Under the pieces are notes generated by a model, which did not search any database, had not been told where the DNA came from, and saw only the letters and a list, made by a program, of their open reading frames with translations. 64,000 nucleotides of DNA from Natronohydrobacter sp. (GTDB taxonomy: Bacteria; Pseudomonadota; Alphaproteobacteria; Rhodobacterales; Rhodobacteraceae): assembly GCA_030603695.1 (NCBI GenBank), contig JAUVXF010000005.1, positions 1-64,000 on the forward strand, given 5' to 3'. Positions 1-64,000 of this stretch are shown here, one piece after another. The stretch's first letter is position 1, and each line of letters opens with the position of its first letter. The translations under genes and the position numbers were made by a program.

Positions 1-5
1 AGCCG

Positions 6-2234
6 TCAGTCCTGAGGGCGGGGAACTGACATATCTGGTGGCATGCGGCTATTGCGCCACAAGATTGCCAGAACAACTGATGCACTTATAGCAATCATCG
101 TCACATCATGGGCCACCAGCGCAAGCCCTGCAATGCTGAGAACCCATTTCTCCCAACGCGCCACGGTGGTTTTGAAAAAACCGATATAGGCCACGGACAA
201 GGCCACGATGGACAGAATGCCCGATGACAAGGCAAGCAGGAAATCCCACCATGTGAAATCAATGAACAGCAGCGCCGGGGCGTAGATGAACATGATCGGA
301 ACCAGCGCTTTGCCCATGGACAGGCGGAATGCTGTCATGCCGGTTTTCATCGGGTCGGATCTGGCAATGCCCGCCCCGGCATATGCCGCCAAGGCCACCG
401 GGGGCGTGATATCTGCCAGAACACCATAGTAAAACACGAAGAAATGTGTGGCCAGCAAGGGCACGCCCAGTTGCTGCAAGGCTGGTGCCGCGATGGCTGC
501 AAGGATGATGTATGTGGGTGTTGTGGGAATGCCCGCGCCCATGATGATGCAGGCAATCGCCACAAAGATAAGCGCAAAAAACAGTGTTGTGCCATTTAGC
601 GTCAGGAACCCAAACGGATCGAGTGTTGAAATTGTAGCGCCCATCCATGCGGCGCCGTCAATCACCGCGCCGGAAAACTTGAACCCCATCCCTGTCAGTG
701 TTGTTACCCCAAGGATGAAGCCCACGCAGGCACAGGCGGCGGTAATCGCGATGGATTGCTGTGCCCCGCTTTCAAGGGCATCTTTCAGCCGCAAAGGCGT
801 CAGGGCGCTGGCCGCATCCATCCGCTTGCCCAAGCCCAGCATTTGCAACACCAGCGGGATATAGGAACATACGATCGTCAGGATGATCCCCCAGAACGCG
901 GCCAGAAAGGGGGTGAATTTCATTAAGAGCAGCGTGACCATCACCACCAGCGGAATGAACAAATGCCATGAGCGCACCAGAACATCCATGAATTGCGGCA
1001 GCTTGTCGGGGGCGATGCCTTCCAGATTCAGGCGCTTGGCTTCCAGATGCACCATGAACAGCGTCGAGAGGTAGTGAAACGCTGCCGGAATGATGGCGAT
1101 CAGGATCAGTTCGTTATAGGGAATTCCCAGCATCTCTGTCATCACAAAGGCCGCCGCCCCCATGATGGGCGGTGTCACCTGGCCCCCGCAACTGGCCGAA
1201 GCCTCTGTGGCAGCGGCAAAGCGCGCAGAGAAGCCCTTGGATTTCATCATGGGAATTGTGAAAGCGCCGGTTGTCACTGTATTGGCCACCGGAGAGCCGG
1301 AAATCATGCCAAAAAACCCCGACGATACCACCGCCACCTTCGCAGGCCCGCCCGAATAGCGGCCCGCGACAATGCTGGCCAGATCAATGAACAACTGCCC
1401 CAGCCCGGATTTCTGCGCCAGCACACCGAACAGCACGAAATGGAATACGAATGTTGCCACAACGCCGATGGCAATGCCGTAAATCCCCTCGGTTCCCAGA
1501 TACAGATGATTGACCAGCCGGATGATATTATAGCCCCGATGCGCCAGATCACCGGGCAGATATGGGCCGAAAATGGCATATAGAAGCGCCAGAGTGCCAA
1601 TCACGGGCAGCACTTCACCCATCGTGCGGCGCGCAGCTTCCAGCACCATGATGATGGCCAGCAGCCCCATCACATAGTCCATCGGTTGTGGAAAGCCGAC
1701 ATTCTGAATGAAGATCGAGTCGAAGAACACAAGCAGATAGAGAGAGGATGCGCCCCCAGCCAGCGCCAGCGGCCAATCCATCACCGACAGCCTGTCACCC
1801 TGACCGCCCAGCGCGGTAATGGGCAGGGCTGTCAGCGCCAGCACGAAGCTAATGCCAATCAGCCCCCATCGCGCCATGTCGGGAATGCGCCCTGTCAGGG
1901 CATCTGCCAATTGCACCCCCAAAAACACATAAAACGCCGCAAAAGCCAGCCCAAAGCCCCAGGCGCGTGCGGGTTTTTCTGGCCGCATCCGTGGGAATAG
2001 CAGGAACACAAGGGGCATGATGAAGCTCATATGCACAGACCGGTGCATAACCTCGCTCAGCAGCCCGAAGCCTGATGTATAGATGTGAAACACGCTCAGC
2101 ACGATGCAGGCCAGTGTCACTACCAGCCCCGTCACCCCTGTCAGCCGACGAAAATTGGTTTCATTGTCATATTTGCGAACCAGCGCCTCCATTTCTGCGG
2201 CGGACAGGTTGCTTTGGGGGGCAGGGGTGCTCAT
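6..2234 (-). CDS. TRAP transporter fused permease (DctQM type, TAXI family)
   Basis: This is the membrane component of a TAXI-type TRAP importer, in which the small 4-TM (Q) and large 12-TM (M) domains are fused in one protein of about 742 residues. It moves substrate delivered by the periplasmic TAXI protein across the inner membrane using a sodium or proton gradient. The sequence is almost entirely hydrophobic helices, with the conserved large-subunit stretch GGQVTPPIMGAAAF near the middle and a TTPTYIILAAIAAP motif later. I chose the ATG at 2234 because AGGAA lies just upstream and the ATG overlaps the stop of the DUF1850 gene (ATGA). It is the last gene of a hutG-TAXI-DUF1850-permease run, so histidine-related or glutamate-type substrates are likely (inference). 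The gene is complete, ending six bases from the window edge. Confidence 0.93.
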   Translation of the reverse strand: MSTPAPQSNLSAAEMEALVRKYDNETNFRRLTGVTGLVVTLACIVLSVFHIYTSGFGLLSEVMHRSVHMSFIMPLVFLLFPRMRPEKPARAWGFGLAFAAFYVFLGVQLADALTGRIPDMARWGLIGISFVLALTALPITALGGQGDRLSVMDWPLALAGGASSLYLLVFFDSIFIQNVGFPQPMDYVMGLLAIIMVLEAARRTMGEVLPVIGTLALLYAIFGPYLPGDLAHRGYNIIRLVNHLYLGTEGIYGIAIGVVATFVFHFVLFGVLAQKSGLGQLFIDLASIVAGRYSGGPAKVAVVSSGFFGMISGSPVANTVTTGAFTIPMMKSKGFSARFAAATEASASCGGQVTPPIMGAAAFVMTEMLGIPYNELILIAIIPAAFHYLSTLFMVHLEAKRLNLEGIAPDKLPQFMDVLVRSWHLFIPLVVMVTLLLMKFTPFLAAFWGIILTIVCSYIPLVLQMLGLGKRMDAASALTPLRLKDALESGAQQSIAITAACACVGFILGVTTLTGMGFKFSGAVIDGAAWMGATISTLDPFGFLTLNGTTLFFALIFVAIACIIMGAGIPTTPTYIILAAIAAPALQQLGVPLLATHFFVFYYGVLADITPPVALAAYAGAGIARSDPMKTGMTAFRLSMGKALVPIMFIYAPALLFIDFTWWDFLLALSSGILSIVALSVAYIGFFKTTVARWEKWVLSIAGLALVAHDVTMIAISASVVLAILWRNSRMPPDMSVPRPQD

Positions 2235-2704
2235 TGCGGGGATTCCTTGCAATCGGGCGACAGTATTTCAAGCGGAGTGGCGGGCCATTGGGTTAGATCA
2301 AGAGTAATATCACCGGCAATAAGACGGTTTTCATATGCAGTTGCCGTGCGCAGGATCAGACGCGGAATATCGCGGTTCAGATCAACCACCATCTGCCCGC
2401 CCTCGATCCGCCAGCCAGCGCCATCATGCGCCATGCCGGGGCCATGGGCTGCAAAGCGCTCTGCAACTTGGATGATCTGGCCATGCAGGCCAAGGATATA
2501 GTCGGCCTGTACCATGCCAAGCGTTACCGAATTGCGCCACAGCAGCGAGAATGGCTGCGCAGGCAAGCTTGCCAATAGCGTGCCTTCGCGCACGTCCAGC
2601 ACTTCGATCATCCGCGCCGAACAGTCACGGGCGGCACTTGGGCCGCCCGTGACATTGAACAGGGTGGCAAGCGCCAGCATGCAGCACTTGCCTTTGTCCA
2701 TCAT
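2231..2704 (-). CDS. DUF1850 domain protein linked to TAXI-TRAP transporter
   Basis: A protein of about 157 residues lies between the TAXI binding protein and the fused TRAP permease, overlapping both by ATGA junctions, so the three are translationally coupled. The N terminus is moderately hydrophobic (residues 5-20), and the body carries the pattern SVTLGMVQADYIL followed by a GWRIEGGQMVVDL segment. This is how I recognise DUF1850 proteins, which are recurrent partners of TAXI-TRAP systems. No molecular role is established that I can cite; an accessory or assembly role is inferred from the coupling. Two ATG codons are adjacent (2704 and 2701), and either could be the start. Confidence 0.8.
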   Translation of the reverse strand: MMDKGKCCMLALATLFNVTGGPSAARDCSARMIEVLDVREGTLLASLPAQPFSLLWRNSVTLGMVQADYILGLHGQIIQVAERFAAHGPGMAHDGAGWRIEGGQMVVDLNRDIPRLILRTATAYENRLIAGDITLDLTQWPATPLEILSPDCKESPQ

Positions 2705-3672
2705 TCGATCAGGCCCATTTCGCGGTAAAAGCGCTCTGCGCCGGGGTGCAGTGGCACGGAAATGGATTCAAGCGCTGTTTCCAGCGAAATCTGTGCGCCC
2801 ATCACATGAACCTGCGCCAGCGTATCCGTGTTTTCATAAAGCGCCTTGACCATTGCATAGGCCAGATCTTCGTCCAGATCCGCATGGGTGGCCCAGATTG
2901 CGCGCACGGCCAGCGTTTCCACATCTTCATCAATGCCGCGATAGGTGCCCGCAGGCAGCGTTACCGATGCGTAATAGGGCTGCACTTCCTGAAGGGCCGC
3001 AATCTCTGCGCCAGAGAGGGGCACAATGGTGATGTCATGGCCGTTGGCCAGTTCTGTGATAGAGGCCGTGGGAATGCCTGCGGTGATAAGCGACGCATCC
3101 AGATTCCCATCGCGCAGCTTGTCAGCGGATTGCGCGAAAGAGGAATAATCCTCGGTGACATCTTCGCGGCTCATGCCATGGGCTTCCAGCAGATCGCCCA
3201 ACAGCTGCCACTGGCCCGAACCGGGGGAACCGGAGGAAACCGATTTGCCCGCCATATCGGCAAAGCTGGTCACATTTGCCCCGGCGCGGGCGACAAGCTG
3301 CACGGTTTCGGGGTAGAGCGAGCCAAGCGCGCGGATGTTTTCTGCTGCATTCGCTTCAAACTGGTTAATGCCGTGATAGGCAGCATCCAGAATATCGGCG
3401 GCGATAAAGGCTGTCTCGATTTCGGCCTGTGCCAGCAAACCGGCATTGGCAACCGAGGCATTGCCTGTTTCAGCCGTTGCGGAAATGCGCTTGCCTTCCA
3501 GTTCGGCCGTGTTGGAAATCAACTGCGCCAGCATGCCGCCCAGCGGATAATATGTGCCGCCAGTGCCACCTGTGGCGATACCGACAAAGACGCGTTCTTG
3601 CGCCATTGCGGGCACGCCCAGCGCCATTGCCGACAGTGTCAGCGCGCAGAGTGATTTGGTGAGATGTTGCAT
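2701..3672 (-). CDS. TAXI family TRAP transporter substrate-binding protein
   Basis: This periplasmic binding protein of about 323 residues captures the substrate for the adjacent fused TRAP permease. Residues 1-24 form a Sec signal peptide ending in AMAQ. The mature protein begins with the TAXI hallmark GIATGGTGGTYYPLGG. The family's known ligands include glutamate-like acids, which suits a gene that follows hutG on the same strand with only 34 bases between them. The start at 3672 is supported by AAGGAG upstream. The open frame extends about 77 codons further up but has no signal peptide there, so the longer form is rejected. An ATGA overlap couples it to the DUF1850 gene. Confidence 0.92.
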   Translation of the reverse strand: MQHLTKSLCALTLSAMALGVPAMAQERVFVGIATGGTGGTYYPLGGMLAQLISNTAELEGKRISATAETGNASVANAGLLAQAEIETAFIAADILDAAYHGINQFEANAAENIRALGSLYPETVQLVARAGANVTSFADMAGKSVSSGSPGSGQWQLLGDLLEAHGMSREDVTEDYSSFAQSADKLRDGNLDASLITAGIPTASITELANGHDITIVPLSGAEIAALQEVQPYYASVTLPAGTYRGIDEDVETLAVRAIWATHADLDEDLAYAMVKALYENTDTLAQVHVMGAQISLETALESISVPLHPGAERFYREMGLIE

Positions 3673-3706
3673 TGTGGTGCTCCTTGTTGGGGGTATTTGG
3701 TCTGGT

Positions 3707-4519
3707 TTACGACAAGTCCAGCGCTGCGATGTCGCGCAGCATTGGTTTGAGAAGCGCGCGCAAACGATCCGCGCGGCTGTTATCCCACGCCCAGGGTGGG
3801 GATTGCTGCATATAGGTGGATTGGGCCAGTTCCATCTGGATGGCATGAATGCCTTGATCTGGCTTGCCATAGTGGCGCGTTGTCCAGCCGCCCTTGAACC
3901 GACCATTCACAACATGGCTCAGGCCATCGGCAGCAGCGCAATGGCGCAGAACTGTAGCTTGCAGGGCCGGGGCACAGGTGACGCCGTTATTGGTTCCGAT
4001 ATTGAAATCCGGCAAGACACCTTCAAACAGGAACGGAATTTCAGACCGGATGGAATGGCAATCATAGAGGATGGCAAAGCCATGCAGCGCCTTTACGCGC
4101 GCCAACTCTGCCGACAGGGCGGCGTGGTAGGGCGCATGGAATCGGATGCGGCGGGCTTCGATGGCGGCGGCATCGGGTTCGTGCTGCCAGATCGGGTTGC
4201 CATCAAAATCCGTCAGCGGCACAAGCCCGGTGGTGTTCTGTCCCGGATAGAGGCTGGCCCCTGACGGGTCACGGTTGGCATCGATGACATAGCGGTGAAA
4301 GCGCGCTGTGACGATGGTTACATCCTCCACCAACCCCTCATAGACGCGATCCATATGCCAGTCAGTATCTGACATGCTGCGCCCTGTGTGGTTCAGCGCC
4401 GCGCGCACATCTTCAGGGATGTCTGTGCCTGCATGTGGAATCGCCAATACCAGCGGGCTGCTTCCCGGCAGGATGCTGAAGGGCTGGCCCTTTGCGCTGG
4501 GTGTTGCGATGTCTTGCAC
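3707..4519 (-). CDS. hutG: N-formylglutamate deformylase
   Basis: HutG hydrolyses N-formyl-L-glutamate to glutamate and formate, the last step of the five-step histidine degradation branch. The protein (about 270 residues from the GTG at 4519) shows the family pattern: LAIPHAG near residue 25-31 with a metal-ligand His, then SDTDWHMDRVYE, RFHRYVIDANR, ILYDCHSIRS, and a late NGRFKGGWTTRHYG and HAIQMELAQ. The GTG start has AAAGGGAA eight bases upstream and gives the usual family length. An upstream ATG at 4552 lacks a ribosome site and would lie inside the shared operator region. It diverges from hutF and precedes the TAXI-TRAP genes. Confidence 0.92.
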   Translation of the reverse strand: MQDIATPSAKGQPFSILPGSSPLVLAIPHAGTDIPEDVRAALNHTGRSMSDTDWHMDRVYEGLVEDVTIVTARFHRYVIDANRDPSGASLYPGQNTTGLVPLTDFDGNPIWQHEPDAAAIEARRIRFHAPYHAALSAELARVKALHGFAILYDCHSIRSEIPFLFEGVLPDFNIGTNNGVTCAPALQATVLRHCAAADGLSHVVNGRFKGGWTTRHYGKPDQGIHAIQMELAQSTYMQQSPPWAWDNSRADRLRALLKPMLRDIAALDLS

Positions 4520-4551
4520 TGGGCTATTCCCTTTGCGACGTGATCGTGCCA

Positions 4552-4573
4552 TTAATATGCGTAAGCATAATAA
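4552..4573. promoter_or_regulatory. Palindromic operator candidate between hutG and hutF (HutC site?)
   Basis: In the 64-base divergent gap there is an inverted repeat with arms TATGC and GCATA around GTAA (4556-4569). The symmetry continues outward as TTA/TAA after one mismatched pair. GntR-family HutC repressors bind short palindromes at hut promoters, and hutC lies at the end of the divergent hutF unit, so this is the natural candidate site. The exact HutC consensus for this lineage is not something I can confirm from sequence. Confidence 0.5.
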
Positions 4574-4583
4574 CAGTGTCAAT

Positions 4584-5963
4584 ATGAAGATGAACAGCGA
4601 ACAGATGATTTGGGCACGGCAGGCCTTGCTGCCGAATGGATGGGCAAAGGATGTTCTGGTGCGCGTGGACGGGCTGGGCCGGATTGCCGATGTTACGGTG
4701 GGCGCAGCACGGCAAGGCCATGGTGTAGATACTCTGCTGCCCGCGCCGGTGAATTTGCACAGTCACGCCTTTCAGCGCGCCATGGCAGGCATGACCGAAG
4801 CGCGCGGCCCTGACCCGCGCGACACATTCTGGACATGGCGGCGCTTGATGTTCCGCTTCCTTGATCACCTTACACCCGATGACGCTCGGGCAATTGCCGC
4901 CATGGTGCAGATGGAAATGCTGGAGGCGGGTTTCGGCGCCTTGGCTGAGTTCCATTACCTGCACCACCGTTCTGACGGGCGGCCCTATGACAAAATCTCT
5001 GAAATGGGAGAGAGCATCTGTGCGGCTGCCGAAGAAACAGGGATTGGCCTGACGCTGCTGCCGGTTTTGTATCGCTATGGGGGCTGTGACAAACGGCCTT
5101 TGGCCCCAGGACAAGTGCGTTTCGGCAATGACCTAGACCAGTTTGGTCAGCTAGTGTCACAGCTGGAAACCTCTGTCGCGGGCCTGACGGCAGATAGCGT
5201 GCTAGGCATTGCGCCCCATTCTTTGCGCGCCGTGCAGCCCGCCGATCTGGCATTCTGTATCGAACTTGCCGGGCCGCGTGTGATTCATATGCATCTGGCC
5301 GAGCAACAGGAAGAGGTTGCCGAAGTCTTGGCCGCGCTTGGCGCGCGGCCTGTCGAATGGTTGCTGGACAGTGTTCCGGTGTCAGACCGCTGGTGCCTGA
5401 TTCACTGCACACAGATGGTTGCCTCGGAAACCGCGGCGCTGGCCCGGTCGGGCGCAGTTGCGGGGCTGTGCCCGATCACCGAGGCAAGCCTCGGTGACGG
5501 GATATTTGATGGCGCACGCTATCTGGCGACGAGTGGAAAATTCGGCATCGGGTCTGATTCCAATATCCGCATTTCACTGGTCGAGGAGTTGCGCGGATTG
5601 GAATATTCGCAGCGTTTGCGCGATCGTGGGCGTGCCGTTCTGGCAACTGCGGATAAATCCACCGGGCGGGTGCTATGGCAAGGCGCGGCCTTGGGCGGCG
5701 CGCAGGCTGCTGGCCGCGCGGCGGGTGCAATTGCCAAAGGCCTTTGGGCAGATATCGTGGCGCTGAACGGGGAAATGCCGGATCTTGAAGGGCGTGATGG
5801 GGATCTGATTCTTGATACAGTGGTGTTTTCGGGTGATAACCGCGCCATCGCTGATGTGTGGTCGGCGGGGCGGCATGTGGTGCGTGCCGGTCAACACATT
5901 CGCAGGGCTTCGATTGTCGCGCAATATCGAAGCGTCCTTGCCCGATTGAGAGATGTCGTGTGA
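4584..5963 (+). CDS. hutF: Formimidoylglutamate deiminase
   Basis: HutF deiminates N-formimino-L-glutamate to N-formylglutamate plus ammonia, feeding HutG. The amidohydrolase-superfamily protein (about 459 residues) shows APVNLHSHAFQRAMAGM near residue 54-70 (metal-binding HxH), EFHYLHH, the IAPHSLRAV segment, HLAEQQEEV, a LIHCTQMV strand, and GIGSDSNIRIS with the catalytic Asp. The N terminus IWARQALLPNGW matches the family start. The ATG codons at 4584, 4590 and 4605 are all possible and none has a strong ribosome site. The stop overlaps the GTG of hutC. Confidence 0.93.
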   Translation: MKMNSEQMIWARQALLPNGWAKDVLVRVDGLGRIADVTVGAARQGHGVDTLLPAPVNLHSHAFQRAMAGMTEARGPDPRDTFWTWRRLMFRFLDHLTPDDARAIAAMVQMEMLEAGFGALAEFHYLHHRSDGRPYDKISEMGESICAAAEETGIGLTLLPVLYRYGGCDKRPLAPGQVRFGNDLDQFGQLVSQLETSVAGLTADSVLGIAPHSLRAVQPADLAFCIELAGPRVIHMHLAEQQEEVAEVLAALGARPVEWLLDSVPVSDRWCLIHCTQMVASETAALARSGAVAGLCPITEASLGDGIFDGARYLATSGKFGIGSDSNIRISLVEELRGLEYSQRLRDRGRAVLATADKSTGRVLWQGAALGGAQAAGRAAGAIAKGLWADIVALNGEMPDLEGRDGDLILDTVVFSGDNRAIADVWSAGRHVVRAGQHIRRASIVAQYRSVLARLRDVV

Positions 5964-6664
5964 CCTTATCTTCTGCAAAGACTGACTGGAAAGCCATACG
6001 CCGTGATTTGCTGGGGCGCATCCAGTCGGGCGTATGGAAGCCGGGCGATCAGATCCCCCGCGAAGTGGAGCTGGCGGCGCATTATGATTGCACGCGCTCT
6101 ACTGTCGGGCGGGCCTTGCGCGATCTGGCAACGGCAGGGTTTCTTGACCGCAAGCGCAAAGGAGGAACCACAGTTTCCGCAAACCCTGTGCGCAAGGCCC
6201 CACTGGAAGTTCCCATCATTTCAGAGGCGATCCGCAAAGCGGGATATGAGGTTGGCTATCAGTTGCTGCGGGCCGGTGAGCGGCAGTTGGATCAAACGGC
6301 CGCCGCTGAATTGGGACTGCCAGACGCTGCAAGATTTTTGTCTATAGAGGCACTTTATCTGGCAGATGGCACCCCCTACCAGATAGAGCATCGGTGGTTG
6401 TTGCCCGCCACAGTTGTCGGCTTGACGCCGGAAATTCTGGAAGAAATGCCCGCAGATGAATGGCTGTTGCGCAATGTGCCGCTTACCCGCGCGCAAATCA
6501 TGATAGAAGCTGTGCATGCCCCCAAAGATGTCGCTGATGCCCTGCAAATCGCGCCAGACTCTCCCAGCCTGCTCATCAGGCGCACAAGCTGGCGCGCAAC
6601 GCAATTGATCGGGGTTTTGCACTTGTATCATGCGCCCGGACATCGGCTTGTGACCGGCATTTGA
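5960..6664 (+). CDS. hutC: Histidine utilisation repressor HutC (GntR family)
   Basis: A GntR/HutC-subfamily repressor of about 234 residues. The N-terminal winged helix-turn-helix covers roughly residues 8-75 (KPGDQIPREVELAAHYDCTR, then STVGRALRDLATAGFLDRK). The C-terminal UTRA ligand domain follows from about residue 90, ending in VLHLYHAPGHRL. In known hut systems urocanate releases the repressor. The start is a GTG at 5960 overlapping the hutF stop (GTGA), which implies translational coupling. An open frame further upstream lies inside hutF and is not used. hutH, hutU and hutI are not in the window on this side. Confidence 0.9.
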   Translation: MTLSSAKTDWKAIRRDLLGRIQSGVWKPGDQIPREVELAAHYDCTRSTVGRALRDLATAGFLDRKRKGGTTVSANPVRKAPLEVPIISEAIRKAGYEVGYQLLRAGERQLDQTAAAELGLPDAARFLSIEALYLADGTPYQIEHRWLLPATVVGLTPEILEEMPADEWLLRNVPLTRAQIMIEAVHAPKDVADALQIAPDSPSLLIRRTSWRATQLIGVLHLYHAPGHRLVTGI

Positions 6665-6683
6665 CTGCGGCCAGTTCCGGCCA

Positions 6684-8258
6684 TCAACCGTTTTCCGGTG
6701 TGATGAAATCCGCCCCGCCCTGCACCCGATGCGCCGCGTGCCGTGATGCAAATTGTGCCAGCGCTTGAAGCCTTGGATTATCGGGGCATTCGTGGTGCAC
6801 ACGCTGCCAGAAGGCGAGATCTGCCAATCCGATACTTGCCTGCATGAAGGGATGTGCAAGCTCTGCCGGTGCCTTGCGTGTGGCGACGCATAGCTTTGTC
6901 CACTGCGACAGGCTGTCCATTAGCCACGAATTTTGCTGGCGTTGCGCGATTGTTGCAATGTAGCGCGTGAATGCCTCTGCCTGTGCCCCTGTCGCATGTG
7001 ACAGGCCGCGCGTTGCCAAGGTCAGCGCATGAATGCCATTCGCGCCTTCATAAATTGCGCAGATGCGGGCATCGCGATAGGCTTGTTCCACCCTGTATTC
7101 GTGCAAATAGCCATAACCGCCCAGAACCTGCATGGCGGTTTCCGTGACGCGCATTCCAGCCTCCGAACCCGCGACTTTGGCCATGGGTGTCAGGAAATCT
7201 GCCAATCTGTCCTGCCCGGTTTCCAGCGCCACCAAGGCCGTATGCGCCAGCGCGCGCGCGGCGAGTGTCTGGCTGTCCATCGCCTGTAACATGCGCCGCA
7301 CATCGGGGTGCTGCGCCAGCATTGCCGGGCTGCCATCTGCCGCGCGCCCCTGCGGGCGTTCCTGTGCATAGGCATGGGCGATGGCATGGGCCTTGGCCGC
7401 ATGGGCCACACCTTGCAAGGCCACATCCAGCCGCGCATGGTTCATCAAGAGGAACATCGCCGCAAGCCCCTGACCGGGTGCGCCGATCAATTCTGCCGCG
7501 CAATCGTCAAACACCATCTGGCACGTGGGAGAGCCATGAAGCCCCATCTTCTTTTCAATCCGCGCCACATGCACGCCGTTGCGCCGCCCATCGGGCAGCA
7601 GGGCAGGGCAGGCAAACAGGCTTAGCCCGCGCGTGCCATCCGGCCCGGTGCGCGCAAGCACCAGATGCAAGATATTCTCGCTTGCATCCTGATCGCCGCC
7701 AGAGATGAAAATCTTTTCGCCGGTAATCCGCCAGCCTTGCGGCCCTTCTTGCGCGCTGGTGCGGATGCGTGACAGATCAGACCCGGCACCTGCCTCTGTC
7801 AGGCACATTGTTGCCAGCCATGCGCCCGATGCAAGCGGGGGGATAAAACGGGCCTGTTGCTGAGGTGTGGCGCACTGTTGCAAAAGCCGGATTGCACCGG
7901 GCACAAGCCCCGCAACCATCTGCAACGCATGGCAGGCGCCGGAAAACGCTTCGGAAACAAGGGCCTGAACGGCAGGGCCAAGACCCTGGCCGCCAAATTC
8001 CTCTGGCGCGCTCAGGCCCTGCCAGCCAGCCTCTGCCAAGGCGCGGTAAGCGCTGGCAAAGCCTGCGGGCAGGTGCACCCGCCCATTCACCAGATGGCAC
8101 CCTTCCAGATCCCCCACAGGATCAAGCGGGGCGATATGGGCTTGGGAGAAGCTGGTGAAATGGCCCAAAACATCACGCGCCAGATCATTATCCCAGCCGG
8201 GAATAGTGTCTGCGCCTGCGAAATTCAGGCTCCAGAGGCTATCGTCCATTGCAGCCAT
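6684..8258 (-). CDS. Acyl-CoA dehydrogenase of phenylpropanoid cluster
   Basis: An FAD-dependent acyl-CoA dehydrogenase of about 524 residues that introduces the alpha-beta double bond into an acyl-CoA. It has the family core: GWQGLSAPEEFGGQGLG, the flavin/substrate motif MCLTEAGAGSDLS, ITGEKIFISGGDQD, and the late AIYEGANGIHALTL stretch with the presumed catalytic Glu. Its layout resembles DmdC-type long acyl-CoA dehydrogenases but is shorter at the N terminus than the 568-residue relative at 43.7 kb. Beside feruloyl-CoA synthase and an enoyl-CoA hydratase it would oxidise dihydrocinnamoyl-type CoA esters (inference). The start could be ATG 8258 or GTG 8264, the latter overlapping the amidohydrolase stop. 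It is convergent with hutC. Confidence 0.85.
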   Translation of the reverse strand: MAAMDDSLWSLNFAGADTIPGWDNDLARDVLGHFTSFSQAHIAPLDPVGDLEGCHLVNGRVHLPAGFASAYRALAEAGWQGLSAPEEFGGQGLGPAVQALVSEAFSGACHALQMVAGLVPGAIRLLQQCATPQQQARFIPPLASGAWLATMCLTEAGAGSDLSRIRTSAQEGPQGWRITGEKIFISGGDQDASENILHLVLARTGPDGTRGLSLFACPALLPDGRRNGVHVARIEKKMGLHGSPTCQMVFDDCAAELIGAPGQGLAAMFLLMNHARLDVALQGVAHAAKAHAIAHAYAQERPQGRAADGSPAMLAQHPDVRRMLQAMDSQTLAARALAHTALVALETGQDRLADFLTPMAKVAGSEAGMRVTETAMQVLGGYGYLHEYRVEQAYRDARICAIYEGANGIHALTLATRGLSHATGAQAEAFTRYIATIAQRQQNSWLMDSLSQWTKLCVATRKAPAELAHPFMQASIGLADLAFWQRVHHECPDNPRLQALAQFASRHAAHRVQGGADFITPENG

Positions 8259-8260
8259 AA

Positions 8261-9145
8261 TCACTTCAACCCCAGCAACCGGGCCGCGTTTTCTTTCAAT
8301 ATCAAGGGGCGCACTTCGTCGCGGATGGGCAGGTTTGCAAAATCTGCCAGCCAGCGATCCGGCGTGATTGCGGGCCAGTCTGACCCGAAAAGCATTTTCT
8401 TCTTCAGGATCGTATTGGCGTAATGCACAAAGATTTGCGGGAAGTATTTGGGCGACCATCCCGACATGTCGATATGCACATTGGGCTTGTGCTGCGCGAT
8501 GGCCAAGCCCTCTTCTGTCCATGGGAAAGAGGGATGGGCCAGCACGATCGGGGTATCGGGGAAGTCTACTGCAACATCATCAATATGAATGGGGTTCGAG
8601 AATTTCAGCCGCATCCCCATGCCACCGCGCACGCCCGAACCTACCCCGGTCTGGCCGGTATGAAACAACATGATCGCGCCTTCTTCGGCAATCGCCTCAT
8701 AGAGCGGATAGGCCATGCGGTCATTGGGGTAGAACCCCTGCATCGTTGGGTGAAACTTGAACCCGCGCACCCCGAAATCACGCACCAACCGCCGTGCCTC
8801 GCGCGCGCCGATCTTGCCCTTGGCCGGATCGATAGAGGCGAAGGGGATCAGGATATCGGAATTCTCGGCGCAAAGCCGCGCGATTTCCTCGTTGGAGTGG
8901 CGGTAAAATCCGGTTTCACGCTCTGCATCCACGCCAAAAATCACAGCGGCGATTTTGCGCTCGCGGTAATAGGCGGCGGTCTGCTCTACTGTGGGCAGCA
9001 TCCCATCCAACCCGGCGGGATTGCCGAAATACGCGGCCATGCCTTTCTGAAATTCCAGATACCCGTCATCGCGGTGGCAGTTGCAGGGTTCCTCGGCATG
9101 GGTGTGAAAGTCGATTGCGATGATGTCGTCAAGATTGATGGTCAT
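8261..9145 (-). CDS. Amidohydrolase (PF04909-like), predicted beta-keto acyl-CoA hydrolase
   Basis: A TIM-barrel metal hydrolase of about 294 residues. Metal and catalytic residues are visible: DFHTH (His14, His16), KFHPTMQG (His132), LFHTGQTG (His162), LAHPSFPW (His204) and LFGSDWP (Asp256). In the p-hydroxycinnamate and phenylpropanoid pathways of actinobacteria (Cou and Phd systems), an amidohydrolase-fold enzyme hydrolyses the aromatic beta-keto acyl-CoA in place of thiolase. The identical neighbourhood here suggests the same role; that is inference. AAGGG precedes the ATG at 9145. It sits 12 bases after the enoyl-CoA hydratase and overlaps the acyl-CoA dehydrogenase start, so the three genes form one operon. 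Confidence 0.85.
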   Translation of the reverse strand: MTINLDDIIAIDFHTHAEEPCNCHRDDGYLEFQKGMAAYFGNPAGLDGMLPTVEQTAAYYRERKIAAVIFGVDAERETGFYRHSNEEIARLCAENSDILIPFASIDPAKGKIGAREARRLVRDFGVRGFKFHPTMQGFYPNDRMAYPLYEAIAEEGAIMLFHTGQTGVGSGVRGGMGMRLKFSNPIHIDDVAVDFPDTPIVLAHPSFPWTEEGLAIAQHKPNVHIDMSGWSPKYFPQIFVHYANTILKKKMLFGSDWPAITPDRWLADFANLPIRDEVRPLILKENAARLLGLK

Positions 9146-9157
9146 GATCGGCCCTTG

Positions 9158-9949
9158 TTACGATGCGTCGGGCGCTTGCAGCCGTGCCGCGCGCTTTTCC
9201 AGAAAATCCTGAAGGCGCTGTTTTGCCTCTGGGGTTTCCGAGGTCAGGGCTGAGACGACTGATTCTGTAAAAAGCCCGTCTTCCACCGACATTTCAGCAA
9301 TACGCGGCAATGCATTCAGGATGGCATAATTCGACAAGGGCGCGTTGGATGTGGCGGCTTTTGCCAATTCCAATGCGCGGGCAAGGGCCTGGCCCTTGGG
9401 CACGACATAGGAAATCCCGCCCCATTGCTCCATCTGCGCGGGCGACACTGTGCGCCCCGTCAGCATCATATCGCCCATCCGCGCGGCCCCGATCAGCCGC
9501 GCAATCCGAACAGAGCCGCCGCCCCCCACAAAAATCCCGCGCTGCCCTTCTGGCAGGCCAAAAAACGCGCTTTCATCGGCCACGCGCACATGCGTAGCCG
9601 CCGCCAATTCAAACCCGCCGCCCACAACCGCGCCATGCAGTGCAGAGAAGAAGGGGATCTCGCCGCGCTCCATCTCTGAAAAAATCGCATGCCAGCGACG
9701 AGAGCCTTGAATCGCCTCAAACAAGGGTTTGTCCTTGTGTTCGGCCAGATCAAGCCCGGCGCAGAAATGATCCCCTTCGCCGTAGATAACGGCAGCGCGG
9801 GCTTCATTTTGGGCGCGTATGGCCGCGTTGCGCAGGGCTTCCACCACGCGGTCGGAAATTGCATTGCGCTTGGCTGGTCGGTTCAATCCGATAACAGCAA
9901 CCTTGTTTTCCAGCCGATAACTGACCGGAATTTCGCCAGACCCATCCAT
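9158..9949 (-). CDS. Enoyl-CoA hydratase (crotonase family), hydroxycinnamoyl-CoA type
   Basis: A crotonase-fold protein of about 263 residues. The oxyanion-hole stretches HFCAGLDL (about 62-68) and HGAVVGGGFELA (about 105-116) are present, and both catalytic glutamates of hydratases can be placed (Glu114 in GGFELA, Glu134 in LPEGQRG). It should therefore hydrate an enoyl-CoA to the 3-hydroxyacyl-CoA, although a hydratase/lyase reaction cannot be excluded. It is the first gene of the leftward operon with the amidohydrolase and acyl-CoA dehydrogenase. GGAGG lies nine bases before the ATG at 9949; an ATG at 9955 is only three bases from it and less likely. Confidence 0.87.
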   Translation of the reverse strand: MDGSGEIPVSYRLENKVAVIGLNRPAKRNAISDRVVEALRNAAIRAQNEARAAVIYGEGDHFCAGLDLAEHKDKPLFEAIQGSRRWHAIFSEMERGEIPFFSALHGAVVGGGFELAAATHVRVADESAFFGLPEGQRGIFVGGGGSVRIARLIGAARMGDMMLTGRTVSPAQMEQWGGISYVVPKGQALARALELAKAATSNAPLSNYAILNALPRIAEMSVEDGLFTESVVSALTSETPEAKQRLQDFLEKRAARLQAPDAS

Positions 9950-9983
9950 GGACATTTTCCTCCATCTTTGCCCTGCACTATAC

Positions 9984-9996
9984 ATAAATAATTTAT
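9984..9996. promoter_or_regulatory. AT-rich palindrome in divergent promoter
   Basis: ATAAAT-a-ATTTAT is a perfect inverted repeat with a one-base centre. It lies between the enoyl-CoA hydratase and the MarR gene, next to a second palindrome at 10009-10024. It could be an operator half or simply an AT-rich promoter element. Confidence 0.35.
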
Positions 9997-10008
9997 CTAG
10001 TAAACAGT

Positions 10009-10024
10009 ATTGTAGGAATACAAT
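10009..10024. promoter_or_regulatory. MarR-type operator candidate (ATTGTA-GGAA-TACAAT)
   Basis: A perfect 6-4-6 inverted repeat lies in the divergent promoter region between the enoyl-CoA hydratase operon and the MarR-SDR-feruloyl-CoA synthase operon. A spaced TTG...CAA dyad of this size is typical of MarR-family operators, and a MarR gene starts 46 bases downstream. The site would allow one regulator to control both divergent transcripts. Confidence 0.55.
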
Positions 10025-10069
10025 TTTATTGCTAACGTGTTTGCATCTGGGCTGTGTGGGGAATGGATC

Positions 10070-10543
10070 ATGGCAAAGGCAAATCTGCATCCGGCGCCGA
10101 TAGAGGAAGATTCGGACATAGAGCGCCTTTTGGGCTATAATCTGAAGCGCGCCTATATGATCGTGCGCGATGATTTCCGCAGGCAGGTAGAGCAATCAAT
10201 CCTCTCGCCGCGGGCCTTTTCCGTTCTGACGCTCATTGTCGAAACACAGGGCCTGACCCAAAGCGACGTGGCGCGTAAATTGGGCATAGAGCGATCTGGC
10301 CTTGTCGCAATCATTGATGATCTGGAAGGGAAGGGTCTTGCGCAGCGCAGGGCGGTTCCGGGCGACAGGCGTTCTCAGGCGCTGATGGCCACAGCGCAGG
10401 GATGCGCTTTGCATTCGGAAACAATGGCGCGGGTAGATGCGCATGAGAAGGCTTTGCTGGCCCCCTTCACCCCTGCCGAACGTGAACAGTTTCTTGCGCT
10501 GTTGCGAAAATTTCGCGCCGCGCATGAGGAGGAGGATACATGA
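10070..10543 (+). CDS. MarR family transcriptional regulator of phenylpropanoid genes
   Basis: A MarR-type winged-helix regulator of about 157 residues. The DNA-binding core runs through LTQSDVARKLGIERSGLVAI and DDLEGKGLAQRRAVPGDRRSQ (about residues 62-105), with helices on both sides for dimerisation. MarR proteins of hydroxycinnamate clusters (CouR/FerR/PhdR type) are de-repressed by the aromatic CoA thioester; the same is inferred here from the position between the divergent catabolic operons. The start at 10070 has GGGGAA upstream and is preferred over an in-frame codon at 10037. It overlaps the SDR gene by ATGA. Confidence 0.88.
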   Translation: MAKANLHPAPIEEDSDIERLLGYNLKRAYMIVRDDFRRQVEQSILSPRAFSVLTLIVETQGLTQSDVARKLGIERSGLVAIIDDLEGKGLAQRRAVPGDRRSQALMATAQGCALHSETMARVDAHEKALLAPFTPAEREQFLALLRKFRAAHEEEDT

Positions 10544-11304
10544 CAGATTTCACAGGCGGTGTGGCTGTTGTCACGGGCGGGGCTTCGGGGCTGGGGGCGG
10601 CCACGGCCCGCGCGCTCGCCGATGCGGGGATGCGCGTTGCGATATTTGATCTGGCCGAACGCGAAGGCGCGGCCTTGGCTGAAAGCCTGAATGGGCTGTT
10701 TTGCAAGGTGGATGTATCTGATCCCGAAAGCGTGGCGGCGGGATTTGCCGCCGCCGGCGCGCTGGGCATATTGCGCGCCGTTGTCAATTGTGCGGGCATT
10801 GGGCCAGTTGCGAAAACGGTATCGCGGGGCGCGGCGCATGATCCTGCGGTGTTTATGAAGGCCATCGCTGTCAATCTGGGCGGGACATTCAATTGCGCCG
10901 CGCAAGGGGCTGCGATCATGGCGGCGCAAGACCCGGTAGGGCCGGACAATGCGCGCGGTGTGATTGTCAATACGGCCTCTGTCGCGGCATTTGATGGGCA
11001 GATCGGGCAGGTGGCCTATGCGGCCTCCAAAGGGGGGGTGGTCGGGATGACGCTGCCAATGGCGCGCGATCTGGCAGATAAGGGCATTCGCGTTTGCACT
11101 ATCGCGCCGGGGCTGTTCCTGACCCCGCTGTTGCACAGCCTGCCGCAAGAGGCGCAAGACTCGCTTGGAAAGCAAGTGCCATTCCCCCCTCGGCTGGGCG
11201 ACCCGTCAGAATATGCGGCACTTGTGCTGCATATCCTGACAAACCCCATGCTGAATGGCGAAGTCATACGCCTTGATGGCGCTATTCGGATGGCCCCACG
11301 GTGA
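10540..11304 (+). CDS. SDR family 3-hydroxyacyl-CoA dehydrogenase
   Basis: A short-chain dehydrogenase/reductase of 254 residues. The nucleotide-binding motif TGGASGLG (12-19), NCAGIG (83-88) and the catalytic triad Ser147, Tyr160, Lys164 (YAASKGG) are all present. It is similar in layout to the HSD17B10 / 3-hydroxy-2-methylbutyryl-CoA dehydrogenase group, which oxidises 3-hydroxyacyl-CoA with NAD+. Between a MarR regulator and feruloyl-CoA synthase it would oxidise the aromatic 3-hydroxypropionyl-CoA made by the hydratase, giving the beta-keto ester for the amidohydrolase (inference). It is coupled to both neighbours by overlapping start and stop codons. Confidence 0.88.
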   Translation: MTDFTGGVAVVTGGASGLGAATARALADAGMRVAIFDLAEREGAALAESLNGLFCKVDVSDPESVAAGFAAAGALGILRAVVNCAGIGPVAKTVSRGAAHDPAVFMKAIAVNLGGTFNCAAQGAAIMAAQDPVGPDNARGVIVNTASVAAFDGQIGQVAYAASKGGVVGMTLPMARDLADKGIRVCTIAPGLFLTPLLHSLPQEAQDSLGKQVPFPPRLGDPSEYAALVLHILTNPMLNGEVIRLDGAIRMAPR

Positions 11305-13088
11305 TGCCATTGCAAGATACGCGCTTTTGGACACCGCGCTTTGAAATTGCGCATCGTGCTGATGGCAGCATTCTGATGCGCCAAAGTGATCCTTTGCCAG
11401 AGCATTTGCCCCTTGTGGCCGATTATCTGGATCACTGGGCGGATAAGACCCCCGATGCCACATGGATCGCGCGGCGCGATGCCGGCGGCGATTGGCGGCG
11501 TATCAGCTACGGGCAGGCACGCGATATGGCGCAGCGCTTGGGGGCTGGATTGCTGGCGCGCGGGCTTGGGCCGGATCGGCCTCTTCTGATCTTGTCCGAG
11601 AACAGCCTTGAACACGCGCTTTTGGCGATGGGGTGCATTTATGTTGGCATTCCCTTCGCGGCAGTATCGCCAGCCTATTCGCTGGTTTCCAAGGATCATG
11701 GCAAATTGCGCGATATCGCGGCACTGCTGCGCCCCGGCGCTGTGTTTGCAGATAATGCCGTGGCTTTCGCGCCAGCGTTGCAGGCAATTGCCGCACCCGG
11801 CCAAGCCGTAATCAGTCTGGGCGCGGGCGGCGATGATTTTGAGGCCCTGCTTGGCACATCGCCAGAGGCCGCTTTGGCTGCGCGTGCGCGGCTTACCCCC
11901 GATGGGGTGGTGAAATATCTTTTCACCTCCGGCTCTACCGGCAGCCCCAAGGCGGTGATCAATACCAATCGCATGATCTGCGCGATGGGTGCCATGATCA
12001 GCGATTGTTACCGTTTCTTGCGGCATGAACCGCCTGTGGTGCTGGACTGGGCACCTTGGAACCACACGGCGGCGGGCAACAAGGTGTTCATGCTCGTGCT
12101 GGCACATGGCGGCAGTTATTATATTGATGATGGCCGCCCCGTGCCGGGCAAATTTGCCGAAACCCTGCGCAACCTGCGCGAAATTTCCTGCACTTGGTAT
12201 TTCAACGTGCCTTTGGGCTATGACATGCTGATAGATGCGCTGGAGCAGGATCGCCCGCTGGCAGAGACGTTTTTCTCTCGGCTTGGGATGCTTTTTTATG
12301 CAGGGGCTGGAATGGCCCAGCACACATGGGACAGGCTGTCGGCCCTTGGCCGCGCCGTGACGGGGCGCGAGGTGTTGCTTGCAACCGGGCTTGGGGCAAC
12401 AGAAACGGCCCCTTTCGCGCTGGCCTGCACGGAAATCCAAAGCCGCGCTGGTAATATTGGTGTGCCCGCCCGCGGTCTGGAATTGAAACTGGTTCCCACG
12501 GGCGACAAGCTGGAAGCACGCTTGCGCGGCCCAACCATCATGCCCGGATATCTGCGCGATCCGAAAAAAACCGCTGAAGCATTTGATGCAGAGGGTTTTT
12601 ATTGCCTTGGAGATGCGCTGCGCCCGGCTGACCCAGAAAATCTGGCACGCGGCTTTTTCTTTGATGGCCGTGTTGCCGAAAATTTCAAACTGGCAAGCGG
12701 AACCTGGGTTGCCGTTGGAGCAATACGCGCGGGCCTGGTGGATGCGATGGGCGGGTTGATCCGCGATGCGGTGATCGTCGGAGAAAACGAGGCTGAGTTG
12801 GGGGCATTGCTGCTGTTGTCCGACCAAGCAAAAGCGATGGCGGCAGACGCCCTTCACGGGGCACTGGAAGCAGCACTTGTGCAGGCAGCGCGCGCGGCGA
12901 CAGGCTCTGCCAGCCGCGTGATGCGCGCCCTTGTTCTGAAAGAGGCGCCCAGCTTTGACCGTGGCGAAGTCACGGAAAAAGGCAGCCTGAACCAGCGCGC
13001 AATGCGGGCAAATCACGCGGCCCTGATCGCCACGCTTTACACCGAAAACCCGACAGAACCTGTTCTGTTTGCGGGGCGAAAAATCTGA
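11304..13088 (+). CDS. fcs: Feruloyl-CoA synthase (AMP-forming)
   Basis: An ANL-superfamily acyl-CoA synthetase of about 594 residues that activates an aromatic acid with ATP and CoA. The P-loop-like motif LFTSGSTGSPKAV (about 206-218) is followed by LDWAPWNHTAAGNKVF, YAGAGMAQHTWDRL, ATGLGATETAPFA and the DALRPADPENLARGFFFDGR hinge region, a set characteristic of feruloyl-CoA synthases rather than fatty acid ligases. It is the committing enzyme of the cluster. ATG 11304 follows the SDR stop (TGATG); a GTG at 11301 is an alternative. No clear intrinsic terminator follows before the second MarR gene. Confidence 0.92.
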   Translation: MPLQDTRFWTPRFEIAHRADGSILMRQSDPLPEHLPLVADYLDHWADKTPDATWIARRDAGGDWRRISYGQARDMAQRLGAGLLARGLGPDRPLLILSENSLEHALLAMGCIYVGIPFAAVSPAYSLVSKDHGKLRDIAALLRPGAVFADNAVAFAPALQAIAAPGQAVISLGAGGDDFEALLGTSPEAALAARARLTPDGVVKYLFTSGSTGSPKAVINTNRMICAMGAMISDCYRFLRHEPPVVLDWAPWNHTAAGNKVFMLVLAHGGSYYIDDGRPVPGKFAETLRNLREISCTWYFNVPLGYDMLIDALEQDRPLAETFFSRLGMLFYAGAGMAQHTWDRLSALGRAVTGREVLLATGLGATETAPFALACTEIQSRAGNIGVPARGLELKLVPTGDKLEARLRGPTIMPGYLRDPKKTAEAFDAEGFYCLGDALRPADPENLARGFFFDGRVAENFKLASGTWVAVGAIRAGLVDAMGGLIRDAVIVGENEAELGALLLLSDQAKAMAADALHGALEAALVQAARAATGSASRVMRALVLKEAPSFDRGEVTEKGSLNQRAMRANHAALIATLYTENPTEPVLFAGRKI

Positions 13089-13167
13089 AGTCCGTTTGAT
13101 AAGAAATTGTTTGATTTGAAACGTTTTATAGCTTACTAATTTCTAAACGAAACTAAAAGGCACGATT

Positions 13168-13689
13168 ATGGCTCAGGATGTAGGCGAGCAGCTGCTCAAG
13201 GATATGCCCGATACTCATGCCGGGGGTAGCGGCGGGATAGGCCTGTCATTTGGGGAGTTGCAGCAGAATACTGGGTTTCTTCTGCGTATGGCTTGGCTGC
13301 AAATATCTGAAAAGCTGGAAGAAAACAGTCAGTCTGTAATGCTTAGCGCGCCTGAGTACACGATCTTGCACATGATCGCGCAAACGCCCGGCGTGCGTCA
13401 GGGGCATCTGGCGCAGGCTTTGTATATCAAGCCCGCAGCCATGACCCGTATCATCCGAAATTTTGAAGACCGCGCCTTGGTTACGCGCGAAATCCCCGAT
13501 GGGGATCGTCGCACGGTGCGCCTGACAATCCGTCAGGCTGGGCGCGCCGCCCTTGATCAGGCCCGTTCTTTGTTCGGGGGGCAAGCGGAGCACGAGCGCG
13601 GCGCATTGAATGCCGCAGAGCAACAAAAACTGAACTATCTGCTGCGCAAATTTTGCGGTCTGGATACGAGCAATACCCAAGCCCCCTAA
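13168..13689 (+). CDS. MarR family regulator upstream of TRAP transporter
   Basis: The second MarR-type regulator in the island (173 residues). The winged helix lies around residues 70-115, with PGVRQGHLAQALYIKPAAM, TRIIRNFEDRALVTREIPDGD and RRTVRLTIR. It differs clearly from the 10070 regulator in sequence, so it is not a recent duplicate. AAAAGG lies upstream of the ATG. Only 54 bases separate it from dctP, suggesting that it controls or is co-transcribed with the TRAP genes. The 79-base gap before it is AT-rich and holds an AAACGTTT palindrome (13119-13126). Confidence 0.87.
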   Translation: MAQDVGEQLLKDMPDTHAGGSGGIGLSFGELQQNTGFLLRMAWLQISEKLEENSQSVMLSAPEYTILHMIAQTPGVRQGHLAQALYIKPAAMTRIIRNFEDRALVTREIPDGDRRTVRLTIRQAGRAALDQARSLFGGQAEHERGALNAAEQQKLNYLLRKFCGLDTSNTQAP

Positions 13690-13743
13690 CCAGCCTTGCG
13701 CAGACGGCAGAATATCACGGTCAAAAACTGGGAGGAAAAGACC

Positions 13744-14832
13744 ATGACATTATCAAGAACACTGATTTTGGGCGCGGCTTTGGCCATCAGCACCGCAACA
13801 GTCGCCACAGCGCAAAATTTGCGTGGCGCGGGCGGGGCTTCGCCCAACCATCCGTCAACATATATGTACGAACGCTTTGCCAGCTATCTGGAAGAAGAAA
13901 GCGGCGGCAGCATGAGCCTGACATTGGTTGGTTCCGAAGTTGTGTCGCTGTTGCAGGTTCCCGATGCGCTGCAATCGGAATTGATCAGCGTTGGCAATGT
14001 GTTGCCACTGTTTTTTGCAGCAGATTTTCAGCGTACCAATGTGGCTGGTGACATGGCGCTGATGGGGCGCGATTCGCATGCGATGGCGCTGGCTATGACC
14101 GAATTTGTGGTCAATTGTGAACCCTGCCAGCAAGAGTTCAGCAATAAAGGCATGGTGTTTCTGGGGGCGGGCGCCTCTGATGTTTATGTGCTGATCACCA
14201 CAAGCCCCGTGCGCACGGCGGCGGATTTGCAGGGCCTGCGCCTGCGTTCTGGTGGTGCGCCCTTCGCGCGCTGGGCCGAGAATTTCGGCGCCACCCCTGT
14301 CAGCATCGCTGTGGGAGAGCAGTTTGAAGGCATGAACCAGGGCACGATTGACGGGTCTATGGCGTCTATTGTGGATATGCTGTCATTCCGCCTTGTGGAT
14401 GTCGCAAAATATGTGACCGAGGTTCCGCTTGGCACATATCATGTGACCTCCAATTTCAGCTTCGGCAAACCCGCTTGGGCCAGCCTGAGCGAAGAGCAGC
14501 GCGCAACAGTTGTGCGGGCCGCCAACCGTGCCAACCCAACCCTGACAGACCGTTGGGGCTTTCAATTGCCCGAAGCCGCGCGCAATGCTGTGGGCGGGTC
14601 AAGCATTGAAGTGATTACGCCCGATGCGGATTTGCTGGAAGCCTCCAGCAGCTTTGCGATGGAAGATGCGGCGGCGCGTATCGCAGCAGACCCGCTGGCA
14701 GCCGATTTTGCCGCATTGGTAGAGAAGTGGTCGGGTATTGTCGCCGAACTGGGCAATGATCCCGACGTGCTGTCAGCGCGGGCATTTGAAGAAATCTGGG
14801 CAAATGTCGATCTCTCCACCTATGGTCTCTGA
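13744..14832 (+). CDS. dctP: TRAP transporter solute-binding protein DctP
   Basis: A periplasmic DctP-family binding protein of about 362 residues with a signal peptide (residues 1-23, ending ATAQ). Family features include the segment VYVLITTSPVRTAADLQGLR leading to the LRLRSGG motif, and VGEQFEGMNQGTIDGS with the usual substrate-contact region. It delivers an organic acid to DctQM. TRAP systems of this type import aromatic acids such as coumarate in Rhodopseudomonas (TarPQM), and the adjacency to feruloyl-CoA synthase suggests an aromatic substrate (inference). GGGAGG lies nine bases before the ATG. Confidence 0.9.
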   Translation: MTLSRTLILGAALAISTATVATAQNLRGAGGASPNHPSTYMYERFASYLEEESGGSMSLTLVGSEVVSLLQVPDALQSELISVGNVLPLFFAADFQRTNVAGDMALMGRDSHAMALAMTEFVVNCEPCQQEFSNKGMVFLGAGASDVYVLITTSPVRTAADLQGLRLRSGGAPFARWAENFGATPVSIAVGEQFEGMNQGTIDGSMASIVDMLSFRLVDVAKYVTEVPLGTYHVTSNFSFGKPAWASLSEEQRATVVRAANRANPTLTDRWGFQLPEAARNAVGGSSIEVITPDADLLEASSSFAMEDAAARIAADPLAADFAALVEKWSGIVAELGNDPDVLSARAFEEIWANVDLSTYGL

Positions 14833-14848
14833 CCCCTTGTCCTAAGGC

Positions 14849-14875
14849 AACCTCTGGCCGTTCAGGCCAGAGGTT
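14849..14875 (+). terminator. Hairpin between dctP and dctQ (attenuator/processing stem)
   Basis: A perfect 11-bp stem (AACCTCTGGCC / GGCCAGAGGTT) with a five-base loop lies just after the dctP stop, followed by only a short T-rich stretch. Such intercistronic stems often leave a binding-protein mRNA more abundant than the permease mRNA, which is the likely role here. Confidence 0.65.
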
Positions 14876-14907
14876 TTGCAAGGAAATCCGTTTTCCGAGG
14901 AAACCCC

Positions 14908-15438
14908 ATGTCTTTGCTTGTCCGGTTTTCCGCTGGCCTGTGCCGCGTCTTGTCTTTTCTTGGTGCGGTCGCGGTGGTGCTGATGATGCTGCATGTCACC
15001 CTTGATGTGATCCTTTTGAATGTGTTTCGCATTTCCATGAACACCACGCCAGAAATCGTCGCGCACTATTACATGGTTGCTGTGGCCTTTATGCCTTTGG
15101 GCTGGCTGACATTGCGCAATCAGATGATCTCGGTCGAGTTGCTGGATTTCGTTTTGCCAAAATGGCTGCGCAACCTGTCAGATTTCGTGATCGCGCTGAT
15201 CGGGGCGGCGGTTTACGGGCTGCTCAGCTATGCGACATGGCTCAAGGCGCTGCGTGAACTGCGGTCGCGCTCTTTTGTGGATCTGGTCACTGTCCAGATG
15301 CCTGTTTGGCAGTCGCATTTTATCGTTCCTGCCGGGTTTGGTTTGGCAGCACTGGCCTGCGCGCTGCTTGCCATTGTCTATCTGTCGCAAACTGCCCGTG
15401 CAGAGTTGCAGCGCCTGACCACAGGTGCAGACGAATGA
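14908..15438 (+). CDS. dctQ: TRAP transporter small permease DctQ
   Basis: The four-helix small membrane subunit (176 residues). Helices are visible at about residues 12-40, 53-68, 91-110 and 133-155. The conserved ISVELLDFVLPKWLRN stretch follows the second helix. It pairs with DctM in the inner membrane. GAGGAA is placed well before the ATG at 14908, and the stop overlaps the start of dctM (ATGA). Confidence 0.9.
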   Translation: MSLLVRFSAGLCRVLSFLGAVAVVLMMLHVTLDVILLNVFRISMNTTPEIVAHYYMVAVAFMPLGWLTLRNQMISVELLDFVLPKWLRNLSDFVIALIGAAVYGLLSYATWLKALRELRSRSFVDLVTVQMPVWQSHFIVPAGFGLAALACALLAIVYLSQTARAELQRLTTGADE

Positions 15439-16745
15439 GTGTTGAAATCGGCCTTTGGGGTGTTGCGATACTTATGGCGCTTTTGGCGCTGCGCCTGCCT
15501 GTGGCACTAGCTATGATCATCGTCTCTTTTGGCGGCATATGGGCGATGGTGGGCTGGAACCCTGCAATGGGTATTCTGGCCAATACGCCCTATTCCTTTG
15601 CCGCCCGCTGGACAATGAGCGCGGTGCCAATGTTTCTGTTCATGGGGTTTGTCGCGTATCACACTGGCCTGACGGGGGGCCTGTTCGAGGCCGCGAAAGC
15701 TTTGCTTGCGCGGCTGCCGGGTGGTCTGGCGATTTCGTCCATCTTTGCCTGTTCGGGCTTTGCGGCTGTTTCTGGCTCTTCACTGGCAAATTCGGCGGCA
15801 ATGGGCCGGATCGCAATTCCTGAAATGGTGAAGGCAGGGTATAAACCTTCGGTCGCTGCGGGCTGCATTGCGGCGGGCGGCACAATTGGCGCACTTATCC
15901 CCCCATCCATTTTGATGATCATCTATGGCGTCATCGCAGAGACATCCATTGTTCAGGTGTTTTTGGGGGGGATCAGCATCGGTTTGCTGACGGCCCTGTC
16001 TTACTGCATCGTCATTTTCTGCATTGCCTGGTTTCGGCCCGATATCATTCCGCGCGCCCAAGCACATGACAGGCCGAATATCTGGGTTGCCCTGCGGCAG
16101 GTGGGCCCCATCATCTTGCTGATTGTCATCATCTTTGGCGGGCTGTTCTCCGGCATGTTCACAGCCACGCAAGCTGGCGCTGTCGGGGCCTTTGGCACAG
16201 TTGCGATTGCTGCGGCGATGGGGCGGCTAAGCCGGGATGCGCTAAGCCGCTCGCTGAGTGAAACGGTCATTACCACCGGTTCGTTGCTGATCATCGGGAT
16301 TGGCGCAACCATGTTCACCCGGTTTTTGGGCGTTTCGGGCGTGTCCAGCCTGATTTCTTCTTTTGTCAGTGATACTGGCCTTAGCATAATGGTTGTGCTG
16401 TTCATCATCATTTGCATTTATCTGGTGCTGGGCACATTCATGGAACCCTTTGGCGCAATGCTTGTAACCTTGCCCATCTTCCTGCCATTGATAAGTGCAG
16501 AAGGGCTAAGCCTTGTGTGGTTTGGGGTATTGGTGGTCAAGCTGTTGGAGGTGGGCATGATAACCCCGCCTGTGGGGATGAATGTCTTTGTCATCAAGAA
16601 TGTGGCCAGCCGCTATGTGACAGTGACAGAAGTGTTCCGGGGGGTTTTGCCCTTCATTCTGGCCGATCTTGTTGTTGTGGGCTTGATTGTTGCCATCCCC
16701 GCTGTGGTTTTGTTCTTGCCAGAGATGGTTATGCAGGCGCGATGA
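15435..16745 (+). CDS. dctM: TRAP transporter large permease DctM
   Basis: The 12-helix large subunit (436 residues) that forms the transport channel. Family motifs seen include NPAMGILANTPYSFAARW, AVSGSSLANSAAMGRIAIPEM, GGTIGALIPPSILMIIYG and VGMITPPVGMNVFVIKN near the C terminus. The true start is the ATG at 15435 overlapping the dctQ stop; an in-frame extension to 15306 lies inside dctQ and is not used. Together with dctP and dctQ it makes a complete importer, here assigned to the aromatic acid island by position. Confidence 0.92.
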   Translation: MSVEIGLWGVAILMALLALRLPVALAMIIVSFGGIWAMVGWNPAMGILANTPYSFAARWTMSAVPMFLFMGFVAYHTGLTGGLFEAAKALLARLPGGLAISSIFACSGFAAVSGSSLANSAAMGRIAIPEMVKAGYKPSVAAGCIAAGGTIGALIPPSILMIIYGVIAETSIVQVFLGGISIGLLTALSYCIVIFCIAWFRPDIIPRAQAHDRPNIWVALRQVGPIILLIVIIFGGLFSGMFTATQAGAVGAFGTVAIAAAMGRLSRDALSRSLSETVITTGSLLIIGIGATMFTRFLGVSGVSSLISSFVSDTGLSIMVVLFIIICIYLVLGTFMEPFGAMLVTLPIFLPLISAEGLSLVWFGVLVVKLLEVGMITPPVGMNVFVIKNVASRYVTVTEVFRGVLPFILADLVVVGLIVAIPAVVLFLPEMVMQAR

Positions 16746-16770
16746 TTGGCCCGGTCTGGCCCTGATTGCG

Positions 16771-16797
16771 GGGTTTGGCGTCTGGATAGCCAAACCC
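16771..16797 (+). terminator. Hairpin downstream of dctM
   Basis: A nine-base-pair perfect stem GGGTTTGGC / GCCAAACCC with a nine-base loop lies 26 bases after the dctM stop. There is no strong U-run, so termination efficiency is uncertain, but it is the only hairpin of this strength at the end of the TRAP operon. Confidence 0.55.
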
Positions 16798-16865
16798 TGA
16801 AACAAAGCTTTTGCCCAAGGGCATAACGCCATCTTTATGGCGCCATATGGGCTATTGGCTTGCAA

Positions 16866-16889
16866 CCCGCACCCAGATGCAGGTGCGGG
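16866..16889 (-). terminator. Hairpin downstream of hisA
   Basis: A perfect eight-base-pair stem CCCGCACC / GGTGCGGG with an eight-base loop lies ten bases beyond the hisA stop. It sits in the convergent gap with dctM and probably serves hisA; no T-run follows on the minus strand. Confidence 0.5.
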
Positions 16890-16898
16890 CCTTTCCGA

Positions 16899-17627
16899 TC
16901 AAGAGCGCGCTTTCAGCACTGCAATCGCCTCTGCCAGATCCAGCTTGCCATCATAAAGCGCCCGGCCCGAAATCGCGCCGTCCAAAGCCGCGCCACAATC
17001 GCGCAGGGCAATCAGGTCTTGCACATGCGACACGCCGCCAGAGGCAATGACCGGAATATGCACGGCCCGCGCCAGATCGGCTGTGGCGGCCACGTTCGGC
17101 CCCTGCATGGCGCCATCACGGTTGATATCCGTGTAGATAATTGCTGCCACGCCAGCATCTTCAAACTGGCGCGCCAGTGCCGTCACCTCTACATCTGTTT
17201 CTTCGGCCCAGCCTTTGGTGGCCACGCGTCCGTTGCGCGCGTCAATCCCAACGGCCACTTGCCCCGGAAATGCCGCCGCCGCCTTGCGCACAAGATCGGG
17301 GTCTTCCACCGCAACCGTGCCCAGAATGACGCGCGACAAGCCGCGCTTTAGCCAAGCTTCGATCGTGGCCATATCGCGGATACCGCCCCCCAGCTGGCAG
17401 GGAATATGCACGCCATCCAATATCTCTTCAACAGCGGCCGCGTTGACAGGGGTTCCGGCAAAGGCGCCGTTCAAATCCACGAGATGCAACCATTCTGCCC
17501 CTTGTGCCACAAAGGCACGCGCCTGCGCGGCGGGATTGTCATTGAAGACGGTCGCCTGTGTCATTTCGCCTTTCAGCAGGCGCACACACTGGCCATCTTT
17601 GAGGTCAATCGCAGGATAAAGGATCAT
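16899..17627 (-). CDS. hisA: Phosphoribosyl-formimino-AICAR ribotide isomerase HisA
   Basis: HisA catalyses the Amadori rearrangement of ProFAR to PRFAR, the fourth step of histidine synthesis. The 242-residue beta/alpha barrel carries [16 protein letters not shown] with the catalytic Asp8, [18 protein letters not shown], and the second-half [16 protein letters not shown] with the second catalytic Asp, then [15 protein letters not shown] precedes the ATG at 17627. No other his gene is adjacent, so it is a detached hisA here. A hairpin with a T-run separates it from the PAS gene upstream, so it probably has its own promoter. Confidence 0.97.
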
Positions 17628-17684
17628 GGCAGCTTTCCATTCAAGACTATGGGTTGCTGCCTCTTACGCGCTCTGCCCGCGCAG

Positions 17685-17711
17685 GAAAACCGCCAATCAT
17701 GGCTTGGCGGA
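17685..17711 (-). terminator. Intrinsic terminator of PAS_5 gene
   Basis: On the minus strand a seven-base-pair stem CCGCCAA / TTGGCGG with a seven-base loop (17690-17710) is followed directly by TTTTC. It lies 18 bases after the PAS gene stop and before hisA, which indicates separate transcription units. Confidence 0.7.
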
Positions 17712-17728
17712 AAAAGACTGGTGGCAAA

Positions 17729-18322
17729 TCAGGATTTGCCGCCAGTGATAACGCGCAATGCAGGGCGTGCAGCTGCTTCGGTGGGGGTGGGGGCGGGCGT
17801 GTTGTCTGGCACTGGCTTTGCCAGCGTAAAGCGGCGCGGGCTGCGACCCAGATTACCCCGACGTTCCAGCACACCCATAACGCGGGTAATGCGCCCGGCA
17901 TCATCTGTCAGTGGCAAGAGCGCCAATGTGGCTGTCATGTCCGGCAAGCCAAAGCCCGTTTCCCCCTGCAAGGACAATGTCACACGCGCCCCCAGAATGA
18001 CTTGCTCCAGCGCCTCATTCAATTCTTGCCGGGCTGTGCCTTTGAACAATGCGGTCAGGGGCATGCCGCGCATATCCATGCCCAACACATCTTCAATGCG
18101 CTGCCCGCAAATGCGGAACCGGGCAACGCGGGGGCTGACAATCTCTGCCAGAAACACATCTGGAAGGGCATGGGCCAGCAGCTTTGCATCAATCTCGCTG
18201 CGGCGCGGCGGAAGCGCACCTGTTTTCAGACTGGCCCAATGGGCTGTCACATCGGCGACCACGGTTCCGGTAGACAGGATACTATGCGCTGCGGAATTTG
18301 GTTTTGTCATATTCTCGGTCAT
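17729..18322 (-). CDS. PAS_5 domain protein (single-domain PAS)
   Basis: A cytoplasmic protein of 197 residues with one PAS-like domain (about residues 25-155) and a Pro/Ala-rich tail. The pattern HWASLKTGALPPRRSEIDAK, LLAHALPDVFLAEIV and RFRICGQRIEDVLG matches the PAS_5 family (PF07310-type). No output domain is present. Some single-domain PAS proteins of alphaproteobacteria act in cell-cycle and motility control (for example MopJ in Caulobacter). The CtrA-type box upstream makes that role plausible but unproven. The start could be 18322 or 18310. It diverges from yicC and ends at a good terminator. Confidence 0.78.
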   Translation of the reverse strand: MTENMTKPNSAAHSILSTGTVVADVTAHWASLKTGALPPRRSEIDAKLLAHALPDVFLAEIVSPRVARFRICGQRIEDVLGMDMRGMPLTALFKGTARQELNEALEQVILGARVTLSLQGETGFGLPDMTATLALLPLTDDAGRITRVMGVLERRGNLGRSPRRFTLAKPVPDNTPAPTPTEAAARPALRVITGGKS

Positions 18323-18412
18323 CTTCTTGTTTCCCGTATCATCTAACGCAGGTGCGGTTCAAAATTGATCTGGCAACCCGGCCCGTGTTCTGTGGTAACA
18401 CTTAATCAAGCT

Positions 18413-18432
18413 GCCTTAATAAGGCCTTAATA
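18413..18432. promoter_or_regulatory. CtrA-type box (TTAA-N7-TTAA) with GCCTTAATA direct repeat
   Basis: TTAA at 18416-18419 and TTAA at 18427-18430 are exactly seven bases apart, which is the CtrA consensus spacing. The same stretch reads as two copies of GCCTTAATA, 11 bases apart (18413 and 18424), and a further TTAA lies at 18402. It is in the divergent gap between the PAS_5 gene and yicC. Confidence 0.55.
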
Positions 18433-18519
18433 CGCGCATTTTGGCTCGATTTCTGCCACAATCTGTGAGTTTGGTTAAGATGCGGGCTTGAGGCCCCAAT
18501 TCTGGCGGGAAAGACAGAT

Positions 18520-19422
18520 ATGAAATCTATGACAGGCTATGCCAGCCGCGGAGCGACTTGTGTTCTGAACCACACCCGGATTGACTGGGAATGGGATATG
18601 CGCGCCGTCAATGGACGGGGTTTGGAAATCCGCATGCGCTTGCCCGAAGGCTATGGATTTATTGAGAAAAATCTTAAAGACAAGATTGCTTTGCAGGTGG
18701 CGCGCGGGTCTGTCACGCTGGGGTTGCGGCTGCGTGTGGCGCAGCCAGAAGGGGCAGCGCAGGTGGATCAGGCAGCGCTGGACTCCCTGCTTCAGGCGCT
18801 GCGCAAGATTGATGAGGCGGCGCAGGCCGGGGGTGTGGTTTTGCAGGCCCCAACCGCTTTGGATGTCCTCGGCTGGCGCGGAATTCAGCCCCCAAGCCAT
18901 GATCTTGCCACATTTAAGCCGGAATCACTTGGCGAAATTGTGGCAGAAGATTTTGATCTGCTTCTGGCGGATTTCTGCGCCATGCGCGCCCAAGAGGGCG
19001 AAGCCCTTGGCGCCATTCTGGGCGCGCAGGTGGCCGAGATAGAGCGCCTTGCGCAAGCCGCGCGGGCCTTGCAAGCCAGCCGGGCCGATGCCTTGCGCGC
19101 CCATTTCCTGAAAACCCTTGCACAGGTGATGGAGGCCACCCGCGCCGATCCGGCCCGCATGGAGCAGGAATTGGCCCTTTTAGCCGTGAAAGCGGATATC
19201 GCCGAAGAGTTGGATCGGCTGGATGCCCATTGCACTGCCGCCCATGCGCTATTGCGCACCGATGGCCCCGTTGGGCGCAAGCTGGATTTTCTGACGCAGG
19301 AATTCAACCGCGAGGCCAATACCCTGTGTTCCAAGGCGCAGCATCTGGAAATGACGCGCATCGGGCTTGACCTCAAGGCCGTGATCGACCAGATGCGCGA
19401 ACAGGTTCAGAATGTGGAGTGA
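18520..19422 (+). CDS. yicC: YicC family endoribonuclease
   Basis: A 300-residue YicC-type protein beginning with the hallmark [11 protein letters not shown]. It continues with [20 protein letters not shown] (about residues 23-42) and ends in the conserved block [19 protein letters not shown] about 45 residues before the C terminus. E. coli YicC is a ribonuclease affecting small-RNA turnover. In alphaproteobacteria the gene commonly sits next to gmk, as here: the gmk start follows four bases after the yicC stop. Confidence 0.93.
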
Positions 19423-19426
19423 CCCC

Positions 19427-20071
19427 ATGGCACGGCGCGGCTTGCTGATCATCCTGTCATCCCCCTCTGGTGCGGGCAAATCGACATTGGCGCGCAAGCT
19501 GATGGCATGGGATGACACAATCCGCTTTTCGGTATCGGCCACCACCCGCGCCCCCCGCGCGGGCGAGGTGGATGGGCGCGAATACTATTTCCGCTCGCGC
19601 CCAGAGTTTGAGCGCATGATCGCCGAGGGCGACATGCTGGAACATGCCGAAGTCTTTGGCAATTTCTACGGCTCTCCCAAAGCGCCGGTAGAGGCGGCGT
19701 TGCGCGATGGACGGGACATGCTGTTTGACATTGATTGGCAAGGCGGCCAGCAGGTGCGCAATTCCAGCCTTGGCAAAGATGTTGTGTCCATCTTTGTTCT
19801 GCCGCCATCCATTGCAGAACTGGAGCAGCGCCTGCGCGGCCGCGCCCAAGACAGCGACGAGGTGATCGCGGGGCGCATGCGCAAATCCCGCGATGAGATC
19901 AGCCACTGGGCAGAATATGACTATGTTCTGGTCAATGATGATCTGGAACGCACATCAGACGCCCTGCGCGGCATTATACAGGCAGAGCGCCTGCGGCGCG
20001 ATCGCCAGACAGGCTTGAACGGTTTTGTGCGCGCCCTGAATACCGAATTTGAGAGCCGGGCAGGGGCGTGA
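19427..20071 (+). CDS. gmk: Guanylate kinase
   Basis: Gmk phosphorylates GMP to GDP with ATP. The protein (about 214 residues) starts with the P-loop [16 protein letters not shown], then has the GMP-binding stretch [21 protein letters not shown] (19-21 residues), [18 protein letters not shown] and the [12 protein letters not shown] lid segment. GGAG in the yicC stop region serves as ribosome site for the ATG at 19427. An in-frame ATG at 19412 would overlap yicC and is less likely. Confidence 0.97.
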
Positions 20072-20102
20072 TGATACGCGCCGATTGCAGGGGATTGCGA
20101 CT

Positions 20103-20690
20103 ATGAGCGATATGCTCGCCATCCAAAAGCACGCCTTGCGCGCCGAGATGGCAGAGCGCCGCGCTGCCGCGTTTGCCGCACCCGATCTGGGCCAGCAGGT
20201 GCAGGCGGCTTGCGCCCATATTGCGGCTTTGCTGGCAGACAGGTTCGGCAGGGCCGCAGAAAATGTGGCGCTTGCTGCCTATATGCCCATGCGCTCAGAG
20301 CTTGACCCTTTGCCGGCCATGCGCGCCCATCCCGGCCCGGTTTGCGTGCCAGTGATTACAGGGCGGGGGCAGGCCTTGGAATTTCACCGCTGGCAGGCGG
20401 ATGGCGAAATGGTGGACGGCCCGTTCAAAGCCCGCATCCCGCGCGCGCGTGATCCGCTGGTGCCGCAAGCGCTGATTGTGCCGCTTCTGGCCTATGACAG
20501 AGATGGCTTTCGCTTGGGCTATGGCGGGGGCTTTTATGACCGCACGCTGGCAGGCCTGCGCGCGCAAGGGCGGGTTCTGGCAATGGGATTTGCCTTTGAT
20601 GTGCAAGAGGTGGCGCAGGTTCCCACGGATGAGAATGATCAAAGGCTGGATGTGATTGTCACACCCGGCGGGATGATCTGGCCGCGATAG
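20103..20690 (+). CDS. 5-formyltetrahydrofolate cyclo-ligase
   Basis: This enzyme converts 5-formyl-THF to 5,10-methenyl-THF with ATP, returning a storage folate to one-carbon metabolism. The protein (about 195 residues) starts with the basic QKHALRAEMAERRAAA segment and carries the family signature LGYGGGFYDRTLAGLRA with the ATP-binding glycines. AGGGG lies upstream of the ATG at 20103; an earlier in-frame start at 20049 would overlap gmk. There is no room for a 6S RNA gene upstream, an arrangement seen with the ygfA homologue elsewhere. Confidence 0.93.
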   Translation: MSDMLAIQKHALRAEMAERRAAAFAAPDLGQQVQAACAHIAALLADRFGRAAENVALAAYMPMRSELDPLPAMRAHPGPVCVPVITGRGQALEFHRWQADGEMVDGPFKARIPRARDPLVPQALIVPLLAYDRDGFRLGYGGGFYDRTLAGLRAQGRVLAMGFAFDVQEVAQVPTDENDQRLDVIVTPGGMIWPR

Positions 20691-20694
20691 CGCG

Positions 20695-21873
20695 TTATTC
20701 CGCGCCGACCGCGCGCTTGAAATGCTGCTCTTCGTCGCCCGATGCGTCGGGCATGTCCACTATCGGCAGGGGGAATTCCTCTTCCGGCAGGCCCTCGCGC
20801 GACAAGAGCACCGCCACCGGGCGCGCGGCGGGGATGTGAGAGCAGACAATCATCACCGCCACCATGAAGGGCACAGCCAGAAACATGCCCGGAATCCCCC
20901 AGACAGCGCCCCAGAAGGCCAGCGAAATGATGATCCCGAAAGACGACAGGCGCAGTGTTTTGCCCATCAAAAGCGGATCAATCACATTGCCCAGCAAGAA
21001 TTGCGTCATCCCCGCCAAGACGAAAATCAAAACGGCGGTTTGGGGTTCTGGCACTTGGATATACGCCACCAGCGTTACGATCAGCGTGGCGATGATAGAC
21101 CCGACAGAGGGGATGAAATTCATCACGAATGTCAAAAGCCCCATTGCAACGGCAAATTGCAGGTCAAACACGCTCATCAGCAGGAAGATGGCAAAGCCTG
21201 TAACCGTGGAAATCAGCCCCTTCACCAACAAATACCGGTTCACCCGCCGGATGATAGACCCGATAATCGCACTGACGCGCTGGGCCTGCGCCTTGTCTGC
21301 CATCAGGTTTTCCAGTTTCGTGCCAAACCACACACGTTCTGCAAACAAAAATCCCACAAACAGGATGATCAGCACAACCTGACTCAGGATTGTGCCTGCC
21401 TGCCCCGCGGCAGAACGCAGATAGCCAGAAATTTCGATGCTGCGGACAGTTTGCAGCACCGATTGTTCTACATCCTCACCCATCCATGCGAACATCTGCG
21501 CAACAGCGCGCTGTGCATCATCCGTATAAGCAAGCGTGGTTGTCAGAACCGTGTTGATCTGTGAGATCACCAAGCCCGCCATAATCAGCAGGCCGGACGC
21601 AATCAGGAACACTGCCGCAATCGAGGCCAGCCAATTGGCAATTCGAAATTGCCCGATCTTCAGGCTTGAGATTGAGTTGATCGCATCCGAGGTAAGCGAG
21701 AACAGGATAATCGCAATCGCCAGCGCAATCAGGATGAACTTTGCCTGAACCAGCAAGAACAGCACCACAGCAAAGGCAATGATCCCCATCAGCCATGTCT
21801 GAAGGCGGAATTTCTCTGTGAATGTCAGACGCGCGACGGCGCTAAATGCGGCGGTCTTGCTCTCGTCGGCCAT
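20695..21873 (-). CDS. AI-2E family transporter (PerM-like)
   Basis: An inner-membrane protein of 392 residues with about eight helices, two of them at the N terminus (29-65), a soluble segment, then a dense C-terminal membrane block. The stretch FVMNFIPSVGSIIATL and the later DPLLMGKTLRLSSFGIIISL are typical of the AI-2 exporter (PerM/TqsA) family. The substrate is unknown; members include AI-2 exporters and sodium/proton antiporters. The C terminus is acidic and cytoplasmic. It is convergent with the folate gene and only four bases away. Confidence 0.9.
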   Translation of the reverse strand: MADESKTAAFSAVARLTFTEKFRLQTWLMGIIAFAVVLFLLVQAKFILIALAIAIILFSLTSDAINSISSLKIGQFRIANWLASIAAVFLIASGLLIMAGLVISQINTVLTTTLAYTDDAQRAVAQMFAWMGEDVEQSVLQTVRSIEISGYLRSAAGQAGTILSQVVLIILFVGFLFAERVWFGTKLENLMADKAQAQRVSAIIGSIIRRVNRYLLVKGLISTVTGFAIFLLMSVFDLQFAVAMGLLTFVMNFIPSVGSIIATLIVTLVAYIQVPEPQTAVLIFVLAGMTQFLLGNVIDPLLMGKTLRLSSFGIIISLAFWGAVWGIPGMFLAVPFMVAVMIVCSHIPAARPVAVLLSREGLPEEEFPLPIVDMPDASGDEEQHFKRAVGAE

Positions 21874-21997
21874 AAGGGTGCGGTTCCGATGCTTTGAGGT
21901 TTCCTTATACCACTATGTGACGCAACCGCGCCTCAGACAAGGGTTTGCGCGGCCTTTTGATGGTGGTTTACCTGAATAAAGCCGCGCGCGCCTTGCT

Positions 21998-22879
21998 TTA
22001 CTGCCCAGCCCGCAAGATATAGGCCGCAATTGCATCCAGTTCAGATTTCTCCAACTGTTGCAGGCTGCGCACCACCGGGGCCATGGAACCACCCACCACA
22101 TCGAAAGCAGGCGTCAGGCCTGTTTCCAGATAGGCGCTGATATCAAAGGCTGTCCAATCAAAATCCGGCCCCGCTATTGCGGGAATGCGCCCTGTGCCAG
22201 ACGGGTTGGGGGCGCCCAGAAACCAACGCCCGTGATCCAGCGCGCCCAAGGCATTGCGCGGGGTGTGGCATTCGGCGCAATGCGCCAGCCCTTCGGCCAG
22301 ATAGCGGCCGCGTGTTTCTTCCTCGGTCAGATCGCCTGTGATCACCCAATCCTCGTGCAGATACAGTGCTTTCCACAGCCCCACCGCGCGGCGGATGTTG
22401 AAGGGAAAGGCCAGATCCTGCGGTTGGGATGGGGTTGCATCGGCAGGCAGGGTTTGCATATAGGCGAAAAGATCGGCCATATCCTGCGGCTCTGCCCGGA
22501 TATAGCTGGTATAGGGGAAGGCCGGGTAATAATGCGCCCCATCGGGCGACACCCCGCGCATCACTGCATTGATGAACTGCGCCTGTGTCCAGCCCCCAAT
22601 GCCATATATGGGGTCTGTGCTGATATTCGGGGCAATGAAGGTTCCGAAATCTGACGCAAATTCGCGCCCGCCAGACAGGATAAGCGGATCGGCATCGCGC
22701 GCCGGGCCAGCGTGGCAAGAACTGCACCCCGCCGCCAGATACACGGCTTGTCCGCGCATCGCGTCGCCTTGCAACGCGTCAAGCGTTGCGCTGTCCATGG
22801 GGCGGGGCGCAGACGCGACCCATAACCCGGCTCCAAGGGCTGCGGCGGTTGCCGCGGCCACTCCCACAATCTTGCGCAT
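21998..22879 (-). CDS. Diheme c-type cytochrome
   Basis: An exported protein of 293 residues with an N-terminal signal or anchor helix (3-25) and two heme c motifs, CSSCH (52-56) and CAECH (200-204), each starting a cytochrome domain. The segments FIAPNISTDPIYGIGGW and DGAHYYPAFPYTSYI resemble cytochrome subunits of membrane-bound periplasmic dehydrogenases (alcohol or sugar acid type). No dehydrogenase is encoded nearby, so the electron donor is unknown. It lies downstream of the cytochrome c' gene with a small hairpin between them. Confidence 0.9.
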   Translation of the reverse strand: MRKIVGVAAATAAALGAGLWVASAPRPMDSATLDALQGDAMRGQAVYLAAGCSSCHAGPARDADPLILSGGREFASDFGTFIAPNISTDPIYGIGGWTQAQFINAVMRGVSPDGAHYYPAFPYTSYIRAEPQDMADLFAYMQTLPADATPSQPQDLAFPFNIRRAVGLWKALYLHEDWVITGDLTEEETRGRYLAEGLAHCAECHTPRNALGALDHGRWFLGAPNPSGTGRIPAIAGPDFDWTAFDISAYLETGLTPAFDVVGGSMAPVVRSLQQLEKSELDAIAAYILRAGQ

Positions 22880-22899
22880 GCTTAAATCCCTGTTTGCAC

Positions 22900-22928
22900 C
22901 AGCACCACAGATGGGGGCGCTGGTGCTG
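22900..22928 (-). terminator. Hairpin between cytochrome c' and diheme cytochrome genes
   Basis: An eight-base-pair stem CAGCACCA / TGGTGCTG with a 13-base loop lies in the 54-base gap. It has no T-run. It may reduce read-through from the cytochrome c' gene into the diheme cytochrome gene. Confidence 0.4.
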
Positions 22929-22933
22929 TGGTC

Positions 22934-23392
22934 TTAGCTGGCTTCGTCGCGATAAGCTTCGTGACAGGCTTGGCACGATTGCCCGACAGGCCCAAAGCCT
23001 GCGCGCATCGCATCCAGCCCGCCGCCTGCCACCTGCTGCAACCCTTCGGCGGCTGTCTGCAACGCGCCGAATTTTGCAACGAAATCATCCAGATTTTCCC
23101 AGATCGCAGGGTTTGCCCGCGTGCCGCTGACAGAGGCCGAATCCGTGCCTTCCGGCCAGAGGCGGCTTTGATCGTGGCGCGTCAGATAAAACAGGTTATC
23201 TGCTGCCAGTTGCGCCATGTCTGCGTCATAATCGATCCGGCCTTGCGCCATCCCGCCCAGAAGGCCGAAGTTATGGACAAAGAGTTTGAATTGCCCCTGA
23301 CGCTGGCCAATGGCGGGGTTGTCCTGTGCGAAGGTCGGCAAGGCTATGGTGGTGCCAAGTGCAATAATGCAGACGAATGAGCGAAATTTCAT
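22934..23392 (-). CDS. cycP: Cytochrome c'
   Basis: A periplasmic four-helix-bundle cytochrome of 152 residues. Residues 1-22 form a signal peptide (ALPTFAQ cleavage). The only heme motif, CQACH, is at the extreme C terminus (about 140-144), the class II arrangement of cytochrome c', followed by EAYRDEAS. The second half has the usual FGALQTAAEGLQQVA helix. Cytochromes c' bind NO or CO and help to protect against nitrosative stress. GGGGAA lies upstream of the ATG. Confidence 0.92.
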   Translation of the reverse strand: MKFRSFVCIIALGTTIALPTFAQDNPAIGQRQGQFKLFVHNFGLLGGMAQGRIDYDADMAQLAADNLFYLTRHDQSRLWPEGTDSASVSGTRANPAIWENLDDFVAKFGALQTAAEGLQQVAGGGLDAMRAGFGPVGQSCQACHEAYRDEAS

Positions 23393-23485
23393 AATATATT
23401 CCCCTAGTGAGTTGTTTCAGCTTAAAGAAAAATTGCTGCGGTGCAACACACGGACGCGTGAGGGGCCATTCGGGGTGACTTTGGG

Positions 23486-24022
23486 TCAGGTGAAGCGCAC
23501 CTTGCCGATATAGGGCAGGTTGCGATTGCGCTGGGCATAGTCGATCCCGTATCCCACTACAAATTCATCGGGAATTTCAAACCCTGTCCAGCGCGCCTTG
23601 ATATCAACCTCGCGCCGCGAAGGTTTGTCCAGCAGCGCGCAGACTTCTAGCCGTGCAGGATTGCGCGCAAGCAGCAGTTGCAAGACATGGTGCAGGGTAA
23701 AGCCAGTATCGACAATATCTTCCACCACCAACACATCGCGCCCTTCAATCTTGCCGGATAAATCCTTCAAAATCCGCACCTCGCGCGAGGTTTGTGTGGA
23801 ATCTCCGTAGCTGGATGCTTCCAGAAAATCCACCTCTACGGGCAAATCTATCTCGCGCACCAGATCGGCGATGAACACAAAAGAGCCGCGCAGCAGACCC
23901 ACGACCACCAGCTTCTCCGTGCCTGCAAAATTGCGCGAAATCTCTGCCGCCAATTCTTCCACGCGCGCCGCGATTTGTTTGGCGCTGATCATCTGATCGA
24001 TAACATAGGGTTTCTGCGTCAT
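23486..24022 (-). CDS. hpt: Hypoxanthine phosphoribosyltransferase
   Basis: This purine-salvage enzyme forms IMP or GMP from hypoxanthine or guanine and PRPP. The 178-residue protein has [15 protein letters not shown] (about 40-54), the PRPP loop [12 protein letters not shown] (99-110), and the C-terminal [18 protein letters not shown] with purine-contact residues. The ATG at 24022 has AGAGG upstream and matches the family length; the longer open frame to 24181 overlaps the divergent gene and is not used. Confidence 0.95.
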
Positions 24023-24084
24023 AACAGCCTCTTGATTTTTCGGCCCGACTTTAGGACATGTGCGCGCGACAGGAAAGAGTGACC

Positions 24085-24531
24085 ATGCCCCAGCACCACG
24101 AATACAGGCATATGCCCTATAGCGCCGAGCAGATTTTTGATCTGGTCGCAGATGTGGCGCGCTACCCGGAGTTTTTGCCATGGACAGCCGCCGCCCGCAT
24201 CCGCTCGCGCAAGCCCATTGCGGGTGGGGAAGAGATTGAGGCCGATCTTGTGATCTCTTTCAAAGTGTTCCGCGAACGCTTTGGCAGCCGCGTGCAGCTT
24301 TATCCAGAGGCGGGGCGCATAGATACCGCCTATCTGGATGGGCCGTTCAAATACATGCGCTCGCATTGGCAGGTAGATGCAGCACCTGAAGGCGGCTGCA
24401 TTGTGGATTTCTCGGTGGATTTCGAATTTCGCAATCCGGTGCTGCAAGCCCTGATTGGTGTGGTGTTTGATCAGGCCATGCGCCGCGTGGTAGGCGCGTT
24501 CGAGGGGCGGGCCAAACAGCTTTACGGCTAG
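24085..24531 (+). CDS. COQ10/RatA-like START domain protein
   Basis: A protein of about 148 residues of the polyketide-cyclase/START fold. It begins with [31 protein letters not shown] (in two overlapping stretches) and continues with [15 protein letters not shown] and a C-terminal [20 protein letters not shown]. Relatives are mitochondrial COQ10, which binds ubiquinone, and E. coli RatA/PasT. In alphaproteobacteria the ubiquinone-binding role is the usual assignment. GGAAAGAG precedes the ATG at 24085. It diverges from hpt. Confidence 0.88.
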
Positions 24532-24929
24532 GGTGCTGTAACGCAGAAGATATGCAGGGTGTGGCACTTTATCCCGGTTCCTGATGGCGAAACCGTAGGG
24601 CAGGGGGGATACTGGGTATTCTGCTTTTCACGCAGTCGATACCGGGGCGGCTTGGAGCGGTTGGGGGGCATTTGGGGAGGGCGCAAAGCCGCGCAGCGTC
24701 GGGCCGCGGTGCGGCGATCCACCAGCAGGGCTATGTCACTTTATCCTGGCCAAATCCGCGCGAAACTCAGGCTATGCGCAGGTTACAGCCAAATCGCCGT
24801 GCCGGGGGGCGGCCCGGCGATGCGCGGCGGGCTTCGCCCTTGATTCCGCGCAGGGCAATCACCTCTGATCGTCCCACCCCCCTGCATAGCTGCCGCTCAT
24901 GGCCGAACCGCCGCGCAGGTGGGGGATAC
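24532..24929. other. 398-bp intergenic region, no supported gene
   Basis: I find no credible coding region here. The open frames that cross it have low-complexity, arginine-rich translations and no ribosome sites. The decamer CACTTTATCC occurs twice (24565 and 24737), each followed by one base and GG. The right end is very GC-rich with short self-complementary stretches around 24800-24840 that could act as a terminator for the leftward cinA operon. Confidence 0.5.
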
Positions 24930-25397
24930 CTAGCCCAAGGCGCGCGCGATCATGGCCAGCGCATGTGCGACAGAAGCCGCGCGCACCTTAGCCCGCCCGA
25001 TTGCGCCAAAATCGACAGTTTCCGTATGCGTGCCCAAAGCGGTGGCAAGGCCAAAGCAGACGCGCCCCTCTGGCTTGAATTCCGATCCTCCGGGGCCTGC
25101 AATCCCTGTTACAGATACCGCCAGCCCGGCAGCAGAGCGCGCCAATGCGCCTGTGGCCATTTCTGCCGCCACTTGTTCCGATACTGCGCCATATTGCGCC
25201 AATGTCTGCCCACGCACGCCCAGCATTTCGGTTTTGGCCGCGTTGGAATAGGTGACAAAGCCGCGATCCACCACATCAGACGACCCCGGAATATCGGTAA
25301 GTGCGGCCATCACCAGCCCGCCTGTGCAACTTTCCGCCGTAGCCAGCCGCACCCCTGCCGCGCGTGCCGCGTCCAGCACCTGTGCGGCCGCGCTCAT
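24930..25397 (-). CDS. CinA-type nicotinamide-nucleotide amidohydrolase
   Basis: A 155-residue stand-alone CinA C-terminal domain (PncC-type) that deamidates NMN to nicotinate mononucleotide in pyridine nucleotide recycling. The signature TAESCTGGLVMAALTDIPG (about 20-38) with the catalytic Ser is present, as are YSNAAKTEMLGV and VSVTGIAGPGG. The N-terminal MoCF-like domain of full CinA is missing, which is common in proteobacteria. The start overlaps the pgpA stop (ATGA), making it the third gene of an ispDF-pgpA-cinA unit. Confidence 0.93.
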   Translation of the reverse strand: MSAAAQVLDAARAAGVRLATAESCTGGLVMAALTDIPGSSDVVDRGFVTYSNAAKTEMLGVRGQTLAQYGAVSEQVAAEMATGALARSAAGLAVSVTGIAGPGGSEFKPEGRVCFGLATALGTHTETVDFGAIGRAKVRAASVAHALAMIARALG

Positions 25398-25891
25398 GCG
25401 CCCATCATCCCATGGGCGAAGACTGCCGCCACCGCCACCACCATCGCCGCCAGTGCGCCGGCGATAATGTCATCCAGCATCACCCCAAGGGGCGTGTGCA
25501 TCCGGTCTGCCAGCCCCACAGGGCCGGGTTTCCAGATATCAAAACCGCGAAAGGCCAGAAATGCCACCACCCAGCCCGGCCAGAGGGCTGTGACCTGCGC
25601 CCCCATCATCATCGCGCCGAATGAGACGGGCCATAGCGCAAGCCACATGCCCGCCACTTCATCAATCACGATCTCGGACAGGTCGGGATCGGCCAGACCA
25701 CGGGTTTCCTGTGCAGTTGCCCACCAGCCCAGCAGGAAAACCAGCGCCGTGCCAAGCGCCAAGGCCCAGAACCCGCCGATCTGGTGCAGCGCCCATGCGC
25801 CGGGCAGGGCGGCAAGGCTGCCCCATGTGCCGGGGGCCGGGCGCAAAAGCCCCGCCCCCAGACAGGTGGTTATCAGGCGTGTATATCTCAT
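25394..25891 (-). CDS. pgpA: Phosphatidylglycerophosphatase A
   Basis: An inner-membrane phosphatase of about 165 residues that dephosphorylates phosphatidylglycerophosphate to phosphatidylglycerol. It has the typical N-terminal [19 protein letters not shown], the acidic [11 protein letters not shown] site, and [17 protein letters not shown] followed by [10 protein letters not shown] near the C terminus. The start at 25891 overlaps the ispDF stop (ATGA); the longer frame to 26176 lies inside ispDF and is not used. Confidence 0.94.
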
Positions 25892-27054
25892 GGTGTGGCC
25901 CCTTCCTGTGCAATCAGACAGGCTGTTGCATAGGCCGCAATCCCCTCTTCGCGCCCGGTAAAGCCCAGCCTTTCGGATGTTGTGGCCTTCACGCTTATGC
26001 GCCCGGCCTCCAGCCCCATGATTTCGGCAAGCGCTGCTTGCATGGCGCCAGCATGGGGGCCGATTTTGGGGCGCTCGCACACCAGTGTCACATCGCAATT
26101 GCCAATCCGGTAGCCGCGCTTTGCTGCCAGTGCGACGGCATGGCGCAAAAAGATGTGGCTGGCAGCCCCTTTCCATTGCGGATCGGACGGGGGGAAGTGG
26201 CGGCCAATATCGCCCTCTGCCAAAGCGCCATAAATGGCATCTGTCAGTGCATGCATGCCCACATCGGCATCGGAATGCCCTTCCAGAGCGCGGTCATGGG
26301 GCACAAGCACCCCGCACAGCCAGCACCCATCGCCGGGCATGAAACGGTGCACATCATAGCCATTGCCCAATCTGATATCCATCTGCCTTGCCTGCCTTTC
26401 TGCCAGCACGCGCGCGGCGCGCGCGAAATCGGCCGCATATGTCAGCTTTATATTGTCATCGCAGCCTTTGGTGATGGCAACCTCCATCCCGGCGGCGCGG
26501 GCGATTTCCACATCATCAGCGGCATTGCCTGCATAGGCCCGATGCGCAGCAAGGATTGCAGCATAATCGAACCCTTGCGGCGTTTGGGCGCGATACAGCC
26601 CATCGCGTGCGGCGGGGCGCTGCACGCGCCCCTCTGCGCCTTGCCAGAGCGCATCCACCACAGGCAGGGCCGGGGCGGCGGCGGGGCCTCTCTCCAGCGC
26701 GTTCAGCACAGCGTGGATAACATCGGCGCTGACAAGCGGGCGTGCGCCATCATGGATCAGCACCTTGCGCGGCGGATCATTGCACAGCGCTTCCAGCGCC
26801 GCGCGCACAGAGGCCCGCCGCGTGGCCCCGCCCTGGACGATCAAGACACCCTCCTCAGCCAGCGCCTCGGCCTGCGCGGCATCGTCCGGGTGAATGACCA
26901 GCACCAAGCGCGTCAAGCCTGCGGCACGCAAGGCCGCAAGCGTATGGGCCAGCACCGGACGGCCCGCCAGCAGGCGCCATTGCTTGGGTTGCCCTTCCCC
27001 GGCCCGCGTGCCCCGGCCCGCTGCGACGATCAGTGTTGCGATATCATGCGTCAT
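25888..27054 (-). CDS. ispDF: Bifunctional IspD/IspF (MEP isoprenoid pathway)
   Basis: A fusion of 388 residues carrying two non-consecutive MEP-pathway enzymes. Residues 1-220 are the cytidylyltransferase Isp[13 protein letters not shown] with PKQW (nucleotide loop), IHDGARPLV and the AQTPQGFDY motif. Residues 228-388 are the MECDP synthase Isp[13 protein letters not shown] with metal ligands, [20 protein letters not shown] and [17 protein letters not shown]. The fused form is common in alphaproteobacteria. It diverges from the dusB-ntr operon across a 186-base gap and is followed by pgpA and cinA with overlaps. Confidence 0.97.
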
Positions 27055-27162
27055 ATGTTTCCGAATGTGATCCCTGTGCCTTCGCCTCTTGCTGTTCTAT
27101 AGGCCCAAGCGAGTGCTGCTGACAATGCGCGCGTTTGCAGGATACGGATGCCCAAAAAATAT

Positions 27163-27180
27163 GCGAATGATGAAATTCGC
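27163..27180. promoter_or_regulatory. Inverted repeat upstream of dusB-ntrBC operon
   Basis: A perfect GCGAAT / ATTCGC repeat separated by six bases lies 60 bases before the dusB start, in the divergent gap with ispDF. It is a candidate regulator site for the nitrogen-control operon. Which protein binds is not evident from the sequence. Confidence 0.35.
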
Positions 27181-27240
27181 GCCAGATGTGGCAGCATTTC
27201 CTTTGCGCCGCATTCGCCGGAAGATTAGGGAAGGATCATA

Positions 27241-28287
27241 GTGGTGCAGAAAGAGGCAACAGACCGCGTGTTTGCGCAACATCAACAGGTGCTGGCGGAT
27301 TTGGGTGTGGATATGCCCGTGCTTCTTGCGCCGATGGCAGGGATTACAGATTTGCCATTTCGCCGCGTGGTGGCGGGGTTTGGCGCGGGGCTTGTGGTGT
27401 CCGAGATGGTTGCCAGTCAGGAGATGGTGCAGGCCAAGCCCTCGGCGCGGGCACGCGCGCGCGCAGAGCTTGGCTTGGGAGAGGCGCGCACGGCCGTGCA
27501 GCTTGCCGGGCGCGACCCCTATTGGATAGCCGAGGCCGCGCGCATGGTCGCGGATAGCGGCGCAGAGATCATTGATATCAACATGGGTTGTCCGGCGAAA
27601 AAGGTTGTGGGCGGCATGTCCGGCTCTGCGCTGATGCGCGAGCCAGATCATGCGCTGCGCCTGATAGAGGCTGTTGTGGGCGCGGTCTCCATTCCCGTCA
27701 CGCTTAAAACGCGGCTGGGCTGGGATGATGAGATGCTCAATGCTGCGCCCTTGGCGCAGCGTGCCGCTGCCGCCGGTGTGCGGATGATTACCATTCATGG
27801 CCGCACGCGCTGCCAGTTTTACAAAGGGCGGGCGGATTGGGCGGCGATTGGCGCTGTCGTGCGCGCCTGCGGCGTTCCCGTGATTGCCAATGGCGATATC
27901 TGTTCAGGCGCGGATGCGCGCCGCGCGGTCGCTCTTTCTGGCGCGGCGGGGGTGATGGTGGGGCGCGGCGCGCAAGGGCGGCCATGGGTGCTGTCGCAAA
28001 TCGCGGCAGAGCTTGCGGGCCAGCCAATTCCCGAAGCCCCCACAGCGGGCGCATTGGTAGATTTGGTGGCCGCGCATTACGAGGCGGCGCTGGCCTTTTA
28101 TGGCAGCGATCTGGGGATGAAAACAGTGCGCAAGCACCTGGGCTGGTATTGCGAGGCCGCAAATGGCGCGCCCGCTATGCGCCAACGCTTGCTGACCGCG
28201 CGCGACCCCGCAGAGGTGCTGCGCCTGCTGCCAGAGGCTTTGGCCCCCGCTTCGGATACGGCCCCGGATATGGAGCAAGCCGCATGA
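27241..28287 (+). CDS. dusB: tRNA-dihydrouridine synthase DusB (NifR3)
   Basis: A flavoenzyme that reduces uridine to dihydrouridine in the tRNA D-loop. The 348-residue protein shows LLAPMAGITDLPFRRV (28-43), DINMGCPAKKVVGG with the catalytic Cys117, LKTRLGWDD, TIHGRTRCQFYKG and VPVIANGDICSG. The gene is the nifR3 of Rhodobacter-type nitrogen regulation operons and heads dusB-ntrB-ntrC-ntrY-ntrX here. The start is GTG at 27241 (a second GTG follows immediately) with GGGAAGGA upstream. It overlaps ntrB by ATGA. Confidence 0.96.
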   Translation: MVQKEATDRVFAQHQQVLADLGVDMPVLLAPMAGITDLPFRRVVAGFGAGLVVSEMVASQEMVQAKPSARARARAELGLGEARTAVQLAGRDPYWIAEAARMVADSGAEIIDINMGCPAKKVVGGMSGSALMREPDHALRLIEAVVGAVSIPVTLKTRLGWDDEMLNAAPLAQRAAAAGVRMITIHGRTRCQFYKGRADWAAIGAVVRACGVPVIANGDICSGADARRAVALSGAAGVMVGRGAQGRPWVLSQIAAELAGQPIPEAPTAGALVDLVAAHYEAALAFYGSDLGMKTVRKHLGWYCEAANGAPAMRQRLLTARDPAEVLRLLPEALAPASDTAPDMEQAA

Positions 28288-29393
28288 CCCCTCCGGCAAC
28301 AGGCATGATCTGGGCGGCGCTGCCAATCCCTGCGCTGATGATCGGGCGCAAGGGGGCGGTGGAGTGCATTGCAGATTGCAACCCCACCGCAGAACAGTTC
28401 CTCAGCCTCTCGCGCCGGTCTGTGCTGGAGCGGCCTTTGGCGCAGATTATCCAGATCGATGCCCAGATGGATTCTGCATTGGAACGCTGCCGCGAGAACC
28501 GCGCGCCTGTATTCATCAATGATGTGCCCATCACCCTGGGCGAGCGCGCGCCCGTGCATTGCGCGATCCAGCTGGCGCTTTTGGGTGACAGGCGCGATCT
28601 GGTGCTGATGCTGCTGACCCCGCGCGAAATTGCGGGGCGTCTGGGCAAGGTGGATGGCATTCGCCATGCCGCGCGCTCTGCTATCGGCATGTCACAGATG
28701 CTGGCGCATGAGATCAAAAACCCGCTGGCCGGGATTACCGGGGCGGCGCAGCTTCTCTCTATGGGCCTGTCGGGCGAGGATCGGGGCCTGACCGATCTGA
28801 TTGTGGCTGAAACTCAGCGCATCGTTAAATTGCTGGATCAGGTAGAGCAGTTTGGCAATCAGCGCCCGCCCGAATGCCGCGCTGTGAATATTCATGACAT
28901 TCTGGAACGTGCGCGCCGCTCGGCAGAGATTGGCTTTGCCGCACATATGCAGATACGCGATGCCTATGATCCCTCTTTGCCGCTGGTCTGGGCCGATTCC
29001 GACCAGTTGTTGCAAGTGTTTCTGAACCTGCTGAAAAACGCCGCCCAGGCGCAGTTGATGGGCGGGCGCATTCGCATTCGGACGTTTTTTGAACAATCGC
29101 TGCGCATTCGTGCGGCCAGCGGGCAGGATGTGGCGCTGCCCATCCATGTTGAAATCATTGATGACGGGCCGGGCCTGCCGCCGGAAATTGCCGATGAAAT
29201 TTTCGATCCCTTTGTTTCCGGGCGCGAGAATGGAACAGGGCTGGGGCTGGCGCTGGTGTCCAAGATTATCGCGGCACATGATGGCTGGATCACAGTGGAA
29301 AGCCAGCCGGGGCGCACGGTGTTTCGTATCTCGCTGCCCCGCGCCCCCGAAGCCCGCACCCCTGAAACGACTGATGGCAAGGAGAGCCGCTGA
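28284..29393 (+). CDS. ntrB: Nitrogen regulation sensor kinase NtrB
   Basis: A cytoplasmic histidine kinase of 369 residues. A PAS domain covers about residues 8-110. The H-box [12 protein letters not shown] places the phosphorylated His at 142. The ATP-binding part shows the N box [12 protein letters not shown], the G1 box [19 protein letters not shown] and the G2 box GTGLGLALV. It controls NtrC phosphorylation in response to the PII protein and nitrogen status. It is coupled to dusB (ATGA) and to ntrC (the ntrC ATG shares the last base of the ntrB stop). Confidence 0.95.
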
Positions 29394-30784
29394 TGGACGG
29401 AACAGTTCTGGTTGCAGATGATGACCGCACGATCCGAACAGTGCTGACGCAAGCCCTGACGCGGGCAGGCTGCAAGGTGCATGCAACCTCCAGCCTGACC
29501 ACGCTGATGCGCTGGGTGGAAGAAGGGCGCGGCGATCTGGTGATCACAGATGTGATGATGCCCGATGGCAACGGGATAGAGATGATCCCGAAAATCAGTC
29601 AGGAACGCCCTGATCTGCCCGTGATTGTGATTTCGGCGCAAAATACCATCATGACGGCTATTCAGGCCAATGAGGTAGAGGCGCATGATTACTTGCCCAA
29701 ACCTTTTGATTTGCCCGATCTGCTGAAACGCGCTGGCGCGGCCATGAAAAACCGCCGTCTGGTGGCGGCAGGCAGTCAGCCTGCGCGCACTGGCCCCGCC
29801 CCGCGCGGTGATATGCTGAGCATGGACAGCATGCCGCTTGTGGGCCGCACGCCGATCATGCAGGAACTTTACCGCCTGATTGCGCGGGTGATAAATTCGG
29901 CCATGCCGGTTCTGATCATTGGCGAATCCGGCACAGGGAAATCTTTGATCGCGCGCACCTTGCATGATCTGTCAGACAGGCGCACCCAGCCCTTTGTCAC
30001 CGCCACAGGCGAGGATTTGCAATCTTTCGATGGGGCGCAGGGCCTGTTGTCGCGGGTGCGCGGGGGGACGCTGCTATTTGATGAACTGACATCTTATGAC
30101 AAAGACGCGCAATTGCGCGCCGCGCGGTTGCTGGACAGCCTTCCCGATGATGGCCCCCGCGTGATGGCCACAGCCCAAGGCAATCTGACCCGCGCTTTGG
30201 CCGAAGGGGCGTTGCGCGAGGATTTGTATTACCGTTTGGGCGGGGTGGTGCTGAATGTGCCCGCACTGCGCGAGCGGATTGATGATCTGGAACCGCTGGC
30301 GCTGCATTTCCTGTCACAGGCCGCTGATGATGGGGCGATTTTGCGCAAACTATCGGCCGAGGCACTGGATTTTATCCGCGCTTATTCCTGGCCCGGCAAT
30401 GTGCGCCAGTTGCAAAACACCCTGCGCCGGCTAAGCCTGACCAATGCCGATCCCATCATCTCGCGTAGCGAGATAGAGGGCGCGTTGCAAAGCCAGCCAA
30501 GCGCTGTGGTGGTGGGAGAGCGGTTTACCGATGAAACGCTGTCCGATTCCATCGCGCGGCATTTGCGCCGCTATTTTGATCTGCATGGGCAGGATTTGCC
30601 GCCACCGGGCCTGTATGGCCGTATCTTGCGCGAGTTGGAATTGCCGCTGATGGAAATCGCGCTGGATGCCACAGGCGGCAATCAGGCGCGCTGTGCCGAT
30701 CTGCTGGGGATCAACCGCAACACATTGCGCAAGAAGATCACAGAGTTGGATATCTCTGTCTCTCGCAGGCGCAAATTAAGCTAA
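29393..30784 (+). CDS. ntrC: Nitrogen regulator NtrC, Rhodobacter type without GAFTGA loop
   Basis: A response regulator of 463 residues. The receiver domain is N-terminal with Asp53 in [10 protein letters not shown] and Lys103. A AAA+ domain carries Walker A GESGTGKS (177-184), a degenerate Walker B region [13 protein letters not shown], and [10 protein letters not shown] Fis-type helix-turn-helix lies at the end ([21 protein letters not shown]). The AAA+ domain goes directly from [16 protein letters not shown] to LLSRVRGG, so the ELFGHEKGAFTGA loop that contacts sigma54 is absent. Rhodobacter capsulatus NtrC is known to lack this and to work with sigma70 polymerase. The same is inferred here. 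Confidence 0.94.
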
Positions 30785-30900
30785 GGCTCTGCGCCTGCCG
30801 CCCCTTTTGATGTAGAATTACCACAGGTGATGTGGCAATCTGGCTGCAGCGTGCAAGCATAAGCGCGCGTTGCACCGCAACAGGCGCGGCCGGGGGGAAG

Positions 30901-33186
30901 GTGACAGAGATTTCAGAACCCAGACTGTCCTTGCTGAAAGGCGCGTTTGGCAGCGCGGGTTCGCGGCGTTTGTCAAACTTTGTCACGCTGTTTCTGGTGC
31001 TTCTTGGCCCGTTGCTGGTCACGCTTACCCTGCTGGCGCTTGGGCCTTTTGGCCAAAGTTTTGAATCGCGCGAATTGCTGCTGATCCTGTTGGCCGATCT
31101 TGTCTATGTGCTGACAATTGCGGCGCTTGTCGCGCTGCGCGTTGCCAAACTGATCGCCGCGCGGCGCTCTGATTCCGCTGGCTCGCGGCTGCATTTGCGG
31201 TTGTCGGCGCTGTTTGCAACGATTGCGCTGCTGCCCACTGTCACGGTGGCCGTGTTCGCGGCTTTGACGGTGAATGTGGGGCTGGAGGGGTGGTTTTCTG
31301 ATCGGGTGCAGCGTGTGGTAGGCACATCGCTTGCGGCCGCAGAAGCCTATCAGTTTGAACAAGAGCGGGATTTGCGCACGGATACGGGCGAATTGGCGGC
31401 CTATCTGGAAACTGTGCGCCGTGTCTTTCCGCTGCTTGAAGATGGCGAATTGCGCAATCTTCTGTCCGATGCGCAAGCGCAAATTCAACGCGGGTTGCGC
31501 GTGGCCTTCATCATAGATGGCGGGGGCGAAATCCGGGCGCGGGGCGAGCGGTCGTATCGCTTCAATTTCACGCCCCCCGATATTGCCGATATAGAGCGCG
31601 CGAGAGAGGGTGTGGTGGTGATCCGCGACTGGCCCAACAATGAATTTCGCGCCATCGTCGCTTTGGAGAATTACTTTGACCGCTACCTCTATGTTGCGCG
31701 CGAGGTTGATGGCGATATCCTGAGCCTGCTGGATGAAACCCGCGAAACTGTTGCCTTTTATCAGCAATTAGAGCGCGAGCGCGGGCGGCTTTTGTTCCAG
31801 TTCGGGGCGCTTTACCTTGGCTTTGCATTGATCCTGATTCTTGCCTCGGTCTGGCTGGGGCTAAACTTTGCCGAAAGGCTGGCGCGCCCCGTGGGCCGGT
31901 TGGCAGAGGCGGCAGGGCAGGTGGGGGCCGGGGATCTGGATGTGCAGGTGGCCGTTGCCCGCGACAATGACGAAATCGCGCTTCTGGGGCGCGTGTTCAA
32001 CCAGATGACACGCCAGCTGAAAGGCCAGCGCGAAACGCTTTTGGAAAACAACCGCCAGATCGAGGCACGGCGCAGGCTGTTTGATTCCGTGCTTGGCTCT
32101 GTCACGGCAGGGGTCATCGGGCTGGATGCCGAAGGGCGGGTGGAATTCATCAATCGCGCGGCCGAATCCATGCTGGAAATAGATGCAACCCTTGCCGCCA
32201 ATCTGCCGCTGGCACAGGCCGCGCCGGAATTCGCGCCTTTGCTGGAAAAGATGCAAACCGCCCAAGCGTCTTTGGGCCGTGTGCAAGAGGAAGTCCGGCT
32301 AACGCGGTCTGGGCGTCTGGAATCGCTGCTGGTGCGGCTGGGCGAAAGGCGGCGCAGTGATGGCCGGCTAGAGGGCTATGTGGTGGCCTTTGATGATGTG
32401 ACAGAGCTTGTCTCTGCGCAGCGCATGGCCGCTTGGGGCGATGTGGCGCGCCGCATTGCCCATGAGATCAAAAACCCCCTTACCCCCATTCAGTTGTCAT
32501 CCGAACGTATAGAGCGCAAATTCGCCCGCAAGCTGGAAGCCGCAGATGCTGAAAGCCTGTCGCAGCTGACCTCTGTCATCATTCGCCAGACCAATGATTT
32601 GCGCCGCATTGTGGATGAGTTTTCGCGCTTTGCGCGCATGCCCGAACCCGACAGGCGCGCGCATGATCTGGTGGCCATTTTGCGCGATTGTGCGGTGTTG
32701 CAGGAAAGCGGCCAGCCCAATGTGCGGTTTGATATTGCGCTGCCCGATACCCCGGTAATCTGTGAAGTGGATGATACGATGATGGCGCAGGCCTTCACAA
32801 ACTTGATAAAGAACGCAGGCGAAGCCATTGATACACGAAAAGAAAACCCTGATCTGGCAGAATTCACGCCGCAGATATCCATACGGTTTCAGGCGGCCGA
32901 ACAGGGGCTGCATATCACGATTGCCGATAATGGCATCGGCCTTCCCGAAGATCGCGCGCGGCTGTTTGAACCCTATGTCACCACCCGCAGCGAGGGGACA
33001 GGGCTGGGGCTGTCCATCGTGCGCAAGATCATAGAGGAACATGGCGGAACCTTGCGGCTGGAAGATGCACCGTTATTCGAAGGGGAAACCCATCGCGGCG
33101 CGATGGCCGTGATCCGGCTGCCATATTTGACCCCGCAATCCAAAAGCATTGAGAGTTCAACACAACCGGCGAGTGAGCAGGCATGA
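30901..33186 (+). CDS. ntrY: Nitrogen regulation sensor kinase NtrY
   Basis: A membrane-bound histidine kinase of about 761 residues. Transmembrane helices lie at about residues 25-50, 60-80, 100-125 and 300-322, with a periplasmic sensor region between the last two, then a HAMP linker (NFAERLARPVGRLAEAAGQV), a PAS domain, and the H-box [15 protein letters not shown] with His521. ATP-binding motifs LIKNAGEAID, IADNGIGLPEDRARLFEPY and GTGLGLSIV follow. The GTG at 30901 has a strong GGGGGGAAG ribosome site; the frame also opens to 30832 without one. It overlaps ntrX by ATGA. Confidence 0.94.
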   Translation: MTEISEPRLSLLKGAFGSAGSRRLSNFVTLFLVLLGPLLVTLTLLALGPFGQSFESRELLLILLADLVYVLTIAALVALRVAKLIAARRSDSAGSRLHLRLSALFATIALLPTVTVAVFAALTVNVGLEGWFSDRVQRVVGTSLAAAEAYQFEQERDLRTDTGELAAYLETVRRVFPLLEDGELRNLLSDAQAQIQRGLRVAFIIDGGGEIRARGERSYRFNFTPPDIADIERAREGVVVIRDWPNNEFRAIVALENYFDRYLYVAREVDGDILSLLDETRETVAFYQQLERERGRLLFQFGALYLGFALILILASVWLGLNFAERLARPVGRLAEAAGQVGAGDLDVQVAVARDNDEIALLGRVFNQMTRQLKGQRETLLENNRQIEARRRLFDSVLGSVTAGVIGLDAEGRVEFINRAAESMLEIDATLAANLPLAQAAPEFAPLLEKMQTAQASLGRVQEEVRLTRSGRLESLLVRLGERRRSDGRLEGYVVAFDDVTELVSAQRMAAWGDVARRIAHEIKNPLTPIQLSSERIERKFARKLEAADAESLSQLTSVIIRQTNDLRRIVDEFSRFARMPEPDRRAHDLVAILRDCAVLQESGQPNVRFDIALPDTPVICEVDDTMMAQAFTNLIKNAGEAIDTRKENPDLAEFTPQISIRFQAAEQGLHITIADNGIGLPEDRARLFEPYVTTRSEGTGLGLSIVRKIIEEHGGTLRLEDAPLFEGETHRGAMAVIRLPYLTPQSKSIESSTQPASEQA

Positions 33187-34568
33187 GCGATATTCTGATT
33201 GTCGATGATGAACGCGATATCCGCGAGTTGATTTCGGATATTCTGCAAGATGAGGGCTATACCACCCGCCGCGCGGCCAATTCTGACGAGGCCATGGCCG
33301 AGGTCAATGCAAGTCCGCCTGCGCTGATGGTGCTGGATATCTGGCTCAAAGACAGCAAGATGGATGGCATTGATATTCTGATGAAGGTCAAGCGCTCCAA
33401 CCCGGATATTCCGATTGTCATCATCTCCGGGCATGGGAATGTTGAAATCGCGGTCGCCGCGATCAAGCAGGGGGCGTATGATTTCATTGAAAAGCCCTTC
33501 AATATAGACAAGCTGATGGTAGTGATTGGGCGTGCGATGGAAGCCTCGCGCTTGCGGCGTGAAAATCTGGCTCTGCGGCGGCGCGAAACGACAACGGCGC
33601 AGATGCGCGGCGAGAGCAACGCCTTTCGCCTGATGTGCGCGCAGCTGGAAAAGGTCACAGCCTCGAATGCGCGGATCATGTTCACCGGGCCTGCGGGCAG
33701 CGGCAAGGAAGTGGCGGCCCGCTATGTGCACGAGCATTCCGACCGCGCCAGCGCGCCCTTTGTCTGCGTCTCTGCGGCCACAATCGCGCCCGAACGGATG
33801 GAAGAAGTGCTGTTTGGCCGCGAAAGCCCAGAGCGCGGGATAGAGCCGGGCCTTCTGGAGCAGGCGCATGGGGGCGTGGTTTATCTGGATGAAGTGGCCG
33901 ATATGCCCATGGGCACGCAATCCAAAATCCTGCGCGTGCTGGTAGAGCAGCAATTCACCCGGCTTGGTGGGGCCGACAAGGTGCGCGTTGATCTGCGTGT
34001 CATGAGTGCCACAAGTCAGGATTTGGGCGCGCGCGTGCGCGAGGGCCGCTTCCGGCAGGAATTGTTCGATCGTCTGTCCGTTGTGCCGATTTCTGTTCCG
34101 GGGCTGGAAGAGCGGCGCGAGGATATCCCGCTTTTGGCCGAATATTTCGTGGATGATCTGCACCGCACACAAGGGCTGGCCAAGCGCGCCTTGTCCGAAG
34201 CCGCGCGCGCGCATTTGCAGACAATGCGCTGGCCGGGAAATATCCGCCAGCTGCGCAATGTAATAGAGCGGGCGATGATTTTGGGCGAATCTTCACAGCC
34301 CATCGAAATCCGCGATCTTCAGACCGATCCAGCCCCCGGACAGCAAGATGATGACACACAGCTTGTCCTGACGGGTGCGCTGACAACACTGCCCCTGCGC
34401 GAGGCGCGCGAATTGTTCGAGCGGGAATATCTGCTGTCGCAGATCAACCGCTTTGGGGGCAATATTTCGCGTACAGCCTCTTTTGTGGGGATGGAGCGGT
34501 CGGCCCTGCACCGCAAGTTGAAATCTCTGGGCGTGAATACGGCCAAGCTTTCTGACATAAAGGGCTAA
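33183..34568 (+). CDS. ntrX: Nitrogen/redox response regulator NtrX
   Basis: The partner response regulator of NtrY, 461 residues. The receiver domain has Asp52 in MVLDIWLKD and Lys104. The AAA+ domain has Walker A GPAGSGKE (169-176) and Walker B GGVVYLDEVADM. The end carries the helix-turn-helix GGNISRTASFVGMERSALHRK. In the loop position the sequence reads VLFGRESPERGIEPGLLEQA, so the sigma54-contact GAFTGA is missing, as is usual for alphaproteobacterial NtrX. NtrYX is reported to link nitrogen, redox and cell-envelope control. It is coupled to ntrY by ATGA. Confidence 0.94.
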   Translation: MSDILIVDDERDIRELISDILQDEGYTTRRAANSDEAMAEVNASPPALMVLDIWLKDSKMDGIDILMKVKRSNPDIPIVIISGHGNVEIAVAAIKQGAYDFIEKPFNIDKLMVVIGRAMEASRLRRENLALRRRETTTAQMRGESNAFRLMCAQLEKVTASNARIMFTGPAGSGKEVAARYVHEHSDRASAPFVCVSAATIAPERMEEVLFGRESPERGIEPGLLEQAHGGVVYLDEVADMPMGTQSKILRVLVEQQFTRLGGADKVRVDLRVMSATSQDLGARVREGRFRQELFDRLSVVPISVPGLEERREDIPLLAEYFVDDLHRTQGLAKRALSEAARAHLQTMRWPGNIRQLRNVIERAMILGESSQPIEIRDLQTDPAPGQQDDDTQLVLTGALTTLPLREARELFEREYLLSQINRFGGNISRTASFVGMERSALHRKLKSLGVNTAKLSDIKG

Positions 34569-34639
34569 GGCTTGCACAGCGCGCCATGTGCTGACACAAC
34601 GGCACGAAATGCACGCCCAAGCGAAGGAGCGCATGCGCC

Positions 34640-36016
34640 ATGAAGGTCATTGTCTGCGGGGCTGGGCAGGTGGGCTGGCAAATTGCCCGCCACCTTTCGG
34701 CGGAACGCAATGATATAACGATTGTCGATAGCAAGGCCGATCTGGTGCGCCGGGCTACAGATACGCTGGATGTGCAAGGCGTGGTTGGCTTTGCCAGCCA
34801 TCCCACGATTCTGGAACAGGCGGGTGCGCGCGATGCCGATATGGTTATCGCGGCCACCTATTCGGACGAGGTGAATATGGTCACGTGCCAAGTGGCCCAT
34901 TCTGTCTTTGGGGTGACGCGCAAAATCGCCCGCCTGCGCGAGCAATCTTATCTTGACCCGCGCTATAGCGATCTGTTTCGGCGCGAACATATGCCGATTG
35001 ATGTGATCATCAGCCCAGAGCGCGAAGTTTCTCAGGCCGCGCTGAAACGTGTGGCCTATCCCGATGCCTTTGATGTGCATGAATATTTTCAGGGCAAAGC
35101 CTTGCTGATCGGGTTGGTGCTGGATGCAAGCTGCCCTGTTCTCAACACTTCGCTCCGGCAATTGTCCGAATTGTTCCCGACATTGCGCATCATGGTTGCC
35201 GGGCTGCGGCGCGGCGCGCGGCTTATCGCGCCAGAGCCGGAAGACCAGCTATATGCCGGCGATCAGATTTATATTCTGGTGGATGCCCGCGATGTTGCCC
35301 GCGCGTTTGAGGTGTTTGGCAAGACCCATTCCCGCCAAGAGCGTGTTTTGGTGATTGGTGGCGGCCATGTGGGCCTTGCTGTGGCGCGTATTCTGGAAAA
35401 CCAGCCAGACCGCGTGCGCGTCAAGCTGATAGAGCGCGACCGCACGCGCGCGGAAAATGCAGCCGATGCGCTGGTGCGCTCTATCGTGCTGAACGGTGAT
35501 GGAATGGATGCCAACCTGTTGGAAGAGGCGGGGATATCCAAAACCGATGCCGTGCTGTTGCTGACAGATGATGACCGCACCAACCTTTTGGCAGCAGTCC
35601 GCGCCAAGGCACTGGGGGCAAAACAGGCGATTTCGCTTATCAATGATCCCGGCATGGTATCGCTTGCAGGGGCAATGGGGATTGATGCCCATATCAACCC
35701 GCGCGCGCTGACGGTGTCTTCCATCCTGCGCCATGTGCGGCACGGGCGGGTGCGCTCTGTCTATCTGCTGGGCGACCGCGAGGCAGAGGTGATCGAGGCG
35801 CAGGTGCTGGGCACCTCGCAACTGTCCAATGCGCGGGTGCGTGACATTGCCTTTCCCGAAGGGGCGCTGTTGATCGGGGTCTCTCGCAAGGGAGAGTTCA
35901 TGCGCCCCAGTGGCGACATGGTGCTGCGCGAAGGTGATCTTGTGGTGATTTTCGCCCTGACAGGAGATGTTCCCAAGGTGGATGAATTGTTGCAAGTGGC
36001 AGTGGAATTCTTCTAG
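34640..36016 (+). CDS. trkA: Trk potassium uptake regulatory subunit TrkA
   Basis: A cytoplasmic NAD(H)-binding gating subunit of 458 residues with two RCK repeats. Each repeat begins with a Rossmann fold: VIVCGAGQVGWQIARHL (3-19) and VLVIGGGHVGLAVARIL (about 236-252). Each ends with a TrkA_C domain, the second containing LREGDLVVIFAL. It regulates the TrkH channel encoded 54 bases downstream. GAAGGAG lies about 11 bases before the ATG. The position directly after ntrX suggests possible read-through from the ntr operon. Confidence 0.95.
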   Translation: MKVIVCGAGQVGWQIARHLSAERNDITIVDSKADLVRRATDTLDVQGVVGFASHPTILEQAGARDADMVIAATYSDEVNMVTCQVAHSVFGVTRKIARLREQSYLDPRYSDLFRREHMPIDVIISPEREVSQAALKRVAYPDAFDVHEYFQGKALLIGLVLDASCPVLNTSLRQLSELFPTLRIMVAGLRRGARLIAPEPEDQLYAGDQIYILVDARDVARAFEVFGKTHSRQERVLVIGGGHVGLAVARILENQPDRVRVKLIERDRTRAENAADALVRSIVLNGDGMDANLLEEAGISKTDAVLLLTDDDRTNLLAAVRAKALGAKQAISLINDPGMVSLAGAMGIDAHINPRALTVSSILRHVRHGRVRSVYLLGDREAEVIEAQVLGTSQLSNARVRDIAFPEGALLIGVSRKGEFMRPSGDMVLREGDLVVIFALTGDVPKVDELLQVAVEFF

Positions 36017-36070
36017 GCGCTGGCAGGCCCGCCTGCTGGCGCGGGTGGCACAGGAACAAGGGGCCAGAGG

Positions 36071-37579
36071 GTGAGCATAAAGCGCAGGGCGCAAGGGCCA
36101 GTGATTATGGTTACGCTGATTGGCGTGACAGCCTTGGCCATGCTTTTGCCGGCTGCCGTTGGGTTTACCTTGCGCGAACATGCGCTTGCGCGGGCGTTTC
36201 TATACTCTGCCGCACTGTTGGGCAGCTTGGCGGGGATGATCTATCTTGCAGCGCGCGCCAATCCTTTCGATGACGGCCCGCTTTCGCACCCCTTTGCGAT
36301 TTTGACGCTGGCTTATCTTCTGCTGCCCGCATTGATGGCCGTGCCCCTGACAGAGGCTGTGCCAGATATGCGCTTTTGGGATGCGTGGTTTGAAATGCTT
36401 TCGGCCTTCACCACCACCGGGGCCAGCCTGTTGGAGGGGGGCACCAGCCGCGGTGTTGATCTGTGGCGCGCGACCGTTGCATGGGGGGGCGGGCTGTTTG
36501 TGCTGGTAAGTGTGATGGCCTTGCTTGTTCCCTTCAATCTGGGGGGGGTGGAATTGCTGCGCAGTCAGTCTGAGGGCGCAAATCAGATTATGGAAGCGGG
36601 CCAGAACCAGACACTTTTCCAAGACAGTGATCAAAGCCGAAATCTACAGCGCCTGCGCGATCAGGTTTCGGTGATTGCCCCGGCCTATCTGGGGGTAACG
36701 CTGGTTTTATGGGTGGGGTTGTCGATGCTGGGCAACCCGCCACTTGTGGCGCTGATGCTGGCCATGTCCACGCTCTCTACCTCTGGGATTGTGCCCGTGG
36801 GTGTGGTGACATCTGTCCCCTCAGAGGGGCTGATCGCCCTTGTGCTGGTTTTCGCGCTAAGCAGGCGGCTCTGGCCCGGTGCGCGTGCCTTGAGTGCGGA
36901 TCAAAGCCCCAAGCGCCAAGACCCGGAACTCTTGCTTGCGGCAAGCATTCTGGCGCTGGTTGTCATGGCCCTTGTGCTGCGCGCCATATTCGCGCCGGGG
37001 TCGGGCGGATTTGTGGCGCAGCTTGCCGATATCTGGGCACATGCCTTTACCGCGCTGTCTTTTCTGACAACAACGGGGTTTATCAGTGCCGCCAATGGTG
37101 GTCTTGCACAGGTGTTTTCCGGCCCGGCGGGGTTGGTGTTGATGGGGCTTGCGCTGTTTGGCGGGGGAGTGGCCACCACAGCAGGCGGGTTGAAGCTGAT
37201 GCGCGTTTTCGCGCTGGGCTGGCAGGCGCGGCGCGAAGTGTCAAAGCTGGTCTATCCCGACAGTATTGGCGGGGATGGCCCGCGCTTGCGTGGTTTGCGC
37301 CGCGAAGGGGCATTTGCGGCTTGGCTGTTCCTGATGATTTTCATTTTCGCGCTCATCTCCCTCACAGCGGGCCTGACCCTTGCGGGGCTGACGCTGGAAG
37401 AAGCCGCCGTCTTTGCTATCGCCGCGCTGACAACAACTGGCCCGCTGCCTCTGATCGCCGCCGCAGAGCCGCTGTATTGGGCGGCGCTGGGCGATGGGGC
37501 GAAGATAATGCTGGGCTTTGGGATGGTATTGGGCCGATTGGAGTTGTTGCTTCTGTTGTCTGTTTTGTGGCGGCGCTGA
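36071..37579 (+). CDS. trkH: Trk potassium transporter TrkH
   Basis: The membrane pore subunit (502 residues), with four membrane-pore-membrane repeats. The selectivity filter segments are recognisable: AFTTTGASLLEGG, MSTLSTSGIVPVG, LSFLTTTGFISAANGG and AALTTTGPLPLIA. TrkA attaches to it from the cytoplasm. The start is probably the GTG at 36071 with a weak GAGG upstream; an ATG 12 codons later is an alternative. An 11-base-pair hairpin follows the gene. Confidence 0.94.
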   Translation: MSIKRRAQGPVIMVTLIGVTALAMLLPAAVGFTLREHALARAFLYSAALLGSLAGMIYLAARANPFDDGPLSHPFAILTLAYLLLPALMAVPLTEAVPDMRFWDAWFEMLSAFTTTGASLLEGGTSRGVDLWRATVAWGGGLFVLVSVMALLVPFNLGGVELLRSQSEGANQIMEAGQNQTLFQDSDQSRNLQRLRDQVSVIAPAYLGVTLVLWVGLSMLGNPPLVALMLAMSTLSTSGIVPVGVVTSVPSEGLIALVLVFALSRRLWPGARALSADQSPKRQDPELLLAASILALVVMALVLRAIFAPGSGGFVAQLADIWAHAFTALSFLTTTGFISAANGGLAQVFSGPAGLVLMGLALFGGGVATTAGGLKLMRVFALGWQARREVSKLVYPDSIGGDGPRLRGLRREGAFAAWLFLMIFIFALISLTAGLTLAGLTLEEAAVFAIAALTTTGPLPLIAAAEPLYWAALGDGAKIMLGFGMVLGRLELLLLLSVLWRR

Positions 37580-37652
37580 CGCGGTTACACCACGCTTCCA
37601 GCAGAAGTCATCCTTGGCTTTGGCCCTGATGTGCCATCGAGGCATGGAAAAT

Positions 37653-37682
37653 GTGCCTTGCCAGTTTGGAGTGGCAAGGCAC
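37653..37682 (-). terminator. Terminator between trkH and ABC transporter genes
   Basis: A perfect 11-base-pair stem GTGCCTTGCCA / TGGCAAGGCAC with an eight-base loop lies in the convergent gap. On the minus strand it is followed by ATTTTCC, so it suits termination of the ABC operon best, but it can also stop trkH transcription. Confidence 0.75.
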
Positions 37683-37688
37683 CTGTCA

Positions 37689-38477
37689 TCAAAGCGTTGG
37701 CAGAGGGGGCAGGGGTTGGCCAAACCATTTTTGCGACAGTTCGTTCAACTCGCCGCCCAATGTCTTGTGCATGATAAAGACATTGACCCATTGCAGCAGG
37801 TCAAAATTGCCCTTTTTCACGCCAATGAAGCAGGGCGAGTCGCGCATGATGAATTTCACATCCACACTCAGATTGGGGTTGTTGGCGGCCAGTTCTGCGG
37901 CAACAGTGTTGCCTGTGACAAGCACATCCACCTGGCCTGACTGAAACGCCGAGAGCGTTGCAGCGTTATCGCCAAAGCGGATGATTTCGGCGCCTTCAGG
38001 CGCGGTGCGTGTCAGTTCCAGATCCTCCAGCGCGCCGCCTGTGACGCCAACTTTCAGGCCCGCCAGATCGGCCACGGAAGAGATATCCAGATCGGCCGCA
38101 GCGAAAGCCCCGGAATAGAAGGGCGCATAGGCCGCCGAGAACCAGATGGATTTGGCGCGCTCCGGGTTGGCCCCCATGGAAGAGATGACCAGATCCACAC
38201 GATCTGTTTCCAGATACGGAATGCGCTGGTTGGAACTGACCGGAACAATGTTCAATTCCACGCCCAGATCAGCGGCGATCAGCTTGGCGACATCGACATC
38301 ATAGCCCTCATGCTCGCCTTCCATACCCAGCGCGCCAAAGGGCGGAAAGCTTTCAGGCACGGCGATATTGATAGTGCCACGCGCCAGAATATCGGCCAGA
38401 TCGGCAAAGGCGGTGCTTGGCGCAAGGCTGGCAAGGCCAAGCCCGGCAGCAACAACAACAGAACGTAGGGTCTTCAT
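37689..38477 (-). CDS. ABC transporter substrate-binding protein (family 3, amino acid type)
   Basis: A periplasmic binding protein of about 262 residues. A signal peptide spans residues 1-24 (STAFADL). The family 3 core follows: INIAVPESFPPFGALGMEGEHEGYDVD (in two stretches), RIPYLETDRVDLVISSMG, and VADLAGLKVGVTGGALED. Members bind amino acids or opines. AAAGGAT lies upstream of the ATG at 38477. It is the third gene after two permeases. No ATP-binding subunit is encoded in the operon or nearby. Confidence 0.91.
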   Translation of the reverse strand: MKTLRSVVVAAGLGLASLAPSTAFADLADILARGTINIAVPESFPPFGALGMEGEHEGYDVDVAKLIAADLGVELNIVPVSSNQRIPYLETDRVDLVISSMGANPERAKSIWFSAAYAPFYSGAFAAADLDISSVADLAGLKVGVTGGALEDLELTRTAPEGAEIIRFGDNAATLSAFQSGQVDVLVTGNTVAAELAANNPNLSVDVKFIMRDSPCFIGVKKGNFDLLQWVNVFIMHKTLGGELNELSQKWFGQPLPPLPTL

Positions 38478-38506
38478 CAGTTTTATCCTTTCTTGAGGGG
38501 GTAAAA

Positions 38507-39214
38507 TCATGCATTAGCAACGGGTTGCAGGGTTTTCACGGTTCCCAGCCTGCGTTCCAGATGGCGCGAATAGAGGGACAGTGGAAAGCACAGGCTGAAA
38601 TAGATCAGCGCCATAAGGGGGAAGATGATATAGGGTTCTGTGCCAACAACAGGGGCATTGGCCCAGCGTTTGCCAATGGCCATCAGATCGGTAAAGCCGA
38701 TAATATAGGCCAGCGACGTGCCCTTGATGATCTGCACCATGAAGCCCACAGTGGGCGCAAGGGCGATGCTGAGGGCCTGCGGCGCCACCACCAGACGCAA
38801 TGTGGGCAAGAAGCGCAATCCAAGGGCACTGGCCCCCTCCCACTGCCCCTGCGGCACGGCTTCCAATGCACCGCGCCAGACATCAGACATATAGGCGCTG
38901 GAATAGAGGGTCAGCGATATGCTTGCCGCATACCAAGGGTCTATATTTACCCCAAACAGACGCGGCACGCCAAGGCCCGTCAGGAATAGCAGCATCAGCA
39001 GCGGCGTGGATTGGAACAGCCAGATATAGGCAATCGTAATCCCTTTGCCCCATTTATTCGGGGCGATCCGCACCAGCGCGATCAACGCACCCAGCAGCCC
39101 GCCCCCAAGGAAAGCAATCAACGACAGGTATATGGTGAATTGAGTGGCCTCCAGCAACTGATACAGCACAATTCCATGCGGACGGCCCAAAATCTCTATC
39201 AAAAGCTCTCTCAT
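38507..39214 (-). CDS. ABC transporter permease (HisM type), second subunit
   Basis: A polar amino acid ABC permease of about 235 residues with roughly five helices. The HisMQ-type coupling segment EAVPQGQWEGASALGLRFLP (about 120-140) contains the EAA loop that contacts an ATPase. The early FTIYLSLIAFLGGGLLGALI helix matches the family. The start at 39214 overlaps the first permease stop (ATGA). The pair would form a heterodimeric channel. Confidence 0.9.
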   Translation of the reverse strand: MRELLIEILGRPHGIVLYQLLEATQFTIYLSLIAFLGGGLLGALIALVRIAPNKWGKGITIAYIWLFQSTPLLMLLFLTGLGVPRLFGVNIDPWYAASISLTLYSSAYMSDVWRGALEAVPQGQWEGASALGLRFLPTLRLVVAPQALSIALAPTVGFMVQIIKGTSLAYIIGFTDLMAIGKRWANAPVVGTEPYIIFPLMALIYFSLCFPLSLYSRHLERRLGTVKTLQPVANA

Positions 39215-39891
39215 CGTTGCAGCCCCACCCATGGGAAAAGCAGCCGATGCAGCCCCACCATCAACGCCTTGAAGCTTAGCGACAGGCCGATATAGATTGC
39301 CGTCAGGGTGACAAACACCTCGAATGTGCGGAAGGTGCGGCTATCGATGAAAATGCCCGCATTCGTCAGATCACGCACCCCGATTTCAGAAATGATGCCC
39401 GTGGTCAGAAACAGAAAGATGAACTGACTGCTCAGCGACGGGAACATTTTGCCCACCGCCTGCGGCAGCGTGATTTTCAGGAAAATGACCAGCGGGGTAA
39501 TCCCCATGGCCTGCGCGGCCTCTTCCTGGCCTTTGCCGACTGTGTTGAAGCCAGCGCGCAAGATTTCTGCGAAATAGGCTGAAAAGTTCAGCACCAGCGC
39601 CAACAGTGCATGTGCCCAGAAGGGCCATTGATACCCCAGCAAAAGCGGCAAGCCGAAGGCCACAAAGAAAAGCTGCACGATTAGTGGCGTGTTGCGGATG
39701 AACTCCACATAGGCAGCCGCGATCCAATGAATCCCGAATACTTTCCTATGGCGCAGAAAGGCCAGCGCCATCGCAATGGCAAACCCCAGAACCCCTGCTG
39801 CCAAGGTCAGCCCCGCGCTCAGCGCCGCACCTTCAAACAAAAGCCGAACATAGTCGGCATTTCGGAATATTTCGAAAAAACGAAGATCCAA
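39211..39891 (-). CDS. ABC transporter permease (HisQ type), first subunit
   Basis: A polar amino acid ABC permease of 226 residues. It shows YVEFIRNTPLIVQLFFVAFGLP (about 62-83), the family RNTPL motif, and an EAA loop in FNTVGKGQEEAAQAMGITP. It is the first gene of a permease-permease-binding protein operon. The ATPase that normally completes such systems is absent upstream, where a 446-base gap leads to tRNA-Thr. The transporter therefore needs an ATPase encoded elsewhere, or has lost it. Confidence 0.9.
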   Translation of the reverse strand: MDLRFFEIFRNADYVRLLFEGAALSAGLTLAAGVLGFAIAMALAFLRHRKVFGIHWIAAAYVEFIRNTPLIVQLFFVAFGLPLLLGYQWPFWAHALLALVLNFSAYFAEILRAGFNTVGKGQEEAAQAMGITPLVIFLKITLPQAVGKMFPSLSSQFIFLFLTTGIISEIGVRDLTNAGIFIDSRTFRTFEVFVTLTAIYIGLSLSFKALMVGLHRLLFPWVGLQR

Positions 39892-40337
39892 CCAAGATAT
39901 CCCATCTCAAAACCTGCTGTTCGAACGCAAAGCTTCTATCTTTGGTGCATTCCAGACGGATTCTAAGACAACAGCTTTCGGATTTTTTTGAAAATAGAGT
40001 TTCGTTTCTGGCAAGGCATTGATAGAAATACCTTTAATTTCCAAAATGTGTGTTTGCTTCAGAAAGCTTGCCGGCTTTCATTCCGGGCGTTTGCCCAAAA
40101 TATGCACTTGTTGCCTGATTAAAGGCGCTTGGCGCATTGGTTCGGTGGCCAAGTTCGCAGCGCGAACACGGGATATTTCAGCACCCGAACTGCCCTGTCC
40201 AGATAATCAGCCGCGCTCTCAACAGATCGAGTCGCGCAGCCCCAACCCGCGGCAGAACATGCCGCATAGCGGCGCACAAGCCGTGCGCACTCAACCCTTT
40301 GCAAGGGTCACTTATCCACGCTGCTTACGAAAAATAA
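39892..40337. other. 446-bp intergenic region upstream of ABC operon
   Basis: No supported gene. The left half (39900-40080) is noticeably more AT-rich than its neighbours and presumably holds the ABC operon promoter. A small perfect hairpin GTTCGC-AGC-GCGAAC is at 40153-40167. I see no P-loop or signature motif of a lost ABC ATPase in any frame. Confidence 0.5.
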
Positions 40338-40413
40338 TGGTGCCCCCACACGGACTCGAACCGCGGACCTACTGATTACAAATCAGTTGCTCTACCAGCT
40401 GAGCTATAGGGGC
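40338..40413 (-). tRNA. tRNA-Thr (TGT anticodon)
   Basis: A 76-base tRNA on the minus strand with an encoded CCA. The acceptor stem GCCCCTA pairs with TGGGGGC, the discriminator is A, the D-loop carries AGCTCAGCTGGTAGAGC, the anticodon stem-loop is CTGATTTGTAATCAG (anticodon TGT, reading ACA and other Thr codons), and the T-arm contains GGTTCGAGTCC. A T-rich stretch (ATTTTTC) follows the 3' end. Confidence 0.97.
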
Positions 40414-40517
40414 CGTGGCGCTCAGATAGGCAAATTCTGGCGCAGAGTAAAGATCAAAATCTGACTTTTTCTGTGGAAAACTTTCTTTGCTGCGCAACAT
40501 GGGGTCGGGCGCGTCTG

Positions 40518-41348
40518 TCAGGTGTTTTTTGTTGTTTCGGCGGGAAATGAATCGATGATCGCCATTGCCTCTTGGGCGGTTTCGGCAAAGTGAAACAGCT
40601 CCAGATCCTCTGGATTGATTGTGCCTGCTTCGGCCAGAGCCTGCCAATTGATGATCCGCGTCCAGAAATCGCGCCCGAACAGGATGAAGGGCATGGGGCG
40701 CATGCGTTTTGTCTGAATCAGGGTCAGCGCCTCGAACAACTCGTCCAATGTGCCAAACCCGCCCGGAAAAACCACGATCGCGCGGGCGCGCATCAGAAAA
40801 TGCATTTTGCGGATCGCGAAATAGTGGAAATTGAAGCACAGTTCCGGTGTGATAAAGGCATTGGGCACTTGTTCGCGCGGCAGCACGATATTCAGCCCAA
40901 TGGAAACCCCGCCCGCATCCTGCGCGCCCCGATTTCCTGCCTCCATCACCCCCGGCCCGCCGCCTGTGACGATTACATTCTCATGCCCGCCACCCGCGAC
41001 AGAGCGTTCGGTAACACGGCGCGCAAATTCGCGGGCAATATCGTAAAAGCGGGAAAGCTGGCCAAGTGTTTCCGTGCGTGCGCGGTGCGCGCTTTCTGGT
41101 TGGGGAATGCGCGCGCCCCCGAACATGACCACGGTAGAGGTGATTCCCCGCTCATTCATCAGAATTTCGGGTTTCAGCAATTCCAGTTGCAACCGGACAG
41201 GCCGCAAATCATCGCGCAGCATGAAATCATCATCGGCAAAGCCCAGACGATAGGCGGGATGGCGCGTTTGCGCGGTTTCGGGCGTGTCATCCAATGTGCG
41301 GATATCTTGTCCGGCATCTGGGAAGGGGTGGAGTTTCTGCTCTGTCAT
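40518..41348 (-). CDS. LOG family protein (TIGR00730-like)
   Basis: A protein of about 276 residues with a Rossmann-like LOG domain. The signatures GGGPGVMEAGNRGA and FPGGFGTLDELFEALT are clear. LOG proteins release cytokinin-type bases from nucleoside monophosphates, and many bacterial members are AMP or pyrimidine/purine nucleotide nucleosidases. The N-terminal 90 residues are an extension relative to small LOG proteins, as in the PpnN-like long forms. The ATG at 41348 is preferred; an in-frame TTG at 41360 is possible. The ribosome site is weak. Confidence 0.87.
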   Translation of the reverse strand: MTEQKLHPFPDAGQDIRTLDDTPETAQTRHPAYRLGFADDDFMLRDDLRPVRLQLELLKPEILMNERGITSTVVMFGGARIPQPESAHRARTETLGQLSRFYDIAREFARRVTERSVAGGGHENVIVTGGGPGVMEAGNRGAQDAGGVSIGLNIVLPREQVPNAFITPELCFNFHYFAIRKMHFLMRARAIVVFPGGFGTLDELFEALTLIQTKRMRPMPFILFGRDFWTRIINWQALAEAGTINPEDLELFHFAETAQEAMAIIDSFPAETTKNT

Positions 41349-41682
41349 TGGGTGATTCAATCTGTTGGGGGTTTGTTTCAGCCAGTGTTAGCGCAAATTG
41401 CGCGCCAAGGCGACTGGCGGCGGCCATGCCAAAAGACCGCACATGAAAACACACAGGTAACATGCCTTGCCGGATGGACGGGGGCAAAGGTCATGGTCTG
41501 GCTGCCAAAGCTTACACGCTGGAATGCCTGCGCCTGCTTGGGGCACCATTTCCTAAGCGCATATAGGCGCCAGCGCGGTTTGTGCCGCGCCTTTCGCCTT
41601 TCGGCATAGCTGCGCCAGAACAGATTGCCCCCATTGGCCCCTTTGGCTATAGCCATCTGGCAAAGCCGTTACCGGAGGACAC
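41349..41682. other. 334-bp divergent gap between LOG gene and dapD
   Basis: No supported gene. It must contain divergent promoters. A perfect GCGCGG / CCGCGC hairpin with a six-base loop lies at 41573-41590, about 90 bases before dapD and without a T-run. I recognise no known riboswitch class here. Confidence 0.45.
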
Positions 41683-42510
41683 ATGTCAAACACCGCACTC
41701 GAAGCCGCCATCGAAGCCGCCTGGGAGGCGCGCGAGACAATCACCCCCGCAACCACTGGCCCCGCCCGTGATGCGATAGAGGCCACGTTGAACGCGCTTG
41801 ATACAGGCGCGCTGCGGGTGGCCGAGAAGCGCGAAAGCGGTGAATGGCATGTCAATCAATGGGCCAAGAAGGCCGTGCTTCTGGGCTTTCGCATCAAGGA
41901 TATGGAACCCCATTCGGGCGGCCCGCAGGGTAGCGGCTGGTGGGACAAGGTGGACAGCAAATTCAAGGGCTGGGACAGCGCGCGCTGGAAAGAGGCGGGG
42001 TTTCGCGCTGTGCCAAATGCGGTGGTGCGCAAATCCGCCTATATCGCGCCCGGCGTGGTGTTGATGCCGTCTTTTGTCAATCTGGGTGCCCATGTCGATA
42101 GCGGCACGATGGTAGATACCTGGGCCACAGTGGGAAGTTGCGCGCAGATTGGCAAGAATGTGCACCTTTCCGGCGGCGTGGGCATTGGCGGCGTGTTGGA
42201 ACCCATGCAGGCAGGCCCCACCATCATCGAGGATAACTGCTTTATCGGCGCGCGTTCCGAAGTGGTAGAAGGCTGCATCATTCGCGAAGGCTCTGTTCTG
42301 GGGATGGGGGTGTTTATCGGCAAATCCACCAAGATCGTGGATCGCGAGACAGGCGAAGTCATGTATGGCGAAGTGCCGCCCTATTCGGTGGTTGTGGCAG
42401 GGTCTATGCCCTCGAAGAACGGGATAAACCTGTATTGCGCGGTGATTGTGAAGCGCGTGGATGAAAAGACACGTTCCAAAACCGGGATAAATGAATTGCT
42501 GCGCGACTGA
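41683..42510 (+). CDS. dapD: 2,3,4,5-tetrahydropyridine-2,6-dicarboxylate N-succinyltransferase
   Basis: DapD transfers succinyl from succinyl-CoA to tetrahydrodipicolinate in lysine and diaminopimelate synthesis. The 275-residue protein has an N-terminal helical domain, followed from about residue 105 by a left-handed beta helix of hexapeptide repeats ([20 protein letters not shown], then [15 protein letters not shown] and [20 protein letters not shown]). It ends in [25 protein letters not shown] is placed ideally before the ATG. A terminator hairpin follows. Confidence 0.97.
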
Positions 42511-42537
42511 TCGGCGCGCAACAGGGCCAGTGCTTGG

Positions 42538-42568
42538 GGGGTGAAGGGCGGTAGCCCCTCACCCCTTT
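42538..42568 (+). terminator. Terminator between dapD and threonylcarbamoyl-AMP synthase gene
   Basis: The stem GGGGTGA / TCACCCC encloses an inner GGGC / GCCC stem with a GGTA loop (42538-42565) and is followed by TTT. It lies in the convergent gap and could act for both genes. Confidence 0.7.
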
Positions 42569-42569
42569 G

Positions 42570-43529
42570 TCATCGACGCGGCGCAGCCGCGCGGCGCAAG
42601 CGGTCATTGATAGACGCGCCCAGCCCAGTGTCCGGCATAGGGGCCACCGCAATCGGGCGGCCCAAAGCATCTGCCTGATGCAGCACGGCGAAAAGCCGCG
42701 CGCCTGCCTCTGCCAAATCACCTGTGGGCGAGAGCGAGAAATCCGCGCCCGCGCAGTCCGGCCCGAACCCGATCCAGACCTCTCCGGGGTTTGGGGTTGC
42801 CACATTCAGGCGCAATGCGGCGCGCGGCGCGTAATGTGATGCCAACTGCCCCGGCGCTGTGATCTTGCCGCCTGTATCTGTGGCCAAAGGCGCTCCGATC
42901 ACGGCCTCCAGCGCCTCGCGGCTTAGCCCGCCTGCGCGCAGCAGCACGGCGCGCGGCCCGTCAAACCCTACAATTGCGGATTCCAGCCCAACCGCGCAGG
43001 CCCCGCCATCCAGCACCGCCGCGATCCGGCCCGAAAGCCCCGCGCGCACATGCGCCGCCGTGGTCGGGCTGATCCGGCCAGAAGGATTGGCCGAAGGCGC
43101 GGCCAATGGCCCGCCAAATTCGGCAAGCAGCGCGCGGGCAACGGGATGAGCGGGCAGGCGGAGCGCGACCGTCTCCAGCCCTGCTGTCACGGCAGGGGCC
43201 AGCCCATGCCCCGCGCGCAAGGGGGCCACCAGCGTCAGCGGCCCCGGCCAGAATTCTGCGGCCAGCCTTAGCCCTGTTTCTGGCAGATCTGCCAGCGCCA
43301 ATGCGGCCTCCAGATTGGCCAGATGCACAATCAGCGGATTATGCGCGGGCCGCCCCTTGGCTGCGAAAATCCGGGCCACGGCATCGGGGTTGCGGGCATC
43401 GCCTGCCAGCCCGTAGACAGTTTCTGTGGGCATGGCCACCAGCCGCCCTGCGCGCAGCAGCGCTGCCGCGCGGGCAAGGCCCGCGCTATCCGGGGCCAGT
43501 GTTTCTGTCTGCTCTGAAGGTTTGGTCAT
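42570..43529 (-). CDS. L-threonylcarbamoyladenylate synthase (Sua5 type)
   Basis: This enzyme makes threonylcarbamoyl-AMP from threonine, bicarbonate and ATP for the t6A37 modification of ANN-decoding tRNAs. The protein (about 319 residues) has the YrdC domain first: VAMPTETVYGLAGDA, KGRPAHNPLIVHL, FWPGPLTLV, and SANPSGRISPTTAAHV. A C-terminal Sua5 domain (about 220-319) follows the linker GKITAPGQLASHYAP. The longer two-domain form is thus present. The ATG at 43529 has no strong ribosome site. It diverges from an acyl-CoA dehydrogenase gene. Confidence 0.93.
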   Translation of the reverse strand: MTKPSEQTETLAPDSAGLARAAALLRAGRLVAMPTETVYGLAGDARNPDAVARIFAAKGRPAHNPLIVHLANLEAALALADLPETGLRLAAEFWPGPLTLVAPLRAGHGLAPAVTAGLETVALRLPAHPVARALLAEFGGPLAAPSANPSGRISPTTAAHVRAGLSGRIAAVLDGGACAVGLESAIVGFDGPRAVLLRAGGLSREALEAVIGAPLATDTGGKITAPGQLASHYAPRAALRLNVATPNPGEVWIGFGPDCAGADFSLSPTGDLAEAGARLFAVLHQADALGRPIAVAPMPDTGLGASINDRLRRAAAPRR

Positions 43530-43665
43530 ATATGTGACGCCGCGTTTTGGTTCTCGATCCCGCCCTTGGCCGCTATGACAAAGGCTGTGCGCCCGTCTTA
43601 GGCCCAAGGCCCGTGCTTGCCAAGCCAGCGCACCCAAGAAAACCCTCGCTCCCGGAGCTTCTGCC

Positions 43666-45372
43666 ATGCCCTACCGCGCCCCCTTGCACGATATTACTTT
43701 CCTGCTGGCCAATGTGGTGGGCTATGATCAGGTGCAGGCCACCCCGCGCTTCTGCGAGGCCACGGCAGAGGTGACGCAGGCTATCTTGTCTGAGGCCGCA
43801 CGCCTGTGTGAAGAGGTGATTGCCCCCTTGCAGCGCATCGGCGATACCCATTCGGCCCGGTTGGAAAATGGCACAGTGCGCACGCCCCCCGGCTTTGCGG
43901 AAGCGTATCGCCAGATTGCTGCCGGGGGCTGGCTGGGCTTGCCCGCCAGCGCGCAGCATGGTGGCATGGGCCTGCCGCAAACACTGGCAACCGCTGTAAA
44001 TGAGATGATGTCGGCCGCTTGCCTGTCGCTGCAAATTGCGCCCCTGATGGCCCAAGGCCAGATAGAGGCGCTGGAACATCATGCCAGCGAGGCCATAAAG
44101 GCACTTTACCTGCCCAAGCTGATTTCAGGAGAATGGGCCGCCACAATGAACCTGACAGAGCCGCAGGCCGGCAGCGATCTGGCGCAGTTGCGCTGCAAGG
44201 CCGCGCCAAACGGCGATGGCAGCTACGCTGTCACAGGGCAGAAAATCTATATCAGCTGGGGCGATAATGATTTTACCCAAAATATCTGCCATCTGGTGCT
44301 GGCCCGCCTGCCCGATGCCCCGGAAGGCACGCGCGGGATAAGCCTGTTTCTGGTTCCCAAATTCATCCCGGATGGCGCAGGCCAGCCCGGCGCGCGCAAT
44401 GCGGTGCGGGTGTTGTCGCTGGAACACAAGCTTGGCCTGCATGGCGCGCCCACGGCGGTGATGGAGTATTCTGGCGCAACAGGTTGGCTGGTGGGCGCAG
44501 CCCATAGCGGGCTGGCGGCTATGTTTACCATGATGAACAATGCCCGCGTGGGGGTTGGGGTACAGGGAATTGGCGTGGCCGAAGCGGCGTATCAACTGGC
44601 GCTGTCGCATGCGTTGGCACGCCAGCAGGGCCGCACCCCGCTTACAGGCCACGGCCCAATCGCGGAACATGCGGATGTGCGGCGGATGCTGGCGCATATG
44701 CGGGCAGAGATATTTGCCATTCGTGCCATTGCGCTGGCCAATTCGGTGGCCATTGACATGGCCAGCGCCACCCATGCAGCGGAATGGGCCGCGCGCGCCG
44801 CAGTCCTGACGCCCATCACCAAGGCGCATGGCACGGATATCGGCGTGGAAGCGGCGGGGGCCGGTATCCAGATTCACGGCGGCATGGGGTTCATAGAAGA
44901 GACAGGCGCCGCGCAATTCTTGCGCGATGTGCGTGTGACCACCATCTATGAAGGCACAAACGGCATACAGGCGATGGATTTGGTGGGGCGCAAGATGATG
45001 GATGGCGGCGAGGCCGCTCTGCGCCTGCTGCAAGAGGTGCAAGACGGGGCAGAGGCCGCGCGCGCGGCGCTGCCCGATCTGGCAGAACCCGTCTGGCAGG
45101 CGGCAGAGGCGCTGCGCGAGGCGACAGAATGGCTGGTTGCGCAACAGATGCCGGATCGTTTTGCTGGTGCACAACCTTATTTGCGGGCCTTCGCGCGGGT
45201 TTTGGGCGCGCATTATCATCTGCGTTCCGCGCGCGCCGATGCTGCGGGGCGATCCGCTCTTGCAAGGGTGTTTATCAGCCGTATTTTGCCAGAGCATCTT
45301 GGCCTGCTTGCACAGATGCGTGCGGGGGCGGCGGGGCTTTATGCGCTAAGCGATCAGGAGTTGCTGGCATGA
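43666..45372 (+). CDS. DmdC-like acyl-CoA dehydrogenase
   Basis: A long-form acyl-CoA dehydrogenase of 568 residues. The N-terminal MPYRAPLHDITFLLANVVGY segment and total length match the DmdC-type group, which includes 3-methylmercaptopropionyl-CoA dehydrogenases of the DMSP demethylation pathway and many enzymes of unknown acyl substrate. Motifs include MNLTEPQAGSDLAQL, KIYISWGDNDFTQNI, GIQIHGGMGFIEETG-like AGIQIHGGMGFIEE, and TTIYEGTNGIQAMDL with the catalytic Glu. Without dmdA or dmdB nearby a DMSP role is not supported. It is coupled to the MBL hydrolase by ATGA. Confidence 0.9.
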   Translation: MPYRAPLHDITFLLANVVGYDQVQATPRFCEATAEVTQAILSEAARLCEEVIAPLQRIGDTHSARLENGTVRTPPGFAEAYRQIAAGGWLGLPASAQHGGMGLPQTLATAVNEMMSAACLSLQIAPLMAQGQIEALEHHASEAIKALYLPKLISGEWAATMNLTEPQAGSDLAQLRCKAAPNGDGSYAVTGQKIYISWGDNDFTQNICHLVLARLPDAPEGTRGISLFLVPKFIPDGAGQPGARNAVRVLSLEHKLGLHGAPTAVMEYSGATGWLVGAAHSGLAAMFTMMNNARVGVGVQGIGVAEAAYQLALSHALARQQGRTPLTGHGPIAEHADVRRMLAHMRAEIFAIRAIALANSVAIDMASATHAAEWAARAAVLTPITKAHGTDIGVEAAGAGIQIHGGMGFIEETGAAQFLRDVRVTTIYEGTNGIQAMDLVGRKMMDGGEAALRLLQEVQDGAEAARAALPDLAEPVWQAAEALREATEWLVAQQMPDRFAGAQPYLRAFARVLGAHYHLRSARADAAGRSALARVFISRILPEHLGLLAQMRAGAAGLYALSDQELLA

Positions 45373-46430
45373 CGGATGGCGCACAGACGGGCGCACAGGC
45401 GGGGCCGGGGTTGCGCTACCCGTTTCCAGAGCCACCCGGCGAGGGCACGCTTGCGCGGATTGCCGAAGGCGTGTTCTGGGCGCGGCTGCCTTTGCCCATG
45501 GCGCTGGATCATGTGAACGCCTATATTTTTGACGATGGCGATGGCTGGACAGTGTTTGATACCGGCTTTGACACCACGCGCACGCGCGGGATCTGGGTAA
45601 AGCTGCTGGCAGGCCCATTGCGGGGAAAACAGGTGCGCCGCGTGATCGCCAGCCATCACCACCCCGACCATATTGGCCTTGCAGGCTGGTTTCTGGCCGG
45701 GGGCGCAGAGCTTTGGACAAGCCGCACAGCATGGTTGTTCGCGCGGATGCTGGTGCTGGATGTCCAGGATCGCCCCTTGCCGGAAACCGCCGAATTCTGG
45801 CGGCGCAGCGGCATGGATGCGGCCATCTTGCACCAGCGCTTGCAAGAGCGGCCCTTCAATTTTGCCGATGTTGTCGCGCCGTTGCCTTTGGGTTTTCACC
45901 AGTTGTGCGAAGGGCAGGTCTTTCGCACGGCGGGGCGTGACTGGGATGTGCGGCTGGGCCAAGGGCACGCGCCCGATCAAATCACTCTCTGGAGCCGTGA
46001 TTGCCCGCTTGTGGTGGGCGCGGATCAGCTTTTGCCGTCAATCTCGCCCAATCTGGGCGTTTATGCAACCGAACCAGAGGCAGACCCGGTGGCCGCATGG
46101 CTGGACAGTTGCGCCCGGTTTCAGGGCTTTGCGCGCGCGGATCATCTGGTTTTGCCGGGGCACAAGCTGCCCTTCACGGGCCTGCCCTTCCGGCTGCTTC
46201 AGAAAATCGAGAATCACCATGGCGCCTTGCGCAGGCTCATTGCGCATCTGGCCAGCCCGCGCCGCGCGTCAGAGTGTTTCGCGCCGCTCTTCAAGCGCGA
46301 GATCACAGCCGCCACTTACGGGCTGGCCTTGGCAGAGGCTGTGGGCCATCTGAACCACCTTGTCGCTACAGGCCAGGCACGGCGCTGGGCTGATGATGAC
46401 GGGGTCTGGCTGTGGCAGACGCTGGCCTGA
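45369..46430 (+). CDS. MBL-fold metallo-hydrolase
   Basis: A metallo-beta-lactamase-fold hydrolase of about 353 residues. The zinc-binding motif ASHHHPDHIGLAG (HxHxDH) is clear, followed by a GQGHAPDQITLWS metal ligand region and VVGADQLLPSISP with the bridging Asp, then VLPGHKLPF. A C-terminal winged-helix-like domain (about 270-350) is typical of the group that includes beta-lactamase-like LACTB2 proteins. Coupling to a DmdC-like acyl-CoA dehydrogenase suggests thioester or lactone hydrolysis in fatty acid metabolism (inference). ATG 45369 overlaps the preceding stop. Confidence 0.88.
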   Translation: MTDGAQTGAQAGPGLRYPFPEPPGEGTLARIAEGVFWARLPLPMALDHVNAYIFDDGDGWTVFDTGFDTTRTRGIWVKLLAGPLRGKQVRRVIASHHHPDHIGLAGWFLAGGAELWTSRTAWLFARMLVLDVQDRPLPETAEFWRRSGMDAAILHQRLQERPFNFADVVAPLPLGFHQLCEGQVFRTAGRDWDVRLGQGHAPDQITLWSRDCPLVVGADQLLPSISPNLGVYATEPEADPVAAWLDSCARFQGFARADHLVLPGHKLPFTGLPFRLLQKIENHHGALRRLIAHLASPRRASECFAPLFKREITAATYGLALAEAVGHLNHLVATGQARRWADDDGVWLWQTLA

Positions 46431-46522
46431 AAAATCTCGCGCTTTGGCCGTATCGCCGGGGGTGACAGCGGCGCAGCGATCCGCTATCCACATCCCAGAG
46501 TCATATTTGCAGGAGGCGCGAC

Positions 46523-46657
46523 ATGGCAAAGCATGAGCATGGCAAGATGGATATTTCCGAGCAGGAAAAAACCTTTGACGGGTTTATCCGTTGGTCTGTC
46601 TGGGTGGCGGCAGCCAGCATCGGTGTGCTGATCTTCATGGCGCTTGCCAATTCCTGA
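46523..46657 (+). CDS. aa3-type cytochrome c oxidase subunit IV
   Basis: A small membrane protein of 44 residues with a perfect AGGAGG ribosome site seven bases before its ATG. The N terminus MAKHEHGKMDISEQEKTFDG is followed by one transmembrane helix (about 22-42), ending in ALANS. This is the pattern of the bacterial aa3-type cytochrome oxidase subunit IV family (single helix, about 45-50 residues). It packs against subunits I and III in Rhodobacter and Paracoccus oxidases. The other oxidase genes are not in this window. Confidence 0.87.
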   Translation: MAKHEHGKMDISEQEKTFDGFIRWSVWVAAASIGVLIFMALANS

Positions 46658-46681
46658 TCGGCTGGTGATGGTGGGGCGACT

Positions 46682-47305
46682 GTGAAAGCGCAGGGTGTAA
46701 CACGGCCACGGGCCGTTTTGGCGGCGATGCTGGCGGCGATGCTTTTGCTCTCAGCCTGTGCAGAACAGCGCTGGGCCAGTGACGAGATGGTGCAGGCCGC
46801 ACGCTATAGCAATGGCGGCGCACCAGAGCTGACGCTTGTAACCATCATGAATTACAAAACAGGCCGGGGCGATCATACGGCGCTGTTCATCAATGGGTCA
46901 GAGCGGGTGATTTTTGATCCCGCAGGCAGTTGGCGGCTGGATACGATCCCAGAGCGCAATGACGTGCACTATGGGATAAATGCCGCTGCTGGCGCGTCAT
47001 TCTATGCCAGCCATGTGCGCCCGTCGCATTATGCGGTTGTGCAACGCATTGCTGTAACCCCGGAAGTAGCGCAGCAGGCGAAATCCTTGGCGCTTCAGAT
47101 AGGCCCCGTGCCCCCGGCGCGCTGCGCCTCTGCCACCTCGCGCCTTTTGCGGCAATTGCCCGGCAAGGATGGGCTGCGCAGCACATTCTTTCCCCATGCG
47201 TTGATGAATGATTTCGCGGCGCTTCCGGGTGTTCAAACTTACGAGCTTCACCACGATTCGCCCGAATTTCAGGCCGAACTTCTGGCGGTGCAGCGCCCGC
47301 TCTGA
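46682..47305 (+). CDS. Putative lipoprotein, possible permuted NlpC/P60-like fold
   Basis: A 207-residue protein with a lipoprotein signal (residues 1-26, lipobox LLLSAC), so probably anchored to an envelope membrane. The mature part has TLVTIMNYKTGRGDHTALFI followed by SERVIFDPAGSW, and later ARCASATSRLLRQLPG. A His early and a Cys late, each next to hydrophobic strands, is the order seen in permuted papain-like NlpC/P60 (YiiX-type) peptidases, but this is a weak structural guess. I do not recognise a named family. The start is GTG at 46682 with GGGG upstream. Confidence 0.72.
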   Translation: MKAQGVTRPRAVLAAMLAAMLLLSACAEQRWASDEMVQAARYSNGGAPELTLVTIMNYKTGRGDHTALFINGSERVIFDPAGSWRLDTIPERNDVHYGINAAAGASFYASHVRPSHYAVVQRIAVTPEVAQQAKSLALQIGPVPPARCASATSRLLRQLPGKDGLRSTFFPHALMNDFAALPGVQTYELHHDSPEFQAELLAVQRPL

Positions 47306-47326
47306 GCACTGCGCCTGTGCGAGGGC

Positions 47327-47980
47327 ATGACCATGGATTTCACCTACACGCCGCCGGATGTGCCCCCGGTTATTTTGCACGAAGATCATGAACTTGTCTT
47401 CGTGGATAAACCTTCGGGCCTGCTATCTGTTCCGGGCCGGGGCGAGGAAATGGCCGATTGCATGATTGCGCGGCTGCGCGAGGTGTTTCCCGAAATCCTG
47501 CTGGTGCATCGCTTGGATCTGGATACATCGGGCGTGATGGTTTTTGCCCGCAGCCCCCATGCCCAACGCAATCTTGGCGCGCAATTTGAAGCACGCAAAA
47601 CCCGCAAAACCTATATTGCCCGCGTTTTCGGGCAGGTGGGCGCGCGCGCGGGCCAAGTGGATTTGCCGCTGACAGTGGATTGGCCCAACCGCCCGCGCCA
47701 GATGGTGTGCCACCAGACAGGCCGCCCCGCCCAGACAGACTGGGCCTTGATCCGCCATGAAGAAGACGGATCGCGTCTGCGCCTTAGCCCGGTGACAGGG
47801 CGCAGCCATCAATTGCGGGTGCATATGCTGGCAATGGGGCATCCGATTTTGGGGGATCCGCTTTATGCCACAGGGGCAGCGGCGGCCTATCCGCGGCTGA
47901 TGCTGCATGCCCAAAGCCTGCGCCTGCGCCACCCTGATGGCGGTCGCGGGCTGACAATCTCTGCACCTGTGCCGTTTTAG
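47327..47980 (+). CDS. RluA family pseudouridine synthase
   Basis: A pseudouridine synthase of 217 residues without an S4 domain. The catalytic motif VHRLDLDTSGVMVFA (catalytic Asp) is at about 60-75, preceded by VFVDKPSGLLSVPG, and the late part has LSPVTGRSHQLRVHMLAMGHPILGD (two adjoining stretches). The compact form resembles RluA (16S/23S and tRNA U32 modification) rather than RluC or RluD; the exact target is not certain. The ATG at 47327 is followed by a second at 47333. Confidence 0.9.
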   Translation: MTMDFTYTPPDVPPVILHEDHELVFVDKPSGLLSVPGRGEEMADCMIARLREVFPEILLVHRLDLDTSGVMVFARSPHAQRNLGAQFEARKTRKTYIARVFGQVGARAGQVDLPLTVDWPNRPRQMVCHQTGRPAQTDWALIRHEEDGSRLRLSPVTGRSHQLRVHMLAMGHPILGDPLYATGAAAAYPRLMLHAQSLRLRHPDGGRGLTISAPVPF

Positions 47981-47987
47981 GGCAGTT

Positions 47988-48008
47988 TTGATAGGCAATG
48001 CCTATCAA
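47988..48008. promoter_or_regulatory. LysR-type operator upstream of formate dehydrogenase genes
   Basis: TTGATAGGC-AAT-GCCTATCAA is a perfect 9-3-9 palindrome containing ATAG-N7-CTAT, the form recognised by LysR-type regulators. It starts eight bases after the rluA-type stop and lies 77 bases before the preferred formate dehydrogenase start. No lysR gene is visible in the window. Confidence 0.65.
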
Positions 48009-48084
48009 GTTACGGATATTCGATATTGATTGAATGCGCGCGCTTTGGCACCTGTTGCGGCAGGCAAGCGAAAGGGCGGGGCAA

Positions 48085-49776
48085 ATGGCACTCGATCAGG
48101 CAAGCGGCAAAGGCGTGTGGAAATCCGGGCGCGGCAAGGGGCGGGTAACGCCCAAGGGCCGCCAGTATGAGGATGACGCCCTTGCAGAGGTGCAGGCGCT
48201 GCTGGGCACGCGCCCCCGCAACCGCGATCTGTTGATCGAATTCTTGCATCTTATCCAAGATGAATATGGCCATCTTTCTGCCCGCCATCTGCGCGCCTTG
48301 ACCGAGGACATGCGCCTGTCCATGGCCGAAATCTGGGAAGTTGCCAGTTTTTACGCCCATTTTGATCTGGTCAAGGAAGGCGAGGCACCCCCGCCCGCGC
48401 TGACAATCCGGGTTTGCGATTCACTGGCTTGCGAATTGGCGGGGTCAGAGGCGCTGTATCAGGCGTTGGCAGAGGGGATGAACCCTGCACAGCTGCGCGT
48501 GCTGCGCGCACCCTGCATGGGGCGCTGTGACAGCGCGCCCGTGTTGGAACTGGGCCATAACCATATCGACCATGCCAGCCTTGCCAAGGTAGAAGCCGCG
48601 ATTGCCGCAGGCGATACCCATGCCCATATCCCGCACTATCAGACGCTAGCGGCCTATCGGGCCGAAGGCGGGTATCTGGAGTTGCAAAAGCTGCGCGCGG
48701 GCGGCGATTGGGAGGATGTGCAAGAGATGATCCTTGCCTCTGGCCTGCGCGGGCTTGGGGGGGCCGGGTTTCCATCGGGGCGCAAATGGGGCTTTGTGCG
48801 CGCCAATCCCGGCCCGCGCTATCTGGCCGTGAATGGTGACGAGGGCGAACCGGGCACATTCAAGGATCGGTTCTATCTGGAACGTACACCGCATCTGATG
48901 CTGGAAGGCATGCTGATCGCCGCCTGGGCCGTCGAGGCCGCGCGCTGCTATATCTATATGCGCGATGAATACCCGGCAGTGCTGGAAATCCTGCGCCGCG
49001 AGATTGCGGCACTGGAAGCAGCGGGGCTTGTCGCGGCGGGATATATTGATCTGCGCCGTGGCGCGGGGGCCTATATCTGCGGCGAGGAATCGGCGATGAT
49101 CGAATCCATAGAGGGCAAGCGCGGTCTGCCGCGCCACCGCCCGCCCTATGTGGCGCAGATGGGGCTATTCGGGCGGCCAACGCTGGTGCATAATGTGGAA
49201 ACCCTGCATTGGGTGGCCCGCATTTGCCGCGAGGGGCCGGAAATCTTGTCCTCGGTGGTGAAAAATGGCCGCAAGGGGCTGCGCAGCTATTCCGTTTCCG
49301 GGCGGGTAGCACGCCCTGGGGTGTATCTGCTGCCCGCAGGTTCCACTATCCGCGATGTGATCGCGGCGGCTGGCGGCATGGCCGAGGGGCATGTCCTGAA
49401 AGCCTATCAGCCCGGCGGGCCATCGTCTGGCCTGTTGCCAGCGCATCTGGATGATGTGCCATTGGATTTTGATACGCTCCAGCCGCATGGCACGTTCATC
49501 GGCTCTGCTGCTGTGGTGGTGTTGTCAGACCAGGACAGCGCGCGCGCCGCCGCGCTGAACATGCTGCGCTTTTTCGAGGCCGAAAGCTGCGGCCAATGCA
49601 CCCCCTGCCGCGTGGGCTGCGAAAAGGCAGTGAAGCTGATGCAGGCGCCGCAATGGGACAAGCCCTTGCTGGAAGAGTTGTGCCAGGTGATGCAAGACGC
49701 CTCTATCTGCGGGCTGGGGCAGGCTGCGCCCAACCCGATCCGGCTGGTAATGCAGCATTTTCCGCAAGAGGTGTAA
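48085..49776 (+). CDS. fdhB: NAD-dependent formate dehydrogenase beta subunit (NuoE-NuoF fusion)
   Basis: This diaphorase subunit of about 563 residues passes electrons from the catalytic subunit to NAD+. The N-terminal NuoE-like part (1-160) has a 2Fe-2S site, VCDSLACEL and APCMGRCD. The NuoF-like part has FMN/NADH-binding GLRGLGGAGFPSGRKWGF, VNGDEGEPGTFKDR, GAGAYICGEESAMIESIEG and the 4Fe-4S site ESCGQCTPCRVGC. The fused architecture matches the tungsten-containing FDH1 beta subunit of Methylobacterium. The ATG at 48085 has GGGCGGGG upstream; an earlier in-frame ATG at 48034 has no ribosome site. Confidence 0.93.
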   Translation: MALDQASGKGVWKSGRGKGRVTPKGRQYEDDALAEVQALLGTRPRNRDLLIEFLHLIQDEYGHLSARHLRALTEDMRLSMAEIWEVASFYAHFDLVKEGEAPPPALTIRVCDSLACELAGSEALYQALAEGMNPAQLRVLRAPCMGRCDSAPVLELGHNHIDHASLAKVEAAIAAGDTHAHIPHYQTLAAYRAEGGYLELQKLRAGGDWEDVQEMILASGLRGLGGAGFPSGRKWGFVRANPGPRYLAVNGDEGEPGTFKDRFYLERTPHLMLEGMLIAAWAVEAARCYIYMRDEYPAVLEILRREIAALEAAGLVAAGYIDLRRGAGAYICGEESAMIESIEGKRGLPRHRPPYVAQMGLFGRPTLVHNVETLHWVARICREGPEILSSVVKNGRKGLRSYSVSGRVARPGVYLLPAGSTIRDVIAAAGGMAEGHVLKAYQPGGPSSGLLPAHLDDVPLDFDTLQPHGTFIGSAAVVVLSDQDSARAAALNMLRFFEAESCGQCTPCRVGCEKAVKLMQAPQWDKPLLEELCQVMQDASICGLGQAAPNPIRLVMQHFPQEV

Positions 49777-49780
49777 GCCC

Positions 49781-52549
49781 ATGGTCACGTTCACACTGGA
49801 TGGCCGCGAAGTTACCGCCAAACCGGGCCAGTCAATCTGGGATGTTGCCACCGGGCGGGGGTTGGTAATTCCGCATCTGTGCCACAAACCCAGCCCCGGC
49901 TACCGCCCGGACGGCAATTGCCGCGCTTGCATGGTCGAGATTGAGGGCGAGCGCGGGCTTGCGGCCTCTTGCATCCGCGAACCTGCCGAGGGGATGGTGG
50001 TGCAAACCCAAAGCCACCGCGCCAAAGCCGCGCGCAAGGCGGTGATGGAGCTTCTGCTGGCCGATCAGCCCGAAAAAGCCAGCGCGCATGACCGCTCCAG
50101 CCATCTGTGGGATATGGCGCAGGCCGTGGGGTTGCAGCAAAGCCGCTACCCCACGCTGGAGGCAGAGCGCATCCCCCTGCTGGATGACAGCCATATTGCC
50201 ATGCGTGTCAATCTGGATGCCTGTATCCAATGCGGGCTTTGCGTGCGCGCCTGCCGCGAGGTGCAGGTGAATGATGTGATCGGCATGGCCGGGCGCGGGC
50301 ATGATGCCTATCCGGTGTTCGATTTTGATGATCCGATGGGCGAAAGCTCTTGCGTGGCCTGCGGTGAATGTGTGCAGGCCTGCCCCACAGGCGCACTTAT
50401 GCCCGCCGCGCGGCTGGATGATGCCCAGCAGGGCGATAGCCGCGATCATGACCGCGATGTGAAATCCATCTGCCCCTTTTGCGGCGTTGGCTGTCAGGTA
50501 AGCCTGAAAGTGAAGGGTGACAAGGTTATCAGCGTCGAGGGGATAAACGGCCCCGCAAATGAAGGGCGGCTATGTGTGAAGGGCCGCTTTGGCTATGATT
50601 ATATCCACCACCCCCACCGCCTGCGCGTGCCGCTGATCCGGCGCGAGGGTGCGCCCAAGGGGCTGAATGTCGATCCCGGCAAGTGGCAGGATGTGTTCCG
50701 AGAGGCCACATGGGACGAGGCGCTGGATATGGCCGCCAAAGGCTTGGGGCGCTTGCGTGACCAGCATGGCGGGCGCTCTGTCGCGGGCTTTGGCAGCGCG
50801 AAATGCACCAATGAAGAAGCCTATCTCTTTCAGCGCCTGATCCGCGAAGGCTTTGGCCATAACAATGTCGATCACTGCACGCGGCTGTGCCATGCCTCTT
50901 CGGTGGCGGCACTGATGGAGAATGTGGGATCGGCGGCGGTGACGGCCACATTCAACGAAATCAAGAATGCCGATGTGGCCATCGTGATCGGCGCAAACCC
51001 GATTGAAAACCACCCCGTTGCCGCAACCTATTTCAAGCAATTTGCCAAACGCGGAGGCAAGTTGATCGTAATGGATCCGCGGGGCCAGGCGCTGAAGCGC
51101 CATGCCGCGCATATGCTGCAATTCAAGCCCGGCGCGGATGTGTCGATGCTGAATGCGATCATGCATGTGATCGTGCAAGAGGGGCTGGCAGATACCCAGT
51201 ATATTCAGGCCATGACCGAGAATTGGGACGCGATGCGCACCCATCTGGCCAATTTCGCGCCCGAAAAGATGGAAGCCATCTGCGGCATATCCGCCGAAAC
51301 CCTGCGCGCGGTTGCCCGCGATTTTGCGAGCGCAAAAGCGGGCATGATCTTTTGGGGGATGGGGGTAAGCCAGCATATTCACGGCACAGATAATTCCCGC
51401 TGCCTGATAAGCCTTGCGCTGATGTGTGGGCATGTGGGCCGGCCCGGAACGGGGCTGCACCCGCTGCGCGGCCAGAACAATGTGCAGGGTGCATCTGATG
51501 CCGGCCTGATCCCCATGTTCCTGCCCGATTACCAAACTGTCAGCGATGACAGCCTGCGCGCGCGGTTTTCCGCGCTGTGGGGCGGGGCCGCGATAGAGGC
51601 GCAAAAGGGCCTGACCGTGACCGAAATTCTGGATGCCGTGCATGCGGGCGATATTCGGGGCATGTATATTCTGGGGGAAAACCCGGCCATGTCCGACCCC
51701 GATGTGACCCATGCCCGTGACGCCTTGGCCAAGCTGGAGCATCTGGTGGTGCAGGATATTTTCCTGACCGAAACGGCCAATTATGCCGATGTGATCCTGC
51801 CAGCGGCGGCATTTTATGAAAAATCGGGCACCGTGACCAATACCAACCGTCAGGTGCAGATGGGCCGCCCGGCTGTGCCCCCGCCGGGGCAGGCGCGCCA
51901 GGATTGGGCGATCACCGTTGATCTGGCGCGCCGCCTTGGGTTGGACTGGCGGTTTTCCCACCCGTCCGAGGTATTCGCCGAAATGGCGCAGGTGATGGCA
52001 AGCCTGAACAATATTACCTGGGCGCGGCTGGAAGCGGAGGGGGCGGTGACTTATCCTTCACTCTCCCCCACTGACCCTGGCCAAGCGATTGTCTTTGCGG
52101 ATGCCTTCCCGCGTGCCGAGGGGCGCGCGCGCTTTGCGCCTGCCTCGGTGATTGCGCCCGATGAACTGCCCGATGCCGATTACCCGATGGTGCTGACAAC
52201 AGGGCGGCAGTTGGAGCATTGGCATACAGGCGCCATGACGCGCCGCGCCCTGGTGCTGGATGCGGTGGAGCCTGAGGCGAATTGCGCGCTTCATCCCGCC
52301 ACGCTGCGCCGCCTTGGGGTGGAGCCGGGGGGGATGGTGCGGCTTTCCACCCGGCGGGGCAGTATTGTGGTCATGGCGCGGGCCGATCGGGCTGTCAGCC
52401 CCGATATGGTGTTTCTGCCTTTCGCCTTTGTGGAAGCGGCGGCCAATATCCTGACCAACCCGGCGCTTGATCCCTATGGGAAGATACCGGAATTCAAATA
52501 TGCGGCGGTGCGGGTAGAGGCCGCTGCGGAGAGTGTGGCGGCGCAGTAG
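49781..52549 (+). CDS. fdhA: Formate dehydrogenase alpha subunit (Mo/W-bis-MGD)
   Basis: The catalytic subunit (922 residues) oxidises formate to CO2. A 2Fe-2S domain holds Cys34, 47, 50 and 64. Two 4Fe-4S clusters come from Cys148/151/154/158 and Cys191/194/197/201, and a further 4Fe-4S from Cys231/234/238/265 (CPFCGVGC). The active-site motif VDHCTRLCHASS places the metal-ligand Cys370 and His371, so it is the Cys and not the selenocysteine form. The molybdopterin domains run to the C terminus (PLRGQNNVQGASDAG, ILGENPAMSDPD). It starts four bases after fdhB. No fdhD or fdsC is adjacent. Confidence 0.95.
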   Translation: MVTFTLDGREVTAKPGQSIWDVATGRGLVIPHLCHKPSPGYRPDGNCRACMVEIEGERGLAASCIREPAEGMVVQTQSHRAKAARKAVMELLLADQPEKASAHDRSSHLWDMAQAVGLQQSRYPTLEAERIPLLDDSHIAMRVNLDACIQCGLCVRACREVQVNDVIGMAGRGHDAYPVFDFDDPMGESSCVACGECVQACPTGALMPAARLDDAQQGDSRDHDRDVKSICPFCGVGCQVSLKVKGDKVISVEGINGPANEGRLCVKGRFGYDYIHHPHRLRVPLIRREGAPKGLNVDPGKWQDVFREATWDEALDMAAKGLGRLRDQHGGRSVAGFGSAKCTNEEAYLFQRLIREGFGHNNVDHCTRLCHASSVAALMENVGSAAVTATFNEIKNADVAIVIGANPIENHPVAATYFKQFAKRGGKLIVMDPRGQALKRHAAHMLQFKPGADVSMLNAIMHVIVQEGLADTQYIQAMTENWDAMRTHLANFAPEKMEAICGISAETLRAVARDFASAKAGMIFWGMGVSQHIHGTDNSRCLISLALMCGHVGRPGTGLHPLRGQNNVQGASDAGLIPMFLPDYQTVSDDSLRARFSALWGGAAIEAQKGLTVTEILDAVHAGDIRGMYILGENPAMSDPDVTHARDALAKLEHLVVQDIFLTETANYADVILPAAAFYEKSGTVTNTNRQVQMGRPAVPPPGQARQDWAITVDLARRLGLDWRFSHPSEVFAEMAQVMASLNNITWARLEAEGAVTYPSLSPTDPGQAIVFADAFPRAEGRARFAPASVIAPDELPDADYPMVLTTGRQLEHWHTGAMTRRALVLDAVEPEANCALHPATLRRLGVEPGGMVRLSTRRGSIVVMARADRAVSPDMVFLPFAFVEAAANILTNPALDPYGKIPEFKYAAVRVEAAAESVAAQ

Positions 52550-52586
52550 CAATGTGGGAACAGCTGCGCATTGTGGCGGGCGTGGG

Positions 52587-52625
52587 GAGGGGGCGCTCGC
52601 GCCCCCTCTTGGGCCTTTGGCCCAA
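52587..52625 (+). terminator. Double hairpin terminator after fdhA
   Basis: Two consecutive stems follow the fdhA stop by 37 bases. The first is GAGGGGGC / GCCCCCTC (52587-52608) and the second is TTGGGCC-TTT-GGCCCAA (52609-52625). The sequence just after (CCCCTGAGGATATTTGAG) is not part of a gene. Confidence 0.65.
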
Positions 52626-52710
52626 TTCACCCCCTGAGGATATTTGAGCCAAGATGAATGGGCGGGGTGTTTATCTGATATGATCAGGGCGCGGTGCGCG
52701 GGCCGGATGC

Positions 52711-52734
52711 AAAAAGGGGCGCGAATTGCGCCCC
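52711..52734 (-). terminator. Intrinsic terminator of DEAD-box helicase gene
   Basis: On the minus strand the stem GGGGCGC / GCGCCCC with a five-base loop is followed by TTTTT (complement of 52711-52715). It lies 22 bases after the helicase stop. Confidence 0.8.
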
Positions 52735-52756
52735 GTTTCAAGAGTGTGTTGCAAGA

Positions 52757-54079
52757 TCATGCAGAGTGGCGCACGCGTTCCTTGCCGCCGGGCTTGCCTG
52801 GCCCGCGCCGGTTGCCGCCGGGTTTTGCGCCGGTTTTGGCACGCGCGGGGCGTTGGCCCTCTGCACTGCCAGCAGGGCGGGGCGCGCCGCCGCGACTGCC
52901 ACCGCCACCGCGCTTGCGCGCGGCCATGCGGGCTGCGCCGGCCATGTCATCGGCCCAAGGCGTGCCGCCCGCGATTGTAAGATCGCGCTTCATAAGCCGT
53001 TCAATCGCGCGCAGATCGCTCATTTCCGCCGGGGCGCAAAAGGCAATTGCGCGGCCAGAGGCGCCGGCGCGGGCTGTGCGCCCGATGCGGTGGACATAGT
53101 TTTCCGGCACTTCGGGCAATTCAAAATTATAGACATGGCGCATGTCGGGAATATCGATCCCGCGCGCGGCCACATCTGTTGCCACCAGAACCTTGATCTT
53201 GCCGTCGCGGAAGCCCTGCAAGGTGCGTTCGCGCTGCGCCTGGCTTTTATTGCCATGGATGGAGCCTGCGTCGATCCCCCAGCCATTCAGGAGTTTCATC
53301 AGCTTTTCCGCGCCGTGTTTGGTGCGCGAAAAGACCAGCGCCAATTCGTCCGGGTGGCCTTTGAGATAGGTTTCCAGCAAGCGCGCCTTGTCGCCCTGGC
53401 TGACAAAATGCACGGCCTGATCAATCTTTTCGGCAGGTTTGCCGGGAGGTGAGACTTGAATCCGCTCTGGCTTGTCCAGATAGGCTTCGGCAATCTCGTT
53501 CATCTGCTTGTTCATGGTGGCCGAGAACATCAATGTCTGGCGGTCTTTGGGCAGCAGGCTTGCGATTTTGCGCAAGGCATGGATGAAACCCAGATCCAGC
53601 ATCTGATCGGCCTCATCCAGCACCAGCATTTGTGTGGCCGAGAGGGTGAGGGCGCGGCGTTCCAGCAGATCCAGCAGGCGCCCCGGTGTGGCCACCAGAA
53701 TATCGCAGCCTTTGGCCAGTTTCTGGATTTGCGGCATCATGCCGGCACCGCCCACAACGCGCACGACTTTGAGCGGGGTTTTACGGGCAAACCCATCCAG
53801 CGTTTCGGCAATCTGTGTGACCAATTCGCGGGTGGGGGCAAGGATCAGGGCTTGGGTGGTTTTGGTGGCAGGGCGGCCGGCGCCCAGCAGCGCATGCATG
53901 ACCGGAAGGCCAAAAGCCAGTGTCTTGCCCGTGCCAGTTTGGGCGAGGCCCAGAATATCGCGGCCTTGCATGATCATCGGGATCGCGCGCGCCTGGATCG
54001 GGGTGGGGGTGCCAAAGCCCTGGGCTTCGAGGGTGGTCATCAGCACCGGGCGCAGCCCGAACATGGTAAAATCAGTCAA
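52757..54079 (-). CDS. DEAD-box RNA helicase (RhlE/DeaD type)
   Basis: An ATP-dependent RNA helicase of about 440 residues. The Q motif region FGTPTPIQARAIP, Walker A AQTGTGKT (46-53), APTREL, VATPGR, DEAD (155-158), SAT, and motif VI HRIGRTARAG are all present. The C-terminal 60 residues are a basic Gly/Arg/Pro/Lys-rich tail for RNA contact. The start is a TTG at 54079 with AGAGGA six bases upstream; the ATG five codons later is the alternative, and the longer upstream frame has no support. It is divergent from a cold-shock protein gene, in keeping with a cold or RNA-structure role. Confidence 0.92.
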   Translation of the reverse strand: MTDFTMFGLRPVLMTTLEAQGFGTPTPIQARAIPMIMQGRDILGLAQTGTGKTLAFGLPVMHALLGAGRPATKTTQALILAPTRELVTQIAETLDGFARKTPLKVVRVVGGAGMMPQIQKLAKGCDILVATPGRLLDLLERRALTLSATQMLVLDEADQMLDLGFIHALRKIASLLPKDRQTLMFSATMNKQMNEIAEAYLDKPERIQVSPPGKPAEKIDQAVHFVSQGDKARLLETYLKGHPDELALVFSRTKHGAEKLMKLLNGWGIDAGSIHGNKSQAQRERTLQGFRDGKIKVLVATDVAARGIDIPDMRHVYNFELPEVPENYVHRIGRTARAGASGRAIAFCAPAEMSDLRAIERLMKRDLTIAGGTPWADDMAGAARMAARKRGGGGSRGGAPRPAGSAEGQRPARAKTGAKPGGNRRGPGKPGGKERVRHSA

Positions 54080-54607
54080 AATCAGTCCTCTCACGGCCTG
54101 TCGCAACAGGCGATAGGCCCTTGGATTGCCAAGGGCGGGTTTGGGGGCGCAGGTTCTGCGCCGCCCCCCACGCGTGATGTCGGGAAGCATGTTTCGGGCG
54201 GTTTGCCCTGCCCACACGGAAAAAATCTGCTCACGCGGCAAAGTGTGGATAAGTGGCACATGGGCCTGATCTGCCCATAAGTCAAGCTTTATTGCAGTAT
54301 CGCGCCACATGCCGAATCGGTTATGTGCGGCAGTGGGCTGGATCGTATTGCCTGAGGGGGCAGAAGCGTGCGTTTGTTCTGCTTTTCGCCTGCGCGGCCG
54401 AAACCTTATTGTAAATCCGCTAAAAATTTCTGCGATGCAGCGGCGCCTTTCGCAAATCTCTTGCGTTTTAAGAGAGGTATGGCAAAATTTATGCGGGATG
54501 ACAGACTTTCTACGACCGCCTCTGTACGCGCAGCCGGCTAAGGAAGACCTGGCTGAACGGCCCGAAGGCAATTCCGCCACGGGCAGCGATAACGAGGAGA
54601 AGGATCG
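54080..54607. other. 528-bp divergent regulatory gap between helicase and cold-shock genes
   Basis: No supported gene. The helicase side has two strong hairpins, CCCTTGG-ATTG-CCAAGGG (54118-54135) and GGCGCAG-GTT-CTGCGCC (54146-54162, with flanking G/C runs), inside what would be a helicase mRNA leader. A DnaA-box-like TGTGGATAA is at 54244. On the other side roughly 300 bases precede the cold-shock gene, long enough for a structured 5' leader of the cspA type. Confidence 0.55.
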
Positions 54608-54814
54608 ATGCCGACAGGCACCGTGAAATGGTTTAACACCGCCAAGGGCTATGGATTTATTGCGCCGGCCGATGGTGGAAAAGATGTCTTCGTGCATATT
54701 TCTGCGGTAGAGCGTGCGGGCCTTACCGGCCTGGCAGATGACCAGAAGATTGCATATGAATTGCGCGCTGGCCGGGATGGCCGGGAATCTGCAAGCGATC
54801 TGAAATTGCTATGA
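54608..54814 (+). CDS. Cold-shock protein (CspA family)
   Basis: A 68-residue single cold-shock domain that binds single-stranded RNA and DNA as a chaperone. It has the opening GTVKWFNTAKGYGFIAP with RNP1 (KGYGFI, 13-18) and RNP2 (VFVHI, 27-31), then SAVERAGLTGL. GAGGAGAAGG precedes the ATG. A strong terminator follows 7 bases after the stop, so it is a monocistronic unit. The adjacency to a divergent DEAD-box helicase suggests a shared response to cold or RNA misfolding. Confidence 0.95.
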   Translation: MPTGTVKWFNTAKGYGFIAPADGGKDVFVHISAVERAGLTGLADDQKIAYELRAGRDGRESASDLKLL

Positions 54815-54821
54815 TATGCGT

Positions 54822-54855
54822 GCCCCTGCGCGGTTTGGCCGAGCAGGGGCTTTGT
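54822..54855 (+). terminator. Terminator of cold-shock gene
   Basis: The stem GCCCCTGC / GCAGGGGC (54822-54829 with 54843-54850) is followed by TTTGTTTC. It lies in the convergent gap with the ArsC-like gene. Confidence 0.8.
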
Positions 54856-54856
54856 T

Positions 54857-55180
54857 TCAGGGCGTGGTGATGGCGGCTTGCACATCTGCCTTCCAGCCAA
54901 GATAGTATTGGCCTTGCGCCCGAATGACCGGGCGTTTCATCAGGGTTGGATGCGCGGCAAGCAGGGTCTGGGCGTCTTGTGCGCGGGCGTCATCTGGCAA
55001 TCCGCGCCATGTGGTAGAGGCGCGGTTAATCAGCTCATCCCCAAATTCCGCCAGAAACTCTGCAATCTCTGGCCCTGTCAGGGGCTGGGCGCGGATATCA
55101 CGAAAGCTGGCTTCTGGCAGGGCCTTCTGGGCTTTGCGGCAGGTATCGCAGGTTTTGATGCCATAGATAATGATGGACAT
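54857..55180 (-). CDS. ArsC/Spx-family thioredoxin-fold protein (YffB-like)
   Basis: A small protein of 107 residues in the arsenate-reductase-like family. It begins SIIIYGIKTCDTCRKAQKAL, with a CxxC (residues 11-14), and has the conserved TLMKRPVI near residue 80 with an Arg typical of the family. The extra Cys and short size point to YffB-type proteins, whose substrate is not established; real arsenate reduction is not supported, as no other ars gene is near. It is divergent from tdk. Confidence 0.85.
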   Translation of the reverse strand: MSIIIYGIKTCDTCRKAQKALPEASFRDIRAQPLTGPEIAEFLAEFGDELINRASTTWRGLPDDARAQDAQTLLAAHPTLMKRPVIRAQGQYYLGWKADVQAAITTP

Positions 55181-55293
55181 GGGTTTTCTCCTTTTTCATG
55201 CAGGCTATCCAAACATGCGCGCGGGTTCCAGATGGTTACGGCGCCAGTTTTCACCCTTTTCCACGTCTGTGATTGGCGTTAAGGCAAGCGCCC

Positions 55294-55887
55294 ATGGCGA
55301 AACTGTATTTCCATTATTCCACGATGAATGCCGGCAAATCCACGGTGCTTTTGCAGGCTGCGCATAATTACCGCGAAGGTGGCATGGTTCCGTTTTTGCT
55401 GACTGCGGCTTTTGACAATCGGGCAGGGGCGGGGCGGATTGCCTCGCGTATCGGGATCAGTGCAGATGCACAGACGTTTACGGCTGATACCGATCTGTTC
55501 GATCTGTTGCGCAGGCAGCATGCGGCCGGGCCGCTGGATTGCGTTTTCATTGATGAGGCCCAATTTCTGACCAAGCCGCAGGTCTGGCAATTGGCGCGTG
55601 TGGTGGATGATCTGGGCTTGCCAGTAATGTGCTATGGGCTGCGCGTGGATTTTCGGGGCCAGCTTTTTCCTGGCTCTGCCGCACTATTGGCGCTGGCCGA
55701 TGAAATGCGCGAGGTGCGCACCATCTGCCATTGCGGCAAAAAGGCGACAATGGTGGTGCGGCTTGGCCCCGATGGCGCGGCGCTGCGCGATGGGGCGCAG
55801 GTGCAGATTGGCGGGAATGAAACCTATTTGTCGCTATGTCGCAAACATTGGCGCGCGGCGGTGGGGGATACGCCCGCTCAGGGGTGA
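55294..55887 (+). CDS. tdk: Thymidine kinase
   Basis: A type II thymidine kinase of about 197 residues. The P-loop is YSTMNAGKST (8-17), then FIDEAQFLT with the catalytic Glu, a lasso region with zinc-binding cysteines (ICHCGKKA and SLCRKHW), and VQIGGNETYLSL near the end. It salvages thymidine to dTMP. AAGG is upstream of the ATG at 55294; an earlier in-frame codon at 55273 is less likely. Its last ten bases overlap the convergent hydrolase gene. Confidence 0.95.
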   Translation: MAKLYFHYSTMNAGKSTVLLQAAHNYREGGMVPFLLTAAFDNRAGAGRIASRIGISADAQTFTADTDLFDLLRRQHAAGPLDCVFIDEAQFLTKPQVWQLARVVDDLGLPVMCYGLRVDFRGQLFPGSAALLALADEMREVRTICHCGKKATMVVRLGPDGAALRDGAQVQIGGNETYLSLCRKHWRAAVGDTPAQG

Positions 55888-56810
55888 TTGGCCTCGAACA
55901 GGGCCAGTGTATCTTGCAAAAAGGGGGTGCGAATCGCAGCGCGCTCCATCAGCAATTCATGCAGGGCGCCTTCAAAAATGCGCAACTTGCCCTCTGGCCA
56001 CTGGCCCATGCGGGCCGAAATGGCGTCTGGAGAGACCAGCATCTCGCGCGTGCCAAGGCCGCAACAGGCAGGCAGGTTTGGCGCAGGCAGGCTTTGCAAT
56101 GCCGTGGTCTCCAAAGACGCGGCCACCAGCCAACGCAGACTTGGCGCGCCAAGGCGGAGTTCGGGATGCGCCTGAACCTGCGATTGCATCCAGCTATAGG
56201 TTTCCAGATCGCCAGATAACTCGTTGTCATCAAACGGATTGTCCCACAGGCGGAATTCAATCCCTGCGCCGGGCACTTCGCGCAAATCCATTTTCACCAG
56301 CCGCAAGGCCGCTGTCATGGCATGAACCGCGCGCCGCATTTTGCGTGCAAGTGGCAGGCCCCACATGGGCGCGCTGAAACTGACCGCGCGGGCGGGAAAT
56401 CCGTCTATCAGGGCGCGCAGCGCAATACAGCCACCCATGGAATGCGCCAGCACAAAGCGCGGCGCATCGGGCGCGAATACGTCCAGCGCGGCGCGGTAAG
56501 CGGCCACATCTTGCTGATAGAGCGCAAAATCTTCCACATCGCCCAGCAATGGCCGATCTGGCAGGCGTTGCGACAGCCCTTGCCCGCGCCAATCTATCAC
56601 AGCCGCGCCATAGCCTGCCTGCGCCAGATCACCGATAACGCGGCCATATTTTTCAACCATTTCGGTGCGGCCGGGGAAAATGGCCACCATGCCCTTTGGC
56701 CCGGCGGGCCAAAGCCCGATGCGCACCCGTGTTCCGTCTTCCGTCAGAACCCAGATCACCTGTGCCGGTGCAGGCGCTTGGGCGATATCTGCGAAGAACG
56801 GTGCCAACAT
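55878..56810 (-). CDS. Alpha/beta hydrolase (lysophospholipase/monoglyceride lipase type)
   Basis: A serine hydrolase of 310 residues. The nucleophile elbow AHSMGGC (about 122-128) is clear, with an earlier VAIFPGRTEMVEKYGRVI that resembles the PldB family entry, and a late EGALHELLME with the catalytic His. The best match in my memory is PldB-type lysophospholipase; the substrate remains open. The ATG at 56810 shares a base with the SCP2-protein stop (TGATG), so the two are coupled. Its 3' end overlaps tdk. Confidence 0.88.
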   Translation of the reverse strand: MLAPFFADIAQAPAPAQVIWVLTEDGTRVRIGLWPAGPKGMVAIFPGRTEMVEKYGRVIGDLAQAGYGAAVIDWRGQGLSQRLPDRPLLGDVEDFALYQQDVAAYRAALDVFAPDAPRFVLAHSMGGCIALRALIDGFPARAVSFSAPMWGLPLARKMRRAVHAMTAALRLVKMDLREVPGAGIEFRLWDNPFDDNELSGDLETYSWMQSQVQAHPELRLGAPSLRWLVAASLETTALQSLPAPNLPACCGLGTREMLVSPDAISARMGQWPEGKLRIFEGALHELLMERAAIRTPFLQDTLALFEANHP

Positions 56811-57097
56811 CAGCGCAGCGCCGCGCCCAGTTTCATGACCAGCCCCATATCTCCTTCGACTTTCAGCTTGCCAGACATGAAGGCCATAGTTGGGTTAATA
56901 TCCCCCTCAATAATGCCCTGAAAGGTTTCTGCGCTGGCAATCATTGTCACTTGTGCCGTCTCATCGCCTGCGCGCACGCCGTTTTCATCCACCATGATCG
57001 CCCCAACGCCCGTGATTTCAAATTTCGCTGTCCCCTCAAAATTGCCATTAAAGCGCGCGCTCAGGGCTGCGATGGCATGGGTCAGGATCTCGCTCAT
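56810..57097 (-). CDS. SCP2 sterol-binding domain protein
   Basis: A 95-residue single SCP-2 domain of the lipid-transfer type. The pattern TAKFEITGVGAIMVDENGV, ASAETFQGIIEGDINPTMAFMSGKLKVEGDM (in two stretches) is characteristic, including the GKLKVEGD strand. Such small proteins bind acyl chains or CoA esters. Coupling with a lysophospholipase-like gene suggests a lipid-related job. It is divergent from the TPR protein gene. Confidence 0.9.
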   Translation of the reverse strand: MSEILTHAIAALSARFNGNFEGTAKFEITGVGAIMVDENGVRAGDETAQVTMIASAETFQGIIEGDINPTMAFMSGKLKVEGDMGLVMKLGAALR

Positions 57098-57162
57098 GAT
57101 TTGCTCCGTTTTGTGATCTTGCGCATATGGATTCGTGCATCAAATACGCTACACTCAGTTTT

Positions 57163-57732
57163 ATGAGAGTTCAGCGCGCCTTTCTCAATCCTTTGATTGT
57201 GGTTTTTGCCGCAATACTGGCCTTTGCCCCTGCAAACGCGCAGGAGATTGGCGCTGATGATCAGGTTGCACAACTGCTGGGAGAGTTGCGCGCGCCCGAT
57301 CAGCAGGGCTGGCAACGCATAGAGCGGCAGATACAGCGCCTTTGGTCGCGCTCCGGGTCTGCCAGTGCAGATTTGCTGCTGCAACGGGGCCAAGATGCCA
57401 TGCGCCGGGGTGATACCGTGCGCGCGGTAGAGCATTTCAGCGCCGTGATAGATCATGCGCCCGAGTTTGCCGAAGGCTATCATGCCCGCGCGATGGCGTG
57501 GTTCATGGCGGGCCGTCTGGGGCTGGCGCTGGATGATCTGCAACAAGCGCTGCGCCTTAATCCCCAGCATTTTTCGGCACTTGCCGGGCTTGGGCGGATA
57601 TTCGAGGACCTGAACGCCCCCGATCGCGCCCGCAAGGCCTATGATGCCGCCCATGCTATACATCCCCATCGTGATGACGTAAAAGCCGCGCGAGAGCGGC
57701 TGGAGCGGCAGTTATCGGGCACTGAAATTTAG
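57163..57732 (+). CDS. Exported TPR-repeat protein
   Basis: A protein of about 189 residues with a signal peptide (1-26, cleavage after NAQ) and about three tetratricopeptide-like helix pairs from residue 55 to 170 (LLQRGQDAMRRGDTVRAVEH, YHARAMAWFMAGRLGLALDD and LAGLGRIFEDLNAPDRARKA). It is predicted to be periplasmic and to mediate protein contacts; no enzymatic motif is present. The ATG at 57163 is chosen because the signal peptide starts there. An in-frame ATG at 57127 would add 12 residues. Confidence 0.85.
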   Translation: MRVQRAFLNPLIVVFAAILAFAPANAQEIGADDQVAQLLGELRAPDQQGWQRIERQIQRLWSRSGSASADLLLQRGQDAMRRGDTVRAVEHFSAVIDHAPEFAEGYHARAMAWFMAGRLGLALDDLQQALRLNPQHFSALAGLGRIFEDLNAPDRARKAYDAAHAIHPHRDDVKAARERLERQLSGTEI

Positions 57733-57767
57733 GCTGGCCGTCGGCTGGCTTTTTGGGGGTAGGGCAA

Positions 57768-60569
57768 ATGAATATGCGCGCGCAATCACGCGCTGTTGCG
57801 GTTCTGGGGCCTACAAATACCGGCAAAACCCATTACGCGATTGAACGCATGTTGGCCCATCGGACTGGCGTTATCGGCCTGCCGCTGCGCTTATTGGCGC
57901 GCGAGGTGTATGATCGCATCCGCGCCCTGCGCGGCCCTGATTGCGTGGCATTGGTGACAGGCGAAGAACGCATTGTGCCCGACCGCACGCAATATTGGGT
58001 CTGCACCGTAGAGGCGATGCCGCTGGAAATTGGCGCGGATTTCGTGGCCATAGATGAAATCCAGCTGTGCAATGATCCCGATCGCGGCCATGTCTTTACC
58101 GAGCGCCTGCTTACCGCGCGCGGCCTGCATGAAACGCTGTTCATGGGGTCTGACACCATGCGCCCCGCGATTGCCGCACTTGTGCCGGGGGTGCAGTTCC
58201 AGCGCCGCGAACGCATGTCGCAGCTTGCCTATACCGGCAGCAAGAAGCTTAGCCGCATGCCCGCACGCAGCGCGATTGTGGGATTCAGCGTTGAAAATGT
58301 CTATGCCATTGCCGAATTGATCCGCCGCCAGAAGGGCGGCTGCGCGGTGGTGATGGGCGCGCTTAGCCCGCGCACCCGCAATGCGCAGGTGGAACTTTAT
58401 CAAAATGGCGATGTGGATTATCTGGTGGCGACAGATGCCATCGGGATGGGCTTGAATCTGGATATCAAGCATGTGGCGTTTTCGGCCACGCGCAAATTCG
58501 ATGGCCGGCGTATGCGCCCCCTTGGCCCGGACGAATTGGCCCAGATCGCTGGCCGGGCGGGGCGCTACCAGAATGATGGCAGTTTTGGTGTGACAGGCGA
58601 AGCCAGCCCCCTGCCCGAAGAGGTGGTGGAGGCGATTGAAAACCACACATTCCAGCCCGTGCGCAAACTGCAATGGCGCAATGCCAAGCTGGAATTTGGC
58701 ACGCCAGAGCGGCTGGTGGCCTCGTTGGAATTGCAAACCCATAACGACTGGCTAAGCCGGGCGCGCGATGCCGATGATCTGGTCGCGCTGAAAACGCTGC
58801 TGGCGCTGCCCGATACCCGCGACAGGCTGCGCGATGTGCGCGATTTGCGCCTGTTATGGGATGTCTGCCGCGTGCCCGATTTCCGCAGTATATCGGCGGC
58901 AGAGCATGCCGGGCTGTTGGGGCGGGTGTTTGACTTCCTGCAAGGGCAGGGGCGAATAGACCCGGATTGGCTGGCGCGCAACATCCAGCGCATAGATCGC
59001 ACCGATGGCGATATCGATGCACTGTCAAAGCGCTTGGCATATATTCGCACTTGGACGTATATTGCGCAGCGAAAAGGTTGGGTCGATGACGAAAAGCATT
59101 GGCGCGAGGCAACGCGCGCTGTAGAAGACCGCCTGTCAGACGCCTTGCACGCGCGGCTGACGCAACGATTTGTTGACCGGCGCACAAGCGTGCTCTTGCG
59201 CCGGTTGAAGCAGAAGGAGAGCCTGGTGGCTGAGGTGAACGACAAAGGTGAGGTGACTGTCGAGGGCGAGCTGATTGGCCGTCTGGAAGGGTTCCGCTTC
59301 CGGCAGGACAAGACCGCCAGCGCCGATGAGGCAAAGACATTGCGCCAAGCCTCGCTGGCTGCGCTGACGCCGCTTTTCTATCTGCGGGCCGATAAATTCT
59401 ACAATGCTGCCGATACAGAGTTCGATTTCACCGAACAAGGCGGGCTGATGTGGGGGGATTCGGCCATTGGCAAGCTGGTGAAGGGCGATGATCCCTTGCG
59501 CCCGCAAGTGCACGCCTTTGTCGATGACGAGGCCGGGCCGGATGTGGCCGACAAGGTGCGCCGACGTTTGCAGCATTTCATAGATCGCAAGATCGCCGCA
59601 TTGTTCGAGCCGCTTTTGAACATGTCGCGCGATGAAACCCTCAGCGGCATGGCGCGCGGTGTGGCGTTCCAGATGGTCGAGGCCATGGGCGTGATTGCCC
59701 GCGAACAGATCGCCAATGACATCAAAGCGCTGGATCAGGACGCGCGGGGCATGCTGCGCAAGCATGGTGTGCGCTTTGGCCAATATACAATCTTCCTGCC
59801 GCTGCTTCTGAAACCCGCGCCCACTCGGTTGCGGCTGGTGCTGCGCTCTCTCGCCGATGGGCTGGATGAATTCCCCGAAAGCCCGCCCCCCGGCCTTGTG
59901 ACAATCCCCTATATCCGCGAAGTGCCTGCCGCGCATTACCTGATGGCGGGCTATCGTCCGGCCGGCGCGCGCGCGATCCGTATTGATATGCTGGAACGTC
60001 TGGCCGATCTGTTGCGCGCAACAGATAGCCGCGCCGGGTTTGAAGCAACGCCCGATATGCTGTCCATCACCGGCACAACGCTGGAGCAATTCGCGGATTT
60101 GATGGAGGGCTTGGGCTACAAGGCCGAGAAAGGCACACGCGCAAAGGCCAAGCCTGAAGCGCCAGTTGTGGCGGAACCCGCAACAGCGCCCGAAGCACTG
60201 GCGGATGACACCGAAACTGCTGCCGCAGAAGCCCCGGCAGATGATGCCACGGCCTCGGAAGCACCGGCAGAAGAAGCGCTTGAGGTATTCTTCACCTTTA
60301 CATGGGCGCCCCGCCCGCGTCGCGATGCGCGCCCGGAACGCAAGCCGCAAGACGCGCGAAACACTGATGCGCGCCCCCAAGAGGGCCGCCGCAGTGGCAA
60401 GCCGAAAGGCGGCAAGCCGAATGCAGGCAAGCCGGGTGGTGGCAAAGGCAAGGATCGCAAGCCAGAGCAGCCGCGCGATTTCACCGCCAACCCGCCCCGC
60501 AAGCCTGAACGTATTGACCCAGACAACCCTTTCGCCGCTGCGCTGATGGGGTTGAAGCTGAAAGGCTGA
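57768..60569 (+). CDS. Suv3-like ATP-dependent RNA helicase
   Basis: A superfamily 2 helicase of about 933 residues, closest in pattern to mitochondrial SUV3 and its alphaproteobacterial relatives. Motif I GPTNTGKT (14-21), motif II DEIQ (96-99), GSDTMRP, VATDAIGMGLNLD and QIAGRAGRY (motif VI) are present. A helical middle domain follows. The C-terminal 120 residues are low complexity: an Ala/Glu/Pro stretch, then a Lys/Gly/Arg-rich tail, suggesting RNA binding and disorder. The ATG at 57768 has GGGGGTAGGG upstream. The S4-domain protein gene follows after three bases. Confidence 0.92.
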   Translation: MNMRAQSRAVAVLGPTNTGKTHYAIERMLAHRTGVIGLPLRLLAREVYDRIRALRGPDCVALVTGEERIVPDRTQYWVCTVEAMPLEIGADFVAIDEIQLCNDPDRGHVFTERLLTARGLHETLFMGSDTMRPAIAALVPGVQFQRRERMSQLAYTGSKKLSRMPARSAIVGFSVENVYAIAELIRRQKGGCAVVMGALSPRTRNAQVELYQNGDVDYLVATDAIGMGLNLDIKHVAFSATRKFDGRRMRPLGPDELAQIAGRAGRYQNDGSFGVTGEASPLPEEVVEAIENHTFQPVRKLQWRNAKLEFGTPERLVASLELQTHNDWLSRARDADDLVALKTLLALPDTRDRLRDVRDLRLLWDVCRVPDFRSISAAEHAGLLGRVFDFLQGQGRIDPDWLARNIQRIDRTDGDIDALSKRLAYIRTWTYIAQRKGWVDDEKHWREATRAVEDRLSDALHARLTQRFVDRRTSVLLRRLKQKESLVAEVNDKGEVTVEGELIGRLEGFRFRQDKTASADEAKTLRQASLAALTPLFYLRADKFYNAADTEFDFTEQGGLMWGDSAIGKLVKGDDPLRPQVHAFVDDEAGPDVADKVRRRLQHFIDRKIAALFEPLLNMSRDETLSGMARGVAFQMVEAMGVIAREQIANDIKALDQDARGMLRKHGVRFGQYTIFLPLLLKPAPTRLRLVLRSLADGLDEFPESPPPGLVTIPYIREVPAAHYLMAGYRPAGARAIRIDMLERLADLLRATDSRAGFEATPDMLSITGTTLEQFADLMEGLGYKAEKGTRAKAKPEAPVVAEPATAPEALADDTETAAAEAPADDATASEAPAEEALEVFFTFTWAPRPRRDARPERKPQDARNTDARPQEGRRSGKPKGGKPNAGKPGGGKGKDRKPEQPRDFTANPPRKPERIDPDNPFAAALMGLKLKG

Positions 60570-60572
60570 CGG

Positions 60573-60950
60573 GTGAGTGAAAAGCGCGCCACGCTTCGGC
60601 TGGACAAATGGCTCTGGCAGGCGCGCTTTGTCAAATCCCGCAGCCTTGCCGTGGGCTTGATCGAAGGCCCCGGCGTAAAGGTGAATACCAACCGTATTTC
60701 CAAGCCCGGCTATGGTGTTGGTGCGGGCGATGTGCTGTCCTTCGCACTTGGCGAGCGGGTGTTTGTGGTGCGTATTCTGGCGCTTGGCACGCGGCGCGGC
60801 CCTGCGCCCGAAGCGCGCCTGCTGTATGAAGACCTCTCGTCCCCGCCACCGCCGCCCGATTTGTCGCGCCCCAGACGCGAAGCGGGGGGGCGCCCCGACA
60901 AACAGGCCCGCCGCCGATTTGCCGCAGTGCAGTCACAGGCGCTTGATTGA
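60573..60950 (+). CDS. S4-domain RNA-binding protein (Hsp15-like)
   Basis: A 125-residue protein with an S4 domain over residues 8-68 ([20 protein letters not shown] and [19 protein letters not shown]) and a Pro/Arg-rich tail. E. coli Hsp15 (HslR), of the same layout, rescues stalled 50S-peptidyl-tRNA complexes. The GTG start at 60573 is three bases from the helicase stop, so the two RNA-directed proteins are co-transcribed. Confidence 0.9.
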
Positions 60951-61021
60951 TTGGCAGGGCTGGATTATGTCCCCTGCGAACCAAGCGCAAACGCGCAGAC
61001 CAAAAGCCTGAGGATGATTTT

Positions 61022-61360
61022 ATGACCTATGTGGTGATCGACAATTGCATTGCCTGCAAATACACCGATTGTGTCGAGGTCTGCCCGGTTGATTGTTTCT
61101 ATGAGGGGGAGAACATGCTGGTGATTCACCCCGATGAATGCATTGATTGCGGCGTGTGCGAACCGGAATGCCCCGCAGATGCGATCCGCCCCGATACAGA
61201 GCCTGATATGGAAGAATGGGTTGAATTCAACCGTAAATATTCCGAGAAATGGCCCGTTATCATCACCAAGAAAGACCCGCTGCCAGACGCGACAGAGCGT
61301 GATGGCGAGACGGGCAAGCGTGAGAAATATTTCTCCGAGGCCCCGGGCGAGGGCGGCTGA
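61022..61360 (+). CDS. fdxA: Seven-iron ferredoxin FdxA
   Basis: A 112-residue ferredoxin with a 3Fe-4S and a 4Fe-4S cluster. The cysteines Cys9, Cys17, Cys21, Cys40, Cys43, Cys46 and Cys50 follow the 7Fe ferredoxin pattern (Azotobacter FdI type, offset by one). Cys12 and Cys25 are additional. The C-terminal extension past residue 55 ([17 protein letters not shown]) is typical. It carries low-potential electrons; the partner is unknown. GAGGAT lies upstream of the ATG. Confidence 0.95.
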
Positions 61361-61412
61361 CACGGCGCTTGGCTCTCGCGCAAGCGTGTCGTGTTTCCGT
61401 TACCAACGCGCT

Positions 61413-61440
61413 TTGATTCGTGGCTTTTTTGTGGTATAGA
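61413..61440 (+). promoter_or_regulatory. Sigma70-like promoter candidate upstream of carD
   Basis: TTGATT (61413-61418) and TATAGA (61435-61440) are separated by 16 bases, a good housekeeping-type promoter pair in a short AT-rich stretch. Transcripts would start near 61447, only about 25 bases before an intrinsic terminator. Confidence 0.5.
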
Positions 61441-61469
61441 ATCACTTATCATAGAAAAACGCCCCAACC

Positions 61470-61497
61470 CGGCAGTGCTGCCAGCTGCCGTTTTTTT
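61470..61497 (+). terminator. Intrinsic terminator in fdxA-carD gap
   Basis: The stem CGGCAG / CTGCCG with a nine-base loop is followed by seven T residues (61491-61497). It lies downstream of the promoter candidate at 61413 and 88 bases before carD, so it could end fdxA transcripts or act as a leader attenuator. Confidence 0.75.
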
Positions 61498-61585
61498 GTC
61501 GAAAACAGCATGGGTCTTGCAGGAAACAGTGTTTCCTGAGGCAAGGCTTTTGCTTTCGGTTCTGGGGCCAAAGGGGAAGATGTGA

Positions 61586-62095
61586 ATGTCGAAAGCCAAG
61601 AAATCCGAGTTTCGTCCCAATGAGTATGTTGTCTATCCGGCCCATGGTGTCGGGCAAATCATCTCTATCGAAGAGCAGGAAATTGCCGGGCTGAAACTGG
61701 AACTTTTCGTCATTTCCTTCGAGAAAGAGAAAATGACCCTGCGTGTGCCAACCAACAAGGCCGCGACTGTGGGTATGCGTTCGCTTTCCTCTCCTGAATT
61801 GGTGAACAAGGCGCTTGCCACGCTGAAAGGCAAAGCGCGCGTAAAGCGCGCCATGTGGTCGCGCCGCGCGCAGGAATATGAGCAGAAGATCAATTCCGGC
61901 GATCTGCTGGCCATTGCCGAAGTGGTGCGCGATCTGCACCGCAACGATGACCAGCGCGAGCAATCTTATTCCGAACGCCAGCTTTATGAAGCGGCGTTGG
62001 AACGGCTGACCCGCGAAGTGGCCGCAGTGGCGGGTGGGGATGAAGCGGTGGCGCAAAAGCAGGTGAATGACATGCTGGTGTCACGCGCAGCCTAA
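61586..62095 (+). CDS. CarD family transcriptional regulator
   Basis: A 169-residue CarD/CdnL-type protein. The N-terminal RNA polymerase-interacting Tudor-like domain (about 8-65) shows NEYVVYPAHGVGQIISIE. The all-helical C-terminal part (about 75-160) contains VKRAMWSRRAQEYEQKINSG and DLLAIAEVVRDLHRND. These proteins bind the RNA polymerase beta subunit and stabilise open complexes, often at ribosomal and housekeeping promoters. The ATG at 61586 follows GGGGAAG. A strong terminator is immediately downstream. Confidence 0.95.
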   Translation: MSKAKKSEFRPNEYVVYPAHGVGQIISIEEQEIAGLKLELFVISFEKEKMTLRVPTNKAATVGMRSLSSPELVNKALATLKGKARVKRAMWSRRAQEYEQKINSGDLLAIAEVVRDLHRNDDQREQSYSERQLYEAALERLTREVAAVAGGDEAVAQKQVNDMLVSRAA

Positions 62096-62115
62096 GCCCC
62101 TTGCGCAATGAACAC

Positions 62116-62141
62116 AAAAGCCCGCGCAAGCGGGCTTTTTT
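62116..62141 (+). terminator. Terminator of carD
   Basis: A perfect ten-base-pair stem AAAAGCCCGC / GCGGGCTTTT with a GCAA tetraloop and six T residues (62136-62141) lies 20 bases after the carD stop. It is the clearest intrinsic terminator in the window. Confidence 0.92.
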
Positions 62142-62233
62142 CATGGCACAAAGGCCGATCAAGGGCTTGCCCAAGGGCTTTGGGCTGGTCTAAACACGCG
62201 GCCACAGCGCTTTCAGCACGCTAGGGGGTTATC

Positions 62234-62974
62234 ATGGCAGGCCACTCAAAATGGGCCAATATTCAGCATCGCAAAGGCCGTCAGGACAAGTTGCGCGCGA
62301 AGCTGTTTTCAAAACTTTCCAAGGAAATTACGGTTGCCGCAAAGATGGGCGATCCTGATCCCGACAAGAACCCGCGCTTGCGCCTGGCGGTGAAGGAAGC
62401 CAAAGCGGTTTCCATGCCCAAGGAAAACATCGAACGCGCGATCAAGAAATCCCAAGGTGGCGATGCCGAAAGCTATGACGAAATCCGCTATGAGGGGTAT
62501 GGCCCCAGTGGCGTGGCCGTGATTGTCGAGGCGATGACGGATAACCGCAATCGCACGGCATCCAATGTGCGCTCGATCTTCTCGAAGAATGGCGGCAATC
62601 TGGGCGAGACAGGCTCTGTCGCGTTCATGTTCGATCGTAAGGGGCAGGTGGTCTATCCGGCCCGCGTGGGGGATGCAGATACGATCATGCTGGCTGCGAT
62701 CGATGCAGGCGCGGAAGATGTGGAAAGCTCTGAAGAGGAGCATGTGATCTGGTGTGCGGATACTGATCTGGGCGCCGTGGCTGCCGCATTGGAAGCCGCG
62801 CTTGGGGATGCAGACAGCACCAAACTGGTTTGGAAACCCCAAACCACGTCAGAGCTTGATCTGGACAGCGCACGCGCCCTGATGAAACTGATTGATGCTT
62901 TGGAAGATGACGATGATGTGCAGAATGTTACTGCCAATTTCGAAGTGTCCGATGCGGTGATGGCCGAACTGTAA
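62234..62974 (+). CDS. yebC: YebC/PmpR family regulatory protein
   Basis: A 246-residue YebC-type protein. The opening [20 protein letters not shown], the segment [16 protein letters not shown] and [20 protein letters not shown] match the family throughout. YebC proteins were described as transcriptional regulators (PmpR) and more recently as ribosome-acting factors; which function applies here cannot be told. A hairpin lies just after the stop. Confidence 0.96.
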
Positions 62975-62981
62975 GACATAT

Positions 62982-63010
62982 ATCGCCTGCCGCGCTTTGT
63001 GGCGGGCGAT
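62982..63010. terminator. Bidirectional terminator between yebC and EamA gene
   Basis: The stem ATCGCCTGCC / GGCGGGCGAT (62982-62991 with 63001-63010, one G-T pair) has a nine-base loop and lies in the convergent gap of 35 bases, touching the EamA stop codon. AT-rich flanks (TATAT on both sides) would give weak U-runs in either direction. Confidence 0.65.
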
Positions 63011-63906
63011 TATATCACGGGCTGCGCCGCGGGGGTCTGTTTGCGCAACACCGCCTCGCGCCATGTGATGAACACAACCGATCCCATGATCACCACACCG
63101 CCCAGAATGACAAAGGCATCCGCAGGCTCTCCGAATGCGACTGCGCCCAGGATTACGGCCCAGACAAGCTGCAAAAAGGTGACAGGCTGCGTGACGGTGA
63201 CAGGGGCCGCCGCGAAAGCCAGGGTCATGGTATAATGGCCTGCCGTGGCGAAAGCTGCGACCAGAAACAGCCAGAAAATCTGGCTTGCCGTAGGGGGAAC
63301 CCAGACTGCCCAGGCAAAAGGTGCAAGGCAGATTGTGACTGTGATGGACAGCATCGCCACCACCAGTGACGGCGCCATCTGGCCCGACATGACCTTGGCT
63401 ATCAGATACGATGCGGCAAAGAAAATGGCTGTGCCGATCATGGCGATATGGCCGGGCGATATCTCTCGCAGGCCAGGGCGCAAGATGATCAGCGCCCCAA
63501 GAAAGGCTATCAGCACCGCAATTACTCGCCGCGCCGCCAGCCTTTCGCCCAGAAAAAGCGCTGCCCCCAAGGTGATATAAATGGGCGAGAGGTAATTCAT
63601 CGCCGTGACCTCTGCCATCGGGATTTGGGTCATGGCATAAAACCACAAGATCACGCCAAGGGCGTGGATCATCCCACGCAGGCCCAACAGGGCCAAAGTG
63701 GGACGGCTGAAAACTTCGCGCCGCAGCGCAGAGATAAGGGGCAGCAGAAAGACCAGCCCCAGCAGATAGCGCAAAAAGGCGGATTGCGCGGCGGGCATGT
63801 CATCGCCCAGATATTTCACAAGGGCGGTGACGGCAACAAAGCAAAACCCGGTCAAAACCATCCAGAAAATGCCCAGAAGCGGGCGATGGGGCGATTTGCT
63901 TATCAT
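63010..63906 (-). CDS. EamA/DMT family transporter
   Basis: A ten-helix inner-membrane transporter of about 298 residues made of two EamA repeats. Repeat one includes ALVKYLGDDMPAAQSAFLRYLLG, repeat two AKVMSGQMAPSLVV. The mid-section LSPIYITLGAALFLGERLAARR with its Glu-Arg is typical of drug/metabolite transporters. The substrate is unknown. The ATG at 63906 is preferred. In-frame ATG codons at 63951 (with AGAGGG close upstream) and 63993 give longer forms. Confidence 0.87.
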   Translation of the reverse strand: MISKSPHRPLLGIFWMVLTGFCFVAVTALVKYLGDDMPAAQSAFLRYLLGLVFLLPLISALRREVFSRPTLALLGLRGMIHALGVILWFYAMTQIPMAEVTAMNYLSPIYITLGAALFLGERLAARRVIAVLIAFLGALIILRPGLREISPGHIAMIGTAIFFAASYLIAKVMSGQMAPSLVVAMLSITVTICLAPFAWAVWVPPTASQIFWLFLVAAFATAGHYTMTLAFAAAPVTVTQPVTFLQLVWAVILGAVAFGEPADAFVILGGVVIMGSVVFITWREAVLRKQTPAAQPVI

Positions 63907-64000
63907 GTGCAGTATTTCGCATGTCTTGCCGTGTTCGGCAAGCCAAAGCATCTGCCCTCTATGCGGCCTCGTGTCGTTTGCGCAGTTGCGCATTCACGGC

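Follow-up and report, generated by a model that had tools for sequence, protein, structure and literature searches.

Ten intact genes lie on two divergent strands between positions 6684 and 16745 of the window (the whole 64-kb stretch of Natronohydrobacter DNA that was analysed), and together they very probably serve to import hydroxycinnamates and to remove two side-chain carbons from them by CoA-dependent β-oxidation. They code for a CoA ligase, an enoyl-CoA hydratase (ECH), an SDR, an amidohydrolase, an acyl-CoA dehydrogenase (ACD), two MarR proteins and a DctPQM importer. The order is ECH, amidohydrolase, ACD on the minus strand and MarR1, SDR, ligase, MarR2, DctP, DctQ, DctM on the plus strand. 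Annotation covered this stretch and ten open frames in its near flanks (1-6664 and 16899-21873). The preliminary description had placed five enzymes, two MarR genes and a full DctPQM system on divergent operons; all are open there and have strong family matches, and the side-chain removal with a TRAP importer that it proposed is also the function that the sequences appear to support best. The features are:

6684-8258, minus strand: ACD, 524 amino acids; Pfam Acyl-CoA_dh N, M and 1
8261-9145, minus strand: amidohydrolase-superfamily β-ketoacyl-CoA hydrolase (Atu1421/CouO-like last step); Amidohydro_2, 171 bits
9158-9961, minus strand: ECH; NF006013, 370 bits (cut-off 232)
9977-10004, minus strand: sigma-70-like candidate promoter of the ECH operon, TTTACT-16-TATAGT; consensus match only
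9998-10013, plus strand: operator-like motif 1, TAGTAAACAGTATTGT; overlaps the ECH -35 box
10070-10543, plus strand: MarR1, CouR-like putative repressor; best PDB match 6c28, named CouR (6.5e-19)
10540-11304, plus strand: SDR, 3-hydroxyacyl-CoA dehydrogenase family; best PDB match a 3-hydroxyacyl-CoA dehydrogenase (4.1e-87)
11301-13088, plus strand: feruloyl-CoA synthase-like CoA ligase (FCS); NF009232, 666 bits (cut-off 777)
13107-13124, plus strand: operator-like motif 2, TTGTTT-N6-AAACGT; two mismatches to TTGTTT-N6-AAACAA
13168-13689, plus strand: MarR2; Pfam MarR
13744-14832, plus strand: DctP, TRAP substrate-binding protein; Pfam DctP, 89 bits
14908-15438, plus strand: DctQ, TRAP small permease; Pfam DctQ, 59 bits
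15435-16745, plus strand: DctM, TRAP large permease, start approximate; Pfam DctM, 274 bits

The FCS matched the AMP-binding Pfam family (151 bits) and, over residues 3-589 with a score below the cut-off, NF009232; it is 37-51% identical to plasmid relatives annotated as feruloyl-CoA synthase. The residues that we take to be catalytic are retained in the other four enzymes. Both Glu of the ECH (ECH_1, 137 bits) are present in the window and in 88 of 88 aligned rows, Ser-Tyr-Lys of the SDR (adh_short, 141 bits) in 57/57, the Glu of YEG in the ACD (Acyl-CoA_dh, 97 bits) in 53/53, and the HxH/H/H/D set of the amidohydrolase in 108/108. The amidohydrolase matched none of the NCBIfam models at 0.001, and has 77% identity to a protein of Rhizobium sp. 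Q54 that carries the annotation 4-hydroxyphenyl-β-ketoacyl-CoA hydrolase. The ACD open frame extends to 8522; since the longer frame sits within the amidohydrolase gene, the start was set near 8258. The true start of the ECH may be a few codons inside its frame.

From these assignments we infer the following route. DctPQM would import p-coumarate, ferulate or similar acids, FCS would form the CoA thioester, ECH would hydrate the double bond and the SDR would oxidise the hydroxyl at C3 to a ketone. The amidohydrolase would then split the 3-ketoacyl-CoA into acetyl-CoA and an aromatic acid (4-hydroxybenzoate or vanillate). A vanillin dehydrogenase would be unneeded, because the amidohydrolase step, that of CouO, reportedly delivers the aromatic acid (PMC4737184). 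By desaturating 3-arylpropionyl-CoA to the unsaturated ester, the ACD would admit dihydro forms; with the ACD intact, it is plausible that saturated phenylpropionates are also used.

The cluster appears to be a further, fairly ordinary case of a pathway known from Agrobacterium. The closest described system is SpG8-1b of A. fabrum (Atu1415-1422), which is induced by p-coumarate and ferulate and has in common with the window an SDR step, FCS, ECH, a last-step enzyme, a MarR protein (the repressor HcaR in A. fabrum) and divergent promoters (PMC7797058). It differs in that FCS and ECH are not divergent neighbours in the window, where a second MarR gene and DctPQM are added; the folate-dependent vanillate demethylase and the GntR/FCD regulator of SpG8-1b (PMC7797058) have counterparts in the window's genome, but on another contig. 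The link was drawn through an A. salinitolerans locus (L082), whose layout resembles most of the published one, A. fabrum not being named among the 80 relatives' loci. L082 reads MarR, amidohydrolase, GCV_T demethylase, GntR/FCD and ECH, divergent from FCS, SDR and ACD; its proteins are 69% (ECH), 80% (amidohydrolase), 54% (SDR) and 49% (FCS) identical to those of the window. This locus has an ACD, as does the window, and the MetF gene (Atu1418 in SpG8-1b) was not recognised among the open frames tried there, which gave no Pfam match.

A homologous gene set, annotated with feruloyl-CoA synthase as well as the β-ketoacyl-CoA hydrolase, is present on a plasmid of Rhizobium sp. Q54, and Rhizobiales and Rhodobacterales kin (L004, L068 and others) likewise carry the enzymes, MarR and DctPQM in one block. 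In these clusters a single MarR gene lies between ECH and amidohydrolase, ACD-SDR-FCS is on the opposite strand, and FCS and ACD are about 50% and about 41% identical to those of the window. Three actinobacterial systems can be likened to the window by their published descriptions. The cou genes of Rhodococcus jostii RHA1 provide CoA thioester formation, β-oxidative steps, an amidohydrolase (CouO) and a MarR protein (CouR), and the excerpted text mentions a couT promoter and no TRAP importer, in contrast to DctPQM here (PMC4737184). PipUVWX of Rhodococcus ruber is a four-enzyme, β-oxidation-like route to an aromatic acid and is active on ferulate; unlike the window, it is the piperine cluster of an actinomycete (PMC12753220). 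The phd genes of Corynebacterium glutamicum combine CoA-dependent phenylpropanoid degradation with a transporter gene of their own, whose product, PhdT, is called a permease (PMC10576375). In Rhodopseudomonas palustris the TRAP importer TarPQM adjoins coumarate genes, as the window's importer probably does, but its locus is described as non-β-oxidative (PMC3610893).

Eighty relatives' loci were selected via the amidohydrolase, whose identity to its counterparts in these clusters, the second type of the genus excepted, is 72-90%. The amidohydrolase was accompanied by FCS in 54 loci, ECH in 65, SDR in 49, ACD in 44 and DctP in 26. The cluster, joined to a TRAP importer, recurs in alphaproteobacteria, and the suggestion that the set is unusual for that class or in its linkage to DctPQM is not supported; SpG8-1b, the closest described system, had not been named. 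No account of the cluster together with its importer turned up in the open-access literature searched. Within the genus, all ten genes occur in identical order in 8 of 12 relatives (in two of the eight, L164 and L166, the DctP match is fragmented or partial), and an SDR or ACD match is absent at the locus in three of the 12. Against four of the 12 relatives, the pN/pS values of the ten genes were 0.06-0.32 (40 comparisons, with synonymous sites near saturation, pS 0.50-0.72). This low pN/pS and the order shared by 8/12 relatives argue that the set is not a chance assembly.

The preliminary description had reported no ring-cleavage genes nearby. This is correct at the cluster, but the genome carries, on other contigs, pobA (4-hydroxybenzoate hydroxylase, 651 bits, above the cut-off), pcaH (protocatechuate 3,4-dioxygenase, 333 bits, above the cut-off, adjoined by a weaker dioxygenase match) and a LigM-like relative of the folate-dependent vanillate demethylase. 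The latter, at C19, is 78% identical to the demethylase of L082 and adjoins a GntR/FCD gene; it is the genome's single match to that demethylase and lies outside the window. The genome search gave no match to the VanA-type families PF00848 and PF19112. Exclusion of ferulate for lack of a demethylase was considered and rejected, a folate-dependent relative being present. PobA, the demethylase and the dioxygenase would take the ring through protocatechuate.

It is possible, although we consider it unlikely, that the same chemistry serves another main acid (unsubstituted cinnamate, methoxycinnamate or phenylpropionate), with hydroxycinnamates as side substrates. This alternative overlaps in chemistry with the preferred reading, and the likelihoods of the two do not add to one. 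An ACD match in 44 of the 80 relatives favours it, as do the P450, ferredoxin-type and reductase genes that adjoin the cluster of Paracoccus aestuarii; the two amidohydrolase types, distinguished by identity and neighbours, coexist in 4 of 295 genomes, a hint that their substrates differ. Furthermore, PipUVWX acts on piperic acid and even on fatty acids (PMC12753220). On the other hand, pobA and the LigM-like gene suit 4-hydroxybenzoate and vanillate as products, and the SpG8-1b layout is that of a pathway for which p-coumarate and ferulate are inducers (PMC7797058).

That DctPQM carries unrelated cargo and merely adjoins the enzymes seems improbable. The DctP match is missing in 54 of the 80 loci, and DctP is not near any solved binder of hydroxycinnamates or other aromatic acids; with 7nqg, titled TarP_Rhp, the match was not close (3.2e-8). 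In contrast, homologous DctP proteins (46-65% identity to the 26 from relatives' loci) adjoin the same enzymes in several genera, 11 of the 12 genus relatives have the match at this locus, and pN/pS of DctP is 0.13-0.20. A TRAP protein can bind hydroxycinnamates tightly, as TarP does coumarate, caffeate and ferulate (Kd 8-15 nM; PMC3610893). An AF2 model of DctP (pLDDT 90) was built on an alignment (A1) that included four unrelated TRAP proteins. In the fold search the nearest solved relative was 4p56 (25% identity), and the titles named, among others, a ferulate-bound TarP and marine proteins specific for aromatic acids as well as binders of lactate, sialic acid and isethionate; since TRAP proteins share a fold, this search does not settle the ligand. 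An aromatic-acid ligand had also seemed indicated by the A1 profile, whose list held several aromatic binders. That indication was weakened, as these vanish without the four unrelated proteins: with a profile of cluster DctPs only (A3), 4p56 and 4ng7 alone pass 1e-20. Arg168, taken from its motif to be the conserved carboxylate-binding arginine of DctP proteins, is kept in 33/33 rows and, being conserved family-wide, is weak evidence for the ligand.

A non-β-oxidative route is very improbable; in it the crotonase would release vanillin or 4-hydroxybenzaldehyde as a hydratase/lyase, and other roles would fall to the SDR and the amidohydrolase. Hydratase/lyases are not known to carry the first of the two Glu, whereas both are kept in the window's crotonase and in 88 of 88 aligned rows. 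Such a route does start with a CoA ligase and an enoyl-CoA hydratase/lyase (PMC10458429), but the SDR belongs with the 3-hydroxyacyl-CoA dehydrogenases, and FCS, ECH and SDR matches accompany the amidohydrolase in 54, 65 and 49 of the 80 loci chosen by it. Breakdown of 3-methylthiopropionate by a DMSP-type pathway (DmdB-DmdC-DmdD-like) is more improbable still. The host appears to be a member of the roseobacter family, where genes of this sort are frequent, and 6ijc (presumably DmdC) is among the best PDB matches of the ACD and 4izb/4izc (presumably DmdD) among those of the ECH, but the ligase is nearest to a feruloyl-CoA synthase-type model, the ECH scores 247 bits with 3hin against 215 with 4izb, and a DMSP route is not known to require either an SDR or an amidohydrolase.

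Under the preferred hydroxycinnamate reading, the most likely role of MarR1 is to repress the divergent enzyme promoters until hydroxycinnamoyl-CoA releases it, as happens with CouR, and that of MarR2 is to control its own expression and the importer. MarR1 matched the MarR Pfam family and, with 78 bits and thus under the cut-off of 200, NF053777; its best PDB match, 6c28, is a CouR that we take to be the R. palustris protein. Of the Phd, Cou and Tar proteins, only CouR-named and TarP-named chains came up in the PDB searches. MarR2 is related to the MarR protein beside the amidohydrolase in other alphaproteobacteria, in the position of HcaR, and a match of its type is present in 53 of the 80 loci.

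Motif 1 is invariant in 12 of 12 ECH-MarR1 gaps (the window and 11 genus loci; L168, whose layout differs, was excluded from both genus gap tests), and the genome holds a single perfect copy, in this gap. Allowing up to three mismatches, the genome gave 6 sites against 17 in a reversed control; only the perfect copy is therefore meaningful. The candidate promoter that it overlaps is a consensus match, and the scan of the region gave 5 sites against a shuffle mean of 4.2, or about equal. The CouR boxes of RHA1 also overlap a -35 element (PMC4737184). ATTG-N7/8-CAAT was rejected as a CouR-like box, with 4 sites in the window and 5.2 expected; one such site lies at 10009-10024, and the element conserved in the genus is TAGTAAACAGTATTGT.

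Motif 2, in the FCS-MarR2 gap, is equalled by 6 of 100 shuffles when the window is taken alone. Among the 12 loci, no shuffle was as good in six and 6-14 of 100 were in the other six, the window included; in L161 the best match differs from the aligned site. A longer form of the pattern gave one genome site and none in the control. The palindrome is also found in the ligase-hydratase gap of many relatives that carry MarR2 only: 32 of 50 gaps matched with at most one mismatch, and in 44 of 50 at most 5/100 shuffles matched as well, counts that are overstated because the pattern was written after viewing the same gaps, which include close relatives and a few duplicates of one organism. By the same shuffle limit motif 1 was found in 13 of these gaps, always with at least three mismatches. 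Of four gaps from loci with a MarR1 match, those of L118 and L124 carry a weak site resembling motif 1 (4 mismatches, 2-3/100 shuffles) and the other two carry neither motif.

A less expected feature is the presence of two distinct operator-like motifs, which suggests that separate MarR proteins may govern the enzymes and the importer. We tentatively propose, at rather less than even confidence, that the regulon was split in this genus: the enzymes would have come under MarR1 with a new operator, AGTAAACAGTATTGT, and the ancestral MarR2 with its TTGTTT-N6-AAACAA palindrome would have moved to the importer, so that uptake and breakdown answer to two signals. The cluster would also be a mosaic, with its ACD from the second cluster type; in the tree the ACD clusters with four ACDs of that type (support 100/100, long branches).

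The degradation of coumaric and ferulic acids in roseobacters has been called an open question (PMC12442348). The recurrence of the cluster in Rhodobacterales and Rhizobiales, with the importer and a full downstream route in one genome, offers a clear gene set to test. If the split is true, one signal could, for instance, be the free acid and the other its CoA ester, and import could precede commitment to catabolism; the possible two-repressor arrangement would be a tractable case of separately controlled uptake and catabolism.

The cluster at 6684-16745 consists of ten genes, all intact and divided between the two strands. A preliminary description, which had proposed a phenylpropanoid side-chain degradation island with its own TRAP importer, is borne out in its gene list and layout; the sole correction is to the start of the acyl-CoA dehydrogenase (ACD) gene.

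Genes of the cluster and of its flanks
6-2252, left flank: DctM-type permease of a TAXI-type TRAP system
2701-3906, left flank: NMT1_3 binding protein of a TAXI-type TRAP system
4374-5963, left flank: Amidohydro_1 enzyme with a HutF-like N-terminus
5858-6664, left flank: GntR/UTRA regulator
6684-about 8258, minus: ACD, acyl-CoA dehydrogenase
8261-9145, minus: amidohydrolase
9158-9961, minus: ECH, enoyl-CoA hydratase
10070-10543, plus: MarR1 regulator
10540-11304, plus: SDR dehydrogenase
11301-13088, plus: FCS, feruloyl-CoA synthase-like ligase
13168-13689, plus: MarR2 regulator
13744-14832, plus: DctP
14908-15438, plus: DctQ
about 15435-16745, plus: DctM
within 16899-20071, right flank: HisA-like gene, uncharacterised gene (17406-18368), YicC and guanylate kinase
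right flank: AI-2E-type transporter

The residues that we presume to be catalytic or ligand residues were kept in every aligned row, after removal of rows below length or score limits: both Glu of ECH (88 of 88 rows; 3 dropped), Ser-Tyr-Lys of SDR (57 of 57; 10 dropped), the Glu of YEG in ACD (53 of 53; 1 dropped), Lys, Glu and Asp of FCS (72 of 72; 3 dropped), Arg168 of DctP (33 of 33; 10 dropped) and the metal-ligand pattern of the amidohydrolase (108 of 108). The best solved relative of SDR is a 3-hydroxyacyl-CoA dehydrogenase. The cluster may be a mosaic. Most of the clusters fetched have an ACD sharing 37-45% identity with that of the window; the nearest kin of the window's ACD (51-55%) come from a second type of cluster within the family, and with them it forms one 5-row group with support 100/100 in a tree that has long branches, joins of which are the subject of a program warning. 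By a quick method, FCS proteins from the genus cluster with those from two further loci, L055 (MarR1-SDR-FCS) and L147 (MarR1-FCS) (15 rows, SH-aLRT 100).

The closest tested system is the SpG8-1b hydroxycinnamate pathway of A. fabrum. According to PMC7797058, its FCS is Atu1416, its ECH 1417, its phenylhydroxypropionyl-CoA dehydrogenase 1415, and its last-step enzyme 1421, there named a beta-keto-thiolase; a folate-dependent vanillate demethylase (1420), a GntR/FCD regulator (1419) and the MarR repressor HcaR (1422) complete the description; promoters lie in the 1416-1417 interval. The comparison was made through these gene descriptions and the sequences of an A. salinitolerans locus (L082). 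L082 has the order MarR, amidohydrolase, GCV_T protein, GntR/FCD and ECH, divergent from FCS, SDR and ACD; the MetF gene (1418 in A. fabrum) was not recognised there. The window proteins are 80% (amidohydrolase), 69% (ECH), 54% (SDR) and 49% (FCS) identical to those of L082. In Rhodococcus, CouO is an amidohydrolase yielding the aromatic acid (PMC4737184). The function first proposed for the cluster is likely right.

The genome (2.95 Mb, 99.97% complete) also offers a downstream route. Contig C40 carries pobA (651 bits, cut-off 539) and pcaH (333 bits, cut-off 296), and a weaker dioxygenase match adjoining pcaH (57 bits) is probably pcaG. A search of the genome found no VanA-type demethylases; on contig C19, a protein 78% identical to the GCV_T demethylase of L082 adjoins a GntR/FCD gene. 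Given pcaH, pobA and this demethylase relative, gene content suggests that 4-hydroxybenzoate can be carried through protocatechuate to ring cleavage, and that vanillate probably can too. On C19, away from the window, the GntR/FCD gene, the demethylase relative, an alpha/beta hydrolase and a LigB-family dioxygenase are grouped (6977-11221 of L156, G000:C19:66000-83000).

The gene set is common in alphaproteobacteria. Named genomes were scanned with a single query, the amidohydrolase of Rhizobium sp. Q54, which biases the sample toward Rhizobiales, and the best 80 of at least 579 relatives were kept. These 80 loci, many of them close relatives and some cut by contig ends, were searched with the window proteins by tblastn (40% coverage, E 1e-6). 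Matches numbered 65 for ECH, 54 for FCS, 53 for MarR2, 49 for SDR, 44 for ACD, 32 for DctM, 26 each for DctP and DctQ, and 10 for MarR1, though a few of low identity may reflect unrelated members of these families. On the Rhizobium sp. Q54 plasmid the set forms a single block, ACD-SDR-FCS divergent from ECH-MarR-amidohydrolase-DctPQM, annotated with feruloyl-CoA synthase and 4-hydroxyphenyl-beta-ketoacyl-CoA hydrolase. A Paracoccus aestuarii plasmid (L002, 1498-15457) carries the same cluster with two TRAP systems, adjoined by a P450, a 2Fe-2S protein and an FAD oxidoreductase; in its annotation the ligase is split between two open frames (6861-7898 and 7941-8702). On a Pseudomonas putida plasmid (L065, 277-8867), a 59% identical amidohydrolase follows acetoacetate-CoA ligase-like and biotin carboxylase genes, and the ligase/hydratase set is not among its annotated neighbours; this may be an acetophenone-carboxylase-type pathway having its last step in common with the cluster.

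Within the genus, the amidohydrolase is present at 82% identity or more in 13 of 37 genomes, that of the window included. All 12 relatives were fetched: eight have all ten genes in unchanged order, three (L163, L165, L167) retain the cluster but lack an SDR or ACD match at the locus, and one has a different layout. Among the eight, DctP is matched as two overlapping pieces in L164 (3796-4880) and partially in L166 (3865-4602), which may reflect frameshifts or assembly errors. For the ten genes, pN/pS was 0.06-0.32 in four of the genus relatives. Across the family, 111 of 295 sampled genomes gave an amidohydrolase match (E 0.001); counted from the listing with one 35-residue fragment at 74% left out, 86 matches in 81 genomes are near full length and reach at least 67% identity. 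Five of the 295 have two near-full-length copies (loci L044, L054, L056 and L060, with partners L043, L053, L055 and L059, and L057 and L058): G008, G034, G097 and G153 each combine a copy of the window's type with one of a second type (about 70-75%), and both copies in G039 belong to that second type. The two types may differ in substrate.

The ten flanking open frames examined, two of them devoid of a Pfam match, appear unrelated to the cluster. In seven genus genomes chosen as lacking the amidohydrolase, the HisA-like gene was matched at 85-88% in all seven, and YicC shared a short locus with it in three, so the cluster seems to be bordered on its right by a stable chromosomal block.

DctP has a confidently predicted fold (pLDDT 90). 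Among solved proteins, sequence (1.7e-20) and fold (25% identity) both place it nearest to 4p56 of Bordetella, which we take to be a mandelate binder. That a TRAP protein can bind coumarate and ferulate is known from TarP of R. palustris, which does so at 8-15 nM (PMC3610893). We infer the ligand of the cluster's DctP from gene position alone.

Two candidate operators were found. The motif TAGTAAACAGTATTGT is invariant in all 12 gaps between ECH and MarR1 (the window and 11 genus loci), and in the window it overlaps the -35 box of ECH, as CouR boxes are reported to do. The palindrome TTGTTT-N6-AAACAA, a pattern written after part of the gap data had been seen and weakened by further controls, is present, allowing for a single mismatch, in 32 of 50 ligase-hydratase gaps at loci with MarR2 and without a MarR1 match. 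It is absent from the ECH-MarR1 gap of the genus (4-5 mismatches in each of the 12) and is located there before MarR2-DctPQM (0-3 mismatches); the window copy before MarR2 has 2 mismatches, and 6 of 100 shuffles were equally good. The simplest reading of these motifs would be that the enzymes were taken over by MarR1, with the importer retained by MarR2.

We conclude that the cluster belongs to a pathway of the SpG8-1b/Cou kind, equipped with a TRAP importer, that is widespread in alphaproteobacteria; the novelty initially claimed for it does not hold. What remains of interest is its arrangement of two repressors and the opportunity it offers to test hydroxycinnamate use in roseobacter-like bacteria.
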